In this document: piece by piece, positions 1-60,108 of the stretch
Layout of the letters: every line of letters starts with the position of its first letter
How positions within the stretch are numbered: the first letter of the stretch is position 1
Source: Hyphomicrobiales bacterium
Lineage (GTDB): Bacteria > Pseudomonadota > Alphaproteobacteria > Rhizobiales > Rhizobiaceae
Direction: 5' to 3'
DNA length: 60,108 bases
NCBI GenBank assembly: GCA_900473175.1
Contig: UCKM01000027.1
Span: forward strand, 1-60,108
Position numbers and translations under genes: made by a program
Notes under the pieces: generated by a model
Seen by the model: the letters and a program-made list of their open reading frames with translations, nothing else
Databases searched by the model: none
Told to the model about the DNA's origin: nothing

Positions 1-756
1 ACGCAATTCCAGTCGATTTCAAACTTCGCCGCAGTGGTCGCCCGGCTCAGCTCCCTCCTTGAGGCTTTCGAACAATCGCATGCACCGGCAGCGCCGTCAG
101 GCGTCGAGATCGTCGGACAGGACCACCTGGCGTTCGAGCACTTGACCTTGCTGTCATCGGACGGGAGGACCGTGCTAAAGGACTTTTCAGCATCTGTCGG
201 AGTGGGAACCCGCGTATTGATCACTGGACCCAATCGGGCGGCAGGTGCTGCCTTGTTCAAGGCGGTAGCGCGCATTCCGACTGCAGGTAGCGGTCGCATC
301 ATTCGCCCCGACCCCGAACGCACCATTCTGTTTCTCGCCCAGCAGCCCTATCTGATGCCAGGTACTTTGCGTCAGGCTCTCGTACCCCCGGACAAGGCAG
401 CCGAGATCTCGGATGATCGGATTCTTTCCCTTTTGCGCGAATTCGATCTCAATGTCGGCCAGGCAGGTAGCCTGGACAAAGAAAGGGACTGGGACGCGGT
501 ACTCTCGCTGCGTGAGCAACAGCTGTTGGCGTTGGTCGGCGTTGTTCTCGCAAGGCCGCGGTTCGTTTTCCTTGATCGGATCGACACAACGCTCGGAGCC
601 GAAGAGTTTCAAAAGATCCTTCATAAGCTTTCCGCGTGCTCAATCGCCTATTTGAACGCTGGCGGAACCAGCGCGAACGACGACCTTTATGACGCGAAAT
701 TGACGTGCGAACAGGAGGGCAAATGGTCTTGGGCGGTCCTCAAAGCCATGTTGTAA
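1..756 (+). CDS. SbmA/YddA-like ABC transporter, C-terminal part (gene continues from the window end)
   Basis: This is the C-terminal 251 codons of a gene whose start lies at 59157; the reading frame runs without a break across the 19-base terminal overlap. The whole protein would be about 562 residues, the size of E. coli YddA (membrane domain plus ATPase domain of the ABC-D/SbmA-BacA superfamily). The part here is the ATPase domain, but its key motifs are altered. The Walker A loop reads GPNRAAGAA and has no lysine. The signature LSxGEQQ reads LSLREQQ. Walker B ends FVFLDR, with Arg in place of the catalytic Glu, and no H-loop histidine is visible. The Q-loop glutamine (LAQQPYL) and the fold-length spacing remain. 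I infer an intact protein that cannot hydrolyse ATP in the usual way, perhaps driven by the proton gradient as SbmA/BacA are. Family call is firm; the function is not known. Confidence 0.8.
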   Translation, partial: TQFQSISNFAAVVARLSSLLEAFEQSHAPAAPSGVEIVGQDHLAFEHLTLLSSDGRTVLKDFSASVGVGTRVLITGPNRAAGAALFKAVARIPTAGSGRIIRPDPERTILFLAQQPYLMPGTLRQALVPPDKAAEISDDRILSLLREFDLNVGQAGSLDKERDWDAVLSLREQQLLALVGVVLARPRFVFLDRIDTTLGAEEFQKILHKLSACSIAYLNAGGTSANDDLYDAKLTCEQEGKWSWAVLKAML

Positions 757-854
757 GCCGGATAAATTATGTCTTGGACAGCAGAGTTGCTTCACTCGCT
801 GATTACAAACTTACACATCCGGCGCGACGAAGTCCCGCTAATCGTGTATAGTAT

Positions 855-1254
855 TTACCTGCCAAGTGTATCGGCGTGTGCGTGGGCTTTCGGACGCGGT
901 ATAAGCACCTCAAGGCCGACAGTGAATACGTGGTAGAAATTTTGACTACCGGCCAGATTTAAAAAACAAAAGCGCAGAGAGAGAATCGGATCTGCGCCGT
1001 TCCACAGCGCCAAACGCGAAGCACAGACGTTGACGGTCATCACAAATTCCAGCGATGCCGTCCTCACCCCAACGATATGCGCGCGAGCGTGCCTGATCGT
1101 GACTTACGAACTCCCACGCAGTCCCATTCTCACTATAATCCTCGCGGACCGTGCCCCACTGCCGTTCGCTCAGATAGGGGCCCCAGTGGCGCCAAGCCGC
1201 TCTGCCTGAGCGCGCCTCTTCCAGTCGTTGCTCTTCCGCCCTTACTTGGGTCAA
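855..1254 (-). pseudogene. N-terminal remnant of MGH1-like glycoside hydrolase (glucosidase)
   Basis: Reading leftward from a TTG at 1254, the frame carries the typical opening of large MGH1-like glucosidases: [18 protein letters not shown], then [15 protein letters not shown] and DDRQRLCFA. Near position 1015 one extra T shifts the frame; the expected continuation [11 protein letters not shown] is found in the neighbouring frame. Homology fades near position 960, so only about 95 of the roughly 880 expected codons survive. Genes of this type often sit near the glucoamylase-like gene found here at 10659. This fragment therefore looks like the other end of a partly deleted polysaccharide-use locus. 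Confidence 0.7.
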
Positions 1255-1611
1255 AGCTCACCCTTTGGGGCTCAACGTCACTCGAATGGAAAGTTAGTCG
1301 GGATAATCCAAATCATCTTGCCGCCTGAGCCTTGCATCCGGCGCAGATGTGGTTCCGTTCCGTCCTGGAACAGTAGTTTAAGGCGAACGCCCGCGCAATG
1401 TGGCGTCCGTTTCGACGCAGAAACTTGCCTCAAATGGGATCTTGCGCTTCGCCGGTCGACGTCGCCCGGGGCCCACCGTCGGCCACGCAGTCGCACGATC
1501 ATTGACAAAGCCGTTTGAATGGTGTACTCGCAGCACCCAACTCGCCGCATCGTTAACACGGACCCGAACTAGGGTGCACAGTGACTGTCAGAGCAGCACT
1601 GCGATGAAGGA
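1255..1611. other. Non-coding stretch before the sugar-metabolism operon
   Basis: No recognisable gene. The open frames here lack family motifs and a plausible ribosome binding site. It should hold the promoter of the operon that starts at 1612, but I see no clear -35/-10 pair. Confidence 0.4.
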
Positions 1612-2208
1612 ATGACCGAACGGCTTCCATCGATCTACTTTGCCAGGCATGGCGAGACCGCTTGGAGTCTCTCTGGCCAGCATACCGGACTTACGGATTT
1701 GCCACTCACTGAGCAGGGCGCGCAGAATGCCGCTCGACTTCGAGAACGGTTGAGAGGAATTACATTTACGAAAGTCTTCACCAGCCCCTTGCAGCGTGCC
1801 GTCGAGACTTGCGAGCAAGCGGGCTTCGGGTCAGTGGCCGAAGTTGATCGCGACCTGCTGGAATGGAACTACGGCGCGTATGAAGGTCGCCGCACCGTCG
1901 ATATCCACAAGGAACGTCCCGAGTGGCAACTGTTTATAGATGGCTGCCCTGGCGGTGAATCGCCGGCGGACGTCGGCGCGAGGGCGGATCGCGTGCTTGC
2001 GCGCGTACGCGCTATCCATGGAGATGTGCTGCTTTTTTCCAGCGGCCACTTCCTGCGCACTCTCGCCGTCCGCTGGCTCGGGCTCGATCCATCGGCAGGC
2101 AAATATTTTGAATTGAGCACGGCATCCCTCAGTATCCTCGGCTTCGAACATGACCTGTCCGACCCGGTGATTCGGCTGTGGAACGAGACCGCGTTGGTGG
2201 GCAAATGA
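1612..2208 (+). CDS. Histidine phosphatase family protein
   Basis: A 198-residue protein of the phosphoglycerate-mutase-like (histidine phosphatase) superfamily. The RHGET motif is at residues 12-16, with His13 as the expected phospho-acceptor. A second conserved histidine is in SGHFLRT (His146), and the acidic partner is Glu84 in LLEWNYGAYEG. The size fits small broad-specificity sugar or acid phosphatases rather than glycolytic phosphoglycerate mutase. It is the first gene of the run leading to tal, pgi, gnd, zwf and tkt, so a phosphosugar substrate is likely, but this rests on context only. The start ATG at 1612 follows GATGAAGGA, an acceptable binding site. Confidence 0.85.
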   Translation: MTERLPSIYFARHGETAWSLSGQHTGLTDLPLTEQGAQNAARLRERLRGITFTKVFTSPLQRAVETCEQAGFGSVAEVDRDLLEWNYGAYEGRRTVDIHKERPEWQLFIDGCPGGESPADVGARADRVLARVRAIHGDVLLFSSGHFLRTLAVRWLGLDPSAGKYFELSTASLSILGFEHDLSDPVIRLWNETALVGK

Positions 2209-2336
2209 CCGCTTCGAAGGATTCGACGATCACATCGACTTCTCTTTGTGACTCGATCTACTCGCCATCCACCAATTCCAGAAAGAAATTGGCTCCGGCC
2301 GTTCACCAAAGTATCCAAATTTGTGAGGATTTCGCG

Positions 2337-3431
2337 ATGAACGCGACGCAAAAGCTCCACTACACCGGCCAAAGCCTTTGGCTCGACAACATAACGCGCA
2401 GTCTTCTCGACAGCGGCACACTCGAGCGCTACGTCGAGAACTTTTCAGTCACCGGGCTTACGTCCAATCCCACGATTTTCGACCACGCGATCAAGAACAG
2501 CGCCGATTACGATGCCGACATTCGAAGGAAACTCGGCGAGGGCAAATCAGGCGAGAGGCTGTTCTTCGAACTGGCACTCCACGACATCATCCGTGCGGCT
2601 GGCATTTTCCGCCCGATCTACGAACGGACTTGCGGTGTCGATGGCTGGGTTTCGCTCGAAGTATCTCCCTTACTTGCTCACGACACTGCCACGACGCTGG
2701 CTGAAGCCAAGGAGCTTCACGCTCGGGCTGGGAATCCCAACCTGTTCATCAAAATCCCTGGCACCAAGGAGGGTCTGCCGGCAATTGAAGAGGCAATCTT
2801 CGCCGGCATTCCTGTCAATGTGACGCTGCTGTTTTCACCGCAAGATTATCTCGCGGCCGCGGAGGCATACTTGCGCGGTATCGAGCGACGCATCGCAGCG
2901 AAACTCCAGCCAGACGTGAGCTCGGTCGCATCGGTTTTCATCAGCCGCTGGGATGCGGCCGTGATGGGCAAAGTTCCCGAGACGCTGGCAAATCGGCTCG
3001 GAATCGCTATTGGCCAACGTTGCTACAAGGCTTACTGCGACCTGATCGCTTCATCCAGATGCAAGCGCGCCATGAATGCCGGCGCCCGGCCGCAGCGTTT
3101 GCTGTTTGCGAGCACCGGGACGAAGGACCCCAAGGCATCGGACGTACTCTATGTCAGGTCGCTCGCCGCCCCATACACCGTGAATACGATGCCGGAGGGC
3201 ACATTGAAGGCCTTTGCCGATCATGGCGATGTAGGCGCGGTCATGCCCGCCGATGGCGGCGATTGCGAAATCGTGCTCGGGCAGTTCGCCAAGGCCGGCA
3301 TCGACATCGACGCACTGGCCGCTAGACTTCAAGATGAAGGAGCAGCCTCTTTCGCCAGCTCCTGGAACGAGCTGATGGGCGTCATCGCTTCGAAGAGCCT
3401 TGTACTCCAGGAGGCCGGAGGTGCGGCATGA
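2337..3431 (+). CDS. tal: Transaldolase
   Basis: A 364-residue transaldolase of the long form also seen in actinobacteria and cyanobacteria. It moves a dihydroxyacetone unit between sedoheptulose 7-phosphate and glyceraldehyde 3-phosphate in the non-oxidative pentose phosphate pathway. Visible motifs are LTSNPTIF at about residue 41 and the Schiff-base lysine in NLFIKIPGT (Lys139). The frame is open upstream to 2178, but the family N-terminus begins at the ATG at 2337, preceded by GTGAGGAT, so I use that start. The stop codon overlaps the next start (ATGA at 3428-3431), which indicates translational coupling to the glucokinase gene. Confidence 0.93.
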   Translation: MNATQKLHYTGQSLWLDNITRSLLDSGTLERYVENFSVTGLTSNPTIFDHAIKNSADYDADIRRKLGEGKSGERLFFELALHDIIRAAGIFRPIYERTCGVDGWVSLEVSPLLAHDTATTLAEAKELHARAGNPNLFIKIPGTKEGLPAIEEAIFAGIPVNVTLLFSPQDYLAAAEAYLRGIERRIAAKLQPDVSSVASVFISRWDAAVMGKVPETLANRLGIAIGQRCYKAYCDLIASSRCKRAMNAGARPQRLLFASTGTKDPKASDVLYVRSLAAPYTVNTMPEGTLKAFADHGDVGAVMPADGGDCEIVLGQFAKAGIDIDALAARLQDEGAASFASSWNELMGVIASKSLVLQEAGGAA

Positions 3432-4150
3432 ACGTACTCGTCGTTGATGTGGGTGGCACCAACGTAAAAATACTCGCCACCGGACAGGACGAACCCCGGA
3501 AGTTTCCGTCCGGGCCATCGTTGACCGCGACCACGATGGTTCAGGGAGTCAAGGATCTGGCCGGGAACTGGAAATATGAAGCTGTCGCGATCGGCTATCC
3601 CGGTCCAGTCCTCCACAACTGGCCTGTAGCCGACCCGCACAAACTCGCTCCGGGCTGGATTGGGTCTGACTATCAAAAGGCGTTCGGGTTGCCGGTCAAA
3701 ATCGCTAACGACGCGGCCATGCAAACGCTGGGAAGCTATGACGGCGGCAAAATGCTTTTCTTGGGTTTGGGAACGCGCCTTGGTACGACGCTCATCGTAG
3801 ATGGGGTCGTCGAACCCATGGAGCTCAGTCATCTTCCTTACAAGGATGCCACCTACGAGGACTACGTGGGCAACCGGGCCTTGGACAAGATGGGCAAGAA
3901 GAAGTGGCGGAAGAACGTTGCAGACGTGGTTGAACGCCTGGTCGCCGCACTCCTGCCCGACGACGTCGTGATCGGGGGAGGCAACGTCAAGAAACTGGAC
4001 GAGCTGCCTGCCGGATGCCGGGCGGGAGACAACGCAAATGCATTGTCGGCGGTTTTCGACTTTGGAAGCCCGCGGCGGAACGCAAGTCCCGCCCGGAAGA
4101 GAAGTAGCCCTCTCGAAAGCGCGAGATTCCAGAAGGGAATTCGAGTATGA
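3428..4150 (+). CDS. ppgK: ROK-type polyphosphate glucokinase, probably frameshifted at the C-terminus
   Basis: A 240-codon ROK-family sugar kinase of the short polyphosphate/ATP glucokinase type. It starts with the phosphate loop DVGGTNVK (residues 7-14) and carries VAIGYPGPV and [15 protein letters not shown]. It would phosphorylate glucose to glucose 6-phosphate, feeding pgi and zwf downstream. Up to GDNANA (near 4040) the sequence follows the family. After that, the family ending [10 protein letters not shown] is found in the next frame and closes at a TAG at 4105-4107. One T appears to be missing near 4043, which replaces the last residues by an unrelated tail that runs on to overlap the pgi start. 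Fifteen or so C-terminal residues are affected; activity may or may not survive. Confidence 0.82.
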
Positions 4151-5787
4151 TGGCAGGTTACCCACCGCTCACCGCCAGTCCGGCATGGAACGCGCTCGCG
4201 TCACACCATAGCAAAGTTGGCGACCTACATCTGCGAAAGCTCTTCGCCGATGATCCCAAGCGCGGTGAGCGCATGGCTGTCGAAGCGGCGGGCATCTACC
4301 TGGACTACTCGAAGAATCGCATTGTGGACGAGACACTTACGTTGCTGCTGCGGCTGGCGGACGATTGCGGCCTGCGCGCACGGATCGACGCAATGTTCAG
4401 CGGCGAGAAGATAAACATCACCGAAAACCGCGCGGTGTTGCACGTGGCGTTGCGGGCGCCGAAAGAAGCATCGATTGTCGTCGATGGCAACAATGTGGTG
4501 CCCGACGTGCACGCGGTTCTCGACAGGATGACTGATTTTTCCAACCAGGTGCGCAGCGGCGCCTGGATAGGTTACACGGGCAAGCGCATACAGAATATTG
4601 TCAACATCGGGATCGGGGGCTCCGACCTTGGGCCGGTGATGGCCTACGAAGCGCTCAAAGCCTATGGCGACCCGGCGTTGACGTTCCGCTTTGTCTCCAA
4701 CATCGATGGCACCGACTTCGCCGAAGCTACTCGCGATCTTGATCCGGCGGAAACGCTGTTCATCGTCTCATCGAAGACTTTCACGACGCTCGAAACAATG
4801 ACCAATGCCGAGAGCGCGCGTGAGTGGACACTGAAGGGCCTTGGCGGCGATGTCAGCGCGGTGGCCAAGCACTTCGTCGCAGTTTCGACGAACGCGCTCA
4901 AGGTCTCCGAGTTCGGCATTGACGTCGCCAACATATTCGGTTTCTGGGACTGGGTCGGTGGACGCTATTCTTTGTGCGGTGCCATCGGCCTTTCGACGAT
5001 GCTCGCCATCGGACCGCGGAACTTCCGCTCCATGCTCGAGGGCTTCCATGAGATCGACGAGCACTTCCGCACAACCCCGTTCGAGCGCAACCTGCCGGTC
5101 CTGATGGGCCTCATGGCCGTCTGGTATAATGATTTCTTCGGAGCGGAGACGGTCGCGATATTGCCGTACGAGCAATATCTGAAGCGGTTTCCGGCTTATT
5201 TGCAGCAACTTACAATGGAGAGCAACGGCAAGCATGTCACTCTCGACGGAAAACAAGTCAACTACTCGACCGGCCCCATCTACTGGGGTGAGCCCGGAAC
5301 CAACGGCCAACACTCTTTCTACCAATTGATCCATCAGGGGACCAGGTTCATCCCCTGTGACTTCATCGCCTTCGTCGAGACGCTCAATCCTGTGGGCCGG
5401 CATCACGACATTCTTGTCGCGAATGTCCTTGCTCAATCCGAGGCACTCGCATTCGGCAGGACCGCCGATCAAGTCAAGACTGAAGACACGCCGGATTGGC
5501 TCGTGCCGCACCGGGTCTTCGAAGGAAACCGTCCCTCGAACACCATCCTGCTCGGCCGGCTGACGCCAAACGCATTGGGCAAGCTCGTTGCTCTTTACGA
5601 ACACAGCGTCTTCACTCAGGGAGCGATCTGGCACATCGATTCATTCGACCAATGGGGCGTCGAACTCGGCAAGGTGCTGGCTCAGCGCATCATCCCGGAG
5701 CTCCAGTCCATCGCGAAGCCCAAGCTACAGCACGACAGTTCGACAAACGCGCTAATCGCTCGCTATCGCAAACTGAGAAACCAGTAG
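4147..5787 (+). CDS. pgi: Glucose-6-phosphate isomerase
   Basis: A 546-residue phosphoglucose isomerase that interconverts glucose 6-phosphate and fructose 6-phosphate. Family blocks are clear: GIGGSDLGP at about residue 157, the sugar-phosphate binding [37 protein letters not shown], and the C-terminal [11 protein letters not shown] holding the catalytic lysine. Length matches the E. coli enzyme (549). The start ATG overlaps the end of the glucokinase frame (ATGA at 4147-4150). It sits between the glucokinase and gnd, so it links the phosphorylated glucose with the pentose phosphate genes of the same operon. Confidence 0.96.
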
Positions 5788-5872
5788 AGGCAGTCGCTAA
5801 CTGTTCTAAACAAAAATCTGCGGCTTGTTGACGGCATCGATTTTGACCAACCAACTCAGCGAGGAACGTGTC

Positions 5873-6892
5873 ATGCAGCTCGGAATGATCGGACTTGGCC
5901 GGATGGGCGCGAATATGGCGCGCCGGCTGCTCAAGAATGGCCATCAATGCGTTGTGTTCGACCGGTCGCCGCAGGCCGTCCAGGCGCTGATTCAGGAAAA
6001 GGCGGACGGTGCCGGCGCGCTCGCGGACCTGGTGAAAAAGCTCACCAAACCGCGGGCAGTCTGGCTGATGGTGCCAGCGGCCGTGGTCGACAAGACGATT
6101 GCCGATCTCGTGCCGCATCTGGAGGCCGGCGACACACTGATCGACGGCGGCAATTCCTACTACGTGGATGATATACGGCGAGCGAAGGACCTCGCCGCGA
6201 ATAGCATCGATTACATTGACGTTGGCACCAGCGGTGGCGTCTGGGGCCTTGAACGCGGCTACTGCATGATGATCGGCGGGCCGCAAGCCGCAGTCGAACA
6301 CCTCGATCCCATCTTCAAAACGCTGGCGCCGGGCTTGGGCGGAATTGTCCGCACGCCGGGACGCGAGAATCTCATCGGCACTGCCGAGATGGGCTATCTG
6401 CATTGCGGACCGAGCGGCGCCGGCCACTTCGTCAAGATGGTCCACAACGGCATCGAATACGGGCTCATGGCTGCGTATGCTGAGGGCCTGAGCATTCTGC
6501 GCGGTGCAGATGTCGGCACGAAGCAGAACGAAATTGACGCAGAGACGACGCCGCTACGCGATCCCGAACTTTATCAGTACAACCTCAATCTCCCTGATAT
6601 TGCCGAGCTTTGGCGACGCGGCAGCGTGGTCGCCTCCTGGCTTCTGGACCTCACGGCGGCCGCGCTTGTCGAGGACCCCGCGCTCGCCAAGTTTACTGGG
6701 CGGGTTTCGGATTCGGGGGAAGGGCGGTGGACCATCAAGGCCGCGATAGACGAAGCCATACCCGCGCCCGTCCTTTCCACGGCTCTCTACGAACGCTTCA
6801 GCTCGCGCGGAGATGCAGACTTCCAGAACAAGCTTATGTCGGCGATGCGCTATGAATTCGGCGGCCATCTGGAAAAGACGACCGGCAAGTGA
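5873..6892 (+). CDS. gnd: 6-Phosphogluconate dehydrogenase, decarboxylating (short GndA type)
   Basis: A 339-residue enzyme of the short type (about 300-340 residues, often NAD-linked). It oxidises and decarboxylates 6-phosphogluconate to ribulose 5-phosphate. The nucleotide-binding glycines are in MIGLGRMG near the N-terminus; [21 protein letters not shown] and [19 protein letters not shown] are the substrate and catalytic blocks. The open frame extends to a TTG at 5825, but the ATG at 5873 has GAGGAA 7 bases upstream and starts directly at the Rossmann fold. It follows pgi by 85 bases and precedes zwf by 22, in metabolic company with both. Confidence 0.94.
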
Positions 6893-6914
6893 TGGATCCC
6901 GAGAGGAGACCACA

Positions 6915-8312
6915 ATGAGCGAGCCCCAATCAGACGCCCTGGTTTTTTTCGGCGCCACCGGAGACCTGGCGTACAAGAAGATTTTCCCGGCGCTGCAGGC
7001 AATGCTGAAGCGAGGCCATCTCGACGTGCCGGTGATCGGCGTGGCCAGCGCCGGCTGGAGCCTCGACCAGTTTCGTGATCGGGCGCAGGACAGCCTTGAA
7101 AAACACGGCGACCTGGACCCCTCTGCCTTCAAGAAGCTGGCCGCGCTCCTGCGCTACGTTGACGGGGACTACGGCGATCCCGCGACCTTCCGCGCGCTCC
7201 GCAGGGAACTCGCAAATGCACAGCGCCCCGCCCACTATCTGGCAATCCCGCCTGCCCTGTTCGGCATGGTCGTCGAGCAGCTGGCGAAGGCGGAATGCAC
7301 CAACGGCGCTAGCGTGATCGTCGAAAAGCCTTTCGGGCATGATCTCAAGTCAGCCCGCGAACTGAATACAATCCTGCTCGGGACCTTCGACGAGAAGCGG
7401 ATATTTCGCATCGACCACTATCTCGGCAAAGGTCCAGTGCACAAAATGCTCTACTTCCGCTTTGCAAACGCCTTCCTTGAACCAATTTGGAACCGCAACC
7501 ATGTTGAGAGCGTACAGATCACGATGGCGGAGGATTTTGGAATCCAGGGCCGTGGCGCGTTCTACGACGCAACGGGCACCACCCGCGACGTGGTCCAGAA
7601 CCATCTGTTTCAGGTGCTGACCAATTTGACCATGGAGCCGCCGGTCAGGACCGACAGCGAATCGATCCGCGACGAAAAGGTCAAGGTGCTCAAGGCGATC
7701 CCCACACTCGATGAGAAGAGCATTCTCCGGGGGCAGTTTCGCGGATACCGAAACGAGCCCGATGTCGCACCGAACTCGACGGTTGAAACGTTCGCTGCGC
7801 TGCGGCTGAGCATTAATTCCTGGCGCTGGCAGGGAGTGCCGTTCTACATCCGCGCCGGAAAATGCCTGCCGGTTACATGTACCGAAGTATTCGTCCGGTT
7901 GCGCCGCCCACCCACCGTGTACAAGGCAACCAACGACGTGCCGAACCATGTGCGGTTTCGGATCAGCCCGGATGTCACGATTGCGATCGGCATGATGGTA
8001 TTGTCTCCAGCCTATGATTTTGTCGGGCTTCCGGCCGAACTGGTTGCGAGCCGAAATCCCCGAACCGGCGAGATGGATGCCTATGAGCGGGTGCTGGGGG
8101 ACGCGATGCATGGCGATGCGACGCTCTTCGCGCGCGAGGACTATGTCGAGGAGGCGTGGCGAATTGTCGATCCGGTGCTGGCAGCAAACACGCCGGTCTA
8201 TGAATACGACGCCGGCACCTGGGGCCCCCCCGAGGTCCACGCTCTCCTGCCCCCAGGAGACTGGCACAATCCAACTGAGGCAGATGCGGTTCCGGAACGG
8301 ATCAAAACCTGA
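6915..8312 (+). CDS. zwf: Glucose-6-phosphate 1-dehydrogenase
   Basis: A 465-residue enzyme giving 6-phosphogluconolactone and reduced cofactor, the entry step of the oxidative pentose phosphate and Entner-Doudoroff routes. The nucleotide-binding GATGDLA is at residues 13-19, EKPFGHD at 137-143, and the active-site RIDHYLGK at 165-172. The start ATG at 6915 follows GAGAGGAG. An upstream in-frame extension to 6813 overlaps gnd and has no family residues. The stop overlaps the start of a broken lactonase gene (TGATG at 8310-8314), so a pgl gene was once coupled to it. Confidence 0.95.
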
Positions 8313-8575
8313 TGCGGATCGAAATACTCGCGGACGCCGACCAAGTGGCCCGTCGCGCCCATACCGGCCCGTCGAGTGCGCCAGAACCGGGCCCTGATTC
8401 TTGCCGACCGCGCGGCGGCAGGATCGCTAGGTGCGAACTGAGATTGGACAGGAATCCGGCAAATCGCTGGGGACCTCGTCCAGACATATCTGGCCGCCGA
8501 GTTGAGCCAGGCAGGTCGACATCTCGGTCGCCTGAGTAAAATGGCTGGAAACGTACGCAGCGAAAGGCAACTCAT
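8312..8575 (+). pseudogene. pgl: 6-phosphogluconolactonase remnant
   Basis: The ATG overlapping the zwf stop opens the frame [16 protein letters not shown], which matches the usual start of rhizobial 6-phosphogluconolactonases. After about 16 codons the similarity is lost and no SGG substrate loop or later motif is found before tkt begins at 8587. I infer that a pgl gene in the usual zwf-pgl order was internally deleted, leaving the first codons and some unidentified filler. The lactone would then have to be opened spontaneously or by a chromosomal enzyme. Confidence 0.6.
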
Positions 8576-8586
8576 AGGTGAGGCAC

Positions 8587-10644
8587 ATGACCAACGAGCA
8601 AATGGATCTGCTATCGATCAATACTATTCGCACGCTATCGATGGACGCAGTGCAGGCCGCCAATTCCGGCCATCCCGGCACGCCAATGGCGCTCGCCCCA
8701 TTGGTTTACACTCTCTGGAATCGGGTGATGCGTTTTGATCCGAAGGATCCAGTCTGGCCCAACCGCGACCGTTTCGTGCTTTCCAACGGTCATGCCTCAA
8801 TGCTTCTTTGGTCGGCGCTTCACCTTGCCGGTGTTCAGGCCGTCAACGCCGACTATGAGAAGTTGGGACGACCGGCAGTGACGCTCGATGACATTCGCCG
8901 GTTCCGTCAATTCGGCAGCAAGGCACCAGGGCATCCAGAGTACCACCTGGTCTCGGGCGTCGAGGCCACTACCGGACCACTGGGACAGGGAATTGCCACC
9001 AGCGTCGGCATGGCCATTGCCCGTCGCTGGCTTGCCGGCCGATACAACCAGCCGGGATACGAAATTTTCGACTATGACGTCTACGCAGTGTGCGGCGACG
9101 GCTGCCTGATGGAGGGCGTCGGGTCGGAAGCCGCGTCGCTTGCCGGCCATCTTGGTCTGGAAAATCTGTGTTGGGTCTACGACAACAACCACATCACCAT
9201 CGAAGGAAGCACCAGCATCGCTTTTACAGAAGACGTCGCGGTCAGGTTCCTCGGTTATCGATGGAACGTCCTGCGCGTCGGCGACGCCAACGATGTCGAT
9301 CGCATCGAGAATGCGCTGCAGACGTTCCGACAGACGAAGGGTCGCCCTACGCTCATCATCCTCGATAGCCATATCGGCTACGGTTCACCGAACCGTCAGG
9401 ACACCGCCGCAGCGCACGGCGAGCCGCTCGGCGACGACGAGATCCGGCTTACCAAGCGGGGCTACGGCTGGCCCGAGGACGCGAAGTTTCTGGTCCCCGA
9501 CGGCGTCGTCGAACACTTCGCGGCGGGTGTAGGAGCGCGCGGAGGACAGATCCACCGCCAATGGGATGAACTCTTCTCCGCCTACAAATCGAAGCACTCT
9601 GGACTTGCTCTGGAAATCCAACAAATGCAGCGGCGCGATCTTCCCGCGGGTTGGGACCGCAACCTGCCGACCTTCGTCATCGATGAGAAAGGCATTGCCG
9701 GGCGCGACGCCTCGGGTCAGGTACTCAATGTTCTCGCGCAGAACATCCCCTGGTTTCTCGGCGGTTCAGCAGATTTGGGTCCCTCGAACAAAACCACCTT
9801 GAAGTATGACGGTGCCGGTGATCTCCAGGCCGATAGCCCGGGAGGGAAAAATCTCCATTTCGGGATCCGCGAAAACGCAATGGGGGCAATAGTGAACGGG
9901 CTGGCGCTCTCCAAATTGCGCCCGTTCGGCGCTACGTTCTTCATCTTCAGCGATTACGCGCGGCCCGCGATCCGGCTCTCTGCTTTGATGGAGCTGCCGA
10001 CGCTTTTCGTTTTGACGCACGATGCGATGGGCGACGGCGAGGATGGCCCGACGCATCAGCCCATCGAACAGCTCGCATCCCTGCGTGCGGTTCCCGGACT
10101 CACGTTGATTAGACCCGGCGACGCGAACGAAGTTGTCGAAGCCTATCGCTGCATCATGCAGCTCAAGCACCGGCCAGCGGTGCTCGTCCTGTCGCGACAG
10201 CCACTACCCACGCTCGACAGGGGAAGAAACGCACAAACGGCCGGTGTCGCATTCGGCGCTTACATCCTCGCGGATCCGCCGGAGGGCAAGCCGGAGGTAA
10301 TCCTCATCGCCAGCGGTAGCGAACTGAGTCTCGCTGCGCAGGCGCACGCCGCCCTCGTCGCTGAGGGCATCCGCTCTCGTGTCGTGTCGATGCCATCCTG
10401 GGATCTGTTTGAACGCCAATCGGAGGATTACCGCAACAGCGTGTTGCCGAAGGACGTCCGGGCCCGTGTGGCGATCGAGCAGGCTTCAACCTTTGGCTGG
10501 GAGCGCTACGTCGGCCGCGAAGGCCACACCATCGGGATGCACACCTTCGGTGCCTCCGCGCCCCTTAAGGCGTTGCAACAGGAGTTCGGATTCACCGTCG
10601 AAAATATCGTTGCGGCTGCCAAAGCACAGCTGCCCAGGAAGTAG
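8587..10644 (+). CDS. tkt: Transketolase
   Basis: A 685-residue thiamine-diphosphate enzyme of the non-oxidative pentose phosphate pathway. Visible blocks are the N-terminal ANSGHPGTPMALAP, SNGHASML, GPLGQGIATSVGMA, the thiamine diphosphate motif CGDGCLMEGVGSEA with VYDNNHITIEG, and in the C-terminal half THDAMGDGEDGPTHQPIEQLA. Length matches full-size transketolases (660-690). The ATG at 8587 follows AGGTGAGG; a GTG at 8578 is possible but lies inside that binding site. It closes the set tal-pgi-gnd-zwf-tkt, giving both branches of the pathway on one transcript. Confidence 0.95.
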   Translation: MTNEQMDLLSINTIRTLSMDAVQAANSGHPGTPMALAPLVYTLWNRVMRFDPKDPVWPNRDRFVLSNGHASMLLWSALHLAGVQAVNADYEKLGRPAVTLDDIRRFRQFGSKAPGHPEYHLVSGVEATTGPLGQGIATSVGMAIARRWLAGRYNQPGYEIFDYDVYAVCGDGCLMEGVGSEAASLAGHLGLENLCWVYDNNHITIEGSTSIAFTEDVAVRFLGYRWNVLRVGDANDVDRIENALQTFRQTKGRPTLIILDSHIGYGSPNRQDTAAAHGEPLGDDEIRLTKRGYGWPEDAKFLVPDGVVEHFAAGVGARGGQIHRQWDELFSAYKSKHSGLALEIQQMQRRDLPAGWDRNLPTFVIDEKGIAGRDASGQVLNVLAQNIPWFLGGSADLGPSNKTTLKYDGAGDLQADSPGGKNLHFGIRENAMGAIVNGLALSKLRPFGATFFIFSDYARPAIRLSALMELPTLFVLTHDAMGDGEDGPTHQPIEQLASLRAVPGLTLIRPGDANEVVEAYRCIMQLKHRPAVLVLSRQPLPTLDRGRNAQTAGVAFGAYILADPPEGKPEVILIASGSELSLAAQAHAALVAEGIRSRVVSMPSWDLFERQSEDYRNSVLPKDVRARVAIEQASTFGWERYVGREGHTIGMHTFGASAPLKALQQEFGFTVENIVAAAKAQLPRK

Positions 10645-10658
10645 GGCAAATTCGCATC

Positions 10659-12017
10659 ATGCGCGAAATGCAGTCAACCCACGCCAAAATCGACCGGCTG
10701 CCGACCGATGAAGACTGGGGACGGCTGCAGTTCACGACGTTGCTGTACTATCTGCACGATACAAACCCGGACAACGGTCTGGTTCGAGACAAAACGGAGT
10801 CCAATGCCCCGGCAAGCATCGCGGCTATCGGCATGGCGCTGGCCGCGCTTCCCGTCATTGTAGAACGTGGCGTCATTATCCGCGAATTCGCGGCGAAGAT
10901 AGCCCGCAAGCGACTGCGATACTTGATGGAATGCCCTCAAGGGCCAGAGCCGGATGCGTCGGGCTACAAAGGCTTTTTCTACCATTTTCTGGACATCGAG
11001 ACGGGTCGGCGGGTTTGGCAATGTGAGCTGTCGACCATTGATTCAGCCTTTCTGTTCGCAGGCGCCTTGACGGTTGCCACCTATTTCGATCGCGACACCG
11101 CCGATGAGGCGGAAATCCGCCACCTCGGCACGGCGCTCTATGAGCGGGCTGACTGGAACTGGGCCTGCGCTGGCGGTCTCTCGCTGACGCATGGCTGGCG
11201 CCCGGAAAGCGGGTTCATCCCGCATCGTTGGCAAGGCTATGACGAAGGGTTGCTGCTCTACATCCTCGGCCTTGGCTCGCCGACCCACCCGCTACACCCG
11301 CAGAGCTATGCCGCGTACACCGCAACCTACGACTGGAAGAAAATCTACGGCCGCGAGCTGCTTTATTCAGGTCCGCTTTTTACACATCAGCTGTCGCACA
11401 TGTGGGTGGACTTTCGCGACATCCGCGACGACTTCATGCGGCAGCACGACAGCAACTATTTCGAGAACAGCCGGCAGGCAACGTTCGTGCAGCAGGAATA
11501 TGCAATTCGCAACCCGATGAATTTTGTCGGCTATGGGCAACATTGTTGGGGATTCACCGCCTGCGACGGGCCCGGTTGGACCACCCGAGTCGTCAACGGC
11601 ATCGAGCGGCAGTCCTTCGATTACTACGCTCGCGGCGCTCCGTTCGGCCCGGACGACGGGACCGTCGCCCCATGGGTTGTCATTGCCTCGCTGCCGTTCG
11701 CACCGGAGATCGTCGTCCCGACGATCCACAACTTTGGCCGGATGAAACTCGGCATGACCCGGCTCTACGGGTTCAAACCGTCCTTCAATCCGTCATTTGC
11801 GGTGGAAGATAGTCCCACCGGCTTCTGGGTAAGCCCCTGTCACTTTGGCATCGACCAAGGGCCTGTCATTTTGATGATCGAAAACTATCGGACGGGCTTG
11901 CTCTGGAACATCATGCGCCGCTGTCCGCCGATAGTGGCTGGCTTGCGCCGGGCGGGGTTTTCGGGGGGTTGGCTGGAGGCTGGTGCGACGAAGCGCGGGA
12001 ATGCGACACATCGGTAA
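10659..12017 (+). CDS. Glucoamylase-like (PF10091 / GH144-type) glycoside hydrolase
   Basis: A 452-residue protein of the bacterial glucoamylase-like family, which includes endo-beta-1,2-glucanases (GH144). Family blocks seen: FYHFLDIETGRRVWQCELSTIDSA from about residue 107, HRWQGYDEGLLLYILGLGSPTHP, LFTHQLSHMWVDFR, GFTACDGPGW and the final AGLRRAGFSGGWL. No signal peptide is visible, so it probably acts on cytosolic oligosaccharides. It lies 14 bases after tkt in the same direction. Its glucose product would be a natural substrate for the glucokinase in this operon. The last 14 residues after SGGWL are not family-like and run into the SulP remnant. The exact glycosidic linkage cut cannot be read from the sequence. 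Confidence 0.82.
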   Translation: MREMQSTHAKIDRLPTDEDWGRLQFTTLLYYLHDTNPDNGLVRDKTESNAPASIAAIGMALAALPVIVERGVIIREFAAKIARKRLRYLMECPQGPEPDASGYKGFFYHFLDIETGRRVWQCELSTIDSAFLFAGALTVATYFDRDTADEAEIRHLGTALYERADWNWACAGGLSLTHGWRPESGFIPHRWQGYDEGLLLYILGLGSPTHPLHPQSYAAYTATYDWKKIYGRELLYSGPLFTHQLSHMWVDFRDIRDDFMRQHDSNYFENSRQATFVQQEYAIRNPMNFVGYGQHCWGFTACDGPGWTTRVVNGIERQSFDYYARGAPFGPDDGTVAPWVVIASLPFAPEIVVPTIHNFGRMKLGMTRLYGFKPSFNPSFAVEDSPTGFWVSPCHFGIDQGPVILMIENYRTGLLWNIMRRCPPIVAGLRRAGFSGGWLEAGATKRGNATHR

Positions 12018-12021
12018 GTCG

Positions 12022-12789
12022 GGCATACCCGGACCGGTGATTGTAGTTGTGCTTTCGGTGATCCTTTCCGCGATTTTTAACTTTGAAGGTATCGGCATCG
12101 CCGTTGTCGGCGACATTCCCAGCGGATTGCCCTCACTTTCAATTCCGGCGATTTCGGCGTTTCCTCTGGACAAGATCGCGCTTGGGTCGGCCGCGGTGTT
12201 TGTGATGAGCTTTGGCGCTGGCATTGTCGCTGCCCGTAGTTTCGGGGCGCGTCTAGGCGATGATGTGGACCCGAACCAGGAACTCATAGGACTTGAAACG
12301 GCTAACGTGGCCGCCGGACTATTTGGTGCCTTTCCGGTCAGCGTGTCCGACTCTCGGACTGCAATCAATGTATCGGTCGGCGGCAAGTCTCAGTTGGCCG
12401 GGCTCGTGTCGGCCGGTGTGCTGATCGCCACACTGCTCTTTCTTAACGATGCATTGCGCATTTTGCCGATCCCCGCGCTCGCAGCCATTCTTGTCGCGGC
12501 TGCTATCAGCTTGATTGATATTGAGGAATTGCGTCAGGTCTGGCGTATCAGCCGCACGGAATTCGTCTTCGCTTTGATCACGATGGGCGGGGCGATAGGC
12601 TTTGGCGTGCTGAACGGCGTTATCATCGCAATTGCCGCGACATTGATCTATCTTCTCCACAAGAGGCGCGAGGACTGCTTCGCCTCGGCCAGGGCCCCCC
12701 GCCATGAAAAACATTGCCGTAGATTGCTGGAACGCATGGTGTGGCCGGAGGCAGAATTTGCCCTTCCTGTGGCTATCGACACTCGATAG
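12022..12789 (+). pseudogene. SulP-type anion transporter fragment
   Basis: The middle portion of a SulP-family sulfate/bicarbonate transporter, from IPGPVIVVVLSVILSAIF through SFGARLGDDVDPNQELIGLETAN and the later transmembrane segments to LIYLLHKR near 12665. About the first 190 residues are missing, and the C-terminal STAS domain is replaced by unrelated codons. A frame start at 11983 overlaps the hydrolase gene and is not a family N-terminus. Five or six hydrophobic segments remain, not enough for a working transporter. The junction with the preceding gene suggests a deletion between the two. Confidence 0.75.
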
Positions 12790-13133
12790 CCATTGCCGGC
12801 GGAACACGAGTAAACGGCGGGCTCGTCAAGGTTTCTATCAATGTTCCAGTGGCGAATGCCGCTTCCGGTTCACCGTGACGACGCACGCTGATTGGAATGC
12901 CAAGACGGTTCATCACGCGCTCCTGGCAGGCTGCCGATGGTGTAACCGAGAAAGTGAACAATTTCAGCTACCTGACGCGTCCGGCATGCGCAACGAGAAA
13001 TGTATTTCGGGCAATCGATCAAGCCAAGCACCACACAAATTGAGGAAGACCTGATTAACTGCCGCGCGACATCCGGCTTAAAATTGACGAAATCGGTCAT
13101 GGTGTTGAGTGCTGCGTACAAGACGGCACTGGC
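12790..13133. other. Stretch without a recognisable gene
   Basis: Short open frames exist on both strands but none shows a family motif. It probably contains the worn end of the SulP locus and the downstream end of the hydrolase gene on the minus strand. Confidence 0.4.
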
Positions 13134-14294
13134 CTACGTACCGTTGAAGGTTGCCCTCGCGGAGCGACCAAGTCTGGCTGCCGCCCCGACACTAGCACCG
13201 GAAACGCGCTCTCCGAGCTTAAGATCGCTGCCGGCAATTTCCTGTCCCTCGATCAGGCGATTCCCAATGAGGCGGACAATCTCCGGGCTTTCCGCAAACT
13301 TGGTGTGGTTGGTGGTATCGCCGACCTTTAGCTTGGTCAGATTTATGACCACAATGTTGAATTCCTTTAGTTTGGATCTATAGGGCTCCTTGTCTGGATC
13401 GAGGGAGCCGACACGGTCGATGTTCCCTCCGAGCCAGCGGGACAGCGCGAGTGCCTTGTCGTCGCGCGATAGGAATATCGTGATGCGCGGCCGAGGCTCG
13501 CTCATTTGGAGCAGCTCGCTTCGGAACACCTCAACGTCGAGATCAGGCGCGGCCATGATAACGTTTTTGATCTTTGGAAATATGCGGCCTTGCCTGATCG
13601 ACATTTGCCTCAAGGCTTCCACCATCGTCCAATTGCCCATGGAATGCGCCATCACCGTGATGTCTGACACATTCGGATCCGTGGCCGCGCGGGTGAGAAG
13701 ATATTCCAACGCATCTCTGGAATAGGTGGCGCTCTCCTTGTCATAGACATAATCAAGGACCCGCCCGCGCGACGGCCAGGTAAAAAGCACCGGAGCAGCT
13801 TCGGTCCCAGAATCGTGGGTGATCTGAGCAAGTCTATACGCCGCCGAGACGAATGTGTTGTTAAAGCCATGCACGAAGACGAATAGCTTCCGCTTTTTGC
13901 CCGCGACGTTGAGGAACCATTTGTCGACGTCCGCAGCATTCATGTCGTTGGCTTTGGTCGCCACAAAGTCCGTCCTCGCATCCGGCTTCGGACCCTTTGG
14001 CCATTGGACCTCTCCTATCTTCCTCGATTTATCCGGAGGAATGGACACGACGAGATTATAAAGGGAGCGATTTCTCGCCCGTTCGCCGGTGTAAATTACG
14101 CCCGGAACGGACGACCGCTCCCTCGTCGACATGACGAGCATGTCCACCTGGTCTACCCCCGGAGGCAGGCGCGCCTCGGCTCCTTCCATAAGGGCTATGT
14201 GATGTTGTTGGGAAGCGCAGCCAGTGCACCAAACAACCAGCCACAGGAGACAAATCGCACGCAGTTTGTTCGAACGCTTTGCGACTGTCGGCAT
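13134..14294 (-). CDS. Lipoprotein alpha/beta hydrolase, DUF900 type
   Basis: A 386-residue protein starting MPTVAKRSNK, with a basic N-terminus, a hydrophobic stretch and a lipobox (VVWCTGCAS), so it should be a lipoprotein in the cell envelope. The central part is an alpha/beta hydrolase of the DUF900 type: oxyanion block FVFVHGFNNTF, strand VLFTWPSRG, and nucleophile elbow VMAHSMGNW with the expected serine. An aspartate in MAAPDLDVEVF and a late histidine in TTNHTKF could complete the triad. The ATG at 14294 has GGAGAAAG upstream and fits the signal better than the ATG at 14318. Substrate unknown; esterase or lipase activity is the family expectation. Confidence 0.8.
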   Translation of the reverse strand: MPTVAKRSNKLRAICLLWLVVWCTGCASQQHHIALMEGAEARLPPGVDQVDMLVMSTRERSSVPGVIYTGERARNRSLYNLVVSIPPDKSRKIGEVQWPKGPKPDARTDFVATKANDMNAADVDKWFLNVAGKKRKLFVFVHGFNNTFVSAAYRLAQITHDSGTEAAPVLFTWPSRGRVLDYVYDKESATYSRDALEYLLTRAATDPNVSDITVMAHSMGNWTMVEALRQMSIRQGRIFPKIKNVIMAAPDLDVEVFRSELLQMSEPRPRITIFLSRDDKALALSRWLGGNIDRVGSLDPDKEPYRSKLKEFNIVVINLTKLKVGDTTNHTKFAESPEIVRLIGNRLIEGQEIAGSDLKLGERVSGASVGAAARLGRSARATFNGT

Positions 14295-14426
14295 GCAACT
14301 TTCTCCGGCCCTCGTCACCTAAACATGAGGCGACATACTATCCATAATCTCATATTCCCAGTTTTTACCTGTTTTAGGCGAGTATTTTTCTTTTTTTCGC
14401 TACCGAGTTGAGATCACCGGGAAGAT

Positions 14427-14663
14427 TCAGCGCTGGGAACGCCAGTGGTCGTTCGCGGCGGCGATTGTTTGGAAGTTGATGGCAATGACCTGCGACGCTG
14501 CAATGAGACTGTCAGCATCGTGTTCATAAATTACTCTCAGCCTCTTTCGGATTTCTTCCGACGGCTGGGTAATCTTCACGCCCATGCGTGTAGGCTTGAC
14601 CGCAAGCTCCCAACCGGATTGTGGCATCGGCGCCAACAGACTGGTGAGCCAAGGTTCAGCCAT
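14427..14663 (-). CDS. Small hypothetical protein
   Basis: A 78-residue frame beginning MAEPWLTSLL with GGAGACAAG upstream. It has no signal peptide or membrane span; the middle (EEIRKRLRVIYEHDADSLIAASQ) should be helical. I do not recognise the family. The good binding site and separate position make it a plausible gene, but codon evidence is limited. Confidence 0.45.
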   Translation of the reverse strand: MAEPWLTSLLAPMPQSGWELAVKPTRMGVKITQPSEEIRKRLRVIYEHDADSLIAASQVIAINFQTIAAANDHWRSQR

Positions 14664-14988
14664 GGCTTCTTGTCTCCATTTCGTTTGATCGAATTCTGCT
14701 CACCGTCATTGGTTCGAATTCTGCCCTATGTCGTGCGCATCGAGACTGTCTTTTCTGATAGGCGCATACATTGCGAATTAGAGACACAATTTCGATCCTC
14801 AACCCGGGACCGGACGAGTATCGTTGGAAAATCGCGCGCTTTTGTCAGAATCAGACATTTTTTTCGATTCGCTGGCCATTATCGCCGCCCACAAGAATTG
14901 TCCGAAATTGAAATGAGGCGTATGTCTCGTTCAAGCGCCGTGAAAGATGCGCATTATTCCTGACTTGGCCTAGCGAGGAGGAATCAAG
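14664..14988. other. Intergenic stretch
   Basis: No gene recognised. It lies between divergent starts and should contain promoters for the minus-strand gene ending at 14427 and for the region of the broken AraC gene. Confidence 0.35.
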
Positions 14989-15280
14989 ATGCCAGAGAGT
15001 GGGGCATACGGTGAACGATTGGGTTCGCGATTCAACCTGGAGAATGTTCCCACTGTTATCTCTCGCACGTTCAAGAAAGCAAATTTAGCGGTCACAAGGC
15101 TGCGCTCCGACAATCCTCCTACCGATCTGACCTTTGAGCGGAGGAGTTTCAGTTGCAACTCTTGCCCGCGAATGCGGCCTTCCGACGAGCATTTTCTGCC
15201 GGGCTTTCAAGAAGAAAACGGGATTGGCCCCGTACGAATGGCTCGAGCGTATTCGGCACGCTGTACATAAATCGGGCAAC
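14989..15280 (+). pseudogene. AraC-family regulator with internal deletion
   Basis: The first 45 codons from ATG 14989 (MPESGAYGERLGSRFNLEN, then TFKKANLAVTRLRSDNPPT) match the N-terminus of rhizobial AraC regulators. From about 15140, in a different frame, comes a typical AraC DNA-binding helix region: VATLARECGLPTSIF and FKKKTGLAPYEWLERIR. About 200 residues between them are gone and the frames do not join. The intact gene was probably the regulator of the export operon that starts just downstream. Confidence 0.7.
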
Positions 15281-15335
15281 AGTAGAGATGGCGTGCCCGG
15301 AGATGGTCATGGATGAGCGGCGAGGGCAACTTTCA

Positions 15336-16400
15336 ATGGACAATGATGATACTGGCTTCCGTCCATCAATCACGCCAGGTGGAGGGCCGGAATCGGGCCC
15401 CGATTTCGGCTCGCCCAAGGCTTCACGCGCGGGGGCTGCAATCGTCGCTCTCACGGTGGCAGCCATCGTCGGCCTCTCGCTGTGGTACCTGGTTCAGCCG
15501 CAGCCACTCCTTGTCCAGGGTGAAGTGGATGCGACACGCGTCGACATCGCCGCGCGGGTTGACGGGCGTGTTGCCGAGCGCCCGATCAATCGGGGAGACA
15601 ATGTGGCCGCCGGTCAGTTGCTCGTCTCCATCGACAATCCCGAACTGCTCACCAAGCTGCAGGAAGCGGAGGCGGCGCAGAATGTGGCGCTTGCGGATCT
15701 TAAACGCATAGAGGTCGGTACGCGAGCGGAGGTCGTCGCCGAGCGCAAGGCAGCCGTCGCTTCGGGTGAAGCCAGCGCGAAGCTGGCGCAGCAGGTATAT
15801 GACCGCACGAAACAGCTGACCGCAACAGAATTTGCCTCCATTCAGAAGCTGGACGAGGCGACCGCCTCACTCGACGTCGCGCAGCGAACCACCGAACAGG
15901 CGAAACTGGCTTATAACGAGGCGGTCGCCGGCTATACGGTTGAGGAGCGGGGAGTCGCCAAGGCGAACGTCGCCAAGGCGGTAGCGGCGATTGCAACACT
16001 AAAAGCTCAAATCGCCGAACTGACAGTAAAGACACCGATCGCTGCGCAGGTCTATCAGGTGGGCACGGAACTCGGTGAATATGTATCGCCGGGTGTCCCG
16101 CTCCTGTCGCTGGTCGACCTGAACGATGTGTGGCTCCGCTTCGATCTGCGTGAGGACCTCGTTAAGGGACTAAAAGTGGGCGACACATTCAGCGTCAAAG
16201 TGCCTGCTCTTGGCAACAGGTCGATCAACGTTGCGGTGCGCACGATTGCGACTCGCGGCGAATATGCCGGCTGGCGCGCCACCCGGGCGACCGGAGACTT
16301 CGATTTGCGAACGTTCGAGGTTCGGGCGTACCCGGTCGAAAAGATAGCCGACCTTCGCCCGGGCATGAGTGTTTATGCCGAATGGAACGGATCACGCTGA
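15336..16400 (+). CDS. HlyD-family membrane fusion protein
   Basis: A 354-residue periplasmic adaptor. One transmembrane helix near residues 32-52 (AAIVALTVAAIVGLSLWYLV) is followed by a biotinyl-lipoyl half (GEVDATRVDIAARVDGRVAE), a long coiled-coil hairpin, the second lipoyl half (VKTPIAAQVYQVGTELGEYVSPG) and a beta-barrel domain. It would bridge the inner-membrane permease encoded next to an outer-membrane channel. The frame is open further upstream through the AraC remnant. ATG 15336 (GCGAGGG upstream) and ATG 15309 (CGGAG upstream) are both possible starts. The stop overlaps the permease start as TGATG. Confidence 0.85.
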   Translation: MDNDDTGFRPSITPGGGPESGPDFGSPKASRAGAAIVALTVAAIVGLSLWYLVQPQPLLVQGEVDATRVDIAARVDGRVAERPINRGDNVAAGQLLVSIDNPELLTKLQEAEAAQNVALADLKRIEVGTRAEVVAERKAAVASGEASAKLAQQVYDRTKQLTATEFASIQKLDEATASLDVAQRTTEQAKLAYNEAVAGYTVEERGVAKANVAKAVAAIATLKAQIAELTVKTPIAAQVYQVGTELGEYVSPGVPLLSLVDLNDVWLRFDLREDLVKGLKVGDTFSVKVPALGNRSINVAVRTIATRGEYAGWRATRATGDFDLRTFEVRAYPVEKIADLRPGMSVYAEWNGSR

Positions 16401-18733
16401 TGTGGGAACCGCTAGGTCACGGCGTTATAAAAGTGGCAACGCGCGAAGTGATCTGGATCTGGCGCGACCGGGTGGCTTTGTTTCTCGTTATCGGCATTCC
16501 GCTTATTGCCTTCAGCATTTTGGCTGCAACATTTAGCAATGCCGTGATACGGGACCTCAGGGTCGACGTCGTGGACCAGGATCGTTCCCAGACATCGACG
16601 ACTTATGTCCAGGCGATCAGCTCCGCTCCTGGTGTAAATGTCACCAAGCGATCGACCGACCTCAATGACGCCATGCACGCCGTCCGCTCAGGGGAGGCGA
16701 TAGCAGCCGTCTACATTCCGAGAAAATTCGAAAGCGACATTGCTGCGGACAGGCGTCCGCAGGCGGTGGTATTCTATAACAAGCAGTACTTCACCCCGGG
16801 CAATATCGCATCGGGTGCTTTGCAATCGGCAATCGGTGCCGCAACGGCGGCGTTGCCAACGGCGGGCCAATCCGGCTCCTATACACCGGGGCCTCTCGTA
16901 GTCGAGCAGTATGTGCTGACCAACCCGGCTCTGAACTATGCCCAGTTCCTACTGAGGGCAATTCTTCCCACGGTCCTTCACATCGTCATTGCCATCTCAG
17001 CGGGCTATGCTGTTGGTTCCGAGTTTGGATCACGCGACAAGCGTGATTGGTTCGCAGCGGCCGGGAACAGCGCGACGGTGGCCCTTGTCGGCAAGCTGCT
17101 GCCGTATTTCGGCATTTTTATCGTAATGTTGGCCGTCGGGATGGTCATCATTCACGGATTCTACGAGATACCGTTCCGCGGCAACGCCTTCATGATGGTC
17201 GCCGCAGCATGCATGCTCATCATCGCCTACCTTTCGCTTGGCTCGCTGCTTCAACTGCTGGTCAAGAACCTTGCCACAGGTCTGACGCTGACCGGCATCA
17301 TCTGTTCGCCAGCGTTCGGGTTCGCTGGTGTCGGCTTCCCGGTTCTTGCGATGGGGACGTTCGGACGCTTCTGGGGTTCGCTTCTGCCGCTGCGCTGGTA
17401 CATCCAGATACTGTTCGATCAGGCGGCGCGCGGCGTCCCGGTGCGCGACTCTGCCGAGCCGTTCATCCACCTCGGTGGGCTGGCCATTGGCTTTTTCTTT
17501 GTTGCTTTGTTGCTTCTCCGCTCGTTGATTCGCAATCCAGGGTCGGTGAAGGAAGAGCCTTTTCAACCAGAGCCTCCATGGAAGCCGGGTGTTGTCGCCG
17601 CATTCAGCGCCGAATATGCACGCATCCTGCGCGATCGCGGTGCGCTCGGTTTGATTGTCCTCGGCCCGATCATCTACGGACTGTTCTACCCGCAACCCTA
17701 TATTGGCCAGCTGATACGAAAGATCCCGATTGCTGTCGTTGACAGGGATCGGTCTCATCTGAGCCGGACGATCGTTGAGACGCTGGACGCGGACGAAGCC
17801 ATTCGTGTTGCAGATCGACCCCAAACACTGGCCGAAGCGCAGGCGGCCCTCGCCAAGCGGGAAGTATTCGGCATTGTCGGCATTCCGCAGGGTACAGAGC
17901 GCGAAGTCATGAAGGGGGCGAAAGCAAGATTGGCGGCCTATGCCGATTCCGCCTATTTCCTGCTCTACAATCGAACCTGGCAGGGCATCGTCGAAGCAAC
18001 AAGCACGGTGACCGCAAACGTATTATCGCGCGGCGCACGTACTGATGGCAGCCTCTATCGCGCGGCGCTCGTAAAGAGTTCCCCAATCGAGGTGCTCAAC
18101 CAGCCGTTGTTCAATCCGACGGGGGGCTATGGGAGCTACATCGTTCCAGCCGCCTTCCTCTTAATTCTTCAGCAAACCCTGCTGATGGGGACCGCAACGA
18201 TTGGAGGCGTTGCTTTTGAACAGGGCGGCCACGCGGCCCGCCGCTTGCGCAGTTCTGTCGCCTCCGTGATAGGGCATAGCATCGCGCATCTATTGCTTGC
18301 CCTGCCGGGGTTTGCCCTCTATCTCATCGTGCTTCCACGTTTCTACGGGTTTTCGTCCAATGAGCGGGTTCTCGACCTGTTCGTTGTCGCCATACCCTTC
18401 ATTCTTGCGGTCAGCTTCATGGGGCAGTTCGTCGGTTCCTGGTTCAGACGTCGGGAAACTGCAGTGTTGCTGCTCATCGCCATCAGTCTGCCGCTCTTCT
18501 TCCTCGTTGGGGTAGCGTGGCCAATTGAAGCAATCCCCGGCATCCTTCGCACGCTGAGCAAGGTTTTTCCGAGTACATCGGGCATTGATGCGCTGGTGCG
18601 CGTCAATCAGATGGGGGCATCGGTTCGAGACATCTGGGATGACTGGACGAGGTTGTGGATCCTGGCAGGGATCTACGCCGCCCTTGCCGTTTTCGTACCT
18701 CGGTTGGCTTCCACGTGGAGGGGCAGCAAATGA
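16400..18733 (+). CDS. Fused double ABC-2 type permease
   Basis: A 777-residue inner-membrane protein made of two ABC-2 permease units in tandem. Each unit has an N-terminal helix, a large periplasmic domain (first VDVVDQDRSQTS, second IAVVDRDRSHLSRT) and about five membrane helices. The two periplasmic domains clearly repeat each other, so the gene arose by duplication and fusion. It corresponds to both permease halves of a YhhJ-like exporter. No ATPase gene is adjacent on either side; both neighbours are HlyD adaptors. The ATPase must come from elsewhere or the transporter works in another way. Start is ATG 16400, overlapping the upstream stop; ATG 16382 is an alternative. Confidence 0.85.
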   Translation: MWEPLGHGVIKVATREVIWIWRDRVALFLVIGIPLIAFSILAATFSNAVIRDLRVDVVDQDRSQTSTTYVQAISSAPGVNVTKRSTDLNDAMHAVRSGEAIAAVYIPRKFESDIAADRRPQAVVFYNKQYFTPGNIASGALQSAIGAATAALPTAGQSGSYTPGPLVVEQYVLTNPALNYAQFLLRAILPTVLHIVIAISAGYAVGSEFGSRDKRDWFAAAGNSATVALVGKLLPYFGIFIVMLAVGMVIIHGFYEIPFRGNAFMMVAAACMLIIAYLSLGSLLQLLVKNLATGLTLTGIICSPAFGFAGVGFPVLAMGTFGRFWGSLLPLRWYIQILFDQAARGVPVRDSAEPFIHLGGLAIGFFFVALLLLRSLIRNPGSVKEEPFQPEPPWKPGVVAAFSAEYARILRDRGALGLIVLGPIIYGLFYPQPYIGQLIRKIPIAVVDRDRSHLSRTIVETLDADEAIRVADRPQTLAEAQAALAKREVFGIVGIPQGTEREVMKGAKARLAAYADSAYFLLYNRTWQGIVEATSTVTANVLSRGARTDGSLYRAALVKSSPIEVLNQPLFNPTGGYGSYIVPAAFLLILQQTLLMGTATIGGVAFEQGGHAARRLRSSVASVIGHSIAHLLLALPGFALYLIVLPRFYGFSSNERVLDLFVVAIPFILAVSFMGQFVGSWFRRRETAVLLLIAISLPLFFLVGVAWPIEAIPGILRTLSKVFPSTSGIDALVRVNQMGASVRDIWDDWTRLWILAGIYAALAVFVPRLASTWRGSK

Positions 18734-19710
18734 CATCGGCTGGTTTAAGGCGGTTCGCCCTCATAGTCCTCGTGATCGCTTTGGTGGCAGGTTCGGCCTG
18801 GTACATGGCAGGGCGCTTGGGGACCTCGCAAGCCGCGGCGGCGCTACCGGGGATGGTACGACAAACGGAGATACGCATTGCCCCCGAGATTACCGGGCGT
18901 TTGACGTCCGTGTCGGTCACGCCGGGACAGCATGTTCACAAGGGCGATGTGCTCGCCGTTCTGAGCAATCCGGAACTGGCCGCCTCGGTGGAGCAGGCTA
19001 GGGCAGCGGCGGTGAGCGCCAAGGCGGAACGTGCCCGGATTTATTCGGGCGTTCGTGCCGAACTGGTGGCGATTGCCGCTGAAAGCATCGACACCGCGCA
19101 GGCAAACCTGCTTCTGGCTCAACAGCAAGTGGCGCGTTCGGCGAAGCTCGTGGCCAAGAACTTCGCAAGCCGCCAGCAGCACGACGAGAACATTGCATCG
19201 CTTGGCAAGGCTGAGGCCGATCTCGACCTCAAGCGGGCACAATATGCCGCCGCGAAAGCCGGGCCCACGAAGGAGGAGCGCGAGGTTGCCGATGCGAATG
19301 TGGTGCTGGCCGAAGCCTCATTCGCCGAACTCGAAGCGAGGTTTGCCAAGACAACATTGACCGCGGCGACGGATGGCGTGGTCGGCATTCAGGTTTCCGA
19401 GATTGGCGAGGTCATTCCGCCCGGCAGGCCCGTTATGACAATGGACGTCGAGGGAGAGCGCTGGTTCAGTTTCACGATCCGGGAAGATTTCCTGAAGGGG
19501 CTGAACGTCGGGGCTCAGACATCACTGACAAGGGACGATGGATCCAAAGTCGATGTGCGTGTCACGGAATTGCGGCCGCTCGGTGAATTTGCGACATGGC
19601 GCGCGGCACGCGCTGTCGGTGATCACGACCTCAACAGCTTCAGGCTGCGGCTCGACCCGGTCGCAAAAGTAGAGGGGCTTGAACCCGGAATGACGGTTTG
19701 GCTGCAATGA
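18730..19710 (+). CDS. HlyD-family membrane fusion protein (second copy)
   Basis: A 326-residue adaptor with one N-terminal membrane helix (LIVLVIALVAGSAWYMA), a lipoyl half (ITGRLTSVSVTPGQHVHKGDVLAVL), an alpha-helical hairpin, the second lipoyl half (TLTAATDGVVGIQVSEIGEVIPPG) and a beta-barrel. Start ATG 18730 overlaps the permease stop (ATGA). It is related to but clearly different from the adaptor at 15336. Having one adaptor on each side of a double permease suggests that each permease half pairs with its own adaptor; that is an inference. Confidence 0.87.
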   Translation: MTSAGLRRFALIVLVIALVAGSAWYMAGRLGTSQAAAALPGMVRQTEIRIAPEITGRLTSVSVTPGQHVHKGDVLAVLSNPELAASVEQARAAAVSAKAERARIYSGVRAELVAIAAESIDTAQANLLLAQQQVARSAKLVAKNFASRQQHDENIASLGKAEADLDLKRAQYAAAKAGPTKEEREVADANVVLAEASFAELEARFAKTTLTAATDGVVGIQVSEIGEVIPPGRPVMTMDVEGERWFSFTIREDFLKGLNVGAQTSLTRDDGSKVDVRVTELRPLGEFATWRAARAVGDHDLNSFRLRLDPVAKVEGLEPGMTVWLQ

Positions 19711-19732
19711 ACAATTTGGGCAGCAGATCATC

Positions 19733-21238
19733 ATGACGTTGTCAGAGATCATCGGCGATCCGATTATCCAGACCGGAACTTTGGCGGTCGTGGGAGCGCT
19801 GATTTCGCGCGTTGCGCTGCGCAACCTTCCGACCTGGCATCTGGTCTTCCAGGTTACGTTCTTCGTTTTGCTGACGGGGCTGCTGCTCTACCATGGTATC
19901 GTCCCCTACCAAGCGAGCCCTCCGACTGCCTCCGTCGTCGAAATGATATTCATTGGCATCGCCAAAATAATTTGGTGGCTCAATGCAGCGTGGGCACTGG
20001 TCGGGTTCACGCGGGTGTTTTTGATCTTCGAGCGACGTCCACGCGAGGGACGTCTCATTCAGGACCTTGTCGTCGGCGTTATCTATCTCGGCGTTGTGCT
20101 CTCGGTCGTCGCCAATGTGTTCAGCCTCCCAGTCGGAACGCTTATCGCCACATCGGGCGTTCTGGCCATTATCCTTGGCCTTGCCCTGCAGAGTACGTTG
20201 AGCGACGTCTTCTCCGGAATTGCCCTCAATCTTGGCCGTCCCTATGCGGTCGGCGACGTGATCGTGCTCGGTGACGGAACGGAAGGTAAGGTCGTCGAAA
20301 CCAACTGGCGCGCAACGCACCTTCTCAATGGCGCGAATGACCTTGTCGTCGTGCCGAATAGCGATCTTGCGAAAGCGAGGTTGGTCAATATGAGCAGCCC
20401 GGACCGAAGCCACGGCGCGACCATCGCCGTACGCTTCGTACCCACCACTTTGCCGGCGGTCATCGCGGACGTCATGCGCGCGGTTCTGATCAGTTCAACC
20501 TCCATCCTGAAGTCGGCTGATTCCGGCGTTCAAATCAAATCGCTCGACGGTTCGGCGGTCGAACTGGAGTTGTCGTTTCGCGTGGCCGACCTTGCCACTG
20601 TTGGAGCAGCCAAGCACGAGATTTTCGACCTGATCTACCGCCATAGCAAGGCCGCCGGCCTGCAATTGGCGAAAGAAGCCGGCGAGGGCACGGCTATCCC
20701 TGCGGCGGATCTCCAATCACAGATGCGATCGACACAGATGCGTTTTCTCGATGCCATTCCGCTCTTTGCGACACTGACCGAGGATGAAAAGGAAGTTCTC
20801 GCCAGCGCGATGCAGCGGCGCACCTTTCAAAAGGGTGACCTCGTCGTCGAACAGGGCGGCGAGATGAAATCCTTGATGATCGTCCGCTCCGGTGTCCTTG
20901 GCGTTACCCACAGCGAAGGCGGGCGGCAGCTGGAACTCGCCAGGCTTGCGCCCGGCGACTATTTTGGCGAAGCTGGCCTCCTGACCGGGGCCGGCGAGGC
21001 CGGATCTATCGGGGCTTTGACTTACGCGGTTGTCTACGAGATCGCGAAGGCGACGCTCGCTCCGTTGCTGCACGATCGGCCAAGTCTCGTCGATGAACTT
21101 GGCCTCATCCTTTCCAGGCGGGCAGAGGCCGAAAAGCATCTGTTCCGCAACAGCGCGGAAACGGCGGGCATCCACGCTGTTCCGGGCCTCGTCAAAAGAA
21201 TTCGGCAGCTGTTCGAGATTTCGCATGGCGCGCACTGA
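19733..21238 (+). CDS. MscS-type channel with cyclic-nucleotide-binding domain
   Basis: A 501-residue membrane protein. About four helices come first, then the pore helix and beta domain of the MscS family (LAIILGLALQSTLSDVFSGIALNLGRPYAVGDVI at about residues 140-175, with VVVPNSDLAKA). The C-terminal 150 residues are a cyclic-nucleotide-binding-like domain (QKGDLVVEQGGEMKSLMIVRSG, then LAPGDYFGEAGLLTG). This is the architecture of bacterial cyclic-nucleotide-gated MscS relatives. In place of the Arg-Thr/Ser pair that holds cAMP after GEAGLL, the sequence continues TGAGEAGS, so nucleotide binding is uncertain. It follows the export operon by 22 bases and may be transcribed with it. Confidence 0.87.
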   Translation: MTLSEIIGDPIIQTGTLAVVGALISRVALRNLPTWHLVFQVTFFVLLTGLLLYHGIVPYQASPPTASVVEMIFIGIAKIIWWLNAAWALVGFTRVFLIFERRPREGRLIQDLVVGVIYLGVVLSVVANVFSLPVGTLIATSGVLAIILGLALQSTLSDVFSGIALNLGRPYAVGDVIVLGDGTEGKVVETNWRATHLLNGANDLVVVPNSDLAKARLVNMSSPDRSHGATIAVRFVPTTLPAVIADVMRAVLISSTSILKSADSGVQIKSLDGSAVELELSFRVADLATVGAAKHEIFDLIYRHSKAAGLQLAKEAGEGTAIPAADLQSQMRSTQMRFLDAIPLFATLTEDEKEVLASAMQRRTFQKGDLVVEQGGEMKSLMIVRSGVLGVTHSEGGRQLELARLAPGDYFGEAGLLTGAGEAGSIGALTYAVVYEIAKATLAPLLHDRPSLVDELGLILSRRAEAEKHLFRNSAETAGIHAVPGLVKRIRQLFEISHGAH

Positions 21239-21254
21239 ACTAATTCACTACCCA

Positions 21255-21419
21255 TCATTCAGGGCCATTATCCAGCGGCCGATCCTCATCGTGCAAAATG
21301 CGCTCCGAAGTACCGTCGAGATCGTCATACTGGCCATTCTTCAGCGTCCAGAGGAATAGTCCCAGCCCAGCGAGACCCAAGCCGAGTGAGATGGGAATGA
21401 GGAAGAAATAGCCGCTCAT
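21255..21419 (-). CDS. ccoS: cbb3-type oxidase assembly protein CcoS
   Basis: A 54-residue protein: one transmembrane helix (YFFLIPISLGLGLAGLGLFLW) followed by the family hallmark LKNGQYDDLDGTSERILHDED. CcoS helps mature the cbb3 terminal oxidase. Start ATG 21419 overlaps the end of the ccoI remnant (ATGA-type), keeping the standard ccoI-ccoS order. No cbb3 structural genes are in the window, so this gene is an orphan relic unless it serves a chromosomal oxidase; it may also be untranscribed since its upstream gene is cut. Confidence 0.88.
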   Translation of the reverse strand: MSGYFFLIPISLGLGLAGLGLFLWTLKNGQYDDLDGTSERILHDEDRPLDNGPE

Positions 21420-21652
21420 TGTGCCACCCGCTCCGACTGCCAACGAACGTGGCTTTCGGGAACCGGTTCAGCCTTAAGACGCAGCGCATTGGCGACCACG
21501 ATTACTGACGAGAGCGACATCGCAATTGCCGCGATAAACGGCGTTGTATAGCCAAGAACCGCGACTGGGAGCGCCACCACGTTGTAGCCGATCGCGATAG
21601 CAAAGTTTTGCCTGACCAGCTTGGCTGCATCCTTTGCGACCTGATAGGCGAC
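21416..21652 (-). pseudogene. ccoI: C-terminal end of copper ATPase CcoI/FixI
   Basis: About 78 codons of the C-terminus of the P-type ATPase CcoI (FixI) that supplies copper to cbb3 oxidase: AAKLVRQNFAIAIGYNVVALP, then LGYTTPFIAAIAMSLSSVIVVANALRLK. The upstream part is replaced at about 21652 by IS110 transposase sequence. Over 600 N-terminal residues including the catalytic aspartate are absent. Confidence 0.85.
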
Positions 21653-22096
21653 TAACAGACCACGGATGTCGTTCTCGATGGCGATGGCTTTTTCCTGCAA
21701 CAGCTTCCGAGCTCGCAAAAGAACACGTTTCTTTTAACTCTCCAATGTTTTGACATGCACCGCCTGATAGAGATTGACCCGCATCATCTGCGCGATCCCG
21801 CGGGCATCATTTCGGTCGCTCTTGTTGGCCTGCTGGGGCCTTCAGAAAGGCGTTCGCGTGGCGTGTCTCAATGCAAATAACCGTGCCTTCGCAAGCCCGT
21901 CGAATAGCCATTGCGACATCGGCCCTGCCTCCAAACCGACACGCTCGATGTTCAGATCACTCCGTGACTTGAGCAAGTCGACCAAAATCATCCGGATGGG
22001 TGATGGCGTTGTCCTCGCAGACGATTTTGCGTTCTTGATCGAGGATGCAAACAGAAGTAGTCTTACGGAAGTATCCAGGCCAACGTAATGTTTCAT
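21653..22096 (-). mobile_element. Truncated, frameshifted IS110-family transposase
   Basis: Starts at 22096 with MKHYVGLDTSV, the usual IS110 opening. Shortly after it the frame is shifted; TSVCILDQERKIVCEDN is in the neighbouring frame. Near 21800 comes NKSDRNDARGIAQMMR, followed by LYQAVHVKTLES. An in-frame TAA at 21734-21736 replaces a glutamine codon, after which KKRVLLRARKLLQEKAIAIENDIRGLL continues to the junction with ccoI at about 21652. Only the N-terminal half is left, and the element cannot encode an active transposase. Confidence 0.82.
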
Positions 22097-22500
22097 TGCT
22101 GCGCTTCTCCTCTTGATGCTTGTGGCTGCTTATCGACAGACCACGTTTCATCAACCTGAAGCGCAGCACCCACGACGCTGCGGCCAACAGTCGTGGCTGA
22201 CCGCGCGGGGAGGCCTTTGCAAGATGGCTCGGGCGCTCGGCCGAATATCCCATCTTAGCCCGAAATCAGCCCGCAAATATCACCTAACATCAACAGGCAT
22301 ATGACGTTTCCGGAATTGAAGTCCTTAACCAGAAGCCACACCGATGGCGGGATGACCTAGCTGCTGATTCCAAGTCCGTTGCCAAGATAATGCCAGAAGG
22401 AGAGCCCGAAGCTTTTTACAGATCTTCTTCAGCCGGAGCCAAGGTATCGGGCACAACACGGCACCGGCCGCGAAACGAATCCTGGCAACGACGCGAGTTC
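22097..22500. other. Left-end flank of the IS110 relic and intergenic DNA
   Basis: The first 150-200 bases are upstream sequence of the IS110 relic (AGAAGCGCAGC just before its ATG on the minus strand). The rest carries no recognisable gene. Confidence 0.4.
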
Positions 22501-22806
22501 TTAAATCCCTGAACCGTCGAGCTGCTCAGCGTCTTCACCTTCCCAGGGTGAGGGCATAGAAGTGCGATCGAGATTGGCCGAGGGCATCGGCATCCAGCAC
22601 TTCAATTCCGGGTCGGCATATTCGACGACGCGGCCGGGTGAGGAATCAGAGGCGCGCCAGCCTTCGGCACCGAACTGGTCGCCATTCGACCAATACGCAA
22701 GATCAACTTCTGCCTGCCCCTGTTCGGACGGGCGGATCGTGACGAGGATTCGACTTCCGTCTTTCGGCGCGCTTGCCATGTGGCGCCAGCGGTCTGGCTC
22801 GTCCAT
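22501..22806 (-). CDS. Conserved hypothetical protein, WRPM-type
   Basis: A 101-residue soluble protein starting MDEPDRWRHMASAPKDGSRILV. The opening W..MASAPKDGS.ILV is common in small rhizobial and phage-related proteins of unknown role, and the C-terminal WMPMP repeats the type. Start ATG 22806 has AAGAGGAAA 5 bases upstream, better than ATG 22824. No operon partner. Confidence 0.65.
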   Translation of the reverse strand: MDEPDRWRHMASAPKDGSRILVTIRPSEQGQAEVDLAYWSNGDQFGAEGWRASDSSPGRVVEYADPELKCWMPMPSANLDRTSMPSPWEGEDAEQLDGSGI

Positions 22807-23394
22807 CGTTTTTCCTCTTGCCATACTGCAGTTGCAAGTGTCGCCTCGCCATCGAAAACGGTCAACTTAAACTTTTTGCACAACCCATCCTGCGAATTAT
22901 GTTGCGAACCGCCGCTTGACAACGAATGGTCGCTCGGGGAATGGCGTGGTGTGCTGCAGCATGTGCCATGGCTCGGCCGGCTGCTGGCCGCCGCGGTTGC
23001 GTCAGGGCCAGTCTCGGACCACGGCACATCTCCCCACAGTCAATCTCGGCCTGAAATCAACACGGAAAGGGTTTCGTTCTTTCGAGATGAAGATGAGGGA
23101 CTTCTGACGCTGGCTATGAATTTGGCGGCCACGCTACCCCGCCTCTAGCACCTACAGCGTTTGGTGTGTCAGGCGACAGGTCCAAATACCATGCAGCATG
23201 TTCTTAATACCGCTGCTGCTTGCGGACGACCTGCCTGACCGCACTGCTTGTCATCGCCAATTTATAGGTGGCCAAATTTTCGCAGCGATAGTAGCTTCCA
23301 GCGATACGCTGTGGATGGTTGTAAACGGCTGCATCGCCTTAATCGCTGAGGTTCGCGGCCGGGACGGATTAATTCAAACACAGGGACGAATTCC
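22807..23394. other. Upstream region of the cio operon
   Basis: No gene recognised in 588 bases; frames on both strands lack family motifs. It must contain the promoter of cioA. I looked for an FNR/FixK-type TTGAN6TCAA box and did not find a clear one. AGGGACGA just before 23395 serves as binding site for cioA. Confidence 0.4.
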
Positions 23395-24831
23395 ATGCTA
23401 GGATTCACTGCGCTTGAGCTGGCCCGAATTCAGTTTGGTTTTACGATTTCATTTCACATTATTTTTCCTGCAATCACGATCGGTCTTGCGAGCTATCTCG
23501 CCGTTCTTGAAGGTTTGTGGTTGTGGAAGCACGATGTCGCTCATCGCGACCTGTACCATTTTTGGTCGAAAATTTTCGCGGTTAACTTTGCAATGGGCGT
23601 CGTATCTGGCATTGTGATGGCCTACCAGTTCGGCACGAACTGGAGCTATTTTTCTGCATTCGCAGGAAGCATCACTGGCCCGTTGCTCACCTACGAAGTG
23701 CTAACCGCATTCTTCCTAGAGGCGGGTTTTCTCGGCGTCATGCTGTTCGGTTGGAACAAGGTAGGTCCAGGCCTGCATTGGTTCGCTACCATCATGGTGG
23801 CAATCGGAACGCTCGTGTCTGCAACTTGGATTCTCGCATCGAACAGCTGGATGCAGACACCGCAAGGATTCGAAATTATCAGTGGCCGCGTTGTTCCGGT
23901 GGACTGGCTGAAGGTTATTTTCAATCCCTCCTTTCCCTACAGATTGGCGCATATGACCGTGGCGGCATTTCTTGCCACCGCCCTTTTTGTCGGGGCATCC
24001 GGTGGGTGGCATCTGCTCCGCGGCAACGACATTCGTCCAATACGTATTATGCTGTCGATGGCCATGTGGATGCTGGTCCTCGTCACTCCGTTGCAAATCG
24101 CACTTGGCGACGCCCACGGGCTCAACACCCTCAAGTATCAACCTGCCAAGATTGCAGCGATGGAAGGCCATTGGGAAAACAAGCCGGGACAAAGCGTGCC
24201 ACTTATACTGTTCGGATGGCCGGACATGGCAGCTGAAAAGACGAGATTCGCGGTGGAAATTCCTCATCTCGGCAGCCTCATTCTTACCCATGAATGGAAT
24301 AGCCAGTTTCCCGGGCTTAAGGAGTTTGCCCCCGAGGATCGTCCAAATTCAACGGTGGTTTTCTGGACATTTCGCATCATGGTGGGTTTGGGAGTGCTCA
24401 TGCTCTTGTTGGGAGTATGGAGCTTGCTGTTACGGTATCGTCGAACCTTGTATCAATCGAAGCTATTTTTGCGCTTTGCCGTTGCTATGGGGCCCTCCGG
24501 ATTGATCGCCATACTCGCGGGATGGTTTACCACCGAGGTCGGCAGGCAACCTTGGGTGGTGTACGGCGTCATGCGAACAACAGATGCCGTATCAAACCAT
24601 TCGGCTCTGGCGCTGTCGACAACGCTCCTGGCCTTCATCGTGATCTACATCGCGGTTTTCGGCACCGGCGTGAGTTACATGCTGAGGCTGGTGGCCGCAG
24701 GGCCAGCAGACATTCCTAATTCTGAACGTCCTCGGCAAGGTTTGCATCAGACAAAGCGGCCGGCCAGGCCGCTGTCGGCCGCGCCTGACGACGTGGATCC
24801 AGAAATTGACCTGCCGGGAAGCGAGGACTGA
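23395..24831 (+). CDS. cioA: Cytochrome bd-type quinol oxidase subunit I (cyanide-insensitive, CioA type)
   Basis: A 478-residue, nine-helix subunit I of a bd-type oxidase, which reduces oxygen with quinol and does not pump protons. The N-terminal LELARIQFGFTISFHIIFPA holds the heme ligand histidine. GRQPWVVYGVMRTTDAVS is the conserved haem/oxygen block. The Q-loop segment is short, as in CioA rather than long-loop E. coli CydA, and no C-terminal insertion is seen. Its partner cioB starts 4 bases after the stop. The CioA/CydA distinction rests on loop length read by eye. Confidence 0.92.
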   Translation: MLGFTALELARIQFGFTISFHIIFPAITIGLASYLAVLEGLWLWKHDVAHRDLYHFWSKIFAVNFAMGVVSGIVMAYQFGTNWSYFSAFAGSITGPLLTYEVLTAFFLEAGFLGVMLFGWNKVGPGLHWFATIMVAIGTLVSATWILASNSWMQTPQGFEIISGRVVPVDWLKVIFNPSFPYRLAHMTVAAFLATALFVGASGGWHLLRGNDIRPIRIMLSMAMWMLVLVTPLQIALGDAHGLNTLKYQPAKIAAMEGHWENKPGQSVPLILFGWPDMAAEKTRFAVEIPHLGSLILTHEWNSQFPGLKEFAPEDRPNSTVVFWTFRIMVGLGVLMLLLGVWSLLLRYRRTLYQSKLFLRFAVAMGPSGLIAILAGWFTTEVGRQPWVVYGVMRTTDAVSNHSALALSTTLLAFIVIYIAVFGTGVSYMLRLVAAGPADIPNSERPRQGLHQTKRPARPLSAAPDDVDPEIDLPGSED

Positions 24832-24835
24832 TAGC

Positions 24836-25843
24836 ATGGGAATTGACCTACCGCTGATTTGGGCAATCATCATCGCATTCGGGTTGATGATGTATGTCAT
24901 CATGGATGGTTTCGATCTCGGCATCGGAATTCTCTTTCCGTTCGTGCCGGACCGCGATGATCGAGATACGATGGTCAACACCGTCGCCCCAGTATGGGAC
25001 GGCAATGAAACGTGGCTCGTCCTTGGCGGCGCGGCTTTGTTGGCGGCCTTTCCCCTGGCCTATTCGATCATCCTCAGTGCTTTGTATTTTCCCCTCTTCT
25101 TAATGCTCGGAGGCCTCATCTGGAGAGGTGTGGCATTCGAGTTTCGTTTTAAAGCGAATGACAGTCACAAGCCATTTTGGGACAAGGCCTTTGCCTGGGG
25201 ATCGTACATTGCCACTTTTTCGCAAGGCCTGGCTCTCGGCGCTTTCATCAATGGCTTTGAGATTGAAGACGCAGCATTTAGCGGAGGCGCACTCGATTGG
25301 CTCACCCCGTTCAGTCTCTTCACGGGGGTAGCGTTGGTTGTGGCCTATGCCCTGCTCGGTTGCACTTGGCTGATCATGAAAACTGAAGGCGAGTTGCAGC
25401 GGCGTATGATCAAGCTTGCACGGCCAACCACCTTGGCGGTGCTTGCAACCATCATCATCGTCAGTATTTGGACACCGCTGGTGCATGCAGATGTCGCAAA
25501 CCGCTGGTTCGCCTTACCGAATATTTTGTTTTTCGCCCCGGTGCCAGTGCTTGTGTTCGCCACGACATGGGCCATCCTTCGCCTGCTTAAGGGCGAGCCT
25601 CACGTCGCCCCATTTTTATTCACGTTGCTCCTACTCTTTTTAGGTTACAGCGGGCTCGCTATAAGCCTTTGGCCAAATATAGTGCCCCCTGCGATATCCA
25701 TTTGGGAAGCCGCAGGTCCGGCGGAGAGCATGGGGTTCACCCTTGTCGGCGCGCTCCTCGTGATACCCTGCATTCTAGCCTACACGGCGTGGTCGTATTA
25801 CGTTTTTCGAGGGAAGGTAAAGCCAGGCGAAGGCTATCACTGA
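24836..25843 (+). CDS. cioB: Cytochrome bd-type quinol oxidase subunit II (CioB type)
   Basis: A 335-residue membrane protein, subunit II of the bd-type oxidase. Typical blocks: IIAFGLMMYVIMDGFDLGIGILFPF, VWDGNETWLVLGGAALLAAFP, and GLIWRGVAFEFRFK. Eight or nine hydrophobic helices. The ATG at 24836 fits the family N-terminus; an in-frame ATG at 24806 lies inside cioA. Its stop overlaps the start of a small DUF2474-like gene (TGATG at 25841-25845), giving a three-gene operon. Confidence 0.93.
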   Translation: MGIDLPLIWAIIIAFGLMMYVIMDGFDLGIGILFPFVPDRDDRDTMVNTVAPVWDGNETWLVLGGAALLAAFPLAYSIILSALYFPLFLMLGGLIWRGVAFEFRFKANDSHKPFWDKAFAWGSYIATFSQGLALGAFINGFEIEDAAFSGGALDWLTPFSLFTGVALVVAYALLGCTWLIMKTEGELQRRMIKLARPTTLAVLATIIIVSIWTPLVHADVANRWFALPNILFFAPVPVLVFATTWAILRLLKGEPHVAPFLFTLLLLFLGYSGLAISLWPNIVPPAISIWEAAGPAESMGFTLVGALLVIPCILAYTAWSYYVFRGKVKPGEGYH

Positions 25844-25992
25844 TGTCGTCGGAACGGTCTCCTGCACCCGAGGACAGCTGGCTTCGACGAGTGGGATGGC
25901 TGGTGCTGATCTGGGCAGCAAGCGTGGCAGCACTCGGAGTTGTCGCCGGTCTGTTTCGCATCATCATGAGTCTTGCTGGCCTTACTGTCTAA
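25843..25992 (+). CDS. Small single-helix protein of the cio operon (DUF2474 type)
   Basis: A 49-residue protein beginning MSSERSPAPEDSWLRRVGWL. A short charged N-terminus is followed by one membrane helix (LVLIWAASVAALGVVAGLFRIIM). Position directly after cioB with overlapping stop and start, size and the WLRRVGWL block match the DUF2474 small proteins that accompany CioAB-type oxidases. By analogy with CydX of E. coli it may be a structural subunit that stabilises the oxidase; that role is inferred. Confidence 0.8.
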   Translation: MSSERSPAPEDSWLRRVGWLVLIWAASVAALGVVAGLFRIIMSLAGLTV

Positions 25993-26234
25993 GGCAAGTT
26001 GAGCGGGTACCCATGGCACGCGGCGGTCAGTCGCTAATCGCAAGATTGATAAGGATCTACGCAAAGCCCGGCGGGACTGCGATACATATCGCCGGTTCGC
26101 TTCGACATTTGATTGACTATAGAGGATGCTCCTCGTTGATCCCAAATGATCTGACCACCCGATGAATCACATTCGGCAGCACTTCTTTTTCAGCGAAGTG
26201 TACGGTTACGCCGGGATAAACATGCTCCGCAAAT
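25993..26234. other. Gap with an unidentified minus-strand coding remnant
   Basis: On the minus strand, about 45 codons ending at a stop near 26117 read like real protein (KFAEHVYPGVTVHFAEKEV, then HRVVRSFGINEEHPL) but lack a start. I do not recognise the family. It may be the 3' end of a gene cut by rearrangement. Confidence 0.3.
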
Positions 26235-26462
26235 TTACGCTGATAGGCGACTTTCACTTCTCGTCACGAAAGCCGGTGCTACACCGAAAAATTCACCAAG
26301 AGCAACTACCACCAAAACGAAAATGCAAAGTGTGAATCTCAACGGGATGTAGTTGTCATTTAGAAGAGATGCGGTAGTGAGACCCACTAACGGTACAACT
26401 GAAATCCAAATCATGAAAGGTGCGCACACTACGTGCCAAAAAATGTTTCGGCGTTTCGTCAT
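26235..26462 (-). CDS. Small membrane protein of unknown function
   Basis: A 75-residue frame starting MTKRRNIFWHVV. Two hydrophobic helices are separated by a short polar loop (SLLNDNYIP). GTGGAAACC precedes the ATG at 26462; an ATG at 26474 is also possible. No family recognised. The reading frame stops just where an unrelated coding remnant in another frame begins, so its own C-terminus may be truncated. Confidence 0.5.
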   Translation of the reverse strand: MTKRRNIFWHVVCAPFMIWISVVPLVGLTTASLLNDNYIPLRFTLCIFVLVVVALGEFFGVAPAFVTRSESRLSA

Positions 26463-26544
26463 AATGGTTTCCACGCGGTGAACACCGACTGTGTTAAAAG
26501 CGATGTCGCTTCAGCCCGTTTTCGAGGCAAAAGTGGTCAGTTAA

Positions 26545-26561
26545 GCTTACCCCGGGTAAGC
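26545..26561. promoter_or_regulatory. Inverted repeat GCTTACCC-C-GGGTAAGC
   Basis: A perfect 8-base inverted repeat around one C lies between two minus-strand small genes. There is no T-tract next to it, so an operator is as likely as a terminator. Confidence 0.4.
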
Positions 26562-26673
26562 CTGCCTTCAATAGACTCGGCGAAGCAATTCCTTTGCTGA
26601 AACCATAACAGGCGAGCACCCTACAACCATACTGTCCTCCGGTAAGCGGCGCTGCGTTTTTGCCAATAGCGCG

Positions 26674-26874
26674 CTACCGCTCCTTGGCTGCTCGCTTGTC
26701 TTGATCGTTCTTGTTGAGGATATCGACCAGGTCGTCGGCGTCATCCACATCAACGAGGCCTTCCAACATTATATCGTCGACCATCACTGGATCATTCGTG
26801 TTCACGTCGATGACCGACCAAGTGCCGTCAATGTTCTCCCGTTCATCATACCTTAGCTTGGGCTGTTCTCGCAT
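26674..26874 (-). CDS. Small acidic hypothetical protein
   Basis: A 66-residue acidic protein starting MREQPKLRYDERENIDGTWSV. The first half looks like a small beta-sheet unit. The second half is rich in Asp (VDDIMLEGLVDVDDADDLVDIL). GAAGGTCC precedes the ATG at 26874. Similar short proteins with a W.V.D..T..P pattern are frequent in rhizobial genomes, without known function. Stands alone. Confidence 0.55.
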   Translation of the reverse strand: MREQPKLRYDERENIDGTWSVIDVNTNDPVMVDDIMLEGLVDVDDADDLVDILNKNDQDKRAAKER

Positions 26875-27345
26875 ATAGGACCTTCGTCGCCCCAATCATA
26901 CGATAACGGGGCATTTTTAGAACAAAAGAAGCACGGAAGGCCCATTCTTTCACTAATCCCCCAACGAGCGGTCGGGACTCCCCTTCATCATCATGCTAAC
27001 TAACTGTAAAGACTCATGAATCAGTCTGGCGTATGATTTGGAACAAATCTTGTCGTCGCCCCATGGATGCTCCAACTCAGATTGATTTCTGTACAGTTGA
27101 GTATTTCTTGTCTTTTAAATCGGGGGGATGCAATTGTGAACGCTAACAATAATGACCACTGCAGTGCTTGCTCCGCCTGTTCTTCCCTTCGAGCCAAGGA
27201 ACAACTTGCCGCTTTCGGTGACGCATCCACAAAAGGGGTATCGACAGTCACAGCATCGGTCAAAATATTGCATCGCGGCATGCAGTATTGTCCTATTGAA
27301 GTCAGGTAGTCAGGACCGTTTTTGCCCTTAACCGGAACTGCCAGC
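26875..27345. other. Intergenic stretch with one possible small ORF
   Basis: Mostly non-coding. A GTG at 27136 behind GGGGGGATG could start a 57-codon plus-strand frame (27136-27309) with CSACSACSS near its start. I cannot decide whether it is expressed. No other structure seen. Confidence 0.3.
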
Positions 27346-27828
27346 TTAGCGTTCTTCGCCCTTGGCTGCGATCGCGTCGGCCGCCTGTTGCTGGGTTACC
27401 ATACGCTTGACCAACGCAAGAAGATCGCGCGTCGTATCGTGCGGCAGCGCCAACACGAGTTTTGCCAGTGCGAGATGATCGGAGGCCTCCTCCGGGGTTC
27501 TACCCAAAAGATGCGGCGCTGCCTCATAGATCATGTCCAGCGGCATGAAGCCCAAGATCTCACAGAGATGGATCATGCGAGTAACATGCATTTTGGAGAA
27601 GGCGCGCTCGTATCGTCCATAGACTGGTATCGAAAGGCCGAGCAGCGGCGCAAGGTCGCCCCGAGTCAAACCTTCGTCCTCTCGCGCCTTGCGCAGGTAG
27701 GCAGCGATTTTCTCGTCCATTTCGCCCAGGGAGGTGATGCCATCAAATCCGGGTCGCCGGTATACCGGCTTATCAATTTCCGGATCAGTCGTTTCAACCA
27801 ACCCCTTTGCACTTCTATAGCTGATCAT
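27346..27828 (-). CDS. XRE-family helix-turn-helix regulator
   Basis: A 160-residue protein with a central Cro/CI-type helix-turn-helix (IAAYLRKAREDEGLTRGDLAPLLGLSIPVYGRYE at about residues 40-75), followed by a helical C-terminal part (LLGRTPEEASDHLALAKLVLALP) that may serve in oligomerisation. MISYRSAKG at 27828 is the chosen start; ATG 27840 is possible. It stands alone on the minus strand among small plasmid genes, so a role in plasmid gene control is likely but not shown. Confidence 0.8.
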   Translation of the reverse strand: MISYRSAKGLVETTDPEIDKPVYRRPGFDGITSLGEMDEKIAAYLRKAREDEGLTRGDLAPLLGLSIPVYGRYERAFSKMHVTRMIHLCEILGFMPLDMIYEAAPHLLGRTPEEASDHLALAKLVLALPHDTTRDLLALVKRMVTQQQAADAIAAKGEER

Positions 27829-27887
27829 ATCCCGCGTCACGGAGTCGACCCCTTTACCTTAAACCGCCCGAAGGCGGCACTATGCTT

Positions 27888-27904
27888 CAAATTGATTAAA
27901 TTTG
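27888..27904. promoter_or_regulatory. Inverted repeat CAAATT-GATTA-AATTTG upstream of the XRE gene
   Basis: A 6-base perfect inverted repeat lies about 60 bases upstream of the XRE gene start. Position and symmetry suit an autoregulatory operator. Not proven. Confidence 0.35.
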
Positions 27905-28068
27905 GCACTGTTCCCAATCACCCGAACTAGCTTTATACCCCTACCATTTTGGGGGTCTTTGGATGACAGCTAGAACAAGCAAAATGTTACCGATATGCTT
28001 CTGCACGCGAAGGCACTTGGCGAACTCTAACAAGGATCGATCATGGGAGACTAGCGGCTATCAGGGCA

Positions 28069-28473
28069 TCAGCGATTCTTTGCTGCGACCATATTCCAAC
28101 CGTCTGGCCCGCCTTCGAAAATCGATTCAACAAGTTTCTCACCTTCGATCCAGCCAAGATGCGCCACGAGTTCACAAGCTAGTGTATTTTCGTGAATACT
28201 AATACACCGCTTCACACTCACCGTCGATCCATCACCATGCTTAGTTATATCCCATTTGGATATACGAAATAGTTCTGACTTCGCACGGTCGCCCGTTGGC
28301 CATGTAGCCTTATCGGGCACATCCTCAGAACCGGTTCCTAACGTCGAAAGGACCTGTGACACCTCGCTAAGGCCTATGCTCGGCCGGCCGAGCATAGGCG
28401 CCGCGTAGATGCCGATGACGATACCGAGAGCTATTCCTAAGAGGAAGCTGCGGCCCATCCGCTCAGTACCCAT
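28069..28473 (-). CDS. Hypothetical membrane-anchored protein
   Basis: A 134-residue protein with an N-terminal hydrophobic helix (SFLLGIALGIVIGIYAAPML) that is either an uncleaved anchor or a signal peptide. The rest is soluble and contains two cysteines (VKRCISIHENTLACELVAHLGWIEG) that could form a disulfide outside the cytoplasm. ATG 28473 or ATG 28458 may be the start. Family not recognised. It ends against non-coding DNA and meets the ParB remnant head to head. Confidence 0.55.
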   Translation of the reverse strand: MGTERMGRSFLLGIALGIVIGIYAAPMLGRPSIGLSEVSQVLSTLGTGSEDVPDKATWPTGDRAKSELFRISKWDITKHGDGSTVSVKRCISIHENTLACELVAHLGWIEGEKLVESIFEGGPDGWNMVAAKNR

Positions 28474-28508
28474 TGTCGCGGAGATACTGGTCGATCGCCG
28501 CTTTCATG

Positions 28509-28730
28509 ATGACGGTCAAACTCGCCGTGGCCGAAGCCAAGGGACGGGATGCGGAGCTGTCGGTCAAGGCGGCGGCCAAGAAAACCGAAGCCGTCACGAT
28601 CGCTGATCGGCTTGTTGCCGGTAGCAATTGGCTTCCCGCTCCGGTGCGGATCGCTGCCTGTGAGGCGCAAGCGGTCGAGGACCAAACGGACATCGAGGAC
28701 GACGAGCAGTTCCCCGAAGCGGCTGAATAA
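28509..28730 (+). pseudogene. C-terminal remnant of a ParB-like plasmid protein
   Basis: A frame from ATG 28509 (MTVKLAVAEAKGRDAEL, then ADRLVAGSNWLPAPVRIA and a final EDDEQFPEAAE) resembles the last 70 residues of the large ParB/Srx-domain proteins of rhizobial plasmids and integrative elements. Those usually neighbour DUF736, thermonuclease and ArdC genes, as found downstream here. The ParB nuclease and helix-turn-helix domains are missing. I judge it a 3' remnant; a short independent gene cannot be excluded. Confidence 0.5.
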
Positions 28731-28740
28731 GATCAGCCGC

Positions 28741-28784
28741 AGGCCGGTTGCGTGCTCTCCCGCGTGACCGGCCTCCCCCTTTTA
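28741..28784 (+). terminator. Intrinsic terminator-like hairpin
   Basis: AGGCCGGT pairs with ACCGGCCT over an 18-base loop, followed by CCCCCTTTT. Lies 10 bases after the ParB remnant stop. Confidence 0.6.
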
Positions 28785-28827
28785 AGCTGCTATTCTCTCG
28801 GGCCGGATCGACCGGCCCTTGTTCATG

Positions 28828-28856
28828 TTGAGGGGAGCCCGCTCCTCTCCCCTCAA
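28828..28856. repeat. Perfect hairpin TTGAGGGGAG / CTCCCCTCAA
   Basis: A 10-base perfect inverted repeat with a 9-base loop. Together with GGGCCGG-ATCGA-CCGGCCC at about 28798 and GCCGGC/GCCGGC near 28870 it forms a cluster of strong hairpins upstream of the solo repC. A replication or transcription-control role is possible. Confidence 0.5.
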
Positions 28857-29156
28857 GCTCCCCTTCCCGTCCCTGGATAGCCGGCATGGCACGCCACGCC
28901 GGCGTTTTCCTGCTCGCGTCGAGCCAATACGGTACACTTCCTCATGGCGAGTCTTAGCGTGGGAAATACTGAAACACGCTGGAAAATCAAGAATATAGTC
29001 CACACATATGGCGTCATGCCCTTACGAATGTTGGCGCGCGTAGCACAATTCTTGCGCCAAATCGGTTCTTCGGGTTATGCTCGCAAATCAGCGGAATCAA
29101 TGTGATCCCGACGTACAAGTGTCGAACGCTTTAAGACGGAGAAGGATAGACCGGCC

Positions 29157-29225
29157 CAGAAAAAGAAAACCGCTCCCGAACGAAATCCGGAAGCGGGGGT
29201 ATGCAGTCAAATAAATAAGCCAAAT
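29157..29225 (-). ncRNA. Putative antisense RNA (ctRNA) of the solo repC
   Basis: On the minus strand an 11-base stem (CCGCTTCCGGA with TTCGGGAGCGG, two G-U pairs, 5-base loop, 29170-29196) is followed by TTTTCTTTTTC, a good intrinsic terminator, about 125 bases upstream of repC. A TTGACA at 29251-29256 on the same strand could be its -35 box; the -10 is weak. repABC and repC plasmids carry such a counter-transcribed RNA that limits RepC synthesis. The 5' end given is approximate. Confidence 0.55.
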
Positions 29226-29320
29226 CATTTGTCGCAAACCCTCCCTTCCCTGTCAACGATAAAAACACCGGTTCGGTGAACGGGGAAGCTTTGCCTGGTC
29301 CCTAACGAAAGGAGACGAGG

Positions 29321-30601
29321 ATGGGGGATCCCCATATGCATCCGCGGCCAGTCGGCCGCAGAATGACGCCGCAACGTGCCGAATTTCGCCGACTGGCACA
29401 GTCGGCTGAAATCGGAACGGTGACGCGCGGACAGCTTGCCGTGCTTGCGCAAAACCTGACCTGCACTGGAATTCTCAACGCGACGGAGAGCCATCTTCTT
29501 GTCACGCTGATCAACACCGCTCCGGCCGAGGCCTTCGACAAGTCCGGCCGTCCGATCATCTTTAAGTCCAATCAGCAGCTCGCTTTCGAAATCGGTCGTT
29601 CGGCCGGTCGCGTGAGCCGCATGCTTGCCAGCCTTTTCGACGCGGGCTTGGTCACCATGCAAGACAGCGGCAATTACAAGCGCTATCCCGTACGCAACGG
29701 CGATGGTGCGATTGTAGACGGTTGCGGCATCGACATGCGGATTCTGATCGCCCGCTACCGCGAGCTTGATCAGCTCGTGCGACAGGCCAGAGCCGAGAAA
29801 TCGGCCGCGAGCGCAGCGCTTCGCCGCTATCGCGGAGCGCTGCGCAATACCCGCTACGCCCTCGCAACCGTCGCGAGCCTGTCAGATCGCGCCCTGGCGC
29901 GCATCCATGGTCGCATGGAACGGGTCGTTGCTCTTGTTGGCGTTGCGACCAAGGCGCCGAGCGGGCTGCTACGCCGCGCAACGGCTCTCTTGGAGTGGCT
30001 TGTCGAGCGTCTGCTGCAGCTTCCGCGTCCGGCCGAAATGATGCCGGAAACAGAAAATTCGACATGCACGGATGTCGAAAACGGCACACACAAACAGAAT
30101 ACAAACCCCCATCCATTTGAAAATAGTAATCAGAAATGGCGTTCGGCTGACGCCGAACAACTCGGTTTGTTAGAGGCTGGCTTCGCCAGCCAAGGGGCTT
30201 ATGAAACAAGCCTGCGCCGCGGTTCGAGCCAAATCAACGGGCAACAGTGCCAGCCGCAGGCTGTGGTCGCATTGCAAGACGTTGTACGGGCGATACCGGC
30301 GCTTAAGACCTACGGCTTTACCCTGCCCCGCAGTTGGGCCGATCTGGCGCGGCTGGTACCGCAAATGTGCCGTCTGACGGGCATTTCCGAAGATGCGCGC
30401 CGCCGCGCCGTTGATCAGATGGGAGAGCAGCAGGCCGCCGTCGCAGTCGCTGTGACGCTGCAAAAATTTGACCGGCAAGAGGTCAAATCGCCGGGCGGCT
30501 ACTTGCGGGCCATGACGGACCGCGCCGCTACCGGCGAGCTTCACCTTGCCCGCTCGATTTTCGGGCTGGCAGCTCGTAGTTCCATGGAGGTACTGAATTG
30601 A
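29321..30601 (+). CDS. repC: Replication initiator RepC (stand-alone copy)
   Basis: A 426-residue RepC-type initiator. Conserved blocks include the N-terminal TPQRAEFRRLAQ, the winged-helix region with SNQQLAFEIGRSAGRVSRMLASLFDAGLV, a charged coiled middle and the C-terminal GISEDARRRAVDQMG, then KSPGGYLRAMTDRAATGELHL. It is not preceded by repA and repB, so it belongs to the repC-alone class. AAGGAGACGAGG is a strong binding site. Its stop overlaps the TTG start of the nuclease gene. A second repC is in the repABC operon at 37072; the two proteins are quite different, so they belong to different replicon lineages. Confidence 0.9.
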   Translation: MGDPHMHPRPVGRRMTPQRAEFRRLAQSAEIGTVTRGQLAVLAQNLTCTGILNATESHLLVTLINTAPAEAFDKSGRPIIFKSNQQLAFEIGRSAGRVSRMLASLFDAGLVTMQDSGNYKRYPVRNGDGAIVDGCGIDMRILIARYRELDQLVRQARAEKSAASAALRRYRGALRNTRYALATVASLSDRALARIHGRMERVVALVGVATKAPSGLLRRATALLEWLVERLLQLPRPAEMMPETENSTCTDVENGTHKQNTNPHPFENSNQKWRSADAEQLGLLEAGFASQGAYETSLRRGSSQINGQQCQPQAVVALQDVVRAIPALKTYGFTLPRSWADLARLVPQMCRLTGISEDARRRAVDQMGEQQAAVAVAVTLQKFDRQEVKSPGGYLRAMTDRAATGELHLARSIFGLAARSSMEVLN

Positions 30602-31110
30602 GATTTCGACTGATAATGGCGGCCGTGGCCGCAATCTGGTGCGTTGATGCGGTCGCCGAGCCGTCGGCGTGGTCAGGAACGGCGCGGGTTATCGACGGCG
30701 ATACGATCAGCATCCGGCAGCAGCGAATACGGATTGCGGCGATCGACGCATGCGAGCTCGATCAAACCGGCTTGAAGAGCGGCCAGACCTGGCGTTGTGG
30801 CGTTGTCGCGCGCAGTTACCTTCGGAAGATGATCGACGGGCAGCATGTCCGGTGCGACATCATCGACCAAGACCGTTACCGCCGTTTGGTCGGGCAGTGC
30901 TTCGTTGGCGATATCGACGTTGGCCTTGCCATGGTGAACGCAGGGCTTGCCGAGGCAATGCTTCGATATCTGCCAGCGTCCCACCCTATCAGCCTGGTCG
31001 AGTACGGCGAGGCCGAGAATCGGGCGCGTGACAACGGCTTGGGTATCTGGTCGGCCGAGATCGAAAGCCCGCATCTCTACCGCCGCGCCAAGTCTTCGCA
31101 GAAACCGTGA
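30598..31110 (+). CDS. Secreted thermonuclease-like (SNase) protein
   Basis: A 170-residue staphylococcal-nuclease-like protein. An N-terminal signal sequence (FRLIMAAVAAIWCVDAVAEP) comes first, then the SNase fold: ARVIDGDTISI, RIRIAAIDACELDQ, and the Arg-containing IIDQDRYRRLVGQCF. A Glu that corresponds to the catalytic Glu of SNase is in ASHPISLVEYGEAENRARDNGLGIW. The likely start is the TTG at 30598 that overlaps the repC stop (TTGA); ATG 30616 would cut into the signal. Such nucleases are standard companions of rhizobial plasmid backbones; their role is unclear. Confidence 0.87.
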   Translation: MRFRLIMAAVAAIWCVDAVAEPSAWSGTARVIDGDTISIRQQRIRIAAIDACELDQTGLKSGQTWRCGVVARSYLRKMIDGQHVRCDIIDQDRYRRLVGQCFVGDIDVGLAMVNAGLAEAMLRYLPASHPISLVEYGEAENRARDNGLGIWSAEIESPHLYRRAKSSQKP

Positions 31111-31510
31111 TCTGATATAGCCAAATCGGTGCAGTCGTTTGGCAAATGACGTGAGCCATATTGCTTCACAATATCGGCCAAAAACCCGGCATTTGTCGTT
31201 GATCGACCTCATTTAATGACTAATATAGGTCCGTTTCCTGTGGTTACAGGTCGACATCGAACAGGGGGAATGTTGCCAAATACGTTCATCCATCACCCCT
31301 CAAAGGCGGTTGCTTTTGACGCTCGTTCGCACGTCGACGCGGTTTACGCAAAGCCGGCTGTCACAAAAATTTCCCCGCCTTCGGCTTCCTCGCGCATCAA
31401 ATTTTTGCACCCCCCGGCTTCCTCCGCTCACGCTTCGGCCTTCGGTGCGCACCGCTTTTCCGCCGTGCCATGTGAACGATCATCGCAACCACCAAAGAGG
31501 AGTGACTAAA
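31111..31510. other. Intergenic leader before the DUF736 gene
   Basis: 400 bases without a recognised gene. The stretch 31370-31480 is rich in CCTTCGG/CGGCTTCC motifs able to fold, as is usual for leaders of DUF736 genes in rhizobial plasmids. AGAGGAGTGAC is the binding site of the gene at 31511. Confidence 0.4.
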
Positions 31511-31843
31511 ATGACCGCAACCAACTACATCCAGTTCGACGCAGACGACCTCGACACCGCCAAGGGCAAGGGCCTCATCTCTACCATCGACCGCGACCTG
31601 GACATCAACGTCGTCCCGTTCAGCTCGGATAACGAGAAAGCCCCGACGCACCGCGTCTATGCCAAGTCACCGCGCGGCCACGACATCGAGGTCGGCGGCG
31701 TCTGGAAGAAGAAGAACGCGGAGGGCAAGCCCTACTACACGCTCTCGATCAAACGCCTCGGTTTCAATGCCAATCTCGGCCGTTTCCCCGGCCAGGACGA
31801 CCCGACACTGCAGGCGATCATCGAATGGGAACCCCGCGATTGA
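31511..31843 (+). CDS. DUF736-type protein
   Basis: A 110-residue protein. The C-terminal half has the DUF736 pattern: APTHRVYAKSPRGHDIEVGGVWKK, then YYTLSIKRLGFNANLGRFPGQDD. DUF736 proteins are small beta-rich proteins of unknown role, found almost only on alphaproteobacterial plasmids and integrative elements. A strong hairpin follows the stop. Start ATG 31511 is supported by AGAGGAG 7 bases upstream. Confidence 0.87.
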   Translation: MTATNYIQFDADDLDTAKGKGLISTIDRDLDINVVPFSSDNEKAPTHRVYAKSPRGHDIEVGGVWKKKNAEGKPYYTLSIKRLGFNANLGRFPGQDDPTLQAIIEWEPRD

Positions 31844-31852
31844 TCGCGGCAA

Positions 31853-31877
31853 AGCGCCCGGCGAACAGCCGGGCGCT
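31853..31877 (+). terminator. Strong GC hairpin after DUF736 gene
   Basis: A 10-base perfect stem, AGCGCCCGGC / GCCGGGCGCT, around GAACA. No T-tract follows, so it may stabilise the 3' end or act with Rho rather than as a classic terminator. Confidence 0.5.
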
Positions 31878-31963
31878 CACCGCAGAACGGCCGGAAATCA
31901 CCGCAAAGTGCTCGATTTCCAGCACTTTTCCTGCTAGGGTGCGACGTAACTGGAGATTTGCCG

Positions 31964-32170
31964 ATGAACATCCATTCCCCCCGTCCGGACCGCTCCCCGG
32001 AGGCCATTGCAAAGCGCAAGAAGGCAACCGATCAGGCCCGCGCCGCCAATATCCGGCAGGGCTACACTTACGATCCGCTCCTCGAGGAGGCGACGGCAGC
32101 CTATGTCGCCGGCGACATTGGCCGCGACGAATACCGCGCCCGCGTCGTGCGACCCTCAAAGCACTCCTAA
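31964..32170 (+). CDS. VbhA-like antitoxin with degenerate inhibition motif
   Basis: A 68-residue protein of the VbhA antitoxin type, partner of the Fic protein encoded next. The family pattern is visible: RKKATDQARAANIRQGYTYD and the helix EEATAAYVAGDIGRDEYRARV. In VbhA-type antitoxins the inhibitory helix carries S-x-x-x-E-G, and the Glu blocks the ATP site of the Fic protein by binding the second Arg of the Fic motif. Here the Ser is Ala28 and the Glu is Gln32, so the key contact is missing. The ATG at 31964 follows TGGAG. A strong terminator separates it from fic. Confidence 0.78.
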   Translation: MNIHSPRPDRSPEAIAKRKKATDQARAANIRQGYTYDPLLEEATAAYVAGDIGRDEYRARVVRPSKHS

Positions 32171-32195
32171 CCCCCTTCCCTCCCAGAGTGAAACA

Positions 32196-32223
32196 CCGCC
32201 TGCCCTCGTGCAGGCGGTTTTTT
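32196..32223 (+). terminator. Intrinsic terminator between antitoxin and fic
   Basis: Perfect 8-base stem CCGCCTGC / GCAGGCGG with a 6-base loop, directly followed by TTTTTT. It ends 13 bases before the fic start codon, so fic would be read only by readthrough of this terminator or from another promoter. Confidence 0.85.
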
Positions 32224-32235
32224 GTGAACTAGGCC

Positions 32236-33288
32236 ATGTCCGACGAGCGCGCCAAAGGATCATATCTCTATCCCAATACCTCCGACGATCCCGATCGGAT
32301 CGACGTGCTGCGCAACAAGTTCGGCATCCAGTCGAACTCGGAGCTGCGCACGGAGGAATATCGCGCGACGGCCTTTCGTATGGCGGAAATCGCAGAAGGC
32401 GACGGGCCGGGAGGCAATTTCGACAAGGAACATTTGAAGGCCATTCACGGCTATATTTTTCAGGACGTTTACGAGTGGGCCGGTCACACGCGCAACGAAA
32501 GCCCGATCGTTGACGGCGCCCAGGTCGAGCCGATCGGCGGGCTCGCCAAGGGCGGAACCTCTTTCCTGCACGGCTCTCGGATCGAGTTCGGTCTGGACGA
32601 GGCTTTGAAGCCGATCCGCGATCCCGACGTTCTTCGCGGTTCCACGCCCGAGCAATTCGCCGAGCGCGCGGGCCAGGTGTTGGCCGAGCTCAATTACGTG
32701 CATCCGTTTCGAGAAGGCAACGGACGCGCTCAGGAAGCGTTCATTGCGGAGCTGGGCCGCCACTACGGTCATGACGCCGATTTCACCGTCATCAGCAAGC
32801 CGCGAATGATCGAGGCGTCGATCGAGACCACGAACGACCCGTCCAGTCCGGCGATGAAGCATGTTATGGAGGACGCTACCAATGCGAGCCGCCAAGAGGC
32901 GCTTCGCGCAGCGTTTACCGATCTGGAACAGTGCGGCGAAAAGCCGTTTGAACACAATATCCGCACGGCGCGTCCGGGCGAAGAAATCACCGGCCAGGTT
33001 CTCGGGCATGACAATCGTGTCGCCAGCATCGTAACGGACGAGCGGATCGTTGCCGTCGATCGCGCCGACTTGCCCGAGCACTTGCCGGACGACGATGCGG
33101 AGATCTCATTCACCGCCCGATCCGACTTTTCCCGCCTGGGGCGCGAGCAGCAGGCCACCGCGGCGCAATCGCAGACCGAACAGGCCGAGCAGCCACAGCA
33201 GGATACCAGCGCCGAGATTAAGGCATATGCGGCCGAAATGGCAGCACGGCGAGAGCGTGAACGCGACGACGAAGATCGCGATCGATAG
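32236..33288 (+). CDS. Fic-domain protein (VbhT-like) with altered Fic motif
   Basis: A 350-residue protein with an N-terminal Fic domain. The core is HPFREGNGRAQE at residues 156-167. The catalytic His156 and the anion-binding loop are intact. The second arginine of the usual HPFxxGNGRxxR, which holds the ATP gamma-phosphate, is Glu167. Fic enzymes normally transfer AMP to target proteins. A small OB-fold-like region follows (ITGQVLGHDNRVASIVTDERIVAVD, from about residue 252), then a glutamine-rich linker and a tail of mixed charge ending RERERDDEDRDR. There is no BID secretion domain as in Bartonella VbhT. Binding site before ATG 32236 is weak (TAGG). Activity may be non-canonical. Confidence 0.85.
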   Translation: MSDERAKGSYLYPNTSDDPDRIDVLRNKFGIQSNSELRTEEYRATAFRMAEIAEGDGPGGNFDKEHLKAIHGYIFQDVYEWAGHTRNESPIVDGAQVEPIGGLAKGGTSFLHGSRIEFGLDEALKPIRDPDVLRGSTPEQFAERAGQVLAELNYVHPFREGNGRAQEAFIAELGRHYGHDADFTVISKPRMIEASIETTNDPSSPAMKHVMEDATNASRQEALRAAFTDLEQCGEKPFEHNIRTARPGEEITGQVLGHDNRVASIVTDERIVAVDRADLPEHLPDDDAEISFTARSDFSRLGREQQATAAQSQTEQAEQPQQDTSAEIKAYAAEMAARRERERDDEDRDR

Positions 33289-33514
33289 CCAGCTACACGC
33301 GGCAAGCTGCTCTTGTCGTCATCGAGCGGGCCGGCGTCCCCCATGTCTCGGCGCCGTCTCCATTCCGTTGGCTGATTTGACGGACAAGCTACGATAGCCC
33401 CTCCCCCATGCAACCGCTGTCGCGGTCCTCCTCTGTCGTTTCGGCCCTACGGGTGCTTGGGCTCGCTTCGGCTATCTCCGTTTTTTGCCGTCAACCAACG
33501 GAATGGAGACGGCC

Positions 33515-34411
33515 ATGCAGAGCATCAAGGACACCTACCAACGCATCACCGATACCATCGTCGAGCAGCTTGAAACCGGCACCAAGCCGTGGATACGCCC
33601 CTGGCGCGGCAACGTCCGCAGCTCACTTATCCCGCGCCGCGCGACCGGCGAAGCCTATCGCGGCATCAACGTCCTAATGCTGTGGATCTCCGGCCAGATG
33701 TTCGGCTACGAGGAAAACACGTGGATGACTTATCGGCAGGCGCAGGATCTAGGCGCACAAGTCCGAAAGGGCGAGAAAGGCACCCTCGTCGTCAAGTACG
33801 GCACATTCACACCAAAGGAGCGCGAAGACGACGAAGAACGATCGATCCCCTACCTGAAGGGATACACCGTCTTCAATGTCGAGCAGATCGAGAACCTGCC
33901 CGACCGGTTTTTCAGCCCGATCGAAGAGACGCCGGCGACAGCGGTTCCGCATCTTGAAACCGTCGAGACGTTCGTAAATCGCACAGGTGCGAAAGTCGCT
34001 TACGGCGGCACGCAAGCCTGCTATCGCCCGACCAGAGACGACATTCTCATGCCGGACCGGCAGCGCTTTGTCAGCGAGGTTCACCTATATTCGACCCTGC
34101 TTCACGAAATGTCGCACTGGTCGGGTGCAAAGCACCGCCTGGACCGCGACATGAGCGGCAGATTCGGCAGCGAAAGCTATGCCGTCGAAGAGCTCATCGC
34201 GGAGCTGGCAGCTTCGTTTCTCTGCGCGGATCTTGGCGTGGCCCATGACCCGCGCGACAACACCGCAGCTTATTTGGCGAATTGGCTTGCCGTCTTGAAA
34301 AATGACAAGCGCGCAATCATCACGGCCGCTGCCAAGGCACAGGTTACCGCCGACTACCTCCACGAATTAGCGCTGTCGAATGGCAGGGAGGTCGCGCTTG
34401 CGCTGCCATAA
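33515..34411 (+). CDS. ArdC-like antirestriction / ssDNA-binding zincin
   Basis: A 298-residue protein with two parts. The N-terminal ArdC-type ssDNA-binding region (YQRITDTIVEQLETGTKPW, then GEAYRGINVLMLW and WMTYRQAQDLGAQVRKGEKGT) is followed by a zinc-peptidase-like domain with HEMSH at residues 197-201 and a downstream glutamate in EELIAELAASFLC. ArdC proteins protect incoming plasmid DNA from restriction. Start ATG 33515 has GGAGA upstream; an ATG at 33503 is possible. It is commonly found on conjugative plasmids, yet no transfer genes are in this window. Confidence 0.88.
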   Translation: MQSIKDTYQRITDTIVEQLETGTKPWIRPWRGNVRSSLIPRRATGEAYRGINVLMLWISGQMFGYEENTWMTYRQAQDLGAQVRKGEKGTLVVKYGTFTPKEREDDEERSIPYLKGYTVFNVEQIENLPDRFFSPIEETPATAVPHLETVETFVNRTGAKVAYGGTQACYRPTRDDILMPDRQRFVSEVHLYSTLLHEMSHWSGAKHRLDRDMSGRFGSESYAVEELIAELAASFLCADLGVAHDPRDNTAAYLANWLAVLKNDKRAIITAAAKAQVTADYLHELALSNGREVALALP

Positions 34412-34460
34412 GCAGCCTCGCGCAGGGTCGCAGCGGGGAATACGATGCCTGTTGTACGAG

Positions 34461-34476
34461 ATTGTCAGCTGACAAT
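34461..34476. promoter_or_regulatory. parS-like palindrome upstream of repA
   Basis: ATTGTCAGCTGACAAT is a perfect 16-base palindrome. It agrees with the repABC parS consensus GTTNNCNGCNGNNAAC except at the outermost pair. The same 16-mer lies after repB. Expected binding site of RepB for partition. Confidence 0.75.
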
Positions 34477-34618
34477 TGTAGGAAAAAGACCATTAAAACA
34501 ATTGCCTAGGATTTGCGCTAGGACATCGTTAAGTATTTGTTAACTTAATACTTCTTGACCGAATCGAGGACTCAGTTCAGTTTGCGTGAAAATCATAATT
34601 TAACTCGTTTTTGCGTGA

Positions 34619-35842
34619 ATGCCAATGAACAGCACCGAAGCACTGAAAGCGCGGCAGTCAGTCCAGCCGGCGATTGACGAAACGATCTGGGCGGATTCTC
34701 AAGCCCTTGGATCGCAGCTTCAGCTACTCCGGGAACGCTTGTTTCCACCTGAGGCTGAAAAGCAGTTGCGGCGTTTTTCGAGCGCAGAAGTCGCAAAGCT
34801 CATTGGCGTGACTGAAAGTTATGTGCGCCATTTGGCGCTTGCAGAAGATGGCCCGGTTCCCGAGAAAGCTCCGAATGGAAAACGGGCTTACACACTCGAC
34901 CAGATTCATGCGCTAAGGCGCCATCTCACCAAGGGCAAGACATCTTACGTACCAACCCGAACCACGGGCGAACGCTTGCAGATCATAGCGGTTACAAACT
35001 TCAAAGGCGGGTCCGGTAAAACCACCAGTGCAGCACACCTCGCGCAGTACTTTGCATTGCGCGGATATCGTGTTTTAGCGGTGGACCTTGATCCGCAGGC
35101 GTCGATGTCGGCGCTATACGGATATCAGCCTGAATTTGACGTTGGAGACAACGGCACACTCTATGGTGCGATACGCTACGACGATGAGCGGCGTCCACTA
35201 AGCGAGATAATTCGGCGCACATATTTTGCTGGTCTTGATCTTGTGCCTGGCAATCTCGAACTCCATGAGTTTGAGCACGACACCCCGCGCGTGTTGTCCG
35301 ACAGAAACCGAGATCCGGATGGGCTCTTTTTCATGCGGGTGTCCAATGCGTTGGAAAGTGTGGGAGATAACTACGACGTTGTCGTTATAGACTGCCCACC
35401 TCAACTCGGGTTCCTCACAATGTCCGCACTCTGCGCTGCCACGTCCGTGTTAATCACGGTGCATCCGCAGATGCTGGACGTTGCTTCCATGAACCAGTTT
35501 CTCGCTATGACCTCCCAATTGCTATCGGTCGTTCGAGAGGCAGGCGGTAACTTGGAATACGACTGGATGAGATACCTCGTGACGCGGTACGAACCTCATG
35601 ACGGTCCACAAGCTCAAATAGTTGCATTCCTCCGCAATTTGTTCAGCGAGCGAGTTCTGACCTCCATGATGGTCAAATCGACGGCTGTATCGGACGCAGG
35701 ATTGTCCAAACAAACAATTTACGAAGCCGGCCGCGAAACAATGAACCGTCAAACCTATGATCGGGCCATTGAATCTATGGACAGCGTGAACGCCGAAATC
35801 GAGGGCCTTGTTAGACGAGCTTGGGGGAGGGCAGCAGCGTGA
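34619..35842 (+). CDS. repA: Plasmid partition ATPase RepA
   Basis: A 407-residue ParA-type ATPase of the repABC family that partitions the plasmid and represses its own operon. The N-terminal region has a helix-turn-helix (RRFSSAEVAKLIGVTESYVRHL). The deviant Walker A FKGGSGKTT spans about residues 128-136, with the switch motif VDLDPQASMS and Walker B VVVIDCPPQLG. ATG 34619 and ATG 34625 are both possible starts. A direct repeat TTTGCGTGAA occurs twice just upstream (34581-34590 and 34610-34619) and might be a RepA site. The stop overlaps the repB GTG start. Confidence 0.94.
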   Translation: MPMNSTEALKARQSVQPAIDETIWADSQALGSQLQLLRERLFPPEAEKQLRRFSSAEVAKLIGVTESYVRHLALAEDGPVPEKAPNGKRAYTLDQIHALRRHLTKGKTSYVPTRTTGERLQIIAVTNFKGGSGKTTSAAHLAQYFALRGYRVLAVDLDPQASMSALYGYQPEFDVGDNGTLYGAIRYDDERRPLSEIIRRTYFAGLDLVPGNLELHEFEHDTPRVLSDRNRDPDGLFFMRVSNALESVGDNYDVVVIDCPPQLGFLTMSALCAATSVLITVHPQMLDVASMNQFLAMTSQLLSVVREAGGNLEYDWMRYLVTRYEPHDGPQAQIVAFLRNLFSERVLTSMMVKSTAVSDAGLSKQTIYEAGRETMNRQTYDRAIESMDSVNAEIEGLVRRAWGRAAA

Positions 35843-36855
35843 AAGGAAGAGACGTACTACGTGATCTCGTCGGCGCCGGAAGGCCTGCGCCCACTCAGGT
35901 GGAAATGCCACATGCGCGACCGGCAGGTGCTGTTAAGGCAATGAGCTTGGGACTGGATCGTCTTACCGAAGAGGCGGCTGCCGCAAAAAACCTCCGCGAA
36001 GCACTCGCTGGAGGTGATAACGTAGTCGAGCTCGATCCAGCGCTAATTGATCCGTCGATCATCACGGATCGGATCGCCTTCGATAATGACCCCGAATTCA
36101 ACGAGTTGAAATCGGCGATCGAATCAAATGGTCAGCAAGTGCCCATTCTTGTCAGACCGCATCCGAAGGATGATAGAAGGTTCCAGGCGGCATACGGCCA
36201 TCGGCGGATCAGAGTTTCCTTGGAGCTTGGCTTCAAAGTTAAGGCGATCGTCAAGAAGCTGACTGACCATGAGCTAGTCGTGGCGCAGGGCCAGGAGAAC
36301 GGTCCCCGTCTTGATCTTAGCTTCATCGAGCGGGCGTTGTTTGCTTCACGGATGGAACAAAGCGGCTTTGATCGTGAAACAGTTTGTGCCGCATTGGGGA
36401 TTGATAAGCCCGAGGCATCGCGATTGCTCTCAGTGGCGAACGCTATCGATGCGGAGATAATACTCGCAATAGGCCCGGCGCCGAAAGTTGGTAGACCCCG
36501 GTGGACGGCTCTGGTGTCGAATCTGCAGTCAGACGGTGCGAGGGACCGAGCTTATACAATAGTAGCCAGTCCGGCGTTCAAGGAAGCCGATTCAAATGGT
36601 CGATTTGGGATTGTATTCGACGCTGCCGGTAGCAAGCCGGTTGTCACCAAGGTAAGGCCAAGGTCTGAATTGAGAGCGCGAGGTGAAAGGGTTGCTTGGC
36701 TCGAAAGGAAAGGCAAGCAGCTTCGCCTCATCAGCGATCAAGTTGCTTTCAACTCATTTCTCGAAGCGAGAATCCCGCAACTTTTGGCGGAATTCGAAGC
36801 CGAACCACCATCAGCAAGGCCGATTTCAAAAAAGGAGGATGCCATTGAAAAATAG
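35839..36855 (+). CDS. repB: Plasmid partition protein RepB
   Basis: A 338-residue ParB-like DNA-binding protein of the repABC operon. The N-terminus MKGRDVLRDLVG is typical, followed by a conserved VVELDPALIDPSIITDRI, the ParB box (QQVPILVRPHPKD, then AAYGHRRIR with GHRR at residues 120-123), and a helix-turn-helix region around VCAALGIDKPEASRLL. The start is a GTG overlapping the repA stop (GTGA at 35839-35842) with GGGGGAGGG upstream. It binds parS; the two palindromes at 34461 and 36861 flank the repA-repB pair. Confidence 0.93.
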   Translation: MKGRDVLRDLVGAGRPAPTQVEMPHARPAGAVKAMSLGLDRLTEEAAAAKNLREALAGGDNVVELDPALIDPSIITDRIAFDNDPEFNELKSAIESNGQQVPILVRPHPKDDRRFQAAYGHRRIRVSLELGFKVKAIVKKLTDHELVVAQGQENGPRLDLSFIERALFASRMEQSGFDRETVCAALGIDKPEASRLLSVANAIDAEIILAIGPAPKVGRPRWTALVSNLQSDGARDRAYTIVASPAFKEADSNGRFGIVFDAAGSKPVVTKVRPRSELRARGERVAWLERKGKQLRLISDQVAFNSFLEARIPQLLAEFEAEPPSARPISKKEDAIEK

Positions 36856-36860
36856 AGATT

Positions 36861-36892
36861 TTCAATAAATTGTCAGCTGACAATTTATTGAA
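36861..36892. promoter_or_regulatory. Extended 32-base perfect palindrome containing parS-like core
   Basis: Two 16-base arms TTCAATAAATTGTCAG and CTGACAATTTATTGAA form an uninterrupted palindrome. Its central 16 bases are identical to the site upstream of repA. It begins 5 bases after the repB stop, so it may act in partition and also as an RNA hairpin at the repA-repB transcript end. Confidence 0.75.
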
Positions 36893-36910
36893 TGACGCTT
36901 CGTCAGGAAT

Positions 36911-36976
36911 AACCGCAAAAGAAAAAAGCCCACCAAAACATCGCTGTTCGGAAGGCTTCTCTCATATCGTTTAGCA
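36911..36976 (-). ncRNA. Counter-transcribed RNA (incA-like) of repABC
   Basis: Between repB and repC, on the minus strand, a TTGACA (37006-37011) and GATTCT (36983-36988) with a 17-base spacer make a good promoter. An expected start near 36976 and a terminator-like GAAGCC...GGGC stem followed by TTTTTTC at about 36911-36920 give an RNA of about 65 bases. This matches in place, strand and size the ctRNAs that control RepC levels and incompatibility in repABC plasmids. Confidence 0.75.
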
Positions 36977-36982
36977 GCGTTG

Positions 36983-37011
36983 AGAATCGCATTTCCTAGA
37001 ATCAGTGTCAA
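36983..37011 (-). promoter_or_regulatory. Promoter of the repABC ctRNA
   Basis: Minus-strand TTGACA, 17-base spacer, GATTCT. Directs transcription away from repC into the repB-repC gap. Confidence 0.65.
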
Positions 37012-37071
37012 GAGTCTTGATCGTCGTTTTGGCGAGTGGAAATCTTTTGCCTTTTGAAAAGGTAAACGGAG

Positions 37072-38286
37072 ATGCTCGGAAATCTCATAACGACGCCCTT
37101 TGGGCGGCGAGCGATGTCGCTTGGCCAATTGAAAACACAGGCAGAAGCGCAGGACATCGATGAAGGCAAGTCGGCCGACAAGTGGCAGATCTATCGCTGG
37201 CTGTGCGAAGGTAAGGAAATCATTGGTGTTGGCGACCGATCTCTGGCCGTGCTCAACGCATTGCTATCATTTCTGCCCGACAATGAACTGTCGGTGGAAA
37301 ATGGGCTGGTGGTGTTTCCCTCTAATGTCCAGCTTTCGATGCGCGCCCACGGCATGGCCAATGCCACGTTGCGCCGCCATCTCGCAGCATTGCTGGAATG
37401 CGGCCTGATTACGCGCAAGGACAGCCCAAACGGTAAACGCTATTCGCGTAAGGGCAGGGGAGGGGAGATCACCGACGCGTTTGGCTTCTCCCTGGCGCCG
37501 TTGCTGGCACGCGCAGAGGAGCTGCAACAGGCGGCTGAGAGCGTGCGCGCAGCCTCAAGGGCACTCAAGCTCGTGCGCGAGCGCATCACGCTTCACCGGC
37601 GCGATATCGCCAAACTCATTGAGGTTGCTGTCGCGGAAGACATCCCCGGTGACTGGGCAGCGATCTGGAAGCGGTTCCGGGCGATTGTGGAGGCAATCCC
37701 ACGTCAGGGCGTGCTTGCTACGCTGGAGCCAATCCTGAGTGATCTGGCGACATTGCATGACGAAGTGGCTATGCTATTGGAAAAGCATGTTAATGCTGAG
37801 AATCCGAGCGCCAATGAGTCTCAGAATGATCGGCAGCAACAGAATTCAAAACCCGACTCTAAATCTGATCTTGAACCTGGCTTAAGAAACAGCCAAGGAC
37901 CAAAACTCGAGCCGGTAAAAACCAAGGCAGAGGATGCCACCAAGACCTATCCGTTGGGATTGGTGATGAAAGCCTGTCCGGAAATCGCCGACTATGCGGC
38001 GAGCGGCATCAGCAACTGGCGAGATTTGATGGCTATCGCGGCGCAAGTGAGGGGGTATCTTGGCATTTCGCCCTCGGCCTACGAGGAGGCGCTTGATGTT
38101 CTGGGGCAGGAAAACACGGCAATTGTCATTGCCTGCATGCTGCAGCGCGCCGAAACCATCAATTCGGCCGGCGGATATCTGCGGGCATTAACCGAAAAGG
38201 CGAGGGCAGGGGAGTTCTCGGTCGGTCCTATGCTGATGGCAGCCCTACGGGCGACGGGAGCGCATCTGCAGATGGTACCGAAATGA
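37072..38286 (+). CDS. repC: Replication initiator RepC (repABC copy)
   Basis: A 404-residue RepC, the initiator of repABC replicons. The N-terminal TTPFGRRAMSLGQL is a family hallmark. Other blocks are the DNA-binding region VVFPSNVQLSMRAHGMANATLRRHLAALLECGLI and the C-terminal YEEALDVLGQENTAIVIACMLQR with GGYLRALTEKARAGEFS. The replication origin of such plasmids lies inside repC; an AT-rich patch is visible near 37790-37900. ATG 37072 follows GTAAACGGAG. It is separated from repB by 216 bases that hold the palindrome and the ctRNA. Confidence 0.95.
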   Translation: MLGNLITTPFGRRAMSLGQLKTQAEAQDIDEGKSADKWQIYRWLCEGKEIIGVGDRSLAVLNALLSFLPDNELSVENGLVVFPSNVQLSMRAHGMANATLRRHLAALLECGLITRKDSPNGKRYSRKGRGGEITDAFGFSLAPLLARAEELQQAAESVRAASRALKLVRERITLHRRDIAKLIEVAVAEDIPGDWAAIWKRFRAIVEAIPRQGVLATLEPILSDLATLHDEVAMLLEKHVNAENPSANESQNDRQQQNSKPDSKSDLEPGLRNSQGPKLEPVKTKAEDATKTYPLGLVMKACPEIADYAASGISNWRDLMAIAAQVRGYLGISPSAYEEALDVLGQENTAIVIACMLQRAETINSAGGYLRALTEKARAGEFSVGPMLMAALRATGAHLQMVPK

Positions 38287-38350
38287 TCTGGTTCGGGGCG
38301 AAATGCGCGAAGACTCGACTCTTTAACCAATCTCTGCGTGAAATATTGTT

Positions 38351-39391
38351 ATGGCAAAAACTCCTCGTCAGTCCTCTCAACCGCTACTTCGTGAAACAGA
38401 GCGTCCTTTGCAGAGCAGGCCGCGCAAGCTTCGTGATCCGGCGCAGCCGCAACTTGCGCTCGACCCCATGCCAGAGCGTGTCGAGCCCTGTCTTGCATTG
38501 CTTAAGACAAAGCCGCCGACAGGGCCGGACTGGCTATTTGAGGTCAAATGGGACGGCTACCGGCTTGCCGTTCATATCGAAGCCAAAGGTATTCGTGTTC
38601 TGACACGCGCAGGGCACGACTGGACCCACCGTTTTCCGGCAATTGCCGATGCAGCAAAGAACCTTGGTGTGGCGACCGCCATTGTCGACGGGGAAGCGGT
38701 TGTCCTTGATGAGCGGGGTTTGCCTGACTTTGGCCTTTTGCAGCAATCGCTCGGCGGTCGAGGCGGCAAGCGCATATCGCAAGAAGCCTCGTTTTATGCC
38801 TTCGATCTCCTTTATTTCGACGGGCATGACCTCAGGGACATGGAACTGGTGTCGCGCCGGCATCTGCTTGAGGATCTGATCGGAAAGGCCGATGGCGTCA
38901 TAAAGTATTCCGAAACGATTGAAGGCGATGGCGATAGTCTTCTCGCTGATGCCCGTCAGCACGGCCTTGAAGGCATAATCGCCAAGCGGAGAGACAGTTC
39001 TTACAGCAGTGGCCGCGCCGGCGACTGGTTGAAGATCAAATGCACGCAAAGCGAAAGCTTCTTTATTATCGGTTGGGAGCCGTCGAGTGTTGCCTTTGGC
39101 GGTGTTGGCCGCCTTCTGCTCGCTGCCTGGAAAGGTCATGAGCTCGTTTACGTTGGCAGCGTTGGCACCGGGTTAAACCAACGCACGGCAATGGCCCTTC
39201 GTAAAGACCTGGAGAAGCTGAAGACCACCAAGCCACCGGTTTCGATCCAGGAGAAGGGTGTGCAATTCGTCCTGCCGACGCTGATTGCAGAAATTGAATT
39301 CCGGGCCTGGACCCATGATGGCAACCTCAGGCATGCGTCCTACAAGGGTCTGCCCGAATTGCAGGACAATGCTGCAGTTTATAAAATTTGA
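38351..39391 (+). CDS. ATP-dependent DNA ligase (LigD ligase-domain type)
   Basis: A 346-residue stand-alone ATP-dependent DNA ligase. The adenylation motif is EVKWDGYR with Lys66. DGEAVVLDERG, EGIIAKRRDSSY and WLKIKC are nucleotidyltransferase motifs III to V in order. An OB domain follows to the end. There is no polymerase or phosphoesterase domain, so it matches the ligase part of LigD or the short rhizobial accessory ligases of non-homologous end joining. No Ku gene is nearby. It lies 64 bases downstream of repC, in the same direction. Confidence 0.9.
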   Translation: MAKTPRQSSQPLLRETERPLQSRPRKLRDPAQPQLALDPMPERVEPCLALLKTKPPTGPDWLFEVKWDGYRLAVHIEAKGIRVLTRAGHDWTHRFPAIADAAKNLGVATAIVDGEAVVLDERGLPDFGLLQQSLGGRGGKRISQEASFYAFDLLYFDGHDLRDMELVSRRHLLEDLIGKADGVIKYSETIEGDGDSLLADARQHGLEGIIAKRRDSSYSSGRAGDWLKIKCTQSESFFIIGWEPSSVAFGGVGRLLLAAWKGHELVYVGSVGTGLNQRTAMALRKDLEKLKTTKPPVSIQEKGVQFVLPTLIAEIEFRAWTHDGNLRHASYKGLPELQDNAAVYKI

Positions 39392-39399
39392 ATGCAAAC

Positions 39400-39428
39400 T
39401 TGACAAATATCGGACGGCACGCGATATA
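39400..39428 (+). promoter_or_regulatory. Promoter of the toxin-antitoxin operon
   Basis: TTGACA (39400-39405), 17-base spacer, GATATA (39423-39428). Lies 26 bases before the toxin gene start. Confidence 0.6.
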
Positions 39429-39453
39429 TACCCCAATGGGTTACTGAGGAACG

Positions 39454-39792
39454 ATGCAGACAGTTTGTGAAACTCCTCTATTTACCAAACAGGCTGCTGA
39501 GATCTTCGCACCGGAAGAGCGAGCTGATTTGATTGCATTCCTGGCAGGTAATCCTCTCGCAGGCGATGAAATGCCCGGTTGCGGAGGTGTGCGAAAACTC
39601 CGTTTCGGGGCGAAAGGGAAGGGGAAAAGCGGTGGGGCCAGGGTCATCTACTACTGGTATAGCGATGAGGCCCCGATTTATGCTCTTTTGGCATACCCCA
39701 AGAATGCAAAGACAGATTTGACGGCCGATGAACGATCTGCCGTCGCCGCATTCGCCAAGGCGATTAAAGCTACTGCAAGGAGTTTGAAATGA
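39454..39792 (+). CDS. RelE/HigB-type toxin
   Basis: A 112-residue protein of the RelE/HigB-like mRNA-interferase group. Features are GVRKLRFGAKGKGKSGGARVIYYW, a basic strand-loop-strand with GGARVIYY, and LLAYPKNAKTDLTADE. Such toxins cleave mRNA at the ribosome. The order toxin first, antitoxin second is that of higBA-type pairs. The stop overlaps the antitoxin start (ATGA). It would help keep the plasmid in the population. Confidence 0.85.
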   Translation: MQTVCETPLFTKQAAEIFAPEERADLIAFLAGNPLAGDEMPGCGGVRKLRFGAKGKGKSGGARVIYYWYSDEAPIYALLAYPKNAKTDLTADERSAVAAFAKAIKATARSLK

Positions 39793-40097
39793 ACAGAAAG
39801 TCTACATTTGCGAACGATTTGATGCAGTCCATGGCCGATGCGCTTTCACATGCGCAGGGCCGGGAAGTCAAGGGTGTCGTCGTCCACAAAGTGGATGTTG
39901 CCAGCGTTGACGCAAAAGCCGTTCGGAAGCGACTGAACCTCACACAGGACGAAATGGCGGCTGCCTTGGGTACAAGCCCTTCCGGTTACAAGAAATGGGA
40001 GCAAGGGTCGCGTCAGCCTTCAGGAGCAGCCCGGACCCTTTTGCATGTCATGGCAAAAGAGCCGGAAGCAGTCATGCGTGCGCTTGCGACAGACTAA
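39789..40097 (+). CDS. XRE-family antitoxin
   Basis: A 102-residue protein. The C-terminal part is a Cro/CI helix-turn-helix (VRKRLNLTQDEMAAALGTSPSGYKKWEQGSRQPSG at about residues 56-90), as in HigA/NadS-type antitoxins. The N-terminal part should bind the toxin. Start ATG 39789 overlaps the toxin stop. It should repress the promoter at 39400. It converges with the recombinase gene, 18 bases away. Confidence 0.87.
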   Translation: MNRKSTFANDLMQSMADALSHAQGREVKGVVVHKVDVASVDAKAVRKRLNLTQDEMAAALGTSPSGYKKWEQGSRQPSGAARTLLHVMAKEPEAVMRALATD

Positions 40098-40114
40098 GTT
40101 GCCAGAGACGTATG

Positions 40115-41017
40115 CTATTGATCCACAACCAAGCCTAGCTTCTTTGCTCGATCAAGCAGGTGCTTGACCGACGAGGCTGTCCAGGTTGCCGATCCCCGCG
40201 GCGTGCGCTCGTACATCGCTTCAAGCTGGGCTGCAATGTCGCGCAAGGTGAGGTCAGGATTCGCGTTGGCAATACCGGTGACGAGAGACATCAGCCGGTC
40301 TTCCGGCAAACGGCGACGGGCAGCGCTGACCAATCCCGGATCAGCCAAACCTGCGTGCACGAGGCGGCTTACTGACCGCCGCAGTCGATCGACGGACCAT
40401 TTCTGCCCGCTTTCACGATTGAGGCTTCGCGCCACGTCTTCCCATGGGTGGTCTGGACGCATGCGCTGTACGATCGGCAGCCAGGAAGACATGGTTGCGG
40501 TCAGGTCTGCAAGATGGTCGCGTTTTCTTGCCCGTGATGTCTTGGCAATGGCATCAGGTGTCCGCGCACGGAGGCCAGGATTGCCCGGAAGCTTGCCACG
40601 GGCTTTGGCCGCTTTGATTCCAGCTTTGGTGCGCTCCGAAATCAAGGCTCTCTCCAACTGCGCAACAGCGCCTAATACCTGCAGCGAGAACATGCCTTGT
40701 GGTGTCGAGGTATCGATCGGATCGTTCAGCGAGCGGAAATGTGCACCCTTGTCTTCCAGTTGTTCAATGACCTGCAGCAGATGGCTGACAGAACGGGCAA
40801 GGCGGTCCAGACGAACCACAACCAGGACTTCTCCTGTATCGATCTCGCGTAACAGCTTTGCCAGAACTGGCCGCGCGCGGGATGCGCCAGAGCCCCGCTC
40901 TTCGAAAACCGTGTGACAGCCGGCCGCCTGCAGCTCAATCAGCTGAGCATCGCTCAATTGATCTTCCGTTGAAACACGAGCGTATCCGATAAGACGTGGC
41001 TTGGATTGGGGTTTCAT
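40115..41017 (-). CDS. Serine recombinase (resolvase/invertase type)
   Basis: A 300-residue serine recombinase. The catalytic Ser16 is in LIGYARVSTEDQ. Other resolvase motifs are VLVVVRLDRLARSVSHLLQ and LGAVAQLERALISERTKAGIKAAKARGK. The C-terminal 150 residues are longer than in Tn3 resolvase and hold extra helices, possibly a second DNA-binding unit. Likely work: resolving plasmid dimers or cointegrates, or part of a lost transposon. TTCCGATATTGTACAA at about 41046-41061 upstream resembles a res core. Confidence 0.88.
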   Translation of the reverse strand: MKPQSKPRLIGYARVSTEDQLSDAQLIELQAAGCHTVFEERGSGASRARPVLAKLLREIDTGEVLVVVRLDRLARSVSHLLQVIEQLEDKGAHFRSLNDPIDTSTPQGMFSLQVLGAVAQLERALISERTKAGIKAAKARGKLPGNPGLRARTPDAIAKTSRARKRDHLADLTATMSSWLPIVQRMRPDHPWEDVARSLNRESGQKWSVDRLRRSVSRLVHAGLADPGLVSAARRRLPEDRLMSLVTGIANANPDLTLRDIAAQLEAMYERTPRGSATWTASSVKHLLDRAKKLGLVVDQ

Positions 41018-41408
41018 AGCAGGATTCTAGGCAGAAAATGCTGTTTGTACAATATCGGAAGTTATCAGAAAACGGTCGTTTGAAAATGCCGACAATAGGG
41101 AAAGCGAGCACATCTACAGGTGACAGAACGCCCGAAACACTAGGAAAACCGGCGTTTGCACGGCGTAGGACGGGCATTGACCTTGGGGGTTGAATTCTGT
41201 CGCCAACTCCTTGCATTGGCAGTGCCGGCTTGTTGTGCGCATAGTCCGATAAGAGGAAGCTAAGTCAGAATTAAGTGCTATTGGACAAAAAATGTTAACG
41301 TAAACAGTGCGTTAAGTTTCTAATAGTTGGTAGGGCTTCGTGCATGAATAATTTCTGAACGGTTCGGCGATAGGCAAACAGGATCGCAATCAGCTTGATC
41401 CGAGTGCC
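41018..41408. other. Recombinase upstream region and left flank of the IS5 element
   Basis: No gene. The first part probably carries the recombinase promoter and res-like site. From about 41328 (GGGCTTCGTGCATGAA) it is likely the left end of the IS5-type element. Confidence 0.4.
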
Positions 41409-42390
41409 ATGCCGTACAAACACAACGCCGATCGTCGTCATCACATCGCAAAGACGAAATTTCGGATATCGAATTGGCCGGAGTACGAGGCAGGTCTGCG
41501 TCGGCGTGGCAGTCTTACACTTTGGATGACGCCGGAAGCATTGGCCGGATGGCGCGCACCACGGCGAAAGACACGAGGTGGTCAACCCCGCTATTCCCAT
41601 CTTGCCATCGAAACGGCGCTGACCCTGGGCTGCGTCTTCGGAATGCGGCTGCGCCAGACCGAAGGGCTCATGAACTCGGTGTTCGATATGATGGGACTTG
41701 ATATACCCGTCCCCGATCATACAACCCTGAGCCGTCGGGCACAGAAATGGATGCCACCCGCCCGACGAAACCCGCCTCTGCCGGACGGCCCGCTGCATGT
41801 GCTGGTCGACAGCACGGGGTTAAAGGTGTACGGCGCCGGGCAATGGCTTGAGGAGAAACATGGCGCCAGATCACGCCGCAACTGGCGCAAATTCCATCTG
41901 GCAGTGGATGCCAATAGTGGCGAGATCATTGCCCAAAGGCTGACCGACCAGGACACGGATGATCCTTCCCAGGTGGAGCCGTTGCTCAGCCAGATCGACG
42001 GCGAGATTGACCAGTTCACAGCCGACGGAGCGTATGATGGCACGCCAACCTATCGGTCTGTCCTGCAGCACTTGCAACCGCGAGCGTTGTCATTCCACCG
42101 CGTTCGACGGCGGTTGAAAGCGGTTCCGCCGGGCCACCCGGCCAAAGGGACAAGCACATAGCGGCGATCGCAAAAGACGGTCGGCTGCAATGGCAGGCGG
42201 CCACCGGCTACTGTAAGCGTGCGCTGATCGAAACCGCCATCGGGCGATACAAGGCATCAATCGGACGACGCCTGCGGGCCCGATCCTTTCCGGCTCAACA
42301 GACAGAGGTCGCCATCGGTTGCGCCGTTTTCAACCGTATGCTGGCATGTGGACGCCCGGACTCTGTCCGGCGTCATAACAAACAGGCATA
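41409..42390 (+). mobile_element. IS5-family transposase, frameshifted
   Basis: The frame from 41409 reads as an IS5-family transposase: RISNWPEYEAGLRRRGSLT, RYSHLAIETALTLGCVFGMRLRQTEG, HTTLSRRAQKW, and DDE-type LVDSTGLKVYG plus ADGAYDG. Near 42080 the frame changes: the expected STAVESG, GPPGQRDKHIAAI, KDGRLQWQAATGY and RALIETAIGRYK continue in another frame to about 42390. It is therefore inactive unless rescued by frameshifting. A weak inverted-end similarity exists between 41328 and about 42450. Confidence 0.85.
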
Positions 42391-42640
42391 ACAGGCGGCA
42401 TCAAAGATCGAACTGCGTCGAACTTCGGCTCGGTGCACCAACGCCCCTTTTAAGCCGATATTCGGCCGTTCCAAGCCAGTCTGAGAGGACCTCGCGGCGA
42501 GATGGGATCAGACGAGGCGAGGGGCAAACGGCGAATCTCGAATTTGTCGCGCACCGGTTTAGCTGCTCCGCAATCGCTCGCGTCAATGATGTCGCCCTCG
42601 ATGGTCGTTAGCCCTGTCGTACGTCTGCGGCCCTATGGGC
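42391..42640. other. Right flank of the IS5 element
   Basis: No gene recognised. Contains the probable right end of the IS5-type element near 42440-42460 and unidentified DNA. Confidence 0.35.
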
Positions 42641-42930
42641 ACCGACGCTGTTCCCTCGTGCTGCGCCGCAAGTCCTCGTGATGGGACAACCAGAGCGCTT
42701 CGCTCGCTGCCATCTCGGCGTAGCCGACATTCAGGCCCCCCCATCGATCTGCCTGAGCGAGGTGAAGGACGTATTCCCCCGGCGTGACGGCCAGAATGCG
42801 GGAGTCTGGTTGCGCTTGAGCGGCGCCCAGTTCTCCGAATTGCGCGGCCGCAGCGGCCAGCGCCACCGCTCCCAGGAACCGCCGCCGTGGATGATTGATT
42901 TGCCTCTGTCATCGATTTCTTTCGTGCTGC
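42641..42930 (-). pseudogene. Alpha/beta hydrolase N-terminal remnant with Tat signal
   Basis: On the minus strand the pieces NHPRRRFLGAVALAAAAAQ (twin-arginine signal), then GNTSFTSLRQIDGGA and LNVGYAEM, spread over three frames, match the start of exported alpha/beta hydrolases of the epoxide-hydrolase group. The catalytic region is missing. Frameshifts and truncation show it is dead. It sits near the intact epoxide hydrolase region and may be an old relative. Confidence 0.6.
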
Positions 42931-43060
42931 TTGAACCACGGTAGCAGAAGCAAGCTTTCATGCATCTCCGTCGTGTACTCCATAGCCGAAATTTCCCATG
43001 TAGAATCAGGCGAGAAGATACAGTGAGATACAATTTCCTTGCGATGCCAGCTCTCCTGCT

Positions 43061-44008
43061 TCACTGTGCCATCGCTCTGTCGCGCGCGTAACGCCGGATC
43101 GTTTGCGGCGGCTGTCCAAGCGTCCGGAGAAAAGCCCGGCGCATGCGATCGCTATCGGCAAAGCCGGTTTCCTCCGCGATCACGTCCATGGAGTGGCGAC
43201 CTTGTTCCATCAGCAGCCGCGCCGCCTCCACGCGCAGGTTCTCCACCGCCTTGGCGGGCGACTGCCCCGTCTCTGCCCGGAAGGCTCGGCTGAACTGACG
43301 CGGGCTCAAGCCCGCCGCATCCGCCAGCTCCTCCACTGACAGAATGCTGCGCAGGTTGGCCTTGGCGTAGTTGACCGATTTCTGGATCCGGTCGGACTTC
43401 GGGTCCAGTTCGAGCAACGCCGAGAACTGCGATTGGCCGCCGGCCCTGCGGTGGTAAACCACGAGCTTGCGAGCGACCGAGCGAGCGACGTCCGGGCCGT
43501 GGTCCTTCTCGACCATGGCGAGAGCCAGGTCGATGCCCGCCGTCATCCCCGCCGACGTCCACACGGTGCCATCGACGATGAAGATGCGATCCTCCTCGAC
43601 CCTGACGGCCGGGAAGCGCTCCCGGAGCTGGCGTGCAAAAAACCAGTGCGTCGTCGCACGGCGCCCATCCAGTAGTCCGGATTCCGCAAGGATGAATGCG
43701 CCGGTGCAGGGTGCGGCCAGCCGTCGCGCGGTTTGCCGGGAATGGCGCGCAAATTCGATCAGCCCCGGTGTCATCGGCTCGATCGTCGTGCCGGCTCCGA
43801 ACATCACGGTGTCGTAGGTCGTGCTGTCGAAGGCTTTCGTGATGACCCCGAAGCCAGCGGAAGACTTGACCTCACCACCGTTCTCGGAAAGCAGCTCGAT
43901 GTCGTAGGCCGGCTCTTCCAGCTGAATGTTGGTGATCTCGAAGGCAGTTACCGCAGCAAAACCCAAGAGCTGAAATCCGGGAAAGACGACGTAGGCGATC
44001 TTGTGCAT
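43061..44008 (-). CDS. GlxA-type AraC regulator with DJ-1/PfpI domain
   Basis: A 315-residue transcription factor. Residues 1-170 form a DJ-1/PfpI (class I glutamine amidotransferase-like) domain, with the elbow APCTGAFILAESGLLDGRRATTHW holding a cysteine. Residues 215-315 are two AraC helix-turn-helix units (SVEELADAAGLSPRQFSRAFRAETG and MDVIAEETGFADSDRMRRAFLRTLG). The binding site AAGGAGGTG before the ATG is nearly perfect. It is read away from the gap at 44.1 kb and may control the downstream-decayed hydrolase or the VOC and epoxide hydrolase genes upstream; target unknown. Confidence 0.9.
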   Translation of the reverse strand: MHKIAYVVFPGFQLLGFAAVTAFEITNIQLEEPAYDIELLSENGGEVKSSAGFGVITKAFDSTTYDTVMFGAGTTIEPMTPGLIEFARHSRQTARRLAAPCTGAFILAESGLLDGRRATTHWFFARQLRERFPAVRVEEDRIFIVDGTVWTSAGMTAGIDLALAMVEKDHGPDVARSVARKLVVYHRRAGGQSQFSALLELDPKSDRIQKSVNYAKANLRSILSVEELADAAGLSPRQFSRAFRAETGQSPAKAVENLRVEAARLLMEQGRHSMDVIAEETGFADSDRMRRAFLRTLGQPPQTIRRYARDRAMAQ

Positions 44009-44645
44009 GATGCACCTCCTTGTCTGAAACTGTCGTTTATACTACATTTACGCCATTGCAAGAAGCCGATGTCCTCACATGAAGAGGACGCTGCTCAGAT
44101 TGATGGACACCAGCAGCGGATATTCGACGACGCCATCATCCGTGCCCCGCAAAAAGGCGCGAGGTTTCGTCGGAAACCGGATGCCGCCCGCCTCATCGTA
44201 GACGCGTTGCGCGGCGACATCGACAGAGCAGTCGTGCCGGCGCAGCAGCAGGTCGGCGCCGAAAAACAAATCCTGCACTTGGCTGTGCGGTGCGATCTCC
44301 GGCGAAGAATGTACCCGCAGTCTGTGCCAGGTCGCTCGGATCGGCATCCTGGTGGAGCTCTTCATTCCCCACAAGGCACCGCCGGTGACGATAGTGGTCT
44401 TGACGTCCTCAAACTGGTTCCATTACTCGGGCCCTCCATGGGCCGCGACGATGCGGTTGAGAAGATGGGTCTGATTCCATGGGAAGCGGTGCGCTTCTCG
44501 CGGACGCAGCATACCGCTGCGACACCCACGTTACTATGCCAACCCGGCCGGGTAGCGGGCGCGGGCCCAAGCAGGTGAGAGGCAGCGGACGAGTAAGCAA
44601 TCGGGCCTTCGTGGATTGCACACCCGAAGACGTCGTCGCCGAGGC
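44009..44645. other. Stretch with a doubtful minus-strand ORF
   Basis: A minus-strand frame at 44075-44374 (about 90 codons, ending LVSINLSSVLFM) might be the end of a decayed gene, since its second half (FFGADLLLRRHDCSVDV, then IRFPTKPRAFLRGTDDG) reads like protein. I do not recognise it. The rest has no gene. Confidence 0.3.
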
Positions 44646-45284
44646 TTATAACGGCAGCGGCTTGCCGGCCTGCTCCTGTACGATGTAGTTGGCGTACCAG
44701 TCCGGCCAGTTCTCATCATGCGTGCCGCCCGTTCGCTTCTCGTGTTCGTCGTGGGCCGCCGCCGCGCGCCGGAGCGCCGCTGCGAGCTCTGTCGGTGAAG
44801 TGAACGTCGTGATGTCTGCATCCACGCGTCCGGGCAATCGCTCGGTGACCTCCTGCAGTAGCCAGCCGTTGCCGTCCGGGTCGCTGAAGGTGGCGTAGGA
44901 GCGGTAGCTGCGCCGCTCCGGATCCCGGCCGCTGACCGGCGGTTGTCCCGGACCGGTCCGATGGAAGATCTCGCTGATGTCGACGCCGCGTCCCGCGAGT
45001 TCGGCGCGCGCGGCTTCAATATCCGACACGACGAGATAGAGCCCGCTTGCCGAGCCGGGCGCAGCCGACGTCAGCCCCGTGCCGAAGTGGATCGAGCTCT
45101 GCGAGCCTGGCGGCGTGAACTGCACGACCCGGAATGTATCACCGACGGCAAAGTCGGCGTCGAGCCTCCAACCCAAGCCGTCATAAAAGCGCTTTGCACG
45201 ATCGACGTTCGAGATGGGGATAACGACGACTTCAAGTTTCAGGTCGACCGTTTGCACGTTGGGGGTTTTGGTTGCACTGGTCAT
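44646..45284 (-). CDS. VOC-family (glyoxalase-like) protein
   Basis: A 212-residue protein with one VOC module pair: KLEVVVIPISNVDRAKRFYDGLGWRLDADF starts the first, and SGLYLVVSDIEAARAELAGRGVDI the second, with FSDPDGNGWLLQEV as its closing strand. The C-terminal 60 residues are helical and carry a WPDWYANYIV block that is common in this subgroup. VOC enzymes are metal-dependent lyases, dioxygenases or resistance proteins; the reaction here is unknown. GAAGGAAAAG precedes ATG 45284. The epoxide hydrolase gene lies just upstream in the same direction, so both may form an operon. Confidence 0.85.
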   Translation of the reverse strand: MTSATKTPNVQTVDLKLEVVVIPISNVDRAKRFYDGLGWRLDADFAVGDTFRVVQFTPPGSQSSIHFGTGLTSAAPGSASGLYLVVSDIEAARAELAGRGVDISEIFHRTGPGQPPVSGRDPERRSYRSYATFSDPDGNGWLLQEVTERLPGRVDADITTFTSPTELAAALRRAAAAHDEHEKRTGGTHDENWPDWYANYIVQEQAGKPLPL

Positions 45285-45344
45285 GGCTTTTCCTTCTGGC
45301 TGGGAAGGCGGCGCGCTGAGCGCCTCCCTTCGTTCTCAAATCGA

Positions 45345-46700
45345 CTAACGCAGCGACCTGAAAGCAGCACGCAACTCTTCAGTGAAGACTTCCGGCTGTT
45401 CCCAGGCCGCAAAGTGCCCGCCCTTTGGCAGTCGATTGTAGTAGATCAGCTTCGGGAAGGCTTTCTCGGTCCAACTGCGGGGAGCGGTGTAGATTTCGTG
45501 AGGAAAAGCGCTCACCGCGACCGGGATGGTAACGCCCTTGGGAGCGAAGAACGCGAGCTTGCTTTCCCAGAAGAGGCGACCCGAAGACAGCCCCGTGTTA
45601 GTCAGCCAGTAGAGCGTGATGTTGTCGAGGATGTCATCGCGCGTCAGCCCTTCGGAAGCCCCGTCAAAGACGCGGCCGATCAGCTTCTGGCTCTCCGGAT
45701 CATGGTCGATCATCCAGGCGGCAAGCGAGATGGGCGAATCGTCCAGGCCGTAGAGTGTCTGCGGCCGGGCCCCCATTTCCAACGCGTAGCCGACGCGATG
45801 CTTGTAGAAGAAATCGAGCTGCTTCCACGCGTACTCCTCGTCGCCCTTCAGGCCCGTCGGCTGCGGACCGCCGGCCAGCGCCGCTGAAATGTTGTCGGGA
45901 AGCGTGCCGGGCATGTTGGTGTGGATGCCAAGCAGCCCTGCAGGCTTTTGTAACGCCATCTGCTCGTTGACTGCGTCACCCCAGTCGCCGCCCTGCGCGA
46001 CATATTTCTTGTAACCCAAGCGGTCCATCAGAACGGCCCAAGCCCGCGCGACACGCTGCGGGTCCCAGCCGAGCTCGGTGGGCTTGCCGGAAAAGCCGTA
46101 ACCGGGGATTGATGGAATTATGACGTCAAACGCATCGGCTGCGGTGCCGCCGTGCGCTGTAGGATTGGTCAACGGATCAATGATCTTCAACTGCTCGATG
46201 ATCGAGCCGGGCCAACCATGTGTAATGATGACGGGCAGCGCGTTGGGGTGCTTCGACTTCACGTGGATGAAGTGTATGTCGACGCCGTCGATATTCGTCA
46301 CAAACTGAGGCAGGGCGTCCAACCTCGCCTCGACCTTTCGCCAGTCGTGCTGGTTAGCCCAATACTCGGCGAGCTTCTGCATCGTGGCAAGTCGCACGCC
46401 TTGGGAGTCGTCCGTGACCAGCTCGCGATCCGGCCACCTGGTTGCCTTAATCCGCCGTTTGAGGTCGTCAATAGCCTCATCGGTTGCATGGAACTGGAAT
46501 GGACGGATGGTTTGGTCGACAGCCGCCCGGCCTTCAGACACACCCGTTACGGAAGCCTGCGTAACCTCGACGCCGCTCCGCGCAGGAGAGCTCGTTTCGG
46601 CGTGAGCCCCGACCGCGGGAAGAAAAATTGCGATCGCTCCAGCCAATGCATAGGCGGCTAGGCGATTGCGCTTGCCAATTATCGAATAGGATCTCGACAT
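45345..46700 (-). CDS. Epoxide hydrolase, exported
   Basis: A 451-residue alpha/beta hydrolase of the epoxide hydrolase family. A signal peptide is visible (LAAYALAGAIAIFLPAVGAHAE). The N-terminal EHN-type lid (IRPFQFHATDEAIDDLKRRIKATRWPD) precedes the core: HGWPGS oxyanion motif in VIITHGWPGSIIE, nucleophile Asp in AQGGDWGDAVNEQ, and the histidine in LPKGGHFAAWEQPE. Two lid tyrosines are expected but not located with certainty. ATG 46700 has TTGGAG upstream, while the frame extends to 46886 without a better start. It opens epoxides to diols. Neighbours are a VOC protein and an SDR, pointing to turnover of organic xenobiotics. Confidence 0.9.
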   Translation of the reverse strand: MSRSYSIIGKRNRLAAYALAGAIAIFLPAVGAHAETSSPARSGVEVTQASVTGVSEGRAAVDQTIRPFQFHATDEAIDDLKRRIKATRWPDRELVTDDSQGVRLATMQKLAEYWANQHDWRKVEARLDALPQFVTNIDGVDIHFIHVKSKHPNALPVIITHGWPGSIIEQLKIIDPLTNPTAHGGTAADAFDVIIPSIPGYGFSGKPTELGWDPQRVARAWAVLMDRLGYKKYVAQGGDWGDAVNEQMALQKPAGLLGIHTNMPGTLPDNISAALAGGPQPTGLKGDEEYAWKQLDFFYKHRVGYALEMGARPQTLYGLDDSPISLAAWMIDHDPESQKLIGRVFDGASEGLTRDDILDNITLYWLTNTGLSSGRLFWESKLAFFAPKGVTIPVAVSAFPHEIYTAPRSWTEKAFPKLIYYNRLPKGGHFAAWEQPEVFTEELRAAFRSLR

Positions 46701-46963
46701 GATCATTCTCCAATGAAAGAACTCAAGGGGCAAAACACCTCCATTTGGCGGCTTTCCTTGGGTTCGGTTATGTTTTGACCGGCGTTTGCGCCGATCGTCT
46801 AAATCTTTCTCATCCGCAGGACGGAGTTGTCCTTCGGTTCTTGAACCAATCTCCAATGCGTGACCTGATGCGTTGGCTTCGGTCACAGAGTGACGTTCGG
46901 CTCCCGGTTTCCCATTCTCCTTGAGGAGCGCAGCCCGGACCTGCCGGGCTCGCTAACAGATCA

Positions 46964-48031
46964 TCAGGACAGCCGGGATATCGTCGACGCGCCTTCCTTT
47001 GGGTTGGTGCCGCGCGGCTCGTAAGCACGCTGGTCACGCACGATCTGGAAGGCGATCGTCAAAAGCTTGCGCGCGATGGCCACACGCGCCTTGTTGGTTC
47101 CTCTGATCTTCAGGTGCTCGTATTGGGCTCGAAGCTGCGCATCGCTGGCGATGGCCGGCGCGACCGCCTCGACGAAAGCCCAGCGCAGCCACTTGTTGCC
47201 CTGGTTGATGATCTTGCCGTGGAAGGTCTTGCCGCCGGAGGAATAGGTCGAGGGCACCAGCCCGGCATAGGCGGCAAGTTTCTTCGGCGTGCGAAACCGC
47301 GATATGTCATCGATCTCCGCATCGATCAGTCGGGCGAAGAATTCGCCGATGCCGGGGATCGTCTTCAACAGCTTCACATTGGCATTGGCCTTGGTCATGG
47401 CCCGGATCGTCGCTTCCGACTGCTTGATCCGCATGTCGATGTCGCCGATGAAAGCGAGACCGCGATCGATCTGGATGCGGTCGATCTCTGAGACGTTGAC
47501 CTGCGCCAGCTGGGCGCGGCCGGCCTTGCCGAACAGGTCGCCAAGCTTCTTCAGTTGTGCCGTCTGCTCCGGATAACGATCAAACACCGTGACGATCCGG
47601 TTCTTCGTCATCGTGCGCAGCCGCACGTAAAACATCCGCTCGCGCAGTGCGACGCGAAGGTCCCGCGATCTCTCGCTTGATGCCCAGGCTTCGGGTACCA
47701 GATCGGCCCGAAGCAGATGCGCCAGCACCGTCGCGTCGATCTTGTCGGTCTTGATCTTGGCGTCGGCGATTGCCTTGACCTTCAGCGGATGGGCGAGAAC
47801 GACATCATCACAAATGTCGTCGAGCCAGTCGTACATCACCATCCAGTTGCGCGTCGCCTCGACAACCGCATGCGAGTTCTCGCGGTATTGCTCCCGAAAG
47901 CCGCCAAGCGACTGGCGGTCGTTCTTCACCCGGCCGGAGCGCAGCGTCTTGCCGCTGCTGTCCTGAACGACCAGGTGGCTATAGGATTTGTGGTAATCCA
48001 CGCCGATATGGTAATCATAAGAGGCAGTCAT
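46964..48031 (-). mobile_element. IS110-family element transposase, apparently intact
   Basis: A 355-residue IS110-type transposase with the DEDD N-terminal domain (YHIGVDYHKSYSHLVVQD, then VVEATRNWMVMYDWL and KTDKIDATVLAHLLRADL) and the C-terminal domain with the serine block (LLKTIPGIGEFFARLIDAEID, FRTPKKLAAYAGLVPSTYSSGGK). The frame is unbroken from ATG 48031 to its stop. It sits between the epoxide hydrolase and the end of the SDR gene. IS110 transposases work with a bridge RNA encoded in the element's non-coding end. Confidence 0.9.
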
Positions 48032-48250
48032 GCTTCCAACTCCCTTATTGAGATCTGCAAAACCCCAATAGGATAAGCCGAAAGGCGGGAAGTGTGACTG
48101 TCCCTCGATCATCATCTGCATCTCAGTGATCCGTTCTATCGGTGGAGGCGCCGTCTTTCATGTCACCTCCTTGCTTCGAGGATCGACGGAACGCCGTCGA
48201 CGCACATTTCAATGGGTGCGGTTTTTGACGCCTGGGCGTGCATTGCTCCC
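48032..48250 (-). ncRNA. Candidate bridge RNA region of the IS110 element
   Basis: About 220 bases lie between the transposase start and the point where SDR homology ends (near 48256). In IS110-group elements the left non-coding end upstream of the transposase encodes a bridge RNA with target- and donor-binding loops. Short complementary pieces are visible (for example GGAGGCG and CGCCTCC-like stretches), but I could not fold it by hand. Extent approximate. Confidence 0.35.
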
Positions 48251-49042
48251 TATTCTATATCGGGCGGCAGGTGCGCTAAGGGAGAGGCTCGGCATGAGCT
48301 TCTGCCGCGCCGCTTCGTAAGCCTTCCAGTCGCGTGTGTCCGGAAGCGACGGAATGGTGATCTGCTCGCCGAGGTCGAAGCCGGCAAGCGAGGCATCCAC
48401 CATGTCCTCGGCGGACATGACCATCTCGCTGGGCATATTCTCCAGGGGCCTGCCGGCAATGTCCCAGAAATCGGTCGCTGTAGCGCCCGGAAGAACTGCC
48501 TGGACGCGGATATTCTTTTCAGCAAGCTCCTTCTGGAGCGACAAGCTGAAGGCCAGCACGAAGGCCTTGCTTCCGCCGTACACTCCGTTCAGCCGTTCCG
48601 GCGCGATACCGACGATCGAGGCAATGTTGATGATCGCACCGGTACCACGCTTCACGAAGCCAGGCACCGCAGCATAGGTCAACCGCGTCAGCGCGGTGAC
48701 GTTCAGCGTGATCATCTCTTCCATCTTGTCGACATCGGATACCAGCAGCGGAGCGGTCGCGCCGACACCGGCATTGTTGACCAGTGTGGTGATGCTGGCG
48801 TCGGTCCGAAGCACCTTCTCGACCCGGCCGAGATCATCCTTGTTGCCAAGGTCGGCCGCGACCACCTCGACAGCGCGACCGGTCTCGTTGGTGAGGCGCT
48901 CCGCGAGCGCATTGAGGCGCGCCTTGTTGCGGGCCACGAGGATCAGGTCATAGCCCCGGCGCGCCAGGCGATCGGCATAAATCGCGCCGATACCAGAGGA
49001 AGCCCCAGTGATCAGTGCGGTACCATTCGAGTTCTCAGTCAT
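48209..49042 (-). CDS. Short-chain dehydrogenase/reductase
   Basis: A 277-codon SDR. Cofactor loop TGASSGIG at residues 12-19, NNAGVGA at about 90, catalytic Ser in NIASIVG and YGGSK (Tyr and Lys) at about 155-159. It reduces or oxidises an unknown carbonyl/alcohol with NAD(P). ATG 49042 follows GGAGATTGTG. The family end is near PAARY; the last 15 residues (RIGSNARPGVKNRTH) are not family-like and come from sequence next to the IS110 element, so the insertion has replaced the natural stop. The enzyme core is complete. Confidence 0.88.
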   Translation of the reverse strand: MTENSNGTALITGASSGIGAIYADRLARRGYDLILVARNKARLNALAERLTNETGRAVEVVAADLGNKDDLGRVEKVLRTDASITTLVNNAGVGATAPLLVSDVDKMEEMITLNVTALTRLTYAAVPGFVKRGTGAIINIASIVGIAPERLNGVYGGSKAFVLAFSLSLQKELAEKNIRVQAVLPGATATDFWDIAGRPLENMPSEMVMSAEDMVDASLAGFDLGEQITIPSLPDTRDWKAYEAARQKLMPSLSLSAPAARYRIGSNARPGVKNRTH

Positions 49043-49184
49043 CACAATCTCCATCGGTTGAATTTGGAGCCCTGATATTAGGGCAAAGCCCGTACGTCTC
49101 AAATGTCATATATCCGGCAATTTGGGACATTCGACTGAGCATAGGATCTGACTGGCCTCCAGGTGGGTCTTCCGCCTGAAAAGA

Positions 49185-49372
49185 GATCCTTTTTGCCCAG
49201 CTGTTGTGCAGCGCCTCTCGGGTTCCGGGCCGGAGCCACCGAAGAAACAAGCTTCAACTCGAAACCCGCGAGGCCGAGCTGATACATCAGGGCACGTGGT
49301 AGTTGCCGGTAGCCTCAAGCCCGACTTGTACGGGCAGATTGTACTCCTTCAGCAGCGGGATTAAACCAGAAG
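49185..49372 (-). mobile_element. IS110/IS116 transposase fragment
   Basis: On the minus strand LLKEYNLPVQVGLEATGNYHVP is followed, after a one-base deletion, by MYQLGLAGFELKLVSSVA and, after another shift, by TREALHNSW. These are consecutive blocks of an IS110/IS116-type transposase N-terminal domain. Only about 60 codons remain. The rest of 49043-49661 has no recognisable gene. Confidence 0.7.
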
Positions 49373-49661
49373 GACCACGCTGCCGCCGTCAAGTTGCTTG
49401 GAGACACCTTGGGGAAGGGCCGACGCCGCAGGCGCCGCCTCAACAAGCTGCTTGCATGCAAGGAGGTGCAGCACGGCGGCTCGCGCACTGGCCGCAGTCA
49501 GGGAACTCATGCTGAACGACTTGACGAATACGGCGTCTGGGCAAAGCAAATGCTCGCGGACGGTTCCGTGACGCTGGGATGCGCTGCGACGCACGGGGAA
49601 ATCGACTAGGGGCAGCCACCGAGCCAAGCTTGCTGAACGACCGTTGCGGGGCGGTTCAACG

Positions 49662-51245
49662 TTAATGGGCGCCGGCTCCTCCCGCTGCTTTCGTCCTTTC
49701 GGCGAACAAAAGGGCGATGGCCGCAAGGGCGAGAAGGACACCGATGACGGCGAAGGTATCACTGAAGCCCATGATCAGCGCCTGGCGCTTTACAAGACGA
49801 CCAAGGGCGACGACGGCCTGCTGGGCGGCGAGGGCATGATCGGAAACGCCATGGGCCACGAAATAACCGGTCAGCTGGTCGATGCGCTGGTGAACTTCAT
49901 CCCGCGCCAAGGTAACGGATTGCCCGATAATGTTCGAGTGGAACTGTTCACGCTTGGTCAGTACTGTTCCGAGCGTTGCCGTTCCGACGGCACCGCCGAG
50001 ATTGCGCAGCATGTTCGTCAAACCCGATGCGGCAGCGGCATCTGCCGCTGCGATCCCGGCCGTTGTAATTGCCGTGATCGGTGTCAGAACCAGCGCCTGG
50101 CCGATTGCACGAACGATGTTCGGAATCCAGAATTGATCGCCGGCATTGTCCGGTGAGAGCATGACGTTCATGAAACAGCTCGCGGCAAAGATGCTGATTC
50201 CGAGGAAGCCTATGTAACGGGCGTCGAAACGCTTCATCATCATCGGGACAAGCGGGATTAGAAGCAATTGCGGCAGGCCGGTCCAGGCGAGCACATTGCC
50301 AATCTGCTCGGCATTGTAGCGCTGCACCTGCCCAAGGTATTGCGGCAGGATATAGACCGTACCGAACAGCGCGACACCGACGAGGACGTTCACCACCACA
50401 CCAATGGCGAAATTGCGCTGCTTCAACAGGCTGAGCTTGACCAGGGGCTTTCCGACTGTCAGCTCTATCCAGATGAAGGTTGCGAGGAACACGACGGCTA
50501 CGGCGCTGAGCTTCAGGATGAAGGGCGATGAGAACCAGTCTTCTTTGTTGCCTTCTTCAAGCACGGTTTGAAGCGCCGAGAGACCCACCGCCATGGTGAA
50601 TATGCCGGCCCAGTCACCTTCTTTCAGCAGATGGAGTTGCATCGGCGTCTTGTCCAGCGTTGCGGCCAGCGCGATGGCCATGACAGCGCTTGGTATCGCG
50701 TTGATAAAGAAGATGGTCTGCCATCCGTAATTCTCGGTCAGATAGCCGCCGATCGTCGGGCCAATCGCCGGAGCGAAGGTGACCGAGAGGGCGAAGAGGG
50801 CGAGCCCGACCGGCTGTTGCGATTTTGGCAGCTTCGTCAACACCATGGTGAAGGCCATCGGAATCAGTACACCACCGGCAAAGCCTTGCAGGCCGCGCAT
50901 GACAATCATTGAACCAAGATCATGCGCGAAGGCACAGGCTATTGAGAACAGCGGGAACAGGATCGTGTTCACAAGGATGTAGCGGCGAAACGAAAACACG
51001 TTGCTGAAATAGGCGGTGAGCGGAATGACAACGATTTCACCGATCAGATAGGACGTGGAAATCCAGGCACCGTTGTCGACGCCTGTGCCGATACCGCCCT
51101 CGATATCGAGCAGCGAAGCATTGGTGATCTGGATGTTGAGGATCGCCATGAACGCGCCGATCATGCCGGCGAGAACAGCAACCCATTCCTTGGTGCCTGC
51201 GCCCGGTTGTGGGACCGACGCAGCGTCAAAAGTGATGGCAGACAT
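49662..51245 (-). CDS. emrB: DHA2-family MFS drug efflux transporter (EmrB type)
   Basis: A 527-residue inner-membrane transporter with 14 predicted helices, of the DHA2/EmrB group. Motifs: FMAILNIQITNASLLDIEGGI in helix 1 (the usual D-x-T-I-V-N-V-A position), YLIGEIVVIPLTAYFS, MRGLQGFAGGVLIPMAFT, and the antiporter motif C region PAIGPTIGGYL. It should export hydrophobic drugs or acids by proton antiport, working with the EmrA-like adaptor encoded 24 bases upstream. GAGGAG precedes its ATG. Likely controlled by the divergent TetR regulator. Confidence 0.92.
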   Translation of the reverse strand: MSAITFDAASVPQPGAGTKEWVAVLAGMIGAFMAILNIQITNASLLDIEGGIGTGVDNGAWISTSYLIGEIVVIPLTAYFSNVFSFRRYILVNTILFPLFSIACAFAHDLGSMIVMRGLQGFAGGVLIPMAFTMVLTKLPKSQQPVGLALFALSVTFAPAIGPTIGGYLTENYGWQTIFFINAIPSAVMAIALAATLDKTPMQLHLLKEGDWAGIFTMAVGLSALQTVLEEGNKEDWFSSPFILKLSAVAVVFLATFIWIELTVGKPLVKLSLLKQRNFAIGVVVNVLVGVALFGTVYILPQYLGQVQRYNAEQIGNVLAWTGLPQLLLIPLVPMMMKRFDARYIGFLGISIFAASCFMNVMLSPDNAGDQFWIPNIVRAIGQALVLTPITAITTAGIAAADAAAASGLTNMLRNLGGAVGTATLGTVLTKREQFHSNIIGQSVTLARDEVHQRIDQLTGYFVAHGVSDHALAAQQAVVALGRLVKRQALIMGFSDTFAVIGVLLALAAIALLFAERTKAAGGAGAH

Positions 51246-51269
51246 GACACGATACTCCTCTCGCGGCCC

Positions 51270-52454
51270 TTAATGGCTCTGGCGCTGGATAGCGTCGGCC
51301 TTGGTATCGATGCTCGGTTGGACTGACATGCCGGGACGCAGGTCACCTGCAGTCGCGCTGTCGGAATCGAGGACGATCTTTACGGGAATGCGCTGAACGA
51401 CCTTGGTGAAGTTGCCGGTGGCGTTGTCAGGCGGCAGCAGTGCAAATTCCTGGCCGCTGGCCGGAGCAAGGCTGTCGACGTGGCCGTGATAGCTCCGACC
51501 TGGAAACATATCCACCTCGATGTCGACCAGTTGGCCGGTACGAACATTGGTAAGCTGCGTTTCCTTGTAATTGGCAATGACGTAGACCGAAGCAGTTGGC
51601 ACGACGGACATGAGTTGAGTGCCAGCCTGCACATACTGGCCAACACGCAACGTGCGGTTGCCGATGACCCCATCGACGGGGGCGATAATTGTTGCATAGG
51701 ACAGGTTGAGTTCGGCCTGGTGCTGAACGGCGCGATCATGCGCCAGGGCTGCCTTTGCCTGGGCAAGCTCAGCCTCCAACAGATCAACCTGTTTCGTCGC
51801 GGCTTCCAGCGAAGCGCTATCGCGAACGACGGTGGCTTTTGCCGCAGCGATCTGCGCGGCTGCCTGCTGGGCATTCTGGATGTTGCCATAGCCGCTGGTG
51901 GCAAGCGTTGCATAACGCTTGTCATTCTGTTCGGCAAATGTCGCATTGGCTTGATCGACGTCAACCGTGGCGCGCGCCGCCGCGATGATGGATTGCTGTA
52001 TCGCGAGCGACGCCTGCTTGGCTTCGATTGTTGCCTCAGCCGCCGCCACATCGCCTTTTGCCTGCTCAAGCGCAGTCGTGAAGTCGCGATCATCGATCCG
52101 GGCGAGGGGCTGGCCTGCCTTGACGGCTTCATTGTCCTTAACGAGGACGTTGGCGACATAACCCGAGATCTTCGGGGCGACAGCGCTATTGTCCGCCTTC
52201 ACGTAGGCATCGTCGGTCTCGACTTCAAAACGTCCAACCGTCCAGTAATTGTGTCCGTAGTAGACACCTGCGGCAATCAAGATGATCGCGGCTGTGCCAA
52301 GCAGCAGCTTGCGGCCGCGCTTGCGAATAGGCTTTTCGTTAGCGGCTGCCGCTTGCATCGGATCGGCGATGCGCAGCGGCGATCCGGCCTCCGCTGTTGG
52401 TATGATTTCAGTGGGCTGGGCGACATTGTTATTCAAGGCTTGCAGCTTGCTCAT
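51270..52454 (-). CDS. emrA: EmrA-type membrane fusion protein
   Basis: A 394-residue HlyD/EmrA adaptor. A 45-residue cytoplasmic stretch, one membrane helix (LLLGTAAIILIAAGVYYG), then VETDDAYVKADNSAVAPKISGYV (the EmrA lipoyl hallmark), a long coiled-coil region, the second lipoyl half (TIIAPVDGVIGNRTLRVGQYVQAG) and the beta-barrel (VIANYKETQLTNVRTGQ). First gene of the two-gene efflux operon, divergent from tetR; the 135-base gap contains inverted repeats. Confidence 0.92.
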   Translation of the reverse strand: MSKLQALNNNVAQPTEIIPTAEAGSPLRIADPMQAAAANEKPIRKRGRKLLLGTAAIILIAAGVYYGHNYWTVGRFEVETDDAYVKADNSAVAPKISGYVANVLVKDNEAVKAGQPLARIDDRDFTTALEQAKGDVAAAEATIEAKQASLAIQQSIIAAARATVDVDQANATFAEQNDKRYATLATSGYGNIQNAQQAAAQIAAAKATVVRDSASLEAATKQVDLLEAELAQAKAALAHDRAVQHQAELNLSYATIIAPVDGVIGNRTLRVGQYVQAGTQLMSVVPTASVYVIANYKETQLTNVRTGQLVDIEVDMFPGRSYHGHVDSLAPASGQEFALLPPDNATGNFTKVVQRIPVKIVLDSDSATAGDLRPGMSVQPSIDTKADAIQRQSH

Positions 52455-52524
52455 TGCAATCTCCGAATTTCCGGGTCGCCGTCACTTGGGGCTGCGGCCT
52501 TCGGTTAATGAGATTTCTATTTAG

Positions 52525-52585
52525 GAAACTTGATGTTTTCCAAAATACGCTCTATAAACGGGTTGTCAATAATATTTTGGAAAAT
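52525..52585. promoter_or_regulatory. Operator region between emrA and tetR
   Basis: Two inverted repeats: TTTTCCAAAATA (52537-52548) with TATTTTGGAAAA (52574-52585), 12 bases per arm; and GGAAAC-TTGAT-GTTTTCC (52525-52542). The shared core TTTTCC/GGAAAA suggests TetR binding sites covering both divergent promoters. Confidence 0.65.
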
Positions 52586-52589
52586 CGCT

Positions 52590-53237
52590 ATGGTCGTAAA
52601 TCACAAAATTGAGAAACGCCCGCGGGGCCGACCGCAAGTTCGTTGCGACGATGATACGAAAAGTCTCATCATCGAAGCTGCCAACGGACAGTTTCACGAA
52701 TGCGGCTACGCGGCGGCAAGTATGAGCGGGATTGCGCAAAACGCCGGCGTTTCGACCAAAACCCTGTACCGGCTGTTTCCCACCAAGGCAGACCTGTTTG
52801 CCTGCATGATTTCCGATCGCATTGGCCGCTTCTTCCTGGCGATCAATCCGGACGCCCCTACGAACGAAGATATGAGAGCAGGTCTCGAACGCATGCTGAC
52901 CGCCCATGGCATGCTGACACTCTCGGACGACACGATTGATATCATTCGTCTCGTCATCGGCGAATCCGATCGGTTTCCGGAACTCGCGGCATCTTTCTAT
53001 GAACGGGCAATCGTCAAAACGAATGCAGTGATGGAGGCCTGGCTTCGCGAACAAGTCGAGCATGGATGTCTTGCGCTTGACGATCCGCACGCTGCCAGCG
53101 GAATGTTGCGCGGAATGATGGTCATGGAGCCGCAACGCGCGGCCATGTTGCGCCAGATGCCAGCGCCCCAGAGTGAGGAAATCCGGGCACGCGCGAAAAT
53201 GTGTGCAGACCTATTCCTGAAGGGATGTGCAGTCTAG
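52590..53237 (+). CDS. TetR-family regulator of the efflux operon
   Basis: A 215-residue TetR regulator. The N-terminal basic RPRGRPQVRCD is followed by the helix-turn-helix (LIIEAANGQFHECGYAAASMSGIAQNAGVSTKTLYRLFPTKADLFA at about residues 27-72) and a helical ligand domain. ATG 52590 has GGAAAA upstream and lies 4 bases after one operator arm, so binding there would block translation-start-proximal transcription. It is divergent from emrAB and should repress it. Confidence 0.88.
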   Translation: MVVNHKIEKRPRGRPQVRCDDDTKSLIIEAANGQFHECGYAAASMSGIAQNAGVSTKTLYRLFPTKADLFACMISDRIGRFFLAINPDAPTNEDMRAGLERMLTAHGMLTLSDDTIDIIRLVIGESDRFPELAASFYERAIVKTNAVMEAWLREQVEHGCLALDDPHAASGMLRGMMVMEPQRAAMLRQMPAPQSEEIRARAKMCADLFLKGCAV

Positions 53238-53321
53238 CAGCTGATCCTTGGATCAGAGCTCTGTTATGCCCGGATACACGATGAAGACGGATTGTCCTAA
53301 CAAATATAGCAGCCACACCTC

Positions 53322-53350
53322 TTGACAAAGTGTGTACACACACATATACT
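53322..53350 (+). promoter_or_regulatory. Promoter with palindromic operator for marR
   Basis: TTGACA (53322-53327), 17-base spacer, TATACT (53345-53350): almost consensus. The spacer holds the 12-base palindrome GTGTGTACACAC (53330-53341), a likely MarR site. The predicted start of transcription falls at about 53357, the A of the marR start codon. Confidence 0.75.
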
Positions 53351-53356
53351 GGCGGA

Positions 53357-53785
53357 ATGATCAAGTCCTCATCCATGCTTGCGTGCAACAGCTTCACTAC
53401 GAGGCAGGCGGCTCGCTACATCACCAGACTGTATGAGCGACACCTCGGGGCAGCTCACGTTACGAGCACGCAGTTCTCGATACTGGTGTTGCTCAGCGAC
53501 ACGCCGGGTATGACAATGAGCGAGCTCGCGGAGGCATTGGTCATGGAGAGGACGTCACTCGTGCGCGCCATCAAGCCGATGGAAAGAGACGGCTGGTTGA
53601 AGGCGGAGCGGGCATCGCAGGATACGCGAAAACTTGTATTGTCGCTGACCTTACAAGGGCAGAAGAAAGTCCAGGAGGCCTTGCCCTTGTGGCAGAAGGC
53701 TCAGCAGGAATTTGAGGCCCAGGTCGGATCTGAACGAGCCGCCCAATGGCGGCATGATTTTCTGGAATTGACGCGCGGAGCGTAA
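53357..53785 (+). CDS. MarR-family regulator
   Basis: A 142-residue winged-helix regulator of the MarR type: RQAARYITRLYERHLGAAHVTSTQFSILVLLS, the recognition region MTMSELAEALVMERTSLVRAIKPMERDGWL and the wing RASQDTRKLVLSLT. The ATG at 53357 coincides with the predicted transcription start, so the messenger may be leaderless; an ATG at 53375 is the alternative. A palindrome like the one in its promoter occurs before the next gene, which it probably controls too. Confidence 0.87.
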   Translation: MIKSSSMLACNSFTTRQAARYITRLYERHLGAAHVTSTQFSILVLLSDTPGMTMSELAEALVMERTSLVRAIKPMERDGWLKAERASQDTRKLVLSLTLQGQKKVQEALPLWQKAQQEFEAQVGSERAAQWRHDFLELTRGA

Positions 53786-53815
53786 GCTTTTTGGCTAAGC
53801 AAAACCGAGCGCCGA

Positions 53816-53837
53816 TTAATGTGTATATGCACATTAA
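53816..53837. promoter_or_regulatory. Second MarR-type palindrome
   Basis: TTAATGTG-TATATG-CACATTAA, perfect 8-base arms, between marR and the small exported gene. Shares TGTG/CACA with the operator at 53330. Confidence 0.65.
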
Positions 53838-53873
53838 GTTGTCAATCACAAACAGAACGTAAGGAACATAGCC

Positions 53874-54257
53874 ATGATTAGATTTCTGAAAACTGCAGGT
53901 AGTGTCATCTTCTATGGCATGATTGCTACTACGTCACCGGTTCACGCCAGTGAACAGCTCCCCAATGTGAAAGAAGGGCAGGGCGTTGTGACCTCGCTCG
54001 GACCCAATGCCTCGGCCATAACCTATTGGGTCAGCCAGGCAGATGGTTGGCACGTCGTGACGACTGTCGATACAAAAAGTCCGGAAAGCTCGGAGTCAGG
54101 CAATCACGCCGTTGTAAGATTTTCTGCGGTGCTGCAGCCGGGCCAGTCCCAATCGATATCGATTCCTGTGACCATAGGCGAGCGGCAGCCGAAGCTGCTC
54201 ATCCGCCGCGTCGCGGATCGGATCGAAGTGGAGCAGAACTTGGACTTGTTGAATTAG
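53874..54257 (+). CDS. Small exported protein of unknown function
   Basis: A 127-residue protein with a signal peptide (FLKTAGSVIFYGMIATTSPVHA, cleavage likely after HA-S). The mature part is predicted beta-rich (GWHVVTTVDT, VVRFSAVLQPGQSQSISIPVTIG). No cysteines are left after cleavage. Family not recognised. TAAGGAAC precedes ATG 53874. The palindrome upstream suggests control by the adjacent MarR protein. Confidence 0.7.
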   Translation: MIRFLKTAGSVIFYGMIATTSPVHASEQLPNVKEGQGVVTSLGPNASAITYWVSQADGWHVVTTVDTKSPESSESGNHAVVRFSAVLQPGQSQSISIPVTIGERQPKLLIRRVADRIEVEQNLDLLN

Positions 54258-54425
54258 TTCAGCAAGTCCGGTCCTCGGCGTTGTCCCCAATTCGCGCCGA
54301 GGATCTGCGCCTTATCCAGGCACAAGACCGATGCAAGTTGGGTAGGGGTTGTCGTCTCCGCCGTGATTTATCAAGCGACTTTATGCATAGCGATCGATCC
54401 TAGTTGGCGGCCATCGATGCTTCGC

Positions 54426-55769
54426 TTATTCCGTTGAATCGAAGTCGTCCTCCCTGCCGTGCAGCAGGGCGACGAGTGTTTGCAGGCCGCTGTCGAGCTG
54501 ATCCATTGTCGGCGCAGCCAACGCCAACCGAACGGCGTTCGGTGCATGGCCGGGCGTGATGGCGAATGTCGTCGAAGGCGTCAATGCAATATCGCGTCTC
54601 GCTGCGGCAGCGACGAATGCCTGCGAGCGCCAGTGTGCTGGCAGCGTCAGCCACAGATGATAGCATTTTCCATTGGATTTTATTTCGAAGCCTGAAAGAC
54701 GGTCAATTGCCAGTTTCTGACGCGCGCGTGCGTCTAGACGTTTCAGTCCAGCCAGCTCGGCGATGGTCCCGCCGCTCATCATCCGTTCCGCGGCCGCAAA
54801 CGCAAATCCTGATGCGGTCCACCCGCCGGAACGGACCGAAGCGATCACGCTTTCCCGCAATCGATGCGGAGGCACGATAAAGCCGAGCGTTAGGCCGGGA
54901 GCGACCTTCTTGGAGAGACTGTCGATGAAAATGCAGGCGTCCGGCGCGAGTGCGGCAAGCGGCGGCTCATCGTCGAGGAAACCGTAGACATTGTCCTCGA
55001 TGATCGGAAGCCTGAGCCTTTCGACAACGCGCAGCAGATCGGCCCGACGCGCCGCAGGCATGGTCATGCCCAACGGATTCTGGATCGCCGGCTGAATGTA
55101 GATGGCCGAGAGATGAGCCTCACGGTGCGCCTTCTCTACCGAGTCTGGCCGTACACCGTCTTCGTCCATCGCCATTGGCACCAGCGCAATACCCAACCGG
55201 GCGGCGATACCCTTGATGAAGGGGTATGTCAGAGCCTCCACACCGCAACGGCCGCCCGTAGGAACGACTGCAGCGAGAGCTGCAGCAATGCTCTGTCGCC
55301 CGTTGCCGGTGAATACGAGTTGTTCAGGGGCGGGCGACCATGCGCCCTGCGATAGATACTCGGCTCCAAGGCTACGGATTGCCGGCGTTCCGACGCTGGT
55401 CGCCTGTCTCAACGCAGCATCAAGCGCGGCAGGTTTTTCGAGGCCATTCAGGCTTTTTGCGATCATCGCGGTCTGGTTGGGAAGCATCGGGTAGTTGAAC
55501 TCAAGGTCGATCCGGATGGCGCGCGGCTCAGATAGTGCCGCCGCGCCGCGCCTGGCATCGCCGGAGATGAAGGTACCCCTCCCGACTTCGCCGACGGCAA
55601 GGCCACGGCGCAACAGCTCGGCGTAGACGCGGCTCGCCGTCGAGACGGCGATCTTGCGCTCATAGGCAAAGCTGCGCTGTGGCGGCAGGCGGTCGCCCGG
55701 CCTGAGAGTGCCGTCAGCAATTTCTTCGGCAATAGTGTCAGCAAGCTTTACATATTCGGACTTCGACAT
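54426..55769 (-). CDS. MocR-type regulator (GntR helix-turn-helix fused to aminotransferase domain)
   Basis: A 447-residue MocR protein. Residues 1-70 are a GntR winged helix (YVKLADTIAEEIADGTLRPGDRLPPQRSFAY, then VSTASRVYAELLRRGL and GRGTFI). Residues 85-440 are a fold-type I aminotransferase-like domain: FTGNGRQSIAAAL, PAIQNPLGMTMPAARR, IIEDNVYGFLDD, and the PLP lysine in FIDSLSKKVAPGLTLGF. MocR regulators bind PLP or an amino compound and act on divergent genes. Two direct repeats lie just upstream of its start. The divergent DUF1127 and TSUP genes are its likely target. Confidence 0.92.
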   Translation of the reverse strand: MSKSEYVKLADTIAEEIADGTLRPGDRLPPQRSFAYERKIAVSTASRVYAELLRRGLAVGEVGRGTFISGDARRGAAALSEPRAIRIDLEFNYPMLPNQTAMIAKSLNGLEKPAALDAALRQATSVGTPAIRSLGAEYLSQGAWSPAPEQLVFTGNGRQSIAAALAAVVPTGGRCGVEALTYPFIKGIAARLGIALVPMAMDEDGVRPDSVEKAHREAHLSAIYIQPAIQNPLGMTMPAARRADLLRVVERLRLPIIEDNVYGFLDDEPPLAALAPDACIFIDSLSKKVAPGLTLGFIVPPHRLRESVIASVRSGGWTASGFAFAAAERMMSGGTIAELAGLKRLDARARQKLAIDRLSGFEIKSNGKCYHLWLTLPAHWRSQAFVAAAARRDIALTPSTTFAITPGHAPNAVRLALAAPTMDQLDSGLQTLVALLHGREDDFDSTE

Positions 55770-55771
55770 TT

Positions 55772-55808
55772 ATTGCTCCGAGTACAATGTTTTAATTGCT
55801 CCGAGTAC
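55772..55808. promoter_or_regulatory. Direct repeats ATTGCTCCGAGTAC, MocR operator
   Basis: The 14-base sequence ATTGCTCCGAGTAC occurs at 55772-55785 and 55795-55808, 23 bases apart (about two DNA turns, same face). MocR dimers usually bind such direct repeats. It overlaps the mocR promoter region. Confidence 0.75.
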
Positions 55809-55949
55809 TCTATCGGAACATAATGGCTACGTCAAACCGGATTGCACCGGGAATTGCCAAGGTCTGCGGTCAATGAACACGCGGCGGCGCTCAACAAGCG
55901 CCGGCGCCGGCGGAGTCGCATTTCCGCAGAGCAACATCTGGAGGTCGAA

Positions 55950-56186
55950 ATGTCTGCAACTCTTTCAACCATCGAGAAGCCGGCGGGAACAAAGACCCAC
56001 GGCGTATTTCTTCGGACATTCAACGCTTGTTGGCAGCGGATCGCTCGCTATTGCATCCGTCGCGCTGCCATTACAAGCCTGCGCGAACTCGACGACGAAG
56101 CACTTCGGGATATGGGTATCACGCGCTCTCAAATCGAAGCGGCGGCTTATGGCTTCGCGACCAACCCCAACCGGGCGAGGCGGTGA
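55950..56186 (+). CDS. DUF1127 small protein
   Basis: A 78-residue basic protein. The C-terminal part is the DUF1127 pattern: RRAAITSLRELDDEALRDMGITRSQIEAA. DUF1127 proteins are small, arginine-rich and abundant in Hyphomicrobiales; some influence RNA turnover and metabolism. ATG 55950 has TGGAGG upstream. Its stop overlaps the TSUP start (TGATG), so the two are translationally coupled. Confidence 0.85.
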   Translation: MSATLSTIEKPAGTKTHGVFLRTFNACWQRIARYCIRRAAITSLRELDDEALRDMGITRSQIEAAAYGFATNPNRARR

Positions 56187-56965
56187 TGATTGCCACCCCG
56201 GTAGTACCGGAGCTGACCGCTGCCACGATCCTGGTCGCGTTTGCCGGTGTATTCCTGATCAGCTTCATGAGAGGAGCGTTCGGTGGCGGATTCGCTATCG
56301 TCGGAATTCCCCTGTTGTCGATTGTAATGGATCCGGTCACCGCGGGCGGTCTGCTCGCACCCCTGTTCATCGCGATGGATCTGTTCGCGCTGCGCTACTG
56401 GAGGCCCTCGACGTGGTCGAGGGCTGACCTTGTGCTGCTCCTGCCGGGACTCGTGGTCGGCATCGGGTTCGGCTATGGGCTTTTCCGCTTCCTCGACCAC
56501 CGGGCCATCGCGATCGTGATGGCCGTGATCACCCTGATCTTTGTCGGCCTCTGGTTTCTGAGGGGCGGGGAGGTGACTACCCGTCCACGTTCGACCCCGA
56601 AGGCGATTGCTGCGGGTCTTACCTCAGGAGTGACCACGATGGTCGCGCATTCGGGCGGGCCGCCGCTTGCGATGTATCTATTGCCCCTCGGCCTCAGCAA
56701 GGAAATTTACGCGGGAACAACGAGTATGTTTTTCACCGTAGGCAACGCCACCAAGGCGGTGCCGTGGCTGTTGCTGGTGAAGCCTACCGCGGGTGTCTGG
56801 GCATTGATGGCGATTTGCCTCTTTGCCATCCCCAGCGGCGTCTGGCTGGGGTGGCGGCTTAACGGAAGGCTGGACCAGCGTCAGATCTATCGCGCCTGCT
56901 ACGGATTGTTAGTTCTGACTGCGTTGAAATTGTTGTGGGATGGCGTTTCCGGCTTTCTTGTGTAA
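56186..56965 (+). CDS. TSUP-family (TauE/SafE) membrane transporter
   Basis: A 259-residue membrane protein with eight helices of the TauE/SafE family. GAFGGGFAIVGIPLLSIVMDPVTAGGLLAPLF and TTMVAHSGGPPLAMYLLPLGLSKEIYAGTTS are the two repeat-unit hallmarks. These proteins move sulfonates, sulfite or other organic anions. The start ATG overlaps the DUF1127 stop. With the divergent MocR regulator, a nitrogen- or sulfur-containing organic substrate seems likely, by inference. Confidence 0.88.
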   Translation: MIATPVVPELTAATILVAFAGVFLISFMRGAFGGGFAIVGIPLLSIVMDPVTAGGLLAPLFIAMDLFALRYWRPSTWSRADLVLLLPGLVVGIGFGYGLFRFLDHRAIAIVMAVITLIFVGLWFLRGGEVTTRPRSTPKAIAAGLTSGVTTMVAHSGGPPLAMYLLPLGLSKEIYAGTTSMFFTVGNATKAVPWLLLVKPTAGVWALMAICLFAIPSGVWLGWRLNGRLDQRQIYRACYGLLVLTALKLLWDGVSGFLV

Positions 56966-57151
56966 GCGCAGTGCATGATCCGGGCAGGAATTGGTCAGAC
57001 AAATGCCAAGAGCACATTCCATGAGGACGTGATACATTTGCCGTGATTATTATGGCCCTTGGCTCGGGGCAATAGCCCCGCTCCCCACTAAGGATGCGCA
57101 TCTTGCCGGCAGCGGTGTCGACACTCATTAAATACACGGAGGAGATGAACC

Positions 57152-57619
57152 ATGAGTGATCAAATCCCGGCAGATCGTCTCCATTTGGACGATCTCCATG
57201 TGGGGCAGCGCTTTGTCAGCGCCACTCACACAATCGATAAAACACAGATCAGGACGTTCGCCGCGCAATTCGATCCACAATTGTTTCATACTGATGAGGA
57301 GGCAGCCAAGAGTACGCTCTTCAAAGGTTTGGCAGCAAGCGGATGGCATACGGCCGCTATCACCATGCGGCTGAATGTGGAGGGCGGCCTGCCGCTGGCC
57401 GGCGGGATCATTGGGGCAGGAGGAGAAATAAACTGGCCGGCACCGACACGCCCAGGCGATACTTTGCACGTGGAAAGCGAGGTCATCGAAGTCACACCAT
57501 CCCGATCGAAGCCGGATCGCGGTATTGCAGTCATCGTTAGCCGGACCATCAACCAGCGTGGCGAAGTCGTCCAGACGCTCACAGCCAAACTTGTTGTTCC
57601 ACGTAGAGCCACAGGCTGA
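57152..57619 (+). CDS. MaoC-family dehydratase
   Basis: A 155-residue hot-dog fold protein of the MaoC (R-specific enoyl-CoA hydratase-like) family. The hydratase motif appears as FAAQFDPQLFHTDEEAAKSTLFKGLAASGWHT (Asp and His of the active site). The rest forms the hot-dog sheet (LHVESEVIEVTPSRSKPDRGIAVI). GGAGGAGATG precedes ATG 57152. It stands alone between the TSUP gene and the ackA remnant; substrate unknown. Confidence 0.87.
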   Translation: MSDQIPADRLHLDDLHVGQRFVSATHTIDKTQIRTFAAQFDPQLFHTDEEAAKSTLFKGLAASGWHTAAITMRLNVEGGLPLAGGIIGAGGEINWPAPTRPGDTLHVESEVIEVTPSRSKPDRGIAVIVSRTINQRGEVVQTLTAKLVVPRRATG

Positions 57620-57641
57620 TCGTTGCAGGCATGCCGACTTT

Positions 57642-58660
57642 CTAGCCCACGATCATCAATTCTTCGTCAGTTGGCATCACGTAGAGCGTGACCTGGCTAT
57701 CGGCTGTCGAGATAAGCATTTCGCCGCTTTCGTTACGCGCAGGGTCCAACTGCGCCCCTAACCAATTAAGCTTTTTTGCAATCCGCTCGCGCATAATTGC
57801 CGAATTCTCGCCGCTCCCAGCGGTGAACACGAACGCCTCAAGTCCACCCAGCACTGCAGCGAGCGCACCTGCATTCAGACTGATCCGATGGACAAAATGG
57901 TCAAGCGCTAGCGCGGCGCGGACATCGTCGCTCGCCAGAAGTTCGCGCACGTCGTTTGCTGATACCGGACAACCCTTTAAGCCCGGACCCGTTGTAGAGC
58001 ATGTCCTGCAGTTCAGACGGTGTCATCCCGCCTTGGTCGATAAGATAGAGCAGAGCTCCATGATCAAGCTGCCCGCACCGCGTCCCCATTGGCAACCCAT
58101 CAAGGGCCGTCAAGCCCAAAGGTGCACTCTAGGCTTTGCCCGTCTCGCAACGCACACATAGAAGCGCCGTTGCCAAGATGTGCAACGATCACACGTCCCC
58201 TGGCAATATCTGGTGCAACCTCCCGAAGGCGACCTGCCACATATTCATAGGACAGCCCATGGAAGCCATATCGCCGTACCCCCCTCCGCAAAATACCGAA
58301 GCGGCGCAAGCGGTACATATCGCTCAAGCTCCTCCAAGACGTGCTGATCAACACGCACCGGGCGCGCGTAGTCCGGCCCGCCATGGACGACCCGATGGCC
58401 AACCGCGACAAGCTGATCCTCATGTTGGTCCGTAACCACGCTCCGACATGATGCATGGCCGAGGCGAGGTCTGGAACATCCCCGGAAGAATAACTCCGGT
58501 TGACAACCTGTTCGCCCTTTGCGTTCTTGACCGCAAAATGTGGCGTGGTCCCGATACTCTCCAATTGGCCTTTGACCAGCTTCGTAAGGGCGGTACCGAC
58601 GGCGAACACGTCGAATTTCAGGCTGGACGAACCGGCATTAACGACAAGAATCGTGTCCAT
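57642..58660 (-). pseudogene. ackA: Acetate kinase, broken by deletions and frameshifts
   Basis: Starts at 58660 with [18 protein letters not shown], the acetate kinase opening. Further blocks lie in different frames: [18 protein letters not shown] (58245-58439), [22 protein letters not shown] and GRVIVAHLGNGASMCALRDG (58100-58350), [19 protein letters not shown] (57901-58119) and [17 protein letters not shown] (57642-57950). About 45 codons before YGFHGLSYE, containing the catalytic CFDTAFH region, are deleted, and at least three frameshifts separate the pieces. No pta or phosphoketolase gene is beside it. Confidence 0.88.
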
Positions 58661-59156
58661 TGATCACCCTCCTCTGTCGACGCGATCCGACGACACGGGT
58701 CGGCAAACACCATGCCATTCATTATTCGCCATCAGCAGCAGACTGTCTTAACATATGAAGCATCCGACCGGCAGGGCCACCGGATCGGATGCGGCAGTCC
58801 CATGTTGCTGTTGTGGTCATGCTCACGAAAAAAAGATAAACTCGAATACCGTTTAGTAACTTAGCGTCGCTCAAAAAAGGTCGAACGATTGTGATACGCG
58901 ACCTCAGCTAACTCTACTACTTAAGTGGCTGTTGCCGGTCGCAGATTTGCTCACTTGCGGGGCAGAGTGAGCGGACTGGCGGGCATTGGGAGTTAGGCAC
59001 CTTGTTGGGGTGTAGCCCACCATTAGCAAACTGAAGCGACCCCCACTTGCCCAATGCGCAAAGGGATTGGATGGACTTGTAGAGGCTGTCGGTCCTGCCG
59101 TGTCTTATAAATAAACGGTACAAAATCTCAATTCTTGTAACTGCCGAGAGAATGTC
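58661..59156. other. Intergenic region before the ABC transporter gene
   Basis: 496 bases without a recognised gene; the minus-strand frame at 58917-59168 lacks motifs. GAGAG before 59157 is a modest binding site. No clear promoter was found. Confidence 0.35.
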
Positions 59157-60108
59157 ATGGACAAGCACGAAACTCCCCTCAAGATAACAGCAGTTCGCTT
59201 TCTACGTGCGGTCAAGATCTTTATGTCTTCTGAGGCCGGTATCAAAGCGAGATGGATGCTTGCCGGCTTGGTCCTGCTCTTGTGCGGAATCAACGCGCTG
59301 AACGTCGTCAACAGCTACGTTGGCAGGAATTTCATGACTGCCATCGCGGACAGAAAGACGGCGGAATTCACCCAGCAAGCGATCTTCTACATTGGGGTCT
59401 TCGCCGCCTCCACCATCGTTGCAGTCATTGCGCGATTCGCTGAAGAGCGTTTGGCACTGCTCTGGAGGGAGTTCCTCACCCGGCGGGCAGTCAAACTGTA
59501 TCTGGCCGATGCCACCTATTTCCACATGAGTTCTTCGGGACAACTCTCCAATCCCGATCAGCGGATCGCCGATGACGTTCGTGCCTTCACGATCACCACG
59601 CTGTCATTTGTCATTATGATATTCAACAGCGGTCTCACAATCCTGGCCTTTTCGGGAGTGCTGTGGTCGATCAACCCTTTGCTGTTTGTCGTCGCTGTTG
59701 TCTATGCCGCTTGCGGCTCTTTTCTGATCATTGCCTTCGGCCGTCCCCTCATCAAGCTGAACTACGACCAACTCGACAAGGAGGCCAGCTTCCGCTCGAG
59801 CCTCATTCACGTTCGAGAACGATCTGAAGCCATCATGGTGGCAAGCGGTGAAGAGCAGCAGAATGTACGTCTCATGCAGCGCTTGGATGAGGCGATCGGC
59901 AATTTTCGCCGGATCACAGCCATCAATCGGAACGTTGGCTTCTTCACCACGGGCTACAACTGGCTGATCCAGATCATACCTGCCCTGATCGTTGCTCCTG
60001 CCTTCATGAGAGGCGACATCGAATTTGGCATCATCACCCAGTCTGCCGCGGCCTTCGCGTTGCTTGTGGGTGCATTTTCATTGATTGTGACGCAATTCCA
60101 GTCGATTT
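59157..60108 (+). CDS. SbmA/YddA-like ABC transporter, N-terminal part (continues at position 1)
   Basis: The first 311 codons, plus the overlap, of the gene completed at 1-756. Residues 1-310 form the SbmA/BacA-type membrane domain: FLRAVKIFMSSEAGIKARWM opening, GINALNVVNSYVGRNFMTAI, ERLALLWREFLTRRAVKLYL, YLADATYF and NPDQRIADDVRAFT (the family's conserved NPDQRI), then EASFRSSLIHVRERSEAIMVASGEEQQ. About six helices. The frame runs off the window end and matches position 1 in the same frame through TQFQSI. ATG 59157 gives a 562-residue protein in all. SbmA/BacA relatives take up peptides and are important in rhizobia-legume symbiosis. Confidence 0.88.
   Translation, partial: MDKHETPLKITAVRFLRAVKIFMSSEAGIKARWMLAGLVLLLCGINALNVVNSYVGRNFMTAIADRKTAEFTQQAIFYIGVFAASTIVAVIARFAEERLALLWREFLTRRAVKLYLADATYFHMSSSGQLSNPDQRIADDVRAFTITTLSFVIMIFNSGLTILAFSGVLWSINPLLFVVAVVYAACGSFLIIAFGRPLIKLNYDQLDKEASFRSSLIHVRERSEAIMVASGEEQQNVRLMQRLDEAIGNFRRITAINRNVGFFTTGYNWLIQIIPALIVAPAFMRGDIEFGIITQSAAAFALLVGAFSLIVTQFQSI

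What the first reader, a model, noticed from the sequence alone, without database searches (positions are those of the whole stretch)
32236..33288. Fic motif lost its second arginine and the antitoxin lost the glutamate that pairs with it
Fic reads HPFREGNGRAQE with Glu167 at the place of the ATP-gamma-phosphate arginine. In the neighbouring VbhA-like protein the S-x-x-x-E-G motif is A-N-I-R-Q-G. In known VbhA/VbhT pairs that glutamate inhibits by binding that arginine. Both sides of one contact have changed together, suggesting a Fic subfamily with other chemistry (for example not ATP/AMP transfer) or other inhibition.
Basis: partly seen in the sequence, partly recalled or inferred. Interest (0 to 1): 0.75.

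Follow-up and report, generated by a model that had tools for sequence, protein, structure and literature searches.

The report
Fic and partner swapped key glutamate
On plasmids of soil rhizobia and acetic-acid bacteria, a toxin-like Fic enzyme carries the glutamate that normally sits in its small partner protein, and the partner has lost it, which makes these pairs a natural candidate for enzymes that remove AMP from proteins instead of adding it.

Summary
In detail: the Fic motif reads HPFREGNGRAQE (Glu167 at the second-arginine site, R2) and the adjacent VbhA-family protein reads ANIRQG where relatives read SxxxEG. It is not decay. In the 120 best-listed homologues R2 is Glu 116, Gln 3, Asp 1, Arg 0, and the other nucleotide-pocket residues are almost invariant. 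In gene pairs picked without a motif filter, Glu-type Fics have a Gln partner in 36 of 36; Arg-type Fics have a Glu or Asp partner in 61 of 61. The Glu/Gln Fics form one supported group, so only three independent contrasts exist: two agree, one ties, none opposes. A 2026 paper (PMC13327609) made the same substitution in Fic-1: the mutant lost toxicity and removed AMP from GyrB without its partner. Its main text notes at least 95 natural carriers, untested. Best explanation: the catalytic glutamate moved from partner to Fic, giving a partner-independent deAMPylase or related hydrolase. Unproven; an inverted, still inhibited transferase is the main rival. Not found in print by my searches: the partner's matching loss, the conserved plasmid context, and a terminator-like hairpin between the two genes.

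The parts
32236..33288 (+). Fic protein, 350 aa: N-terminal extension, FIC domain with Bep-like insert, small beta domain aligning to the part after the FIC domain of BepA, variable linker, charged tail
   Evidence: domain layout from the model of a relative, L094
32701..32736 (+). FIC motif HPFREGNGRAQE, with Glu167 (codon 32734-32736) at the R2 site
31964..32170 (+). VbhA-family partner, 68 aa from ATG (the ORF extends to a TTG at 31958)
32045..32062 (+). inhibitory-helix motif ANIRQG (SxxxEG in canonical partners); Gln codon 32057-32059
32195..32224 (+). terminator-like hairpin with T run between partner and fic
31511..31843 (+). DUF736 protein, conserved upstream neighbour (start inferred)
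33485..34411 (+). ArdC-like protein (ArdcN + MPTase-PolyVal), conserved downstream neighbour
30598..31110 (+). SNase-type thermonuclease, conserved neighbour
29321..30601 (+). RepC replication protein
34619..35842 (+). ParA/RepA-type partition ATPase

Best explanation
This is a class I Fic/VbhA pair in which the glutamate that in canonical pairs sits in the partner has been relocated into the FIC motif itself, replacing the arginine that binds the ATP gamma-phosphate. Shown: the paired sequence state, its conservation, the intact nucleotide pocket, purifying selection, and the conserved linkage. Inferred: the Fic is not an ATP-using AMP transferase toxin but a deAMPylase or related nucleotidyl-protein hydrolase that carries its own glutamate. 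Also inferred: the partner, now with Arg-Gln-Gly at the helix end, still docks but no longer supplies the catalytic acid. It would act instead as regulator, stabiliser or chaperone, made in excess because a terminator-like hairpin precedes fic. The target is unknown; GyrB/ParE is the first candidate by analogy with Fic-1.
For: R2 is Glu in 116, Gln in 3, Asp in 1 and Arg in 0 of the 120 listed homologues. His, Phe110, Asn153, Glu/Asp160, G163, R164 and Ser195 are nearly invariant in 118 of them, unlike the G2=Glu Beps, whose ATP-binding residues are under-represented (PMC8401265 section 12). Partner Glu is replaced by Gln in 24 of 24, 10 of 10 and 2 of 2 (L222, L223). Supported group in the tree. 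Fic dN/dS 0.06-0.27 in the 13 comparisons with a finite value. Published: Fic-1 R146E, the same site, deAMPylates GyrB without AntF and is not toxic; the authors conclude that a Glu from either protein suffices. The joined model of a relative puts the partner helix where FICD and SoFic carry their own inhibitory helix, with the partner Gln at the place of FICD E234 and SoFic E73 if the alignment offset holds.
Against: I found no activity test on this group. The partner's helix end is strongly conserved and a hairpin precedes fic, which looks more like control of a still dangerous enzyme than like a freed enzyme. R164 is invariant although R143 was dispensable for deAMPylation in Fic-1. One Gln-type pair (L110) has no glutamate on either side. 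PMC13327609 itself cites simulations that question a direct catalytic role of E234 in FICD.
Confidence: 0.48

Rival explanations
1. Inverted contact, still a toxin: the enzyme transfers a group from a donor that does not need a gamma-phosphate arginine, and the partner inhibits through Arg/Gln facing Glu167 instead of Glu facing Arg.
For: The partner is retained in 35 of 36 Glu-type loci. The residue before the Gln is Arg in 24 of 24 Glu-type pairs; in Arg-type pairs it is Ile, Leu, Met or Val in 57 of 61, Gln in 3 and His in 1, so a charge swap is possible. Nucleotide pocket intact. Terminator-like hairpin favouring partner excess.
Against: The same substitution in Fic-1 abolished its toxicity. 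No donor is indicated by the sequence.
Confidence: 0.27
2. Non-catalytic binding protein or decoy: the FIC fold is kept only for binding a target or the partner.
For: Loss of an ATP-binding arginine; 11 of the 60 listed plasmid rows match Fic in 2-3 pieces, which suggests broken and hence dispensable genes.
Against: The catalytic His and the other pocket residues are invariant or nearly so in 118 sequences, which a mere scaffold would not need.
Confidence: 0.13
3. Point decay of an ordinary toxin-antitoxin pair in this strain.
For: Single-residue changes on both sides of a known contact.
Against: None of the 120 listed homologues has Arg at R2; 36 of 36 partners of Glu-type Fics have Gln; purifying selection.
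Confidence: 0.02

Closest known systems
VbhT/VbhA of Bartonella schoenbuchensis (class I FicTA)
   Different: R2 is Arg147 and the partner has Glu24 (passages of PMC3667792); VbhT has a BID domain and no Bep-like hairpin (PMC5675462); here R2 is Glu and the partner has Gln
Fic-1/AntF of Pseudomonas bijieensis 2P24
   Same: Class I pair; its laboratory R146E mutant has the same R2 = Glu state as this natural Fic
   Different: Wild type has Arg146 and AntF Glu28; this family has neither, and has a beta domain after the FIC domain
Bep effectors of Bartonella (BepA, Bep1, BepC) and rhizobial FicT relatives A6X7M7 and B9K658
   Same: Best solved-structure matches; only single-residue gaps to BepC across the Bep-like insert. 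A close relative with the same Glu/Gln state lies on pAtS4a of Allorhizobium ampelinum (formerly A. vitis) S4, and may be B9K658 (not verified)
   Different: Many Beps keep R2 or have Glu at G2 rather than at R2 (PMC8401265); they carry BID domains for secretion
FICD and Enterococcus Fic deAMPylases
   Same: A glutamate near the FIC motif is linked to deAMPylation (PMC13327609 discussion; PMC6408439 seen only as abstract start in a listing)
   Different: There the glutamate lies on the inhibitory helix (recalled for Enterococcus Fic), not inside the FIC motif

Membership tests
Fic/DOC (Pfam PF02661) | FIC domain above the curated cut-off | tested here: met
   E 3e-13, 50.9 bits against 24
Class I FicTA module | Small separate partner with VbhA-type inhibitory helix next to fic | tested here: met
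   PF18495 50 bits against 25.9; VbhA match in 35 of 36 Glu-type loci
Class I FicTA module | (S/T)xxxE(G/N) motif in the partner | tested here: not met
   ANIRQG; Gln in 36 of 36 partners of Glu-type Fics
Canonical AMP-transferase Fic | HPFx(D/E)GNGRxxR with the second Arg | tested here: not met
   Glu167; no Arg in the 120 listed homologues
Canonical AMP-transferase Fic | AMP transfer from ATP, toxicity relieved by partner | not testable with these tools
   needs bench assays
Glu-dependent Fic deAMPylase | Catalytic His and a nearby Glu | tested here: inconclusive
   Both residues present: His156 118 of 118, Glu167 114 of 118; their distance was not measured, coordinates not available
Glu-dependent Fic deAMPylase | Removal of AMP from a modified protein | not testable with these tools
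   shown for Fic-1 with AntF and for its mutant (PMC13327609), not for this group
Bep effector | C-terminal BID domain | tested here: inconclusive
   Pfam finds only Fic above its cut-off in the 350 aa; structure matches cover the FIC and the following small domain; no BID-specific search was made

The most novel reading that the evidence does not exclude
A plasmid-borne antidote enzyme: a Fic that has taken over its partner's glutamate and become a dedicated deAMPylase. It would undo AMPylation by Fic toxins or Fic-based defences of other elements or of a recipient cell, kept next to the ArdC anti-restriction gene as an establishment or anti-defence module.
Probability: 0.25. Interest if true: 0.85.

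Novelty: new variant of a known kind. Interest (0 to 1): 0.6.

Why it matters
PMC13327609 left open whether natural Fics with glutamate at R2 de-modify proteins, and spoke of their inhibitory protein only as 'if any'. This group answers the second part: nearly all loci have a partner, and it has lost exactly the now redundant glutamate. It gives a natural test of how one residue, moved between two proteins, can turn a transferase into a hydrolase, and it points to a plasmid module that might protect cells from Fic toxins.

Tried and rejected
Point decay: rejected. Fusion of partner and Fic in one protein: none found with the partner profile among the 120 homologues. A strict rule of exactly one glutamate per pair: holds in the Glu-type pairs and in L108 (Gln in Fic, Glu in partner), fails in L110 (Gln and Gln). 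Statistical covariation with phylogeny: R2 = Glu against partner = Gln gives three contrasts (2 same, 0 other, 1 no difference); R2 = Arg against an acidic partner gives three (typically 1, 0, 2); R2 = Arg against Ser/Thr/Asn at the motif start gives three (mean 1.6, 0, 1.4); all too few for significance. A second origin of R2 = Glu (L123, grouping with an Arg-type row at support 88): no partner found next to it and no relative in the 6 other genomes of its family, so it adds nothing. Viral contigs: 48 relatives, top-ranked 31% and at most 37% identical; R2 is Arg in 47, one not read, so no Glu-type phage copy was seen. An A2 alignment of partner-only and Fic-only rows was misaligned by MAFFT and was not used. 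In VIA-align the Clostridium difficile row 4x2d_A (12 to 11) does not put the partner Gln at its named E35 by simple offset, so that row does not support the helix equivalence. Rfam: nothing at 31300-33600. Literature: searches; the string GNGRxxE is in no held paper, and no held paper has ardC, repABC and Fic together. Supplements were not available, so Fig. S10 of PMC13327609 was not seen.

Rows dropped before the pair counts: L002, L083, L085 and L125 as duplicates; 17 Fic loci with no partner found (one Glu, one Gln, one Leu, fourteen Arg). The Fic genes of L006, L012 and L120 are broken; their partners read ANIRQG but they are not in the pair tables. L210 and L211 repeat L087 and L088. 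L212-L217 (R2 Met or Leu; a partner was found in L212-L217, with Glu at the site) came after the tables and are not counted. Several Glu-type rows are near copies. The partner profile started from Glu-type partners and includes the motif columns; no motif filter was applied. The hairpin rows were chosen because they fit the hairpin, so the pair counts lean towards it.

Full report
What is there. The Fic gene at 32236-33288 and the VbhA-family gene ending at 32170 are intact and adjacent. The Fic motif is HPFREGNGRAQE, so Glu167 occupies the second-arginine (R2) site. The partner motif is ANIRQG. The best sequence relatives with solved structures are Bartonella Bep1, BepC and BepA, with VbhT lower in the list.

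Conservation. A search of 5.8 billion proteins listed the 120 best of 1184 Fic homologues (only the 7996 candidates sharing most words were scored). R2 is Glu in 116, Gln in 3, Asp in 1, Arg in none of the 120; a stricter pattern open to any residue at R2 read 117 of them with Glu 113, Gln 3, Asp 1. One search aligned the 118 whose motif is otherwise complete; its pattern admitted only Glu, Asp or Gln at R2, so the absence of Arg rests. In those 118, His156, Phe158, Gly161, Asn162, Gly163 and Arg164 are present in all, Glu/Asp160 in all, Asn153 in 117 with one gap, Phe110 in 113 (one Ser, four gaps) and Ser195 in 115 (one Val, two gaps). By PMC8401265 (sections 10 and 12 read, passages elsewhere) these positions serve catalysis, loop structure, magnesium, ribose and base contact. 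So one pocket residue changed and the rest was kept. The two left out (P0010, P0113) each depart at another motif residue and have Glu at R2. In the partner (window plus 56 homologues), Asn31 is in 57 of 57, Arg33 in 56, Gln34 in 54 and Gly35 in 56 (which counted columns 25-43; numbering from the TTG, subtract 2 for the ATG). The end of the helix is thus strongly conserved.

Pairs. Partners were sought next to 118 Fic loci of at least 60 bits, with an iterated profile that started from Glu-type partners and used no motif filter. Table: Fic R2 = Glu, partner Gln 24 of 24; R2 = Arg, partner Glu 60 and Asp 1 of 61; R2 = Leu, partner Glu 11 of 11; R2 = Gln, partner Glu 1 (L108) and Gln 1 (L110); Thr and Lys one each with Glu. 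Ten more plasmid loci with Glu in Fic gave Gln 10 of 10, down to Gluconobacter (AAQRRQG), and two later ones (L222, L223) 2 of 2. A second partner change goes with it: the residue before the Gln is Arg in 24 of 24 Glu-type pairs, but Ile, Leu, Met or Val in 57 of 61 Arg-type pairs (Gln 3, His 1).

Evolution. In a tree of 128 FIC domains with the R2 column left out, 37 Glu and 5 Gln rows form one group with SH-aLRT 98, next to one Arg-type row at 97 (near copies left out, midpoint root for drawing only). One further Glu row, L123, lies apart. Because of the single group only three independent contrasts exist for R2 = Glu against partner = Gln: two agree, one ties, none opposes. The association is clear as a property of the group but weak as repeated covariation. 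L108 against its relative L087 is the most telling contrast: the one has Gln in Fic and Glu in the partner, the other the reverse; the direction of change was not determined. L110 is the counter-example.

Selection. dN/dS of Fic is 0.10-0.24 between the window and nine relatives (a tenth was saturated) and 0.06-0.27 in the four close pairs completed before the script stopped. That speaks against decay. However, 11 of the 60 listed plasmid rows match in two or three pieces without an annotated gene, so the gene seems to break at times.

Context. In Glu-type loci VbhA is found in 35 of 36, DUF736 in 24, the ArdC-like gene in 24 and the thermonuclease in 23; in 75 Arg-type loci DUF736 is found in 5 and ArdC in 1 (many loci have only 1.5 kb flanks). 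Five rhizobial plasmid stretches show repC - thermonuclease - DUF736 - VbhA - Fic - ArdC-like metallopeptidase (some genes annotated only as hypothetical), followed by repA in the two that reach that far; a sixth has VbhA - Fic - metallopeptidase - repA behind a transposase. Six Acetobacteraceae plasmids have the VbhA-Fic core beside other genes (in one search the Fic is not annotated and was read). The window's own genome has one other Fic-family gene at the Pfam threshold, with the Doc-like motif HPFIDGNKLTGF, and no canonical class I Fic at that threshold.

Hairpin. Between the two genes lies a terminator-like hairpin, ACCGCCTGC-CCTCGT-GCAGGCGGT followed by T5 (the same scan expects 2.4 such sites by chance in the 1.9 kb and found 2 overlapping ones, so the single site proves nothing; MFE z-score -2.3). 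Its recurrence at the same place does: such a hairpin is found in 24 of 34 Glu-type and 2 of 2 Gln-type pairs, in 0 of 61 Arg-type, 0 of 12 Leu-type, 0 of 1 Thr and 0 of 1 Lys pairs, and in 5 of 1700 mononucleotide shuffles. It is missing in the six Acetobacteraceae pairs scanned and in L087, and fails the pattern in L104, L107 and L209. Seventeen distinct forms keep 97.8% of pairs with three two-sided changes (chosen rows). The promoter scan of the tool finds no sigma-70-like site in 31700-33600. I infer that fic is read through from upstream at reduced level and the partner is made in excess.

Literature. PMC13327609 (outline, sections 9, 10, 11 and passages) shows that Fic-1 R146E deAMPylates GyrB without AntF, that it is not toxic, and that at least 95 of 65,536 UniProt FIC/DOC proteins have this signature, none tested. 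It speaks of their inhibitory protein only as 'if any'. PMC8401265 proposes deAMPylation for Beps with Glu at G2, a different position, and names rhizobial FicT A6X7M7 and B9K658 as nearest to the Beps. PMC5675462 (section 10 and passages) describes FicT toxins as conjugation-linked secreted proteins. PMC3667792 (passages) shows the gamma-phosphate taking the place of the inhibitory glutamate and binding R2. I found no paper on the partner's Gln in the searches listed under Tried and rejected.

Conclusion. The finding is real and the joint change marks a group of plasmid-borne pairs. The published mutant makes partner-independent deAMPylation the most likely function, at about even odds; the conserved partner helix and the hairpin keep the inverted-inhibition toxin alive as a rival.

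Noticed in passing
window 32195-32224: Terminator-like hairpin between vbhA and fic, recurring in rhizobial Glu-type pairs and not found in the Arg- and Leu-type pairs scanned.
   Followed up: yes
L017, L020, L027, L040, L067, L073, L078, L126, L127, L129, L131, L134; also L212-L217: A separate set of alphaproteobacterial Fics has Leu (or Met) at R2, as in HPFREGNGRTQL; the partners found keep the Glu, and, where the first motif position is readable, it is not Ser/Thr, mostly Leu.
   Followed up: partly
L006, L012, L120; plasmid rows H3, H14, H15, H26, H39, H42, H43, H46, H47, H49, H57: Fic gene broken or matched in pieces; the partner ORF of L006, L012 and L120 is open and reads ANIRQG.
   Followed up: partly
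window 33247-33285: Charged Fic C-terminal tail (RRERERDDEDRDR) kept in many rhizobial members after a variable linker; a secretion signal is conceivable but untested.
   Followed up: no
window 2178-12017 and 23395-25843: The contig carries transaldolase, phosphoglucose isomerase, glucose-6-phosphate dehydrogenase, transketolase, a putative glucoamylase and cytochrome bd oxidase genes.
   Followed up: no
window 32236-33288: The Fic matches PADLOC candidate defence models PDC-S04 (E 9.8e-50).
   Followed up: no
G000:C33:29821-30057 (L001): Doc-like gene (motif HPFIDGNKLTGF) just downstream of a 76-aa ORF that looks like an AbrB-type antitoxin, by eye only.
   Followed up: no
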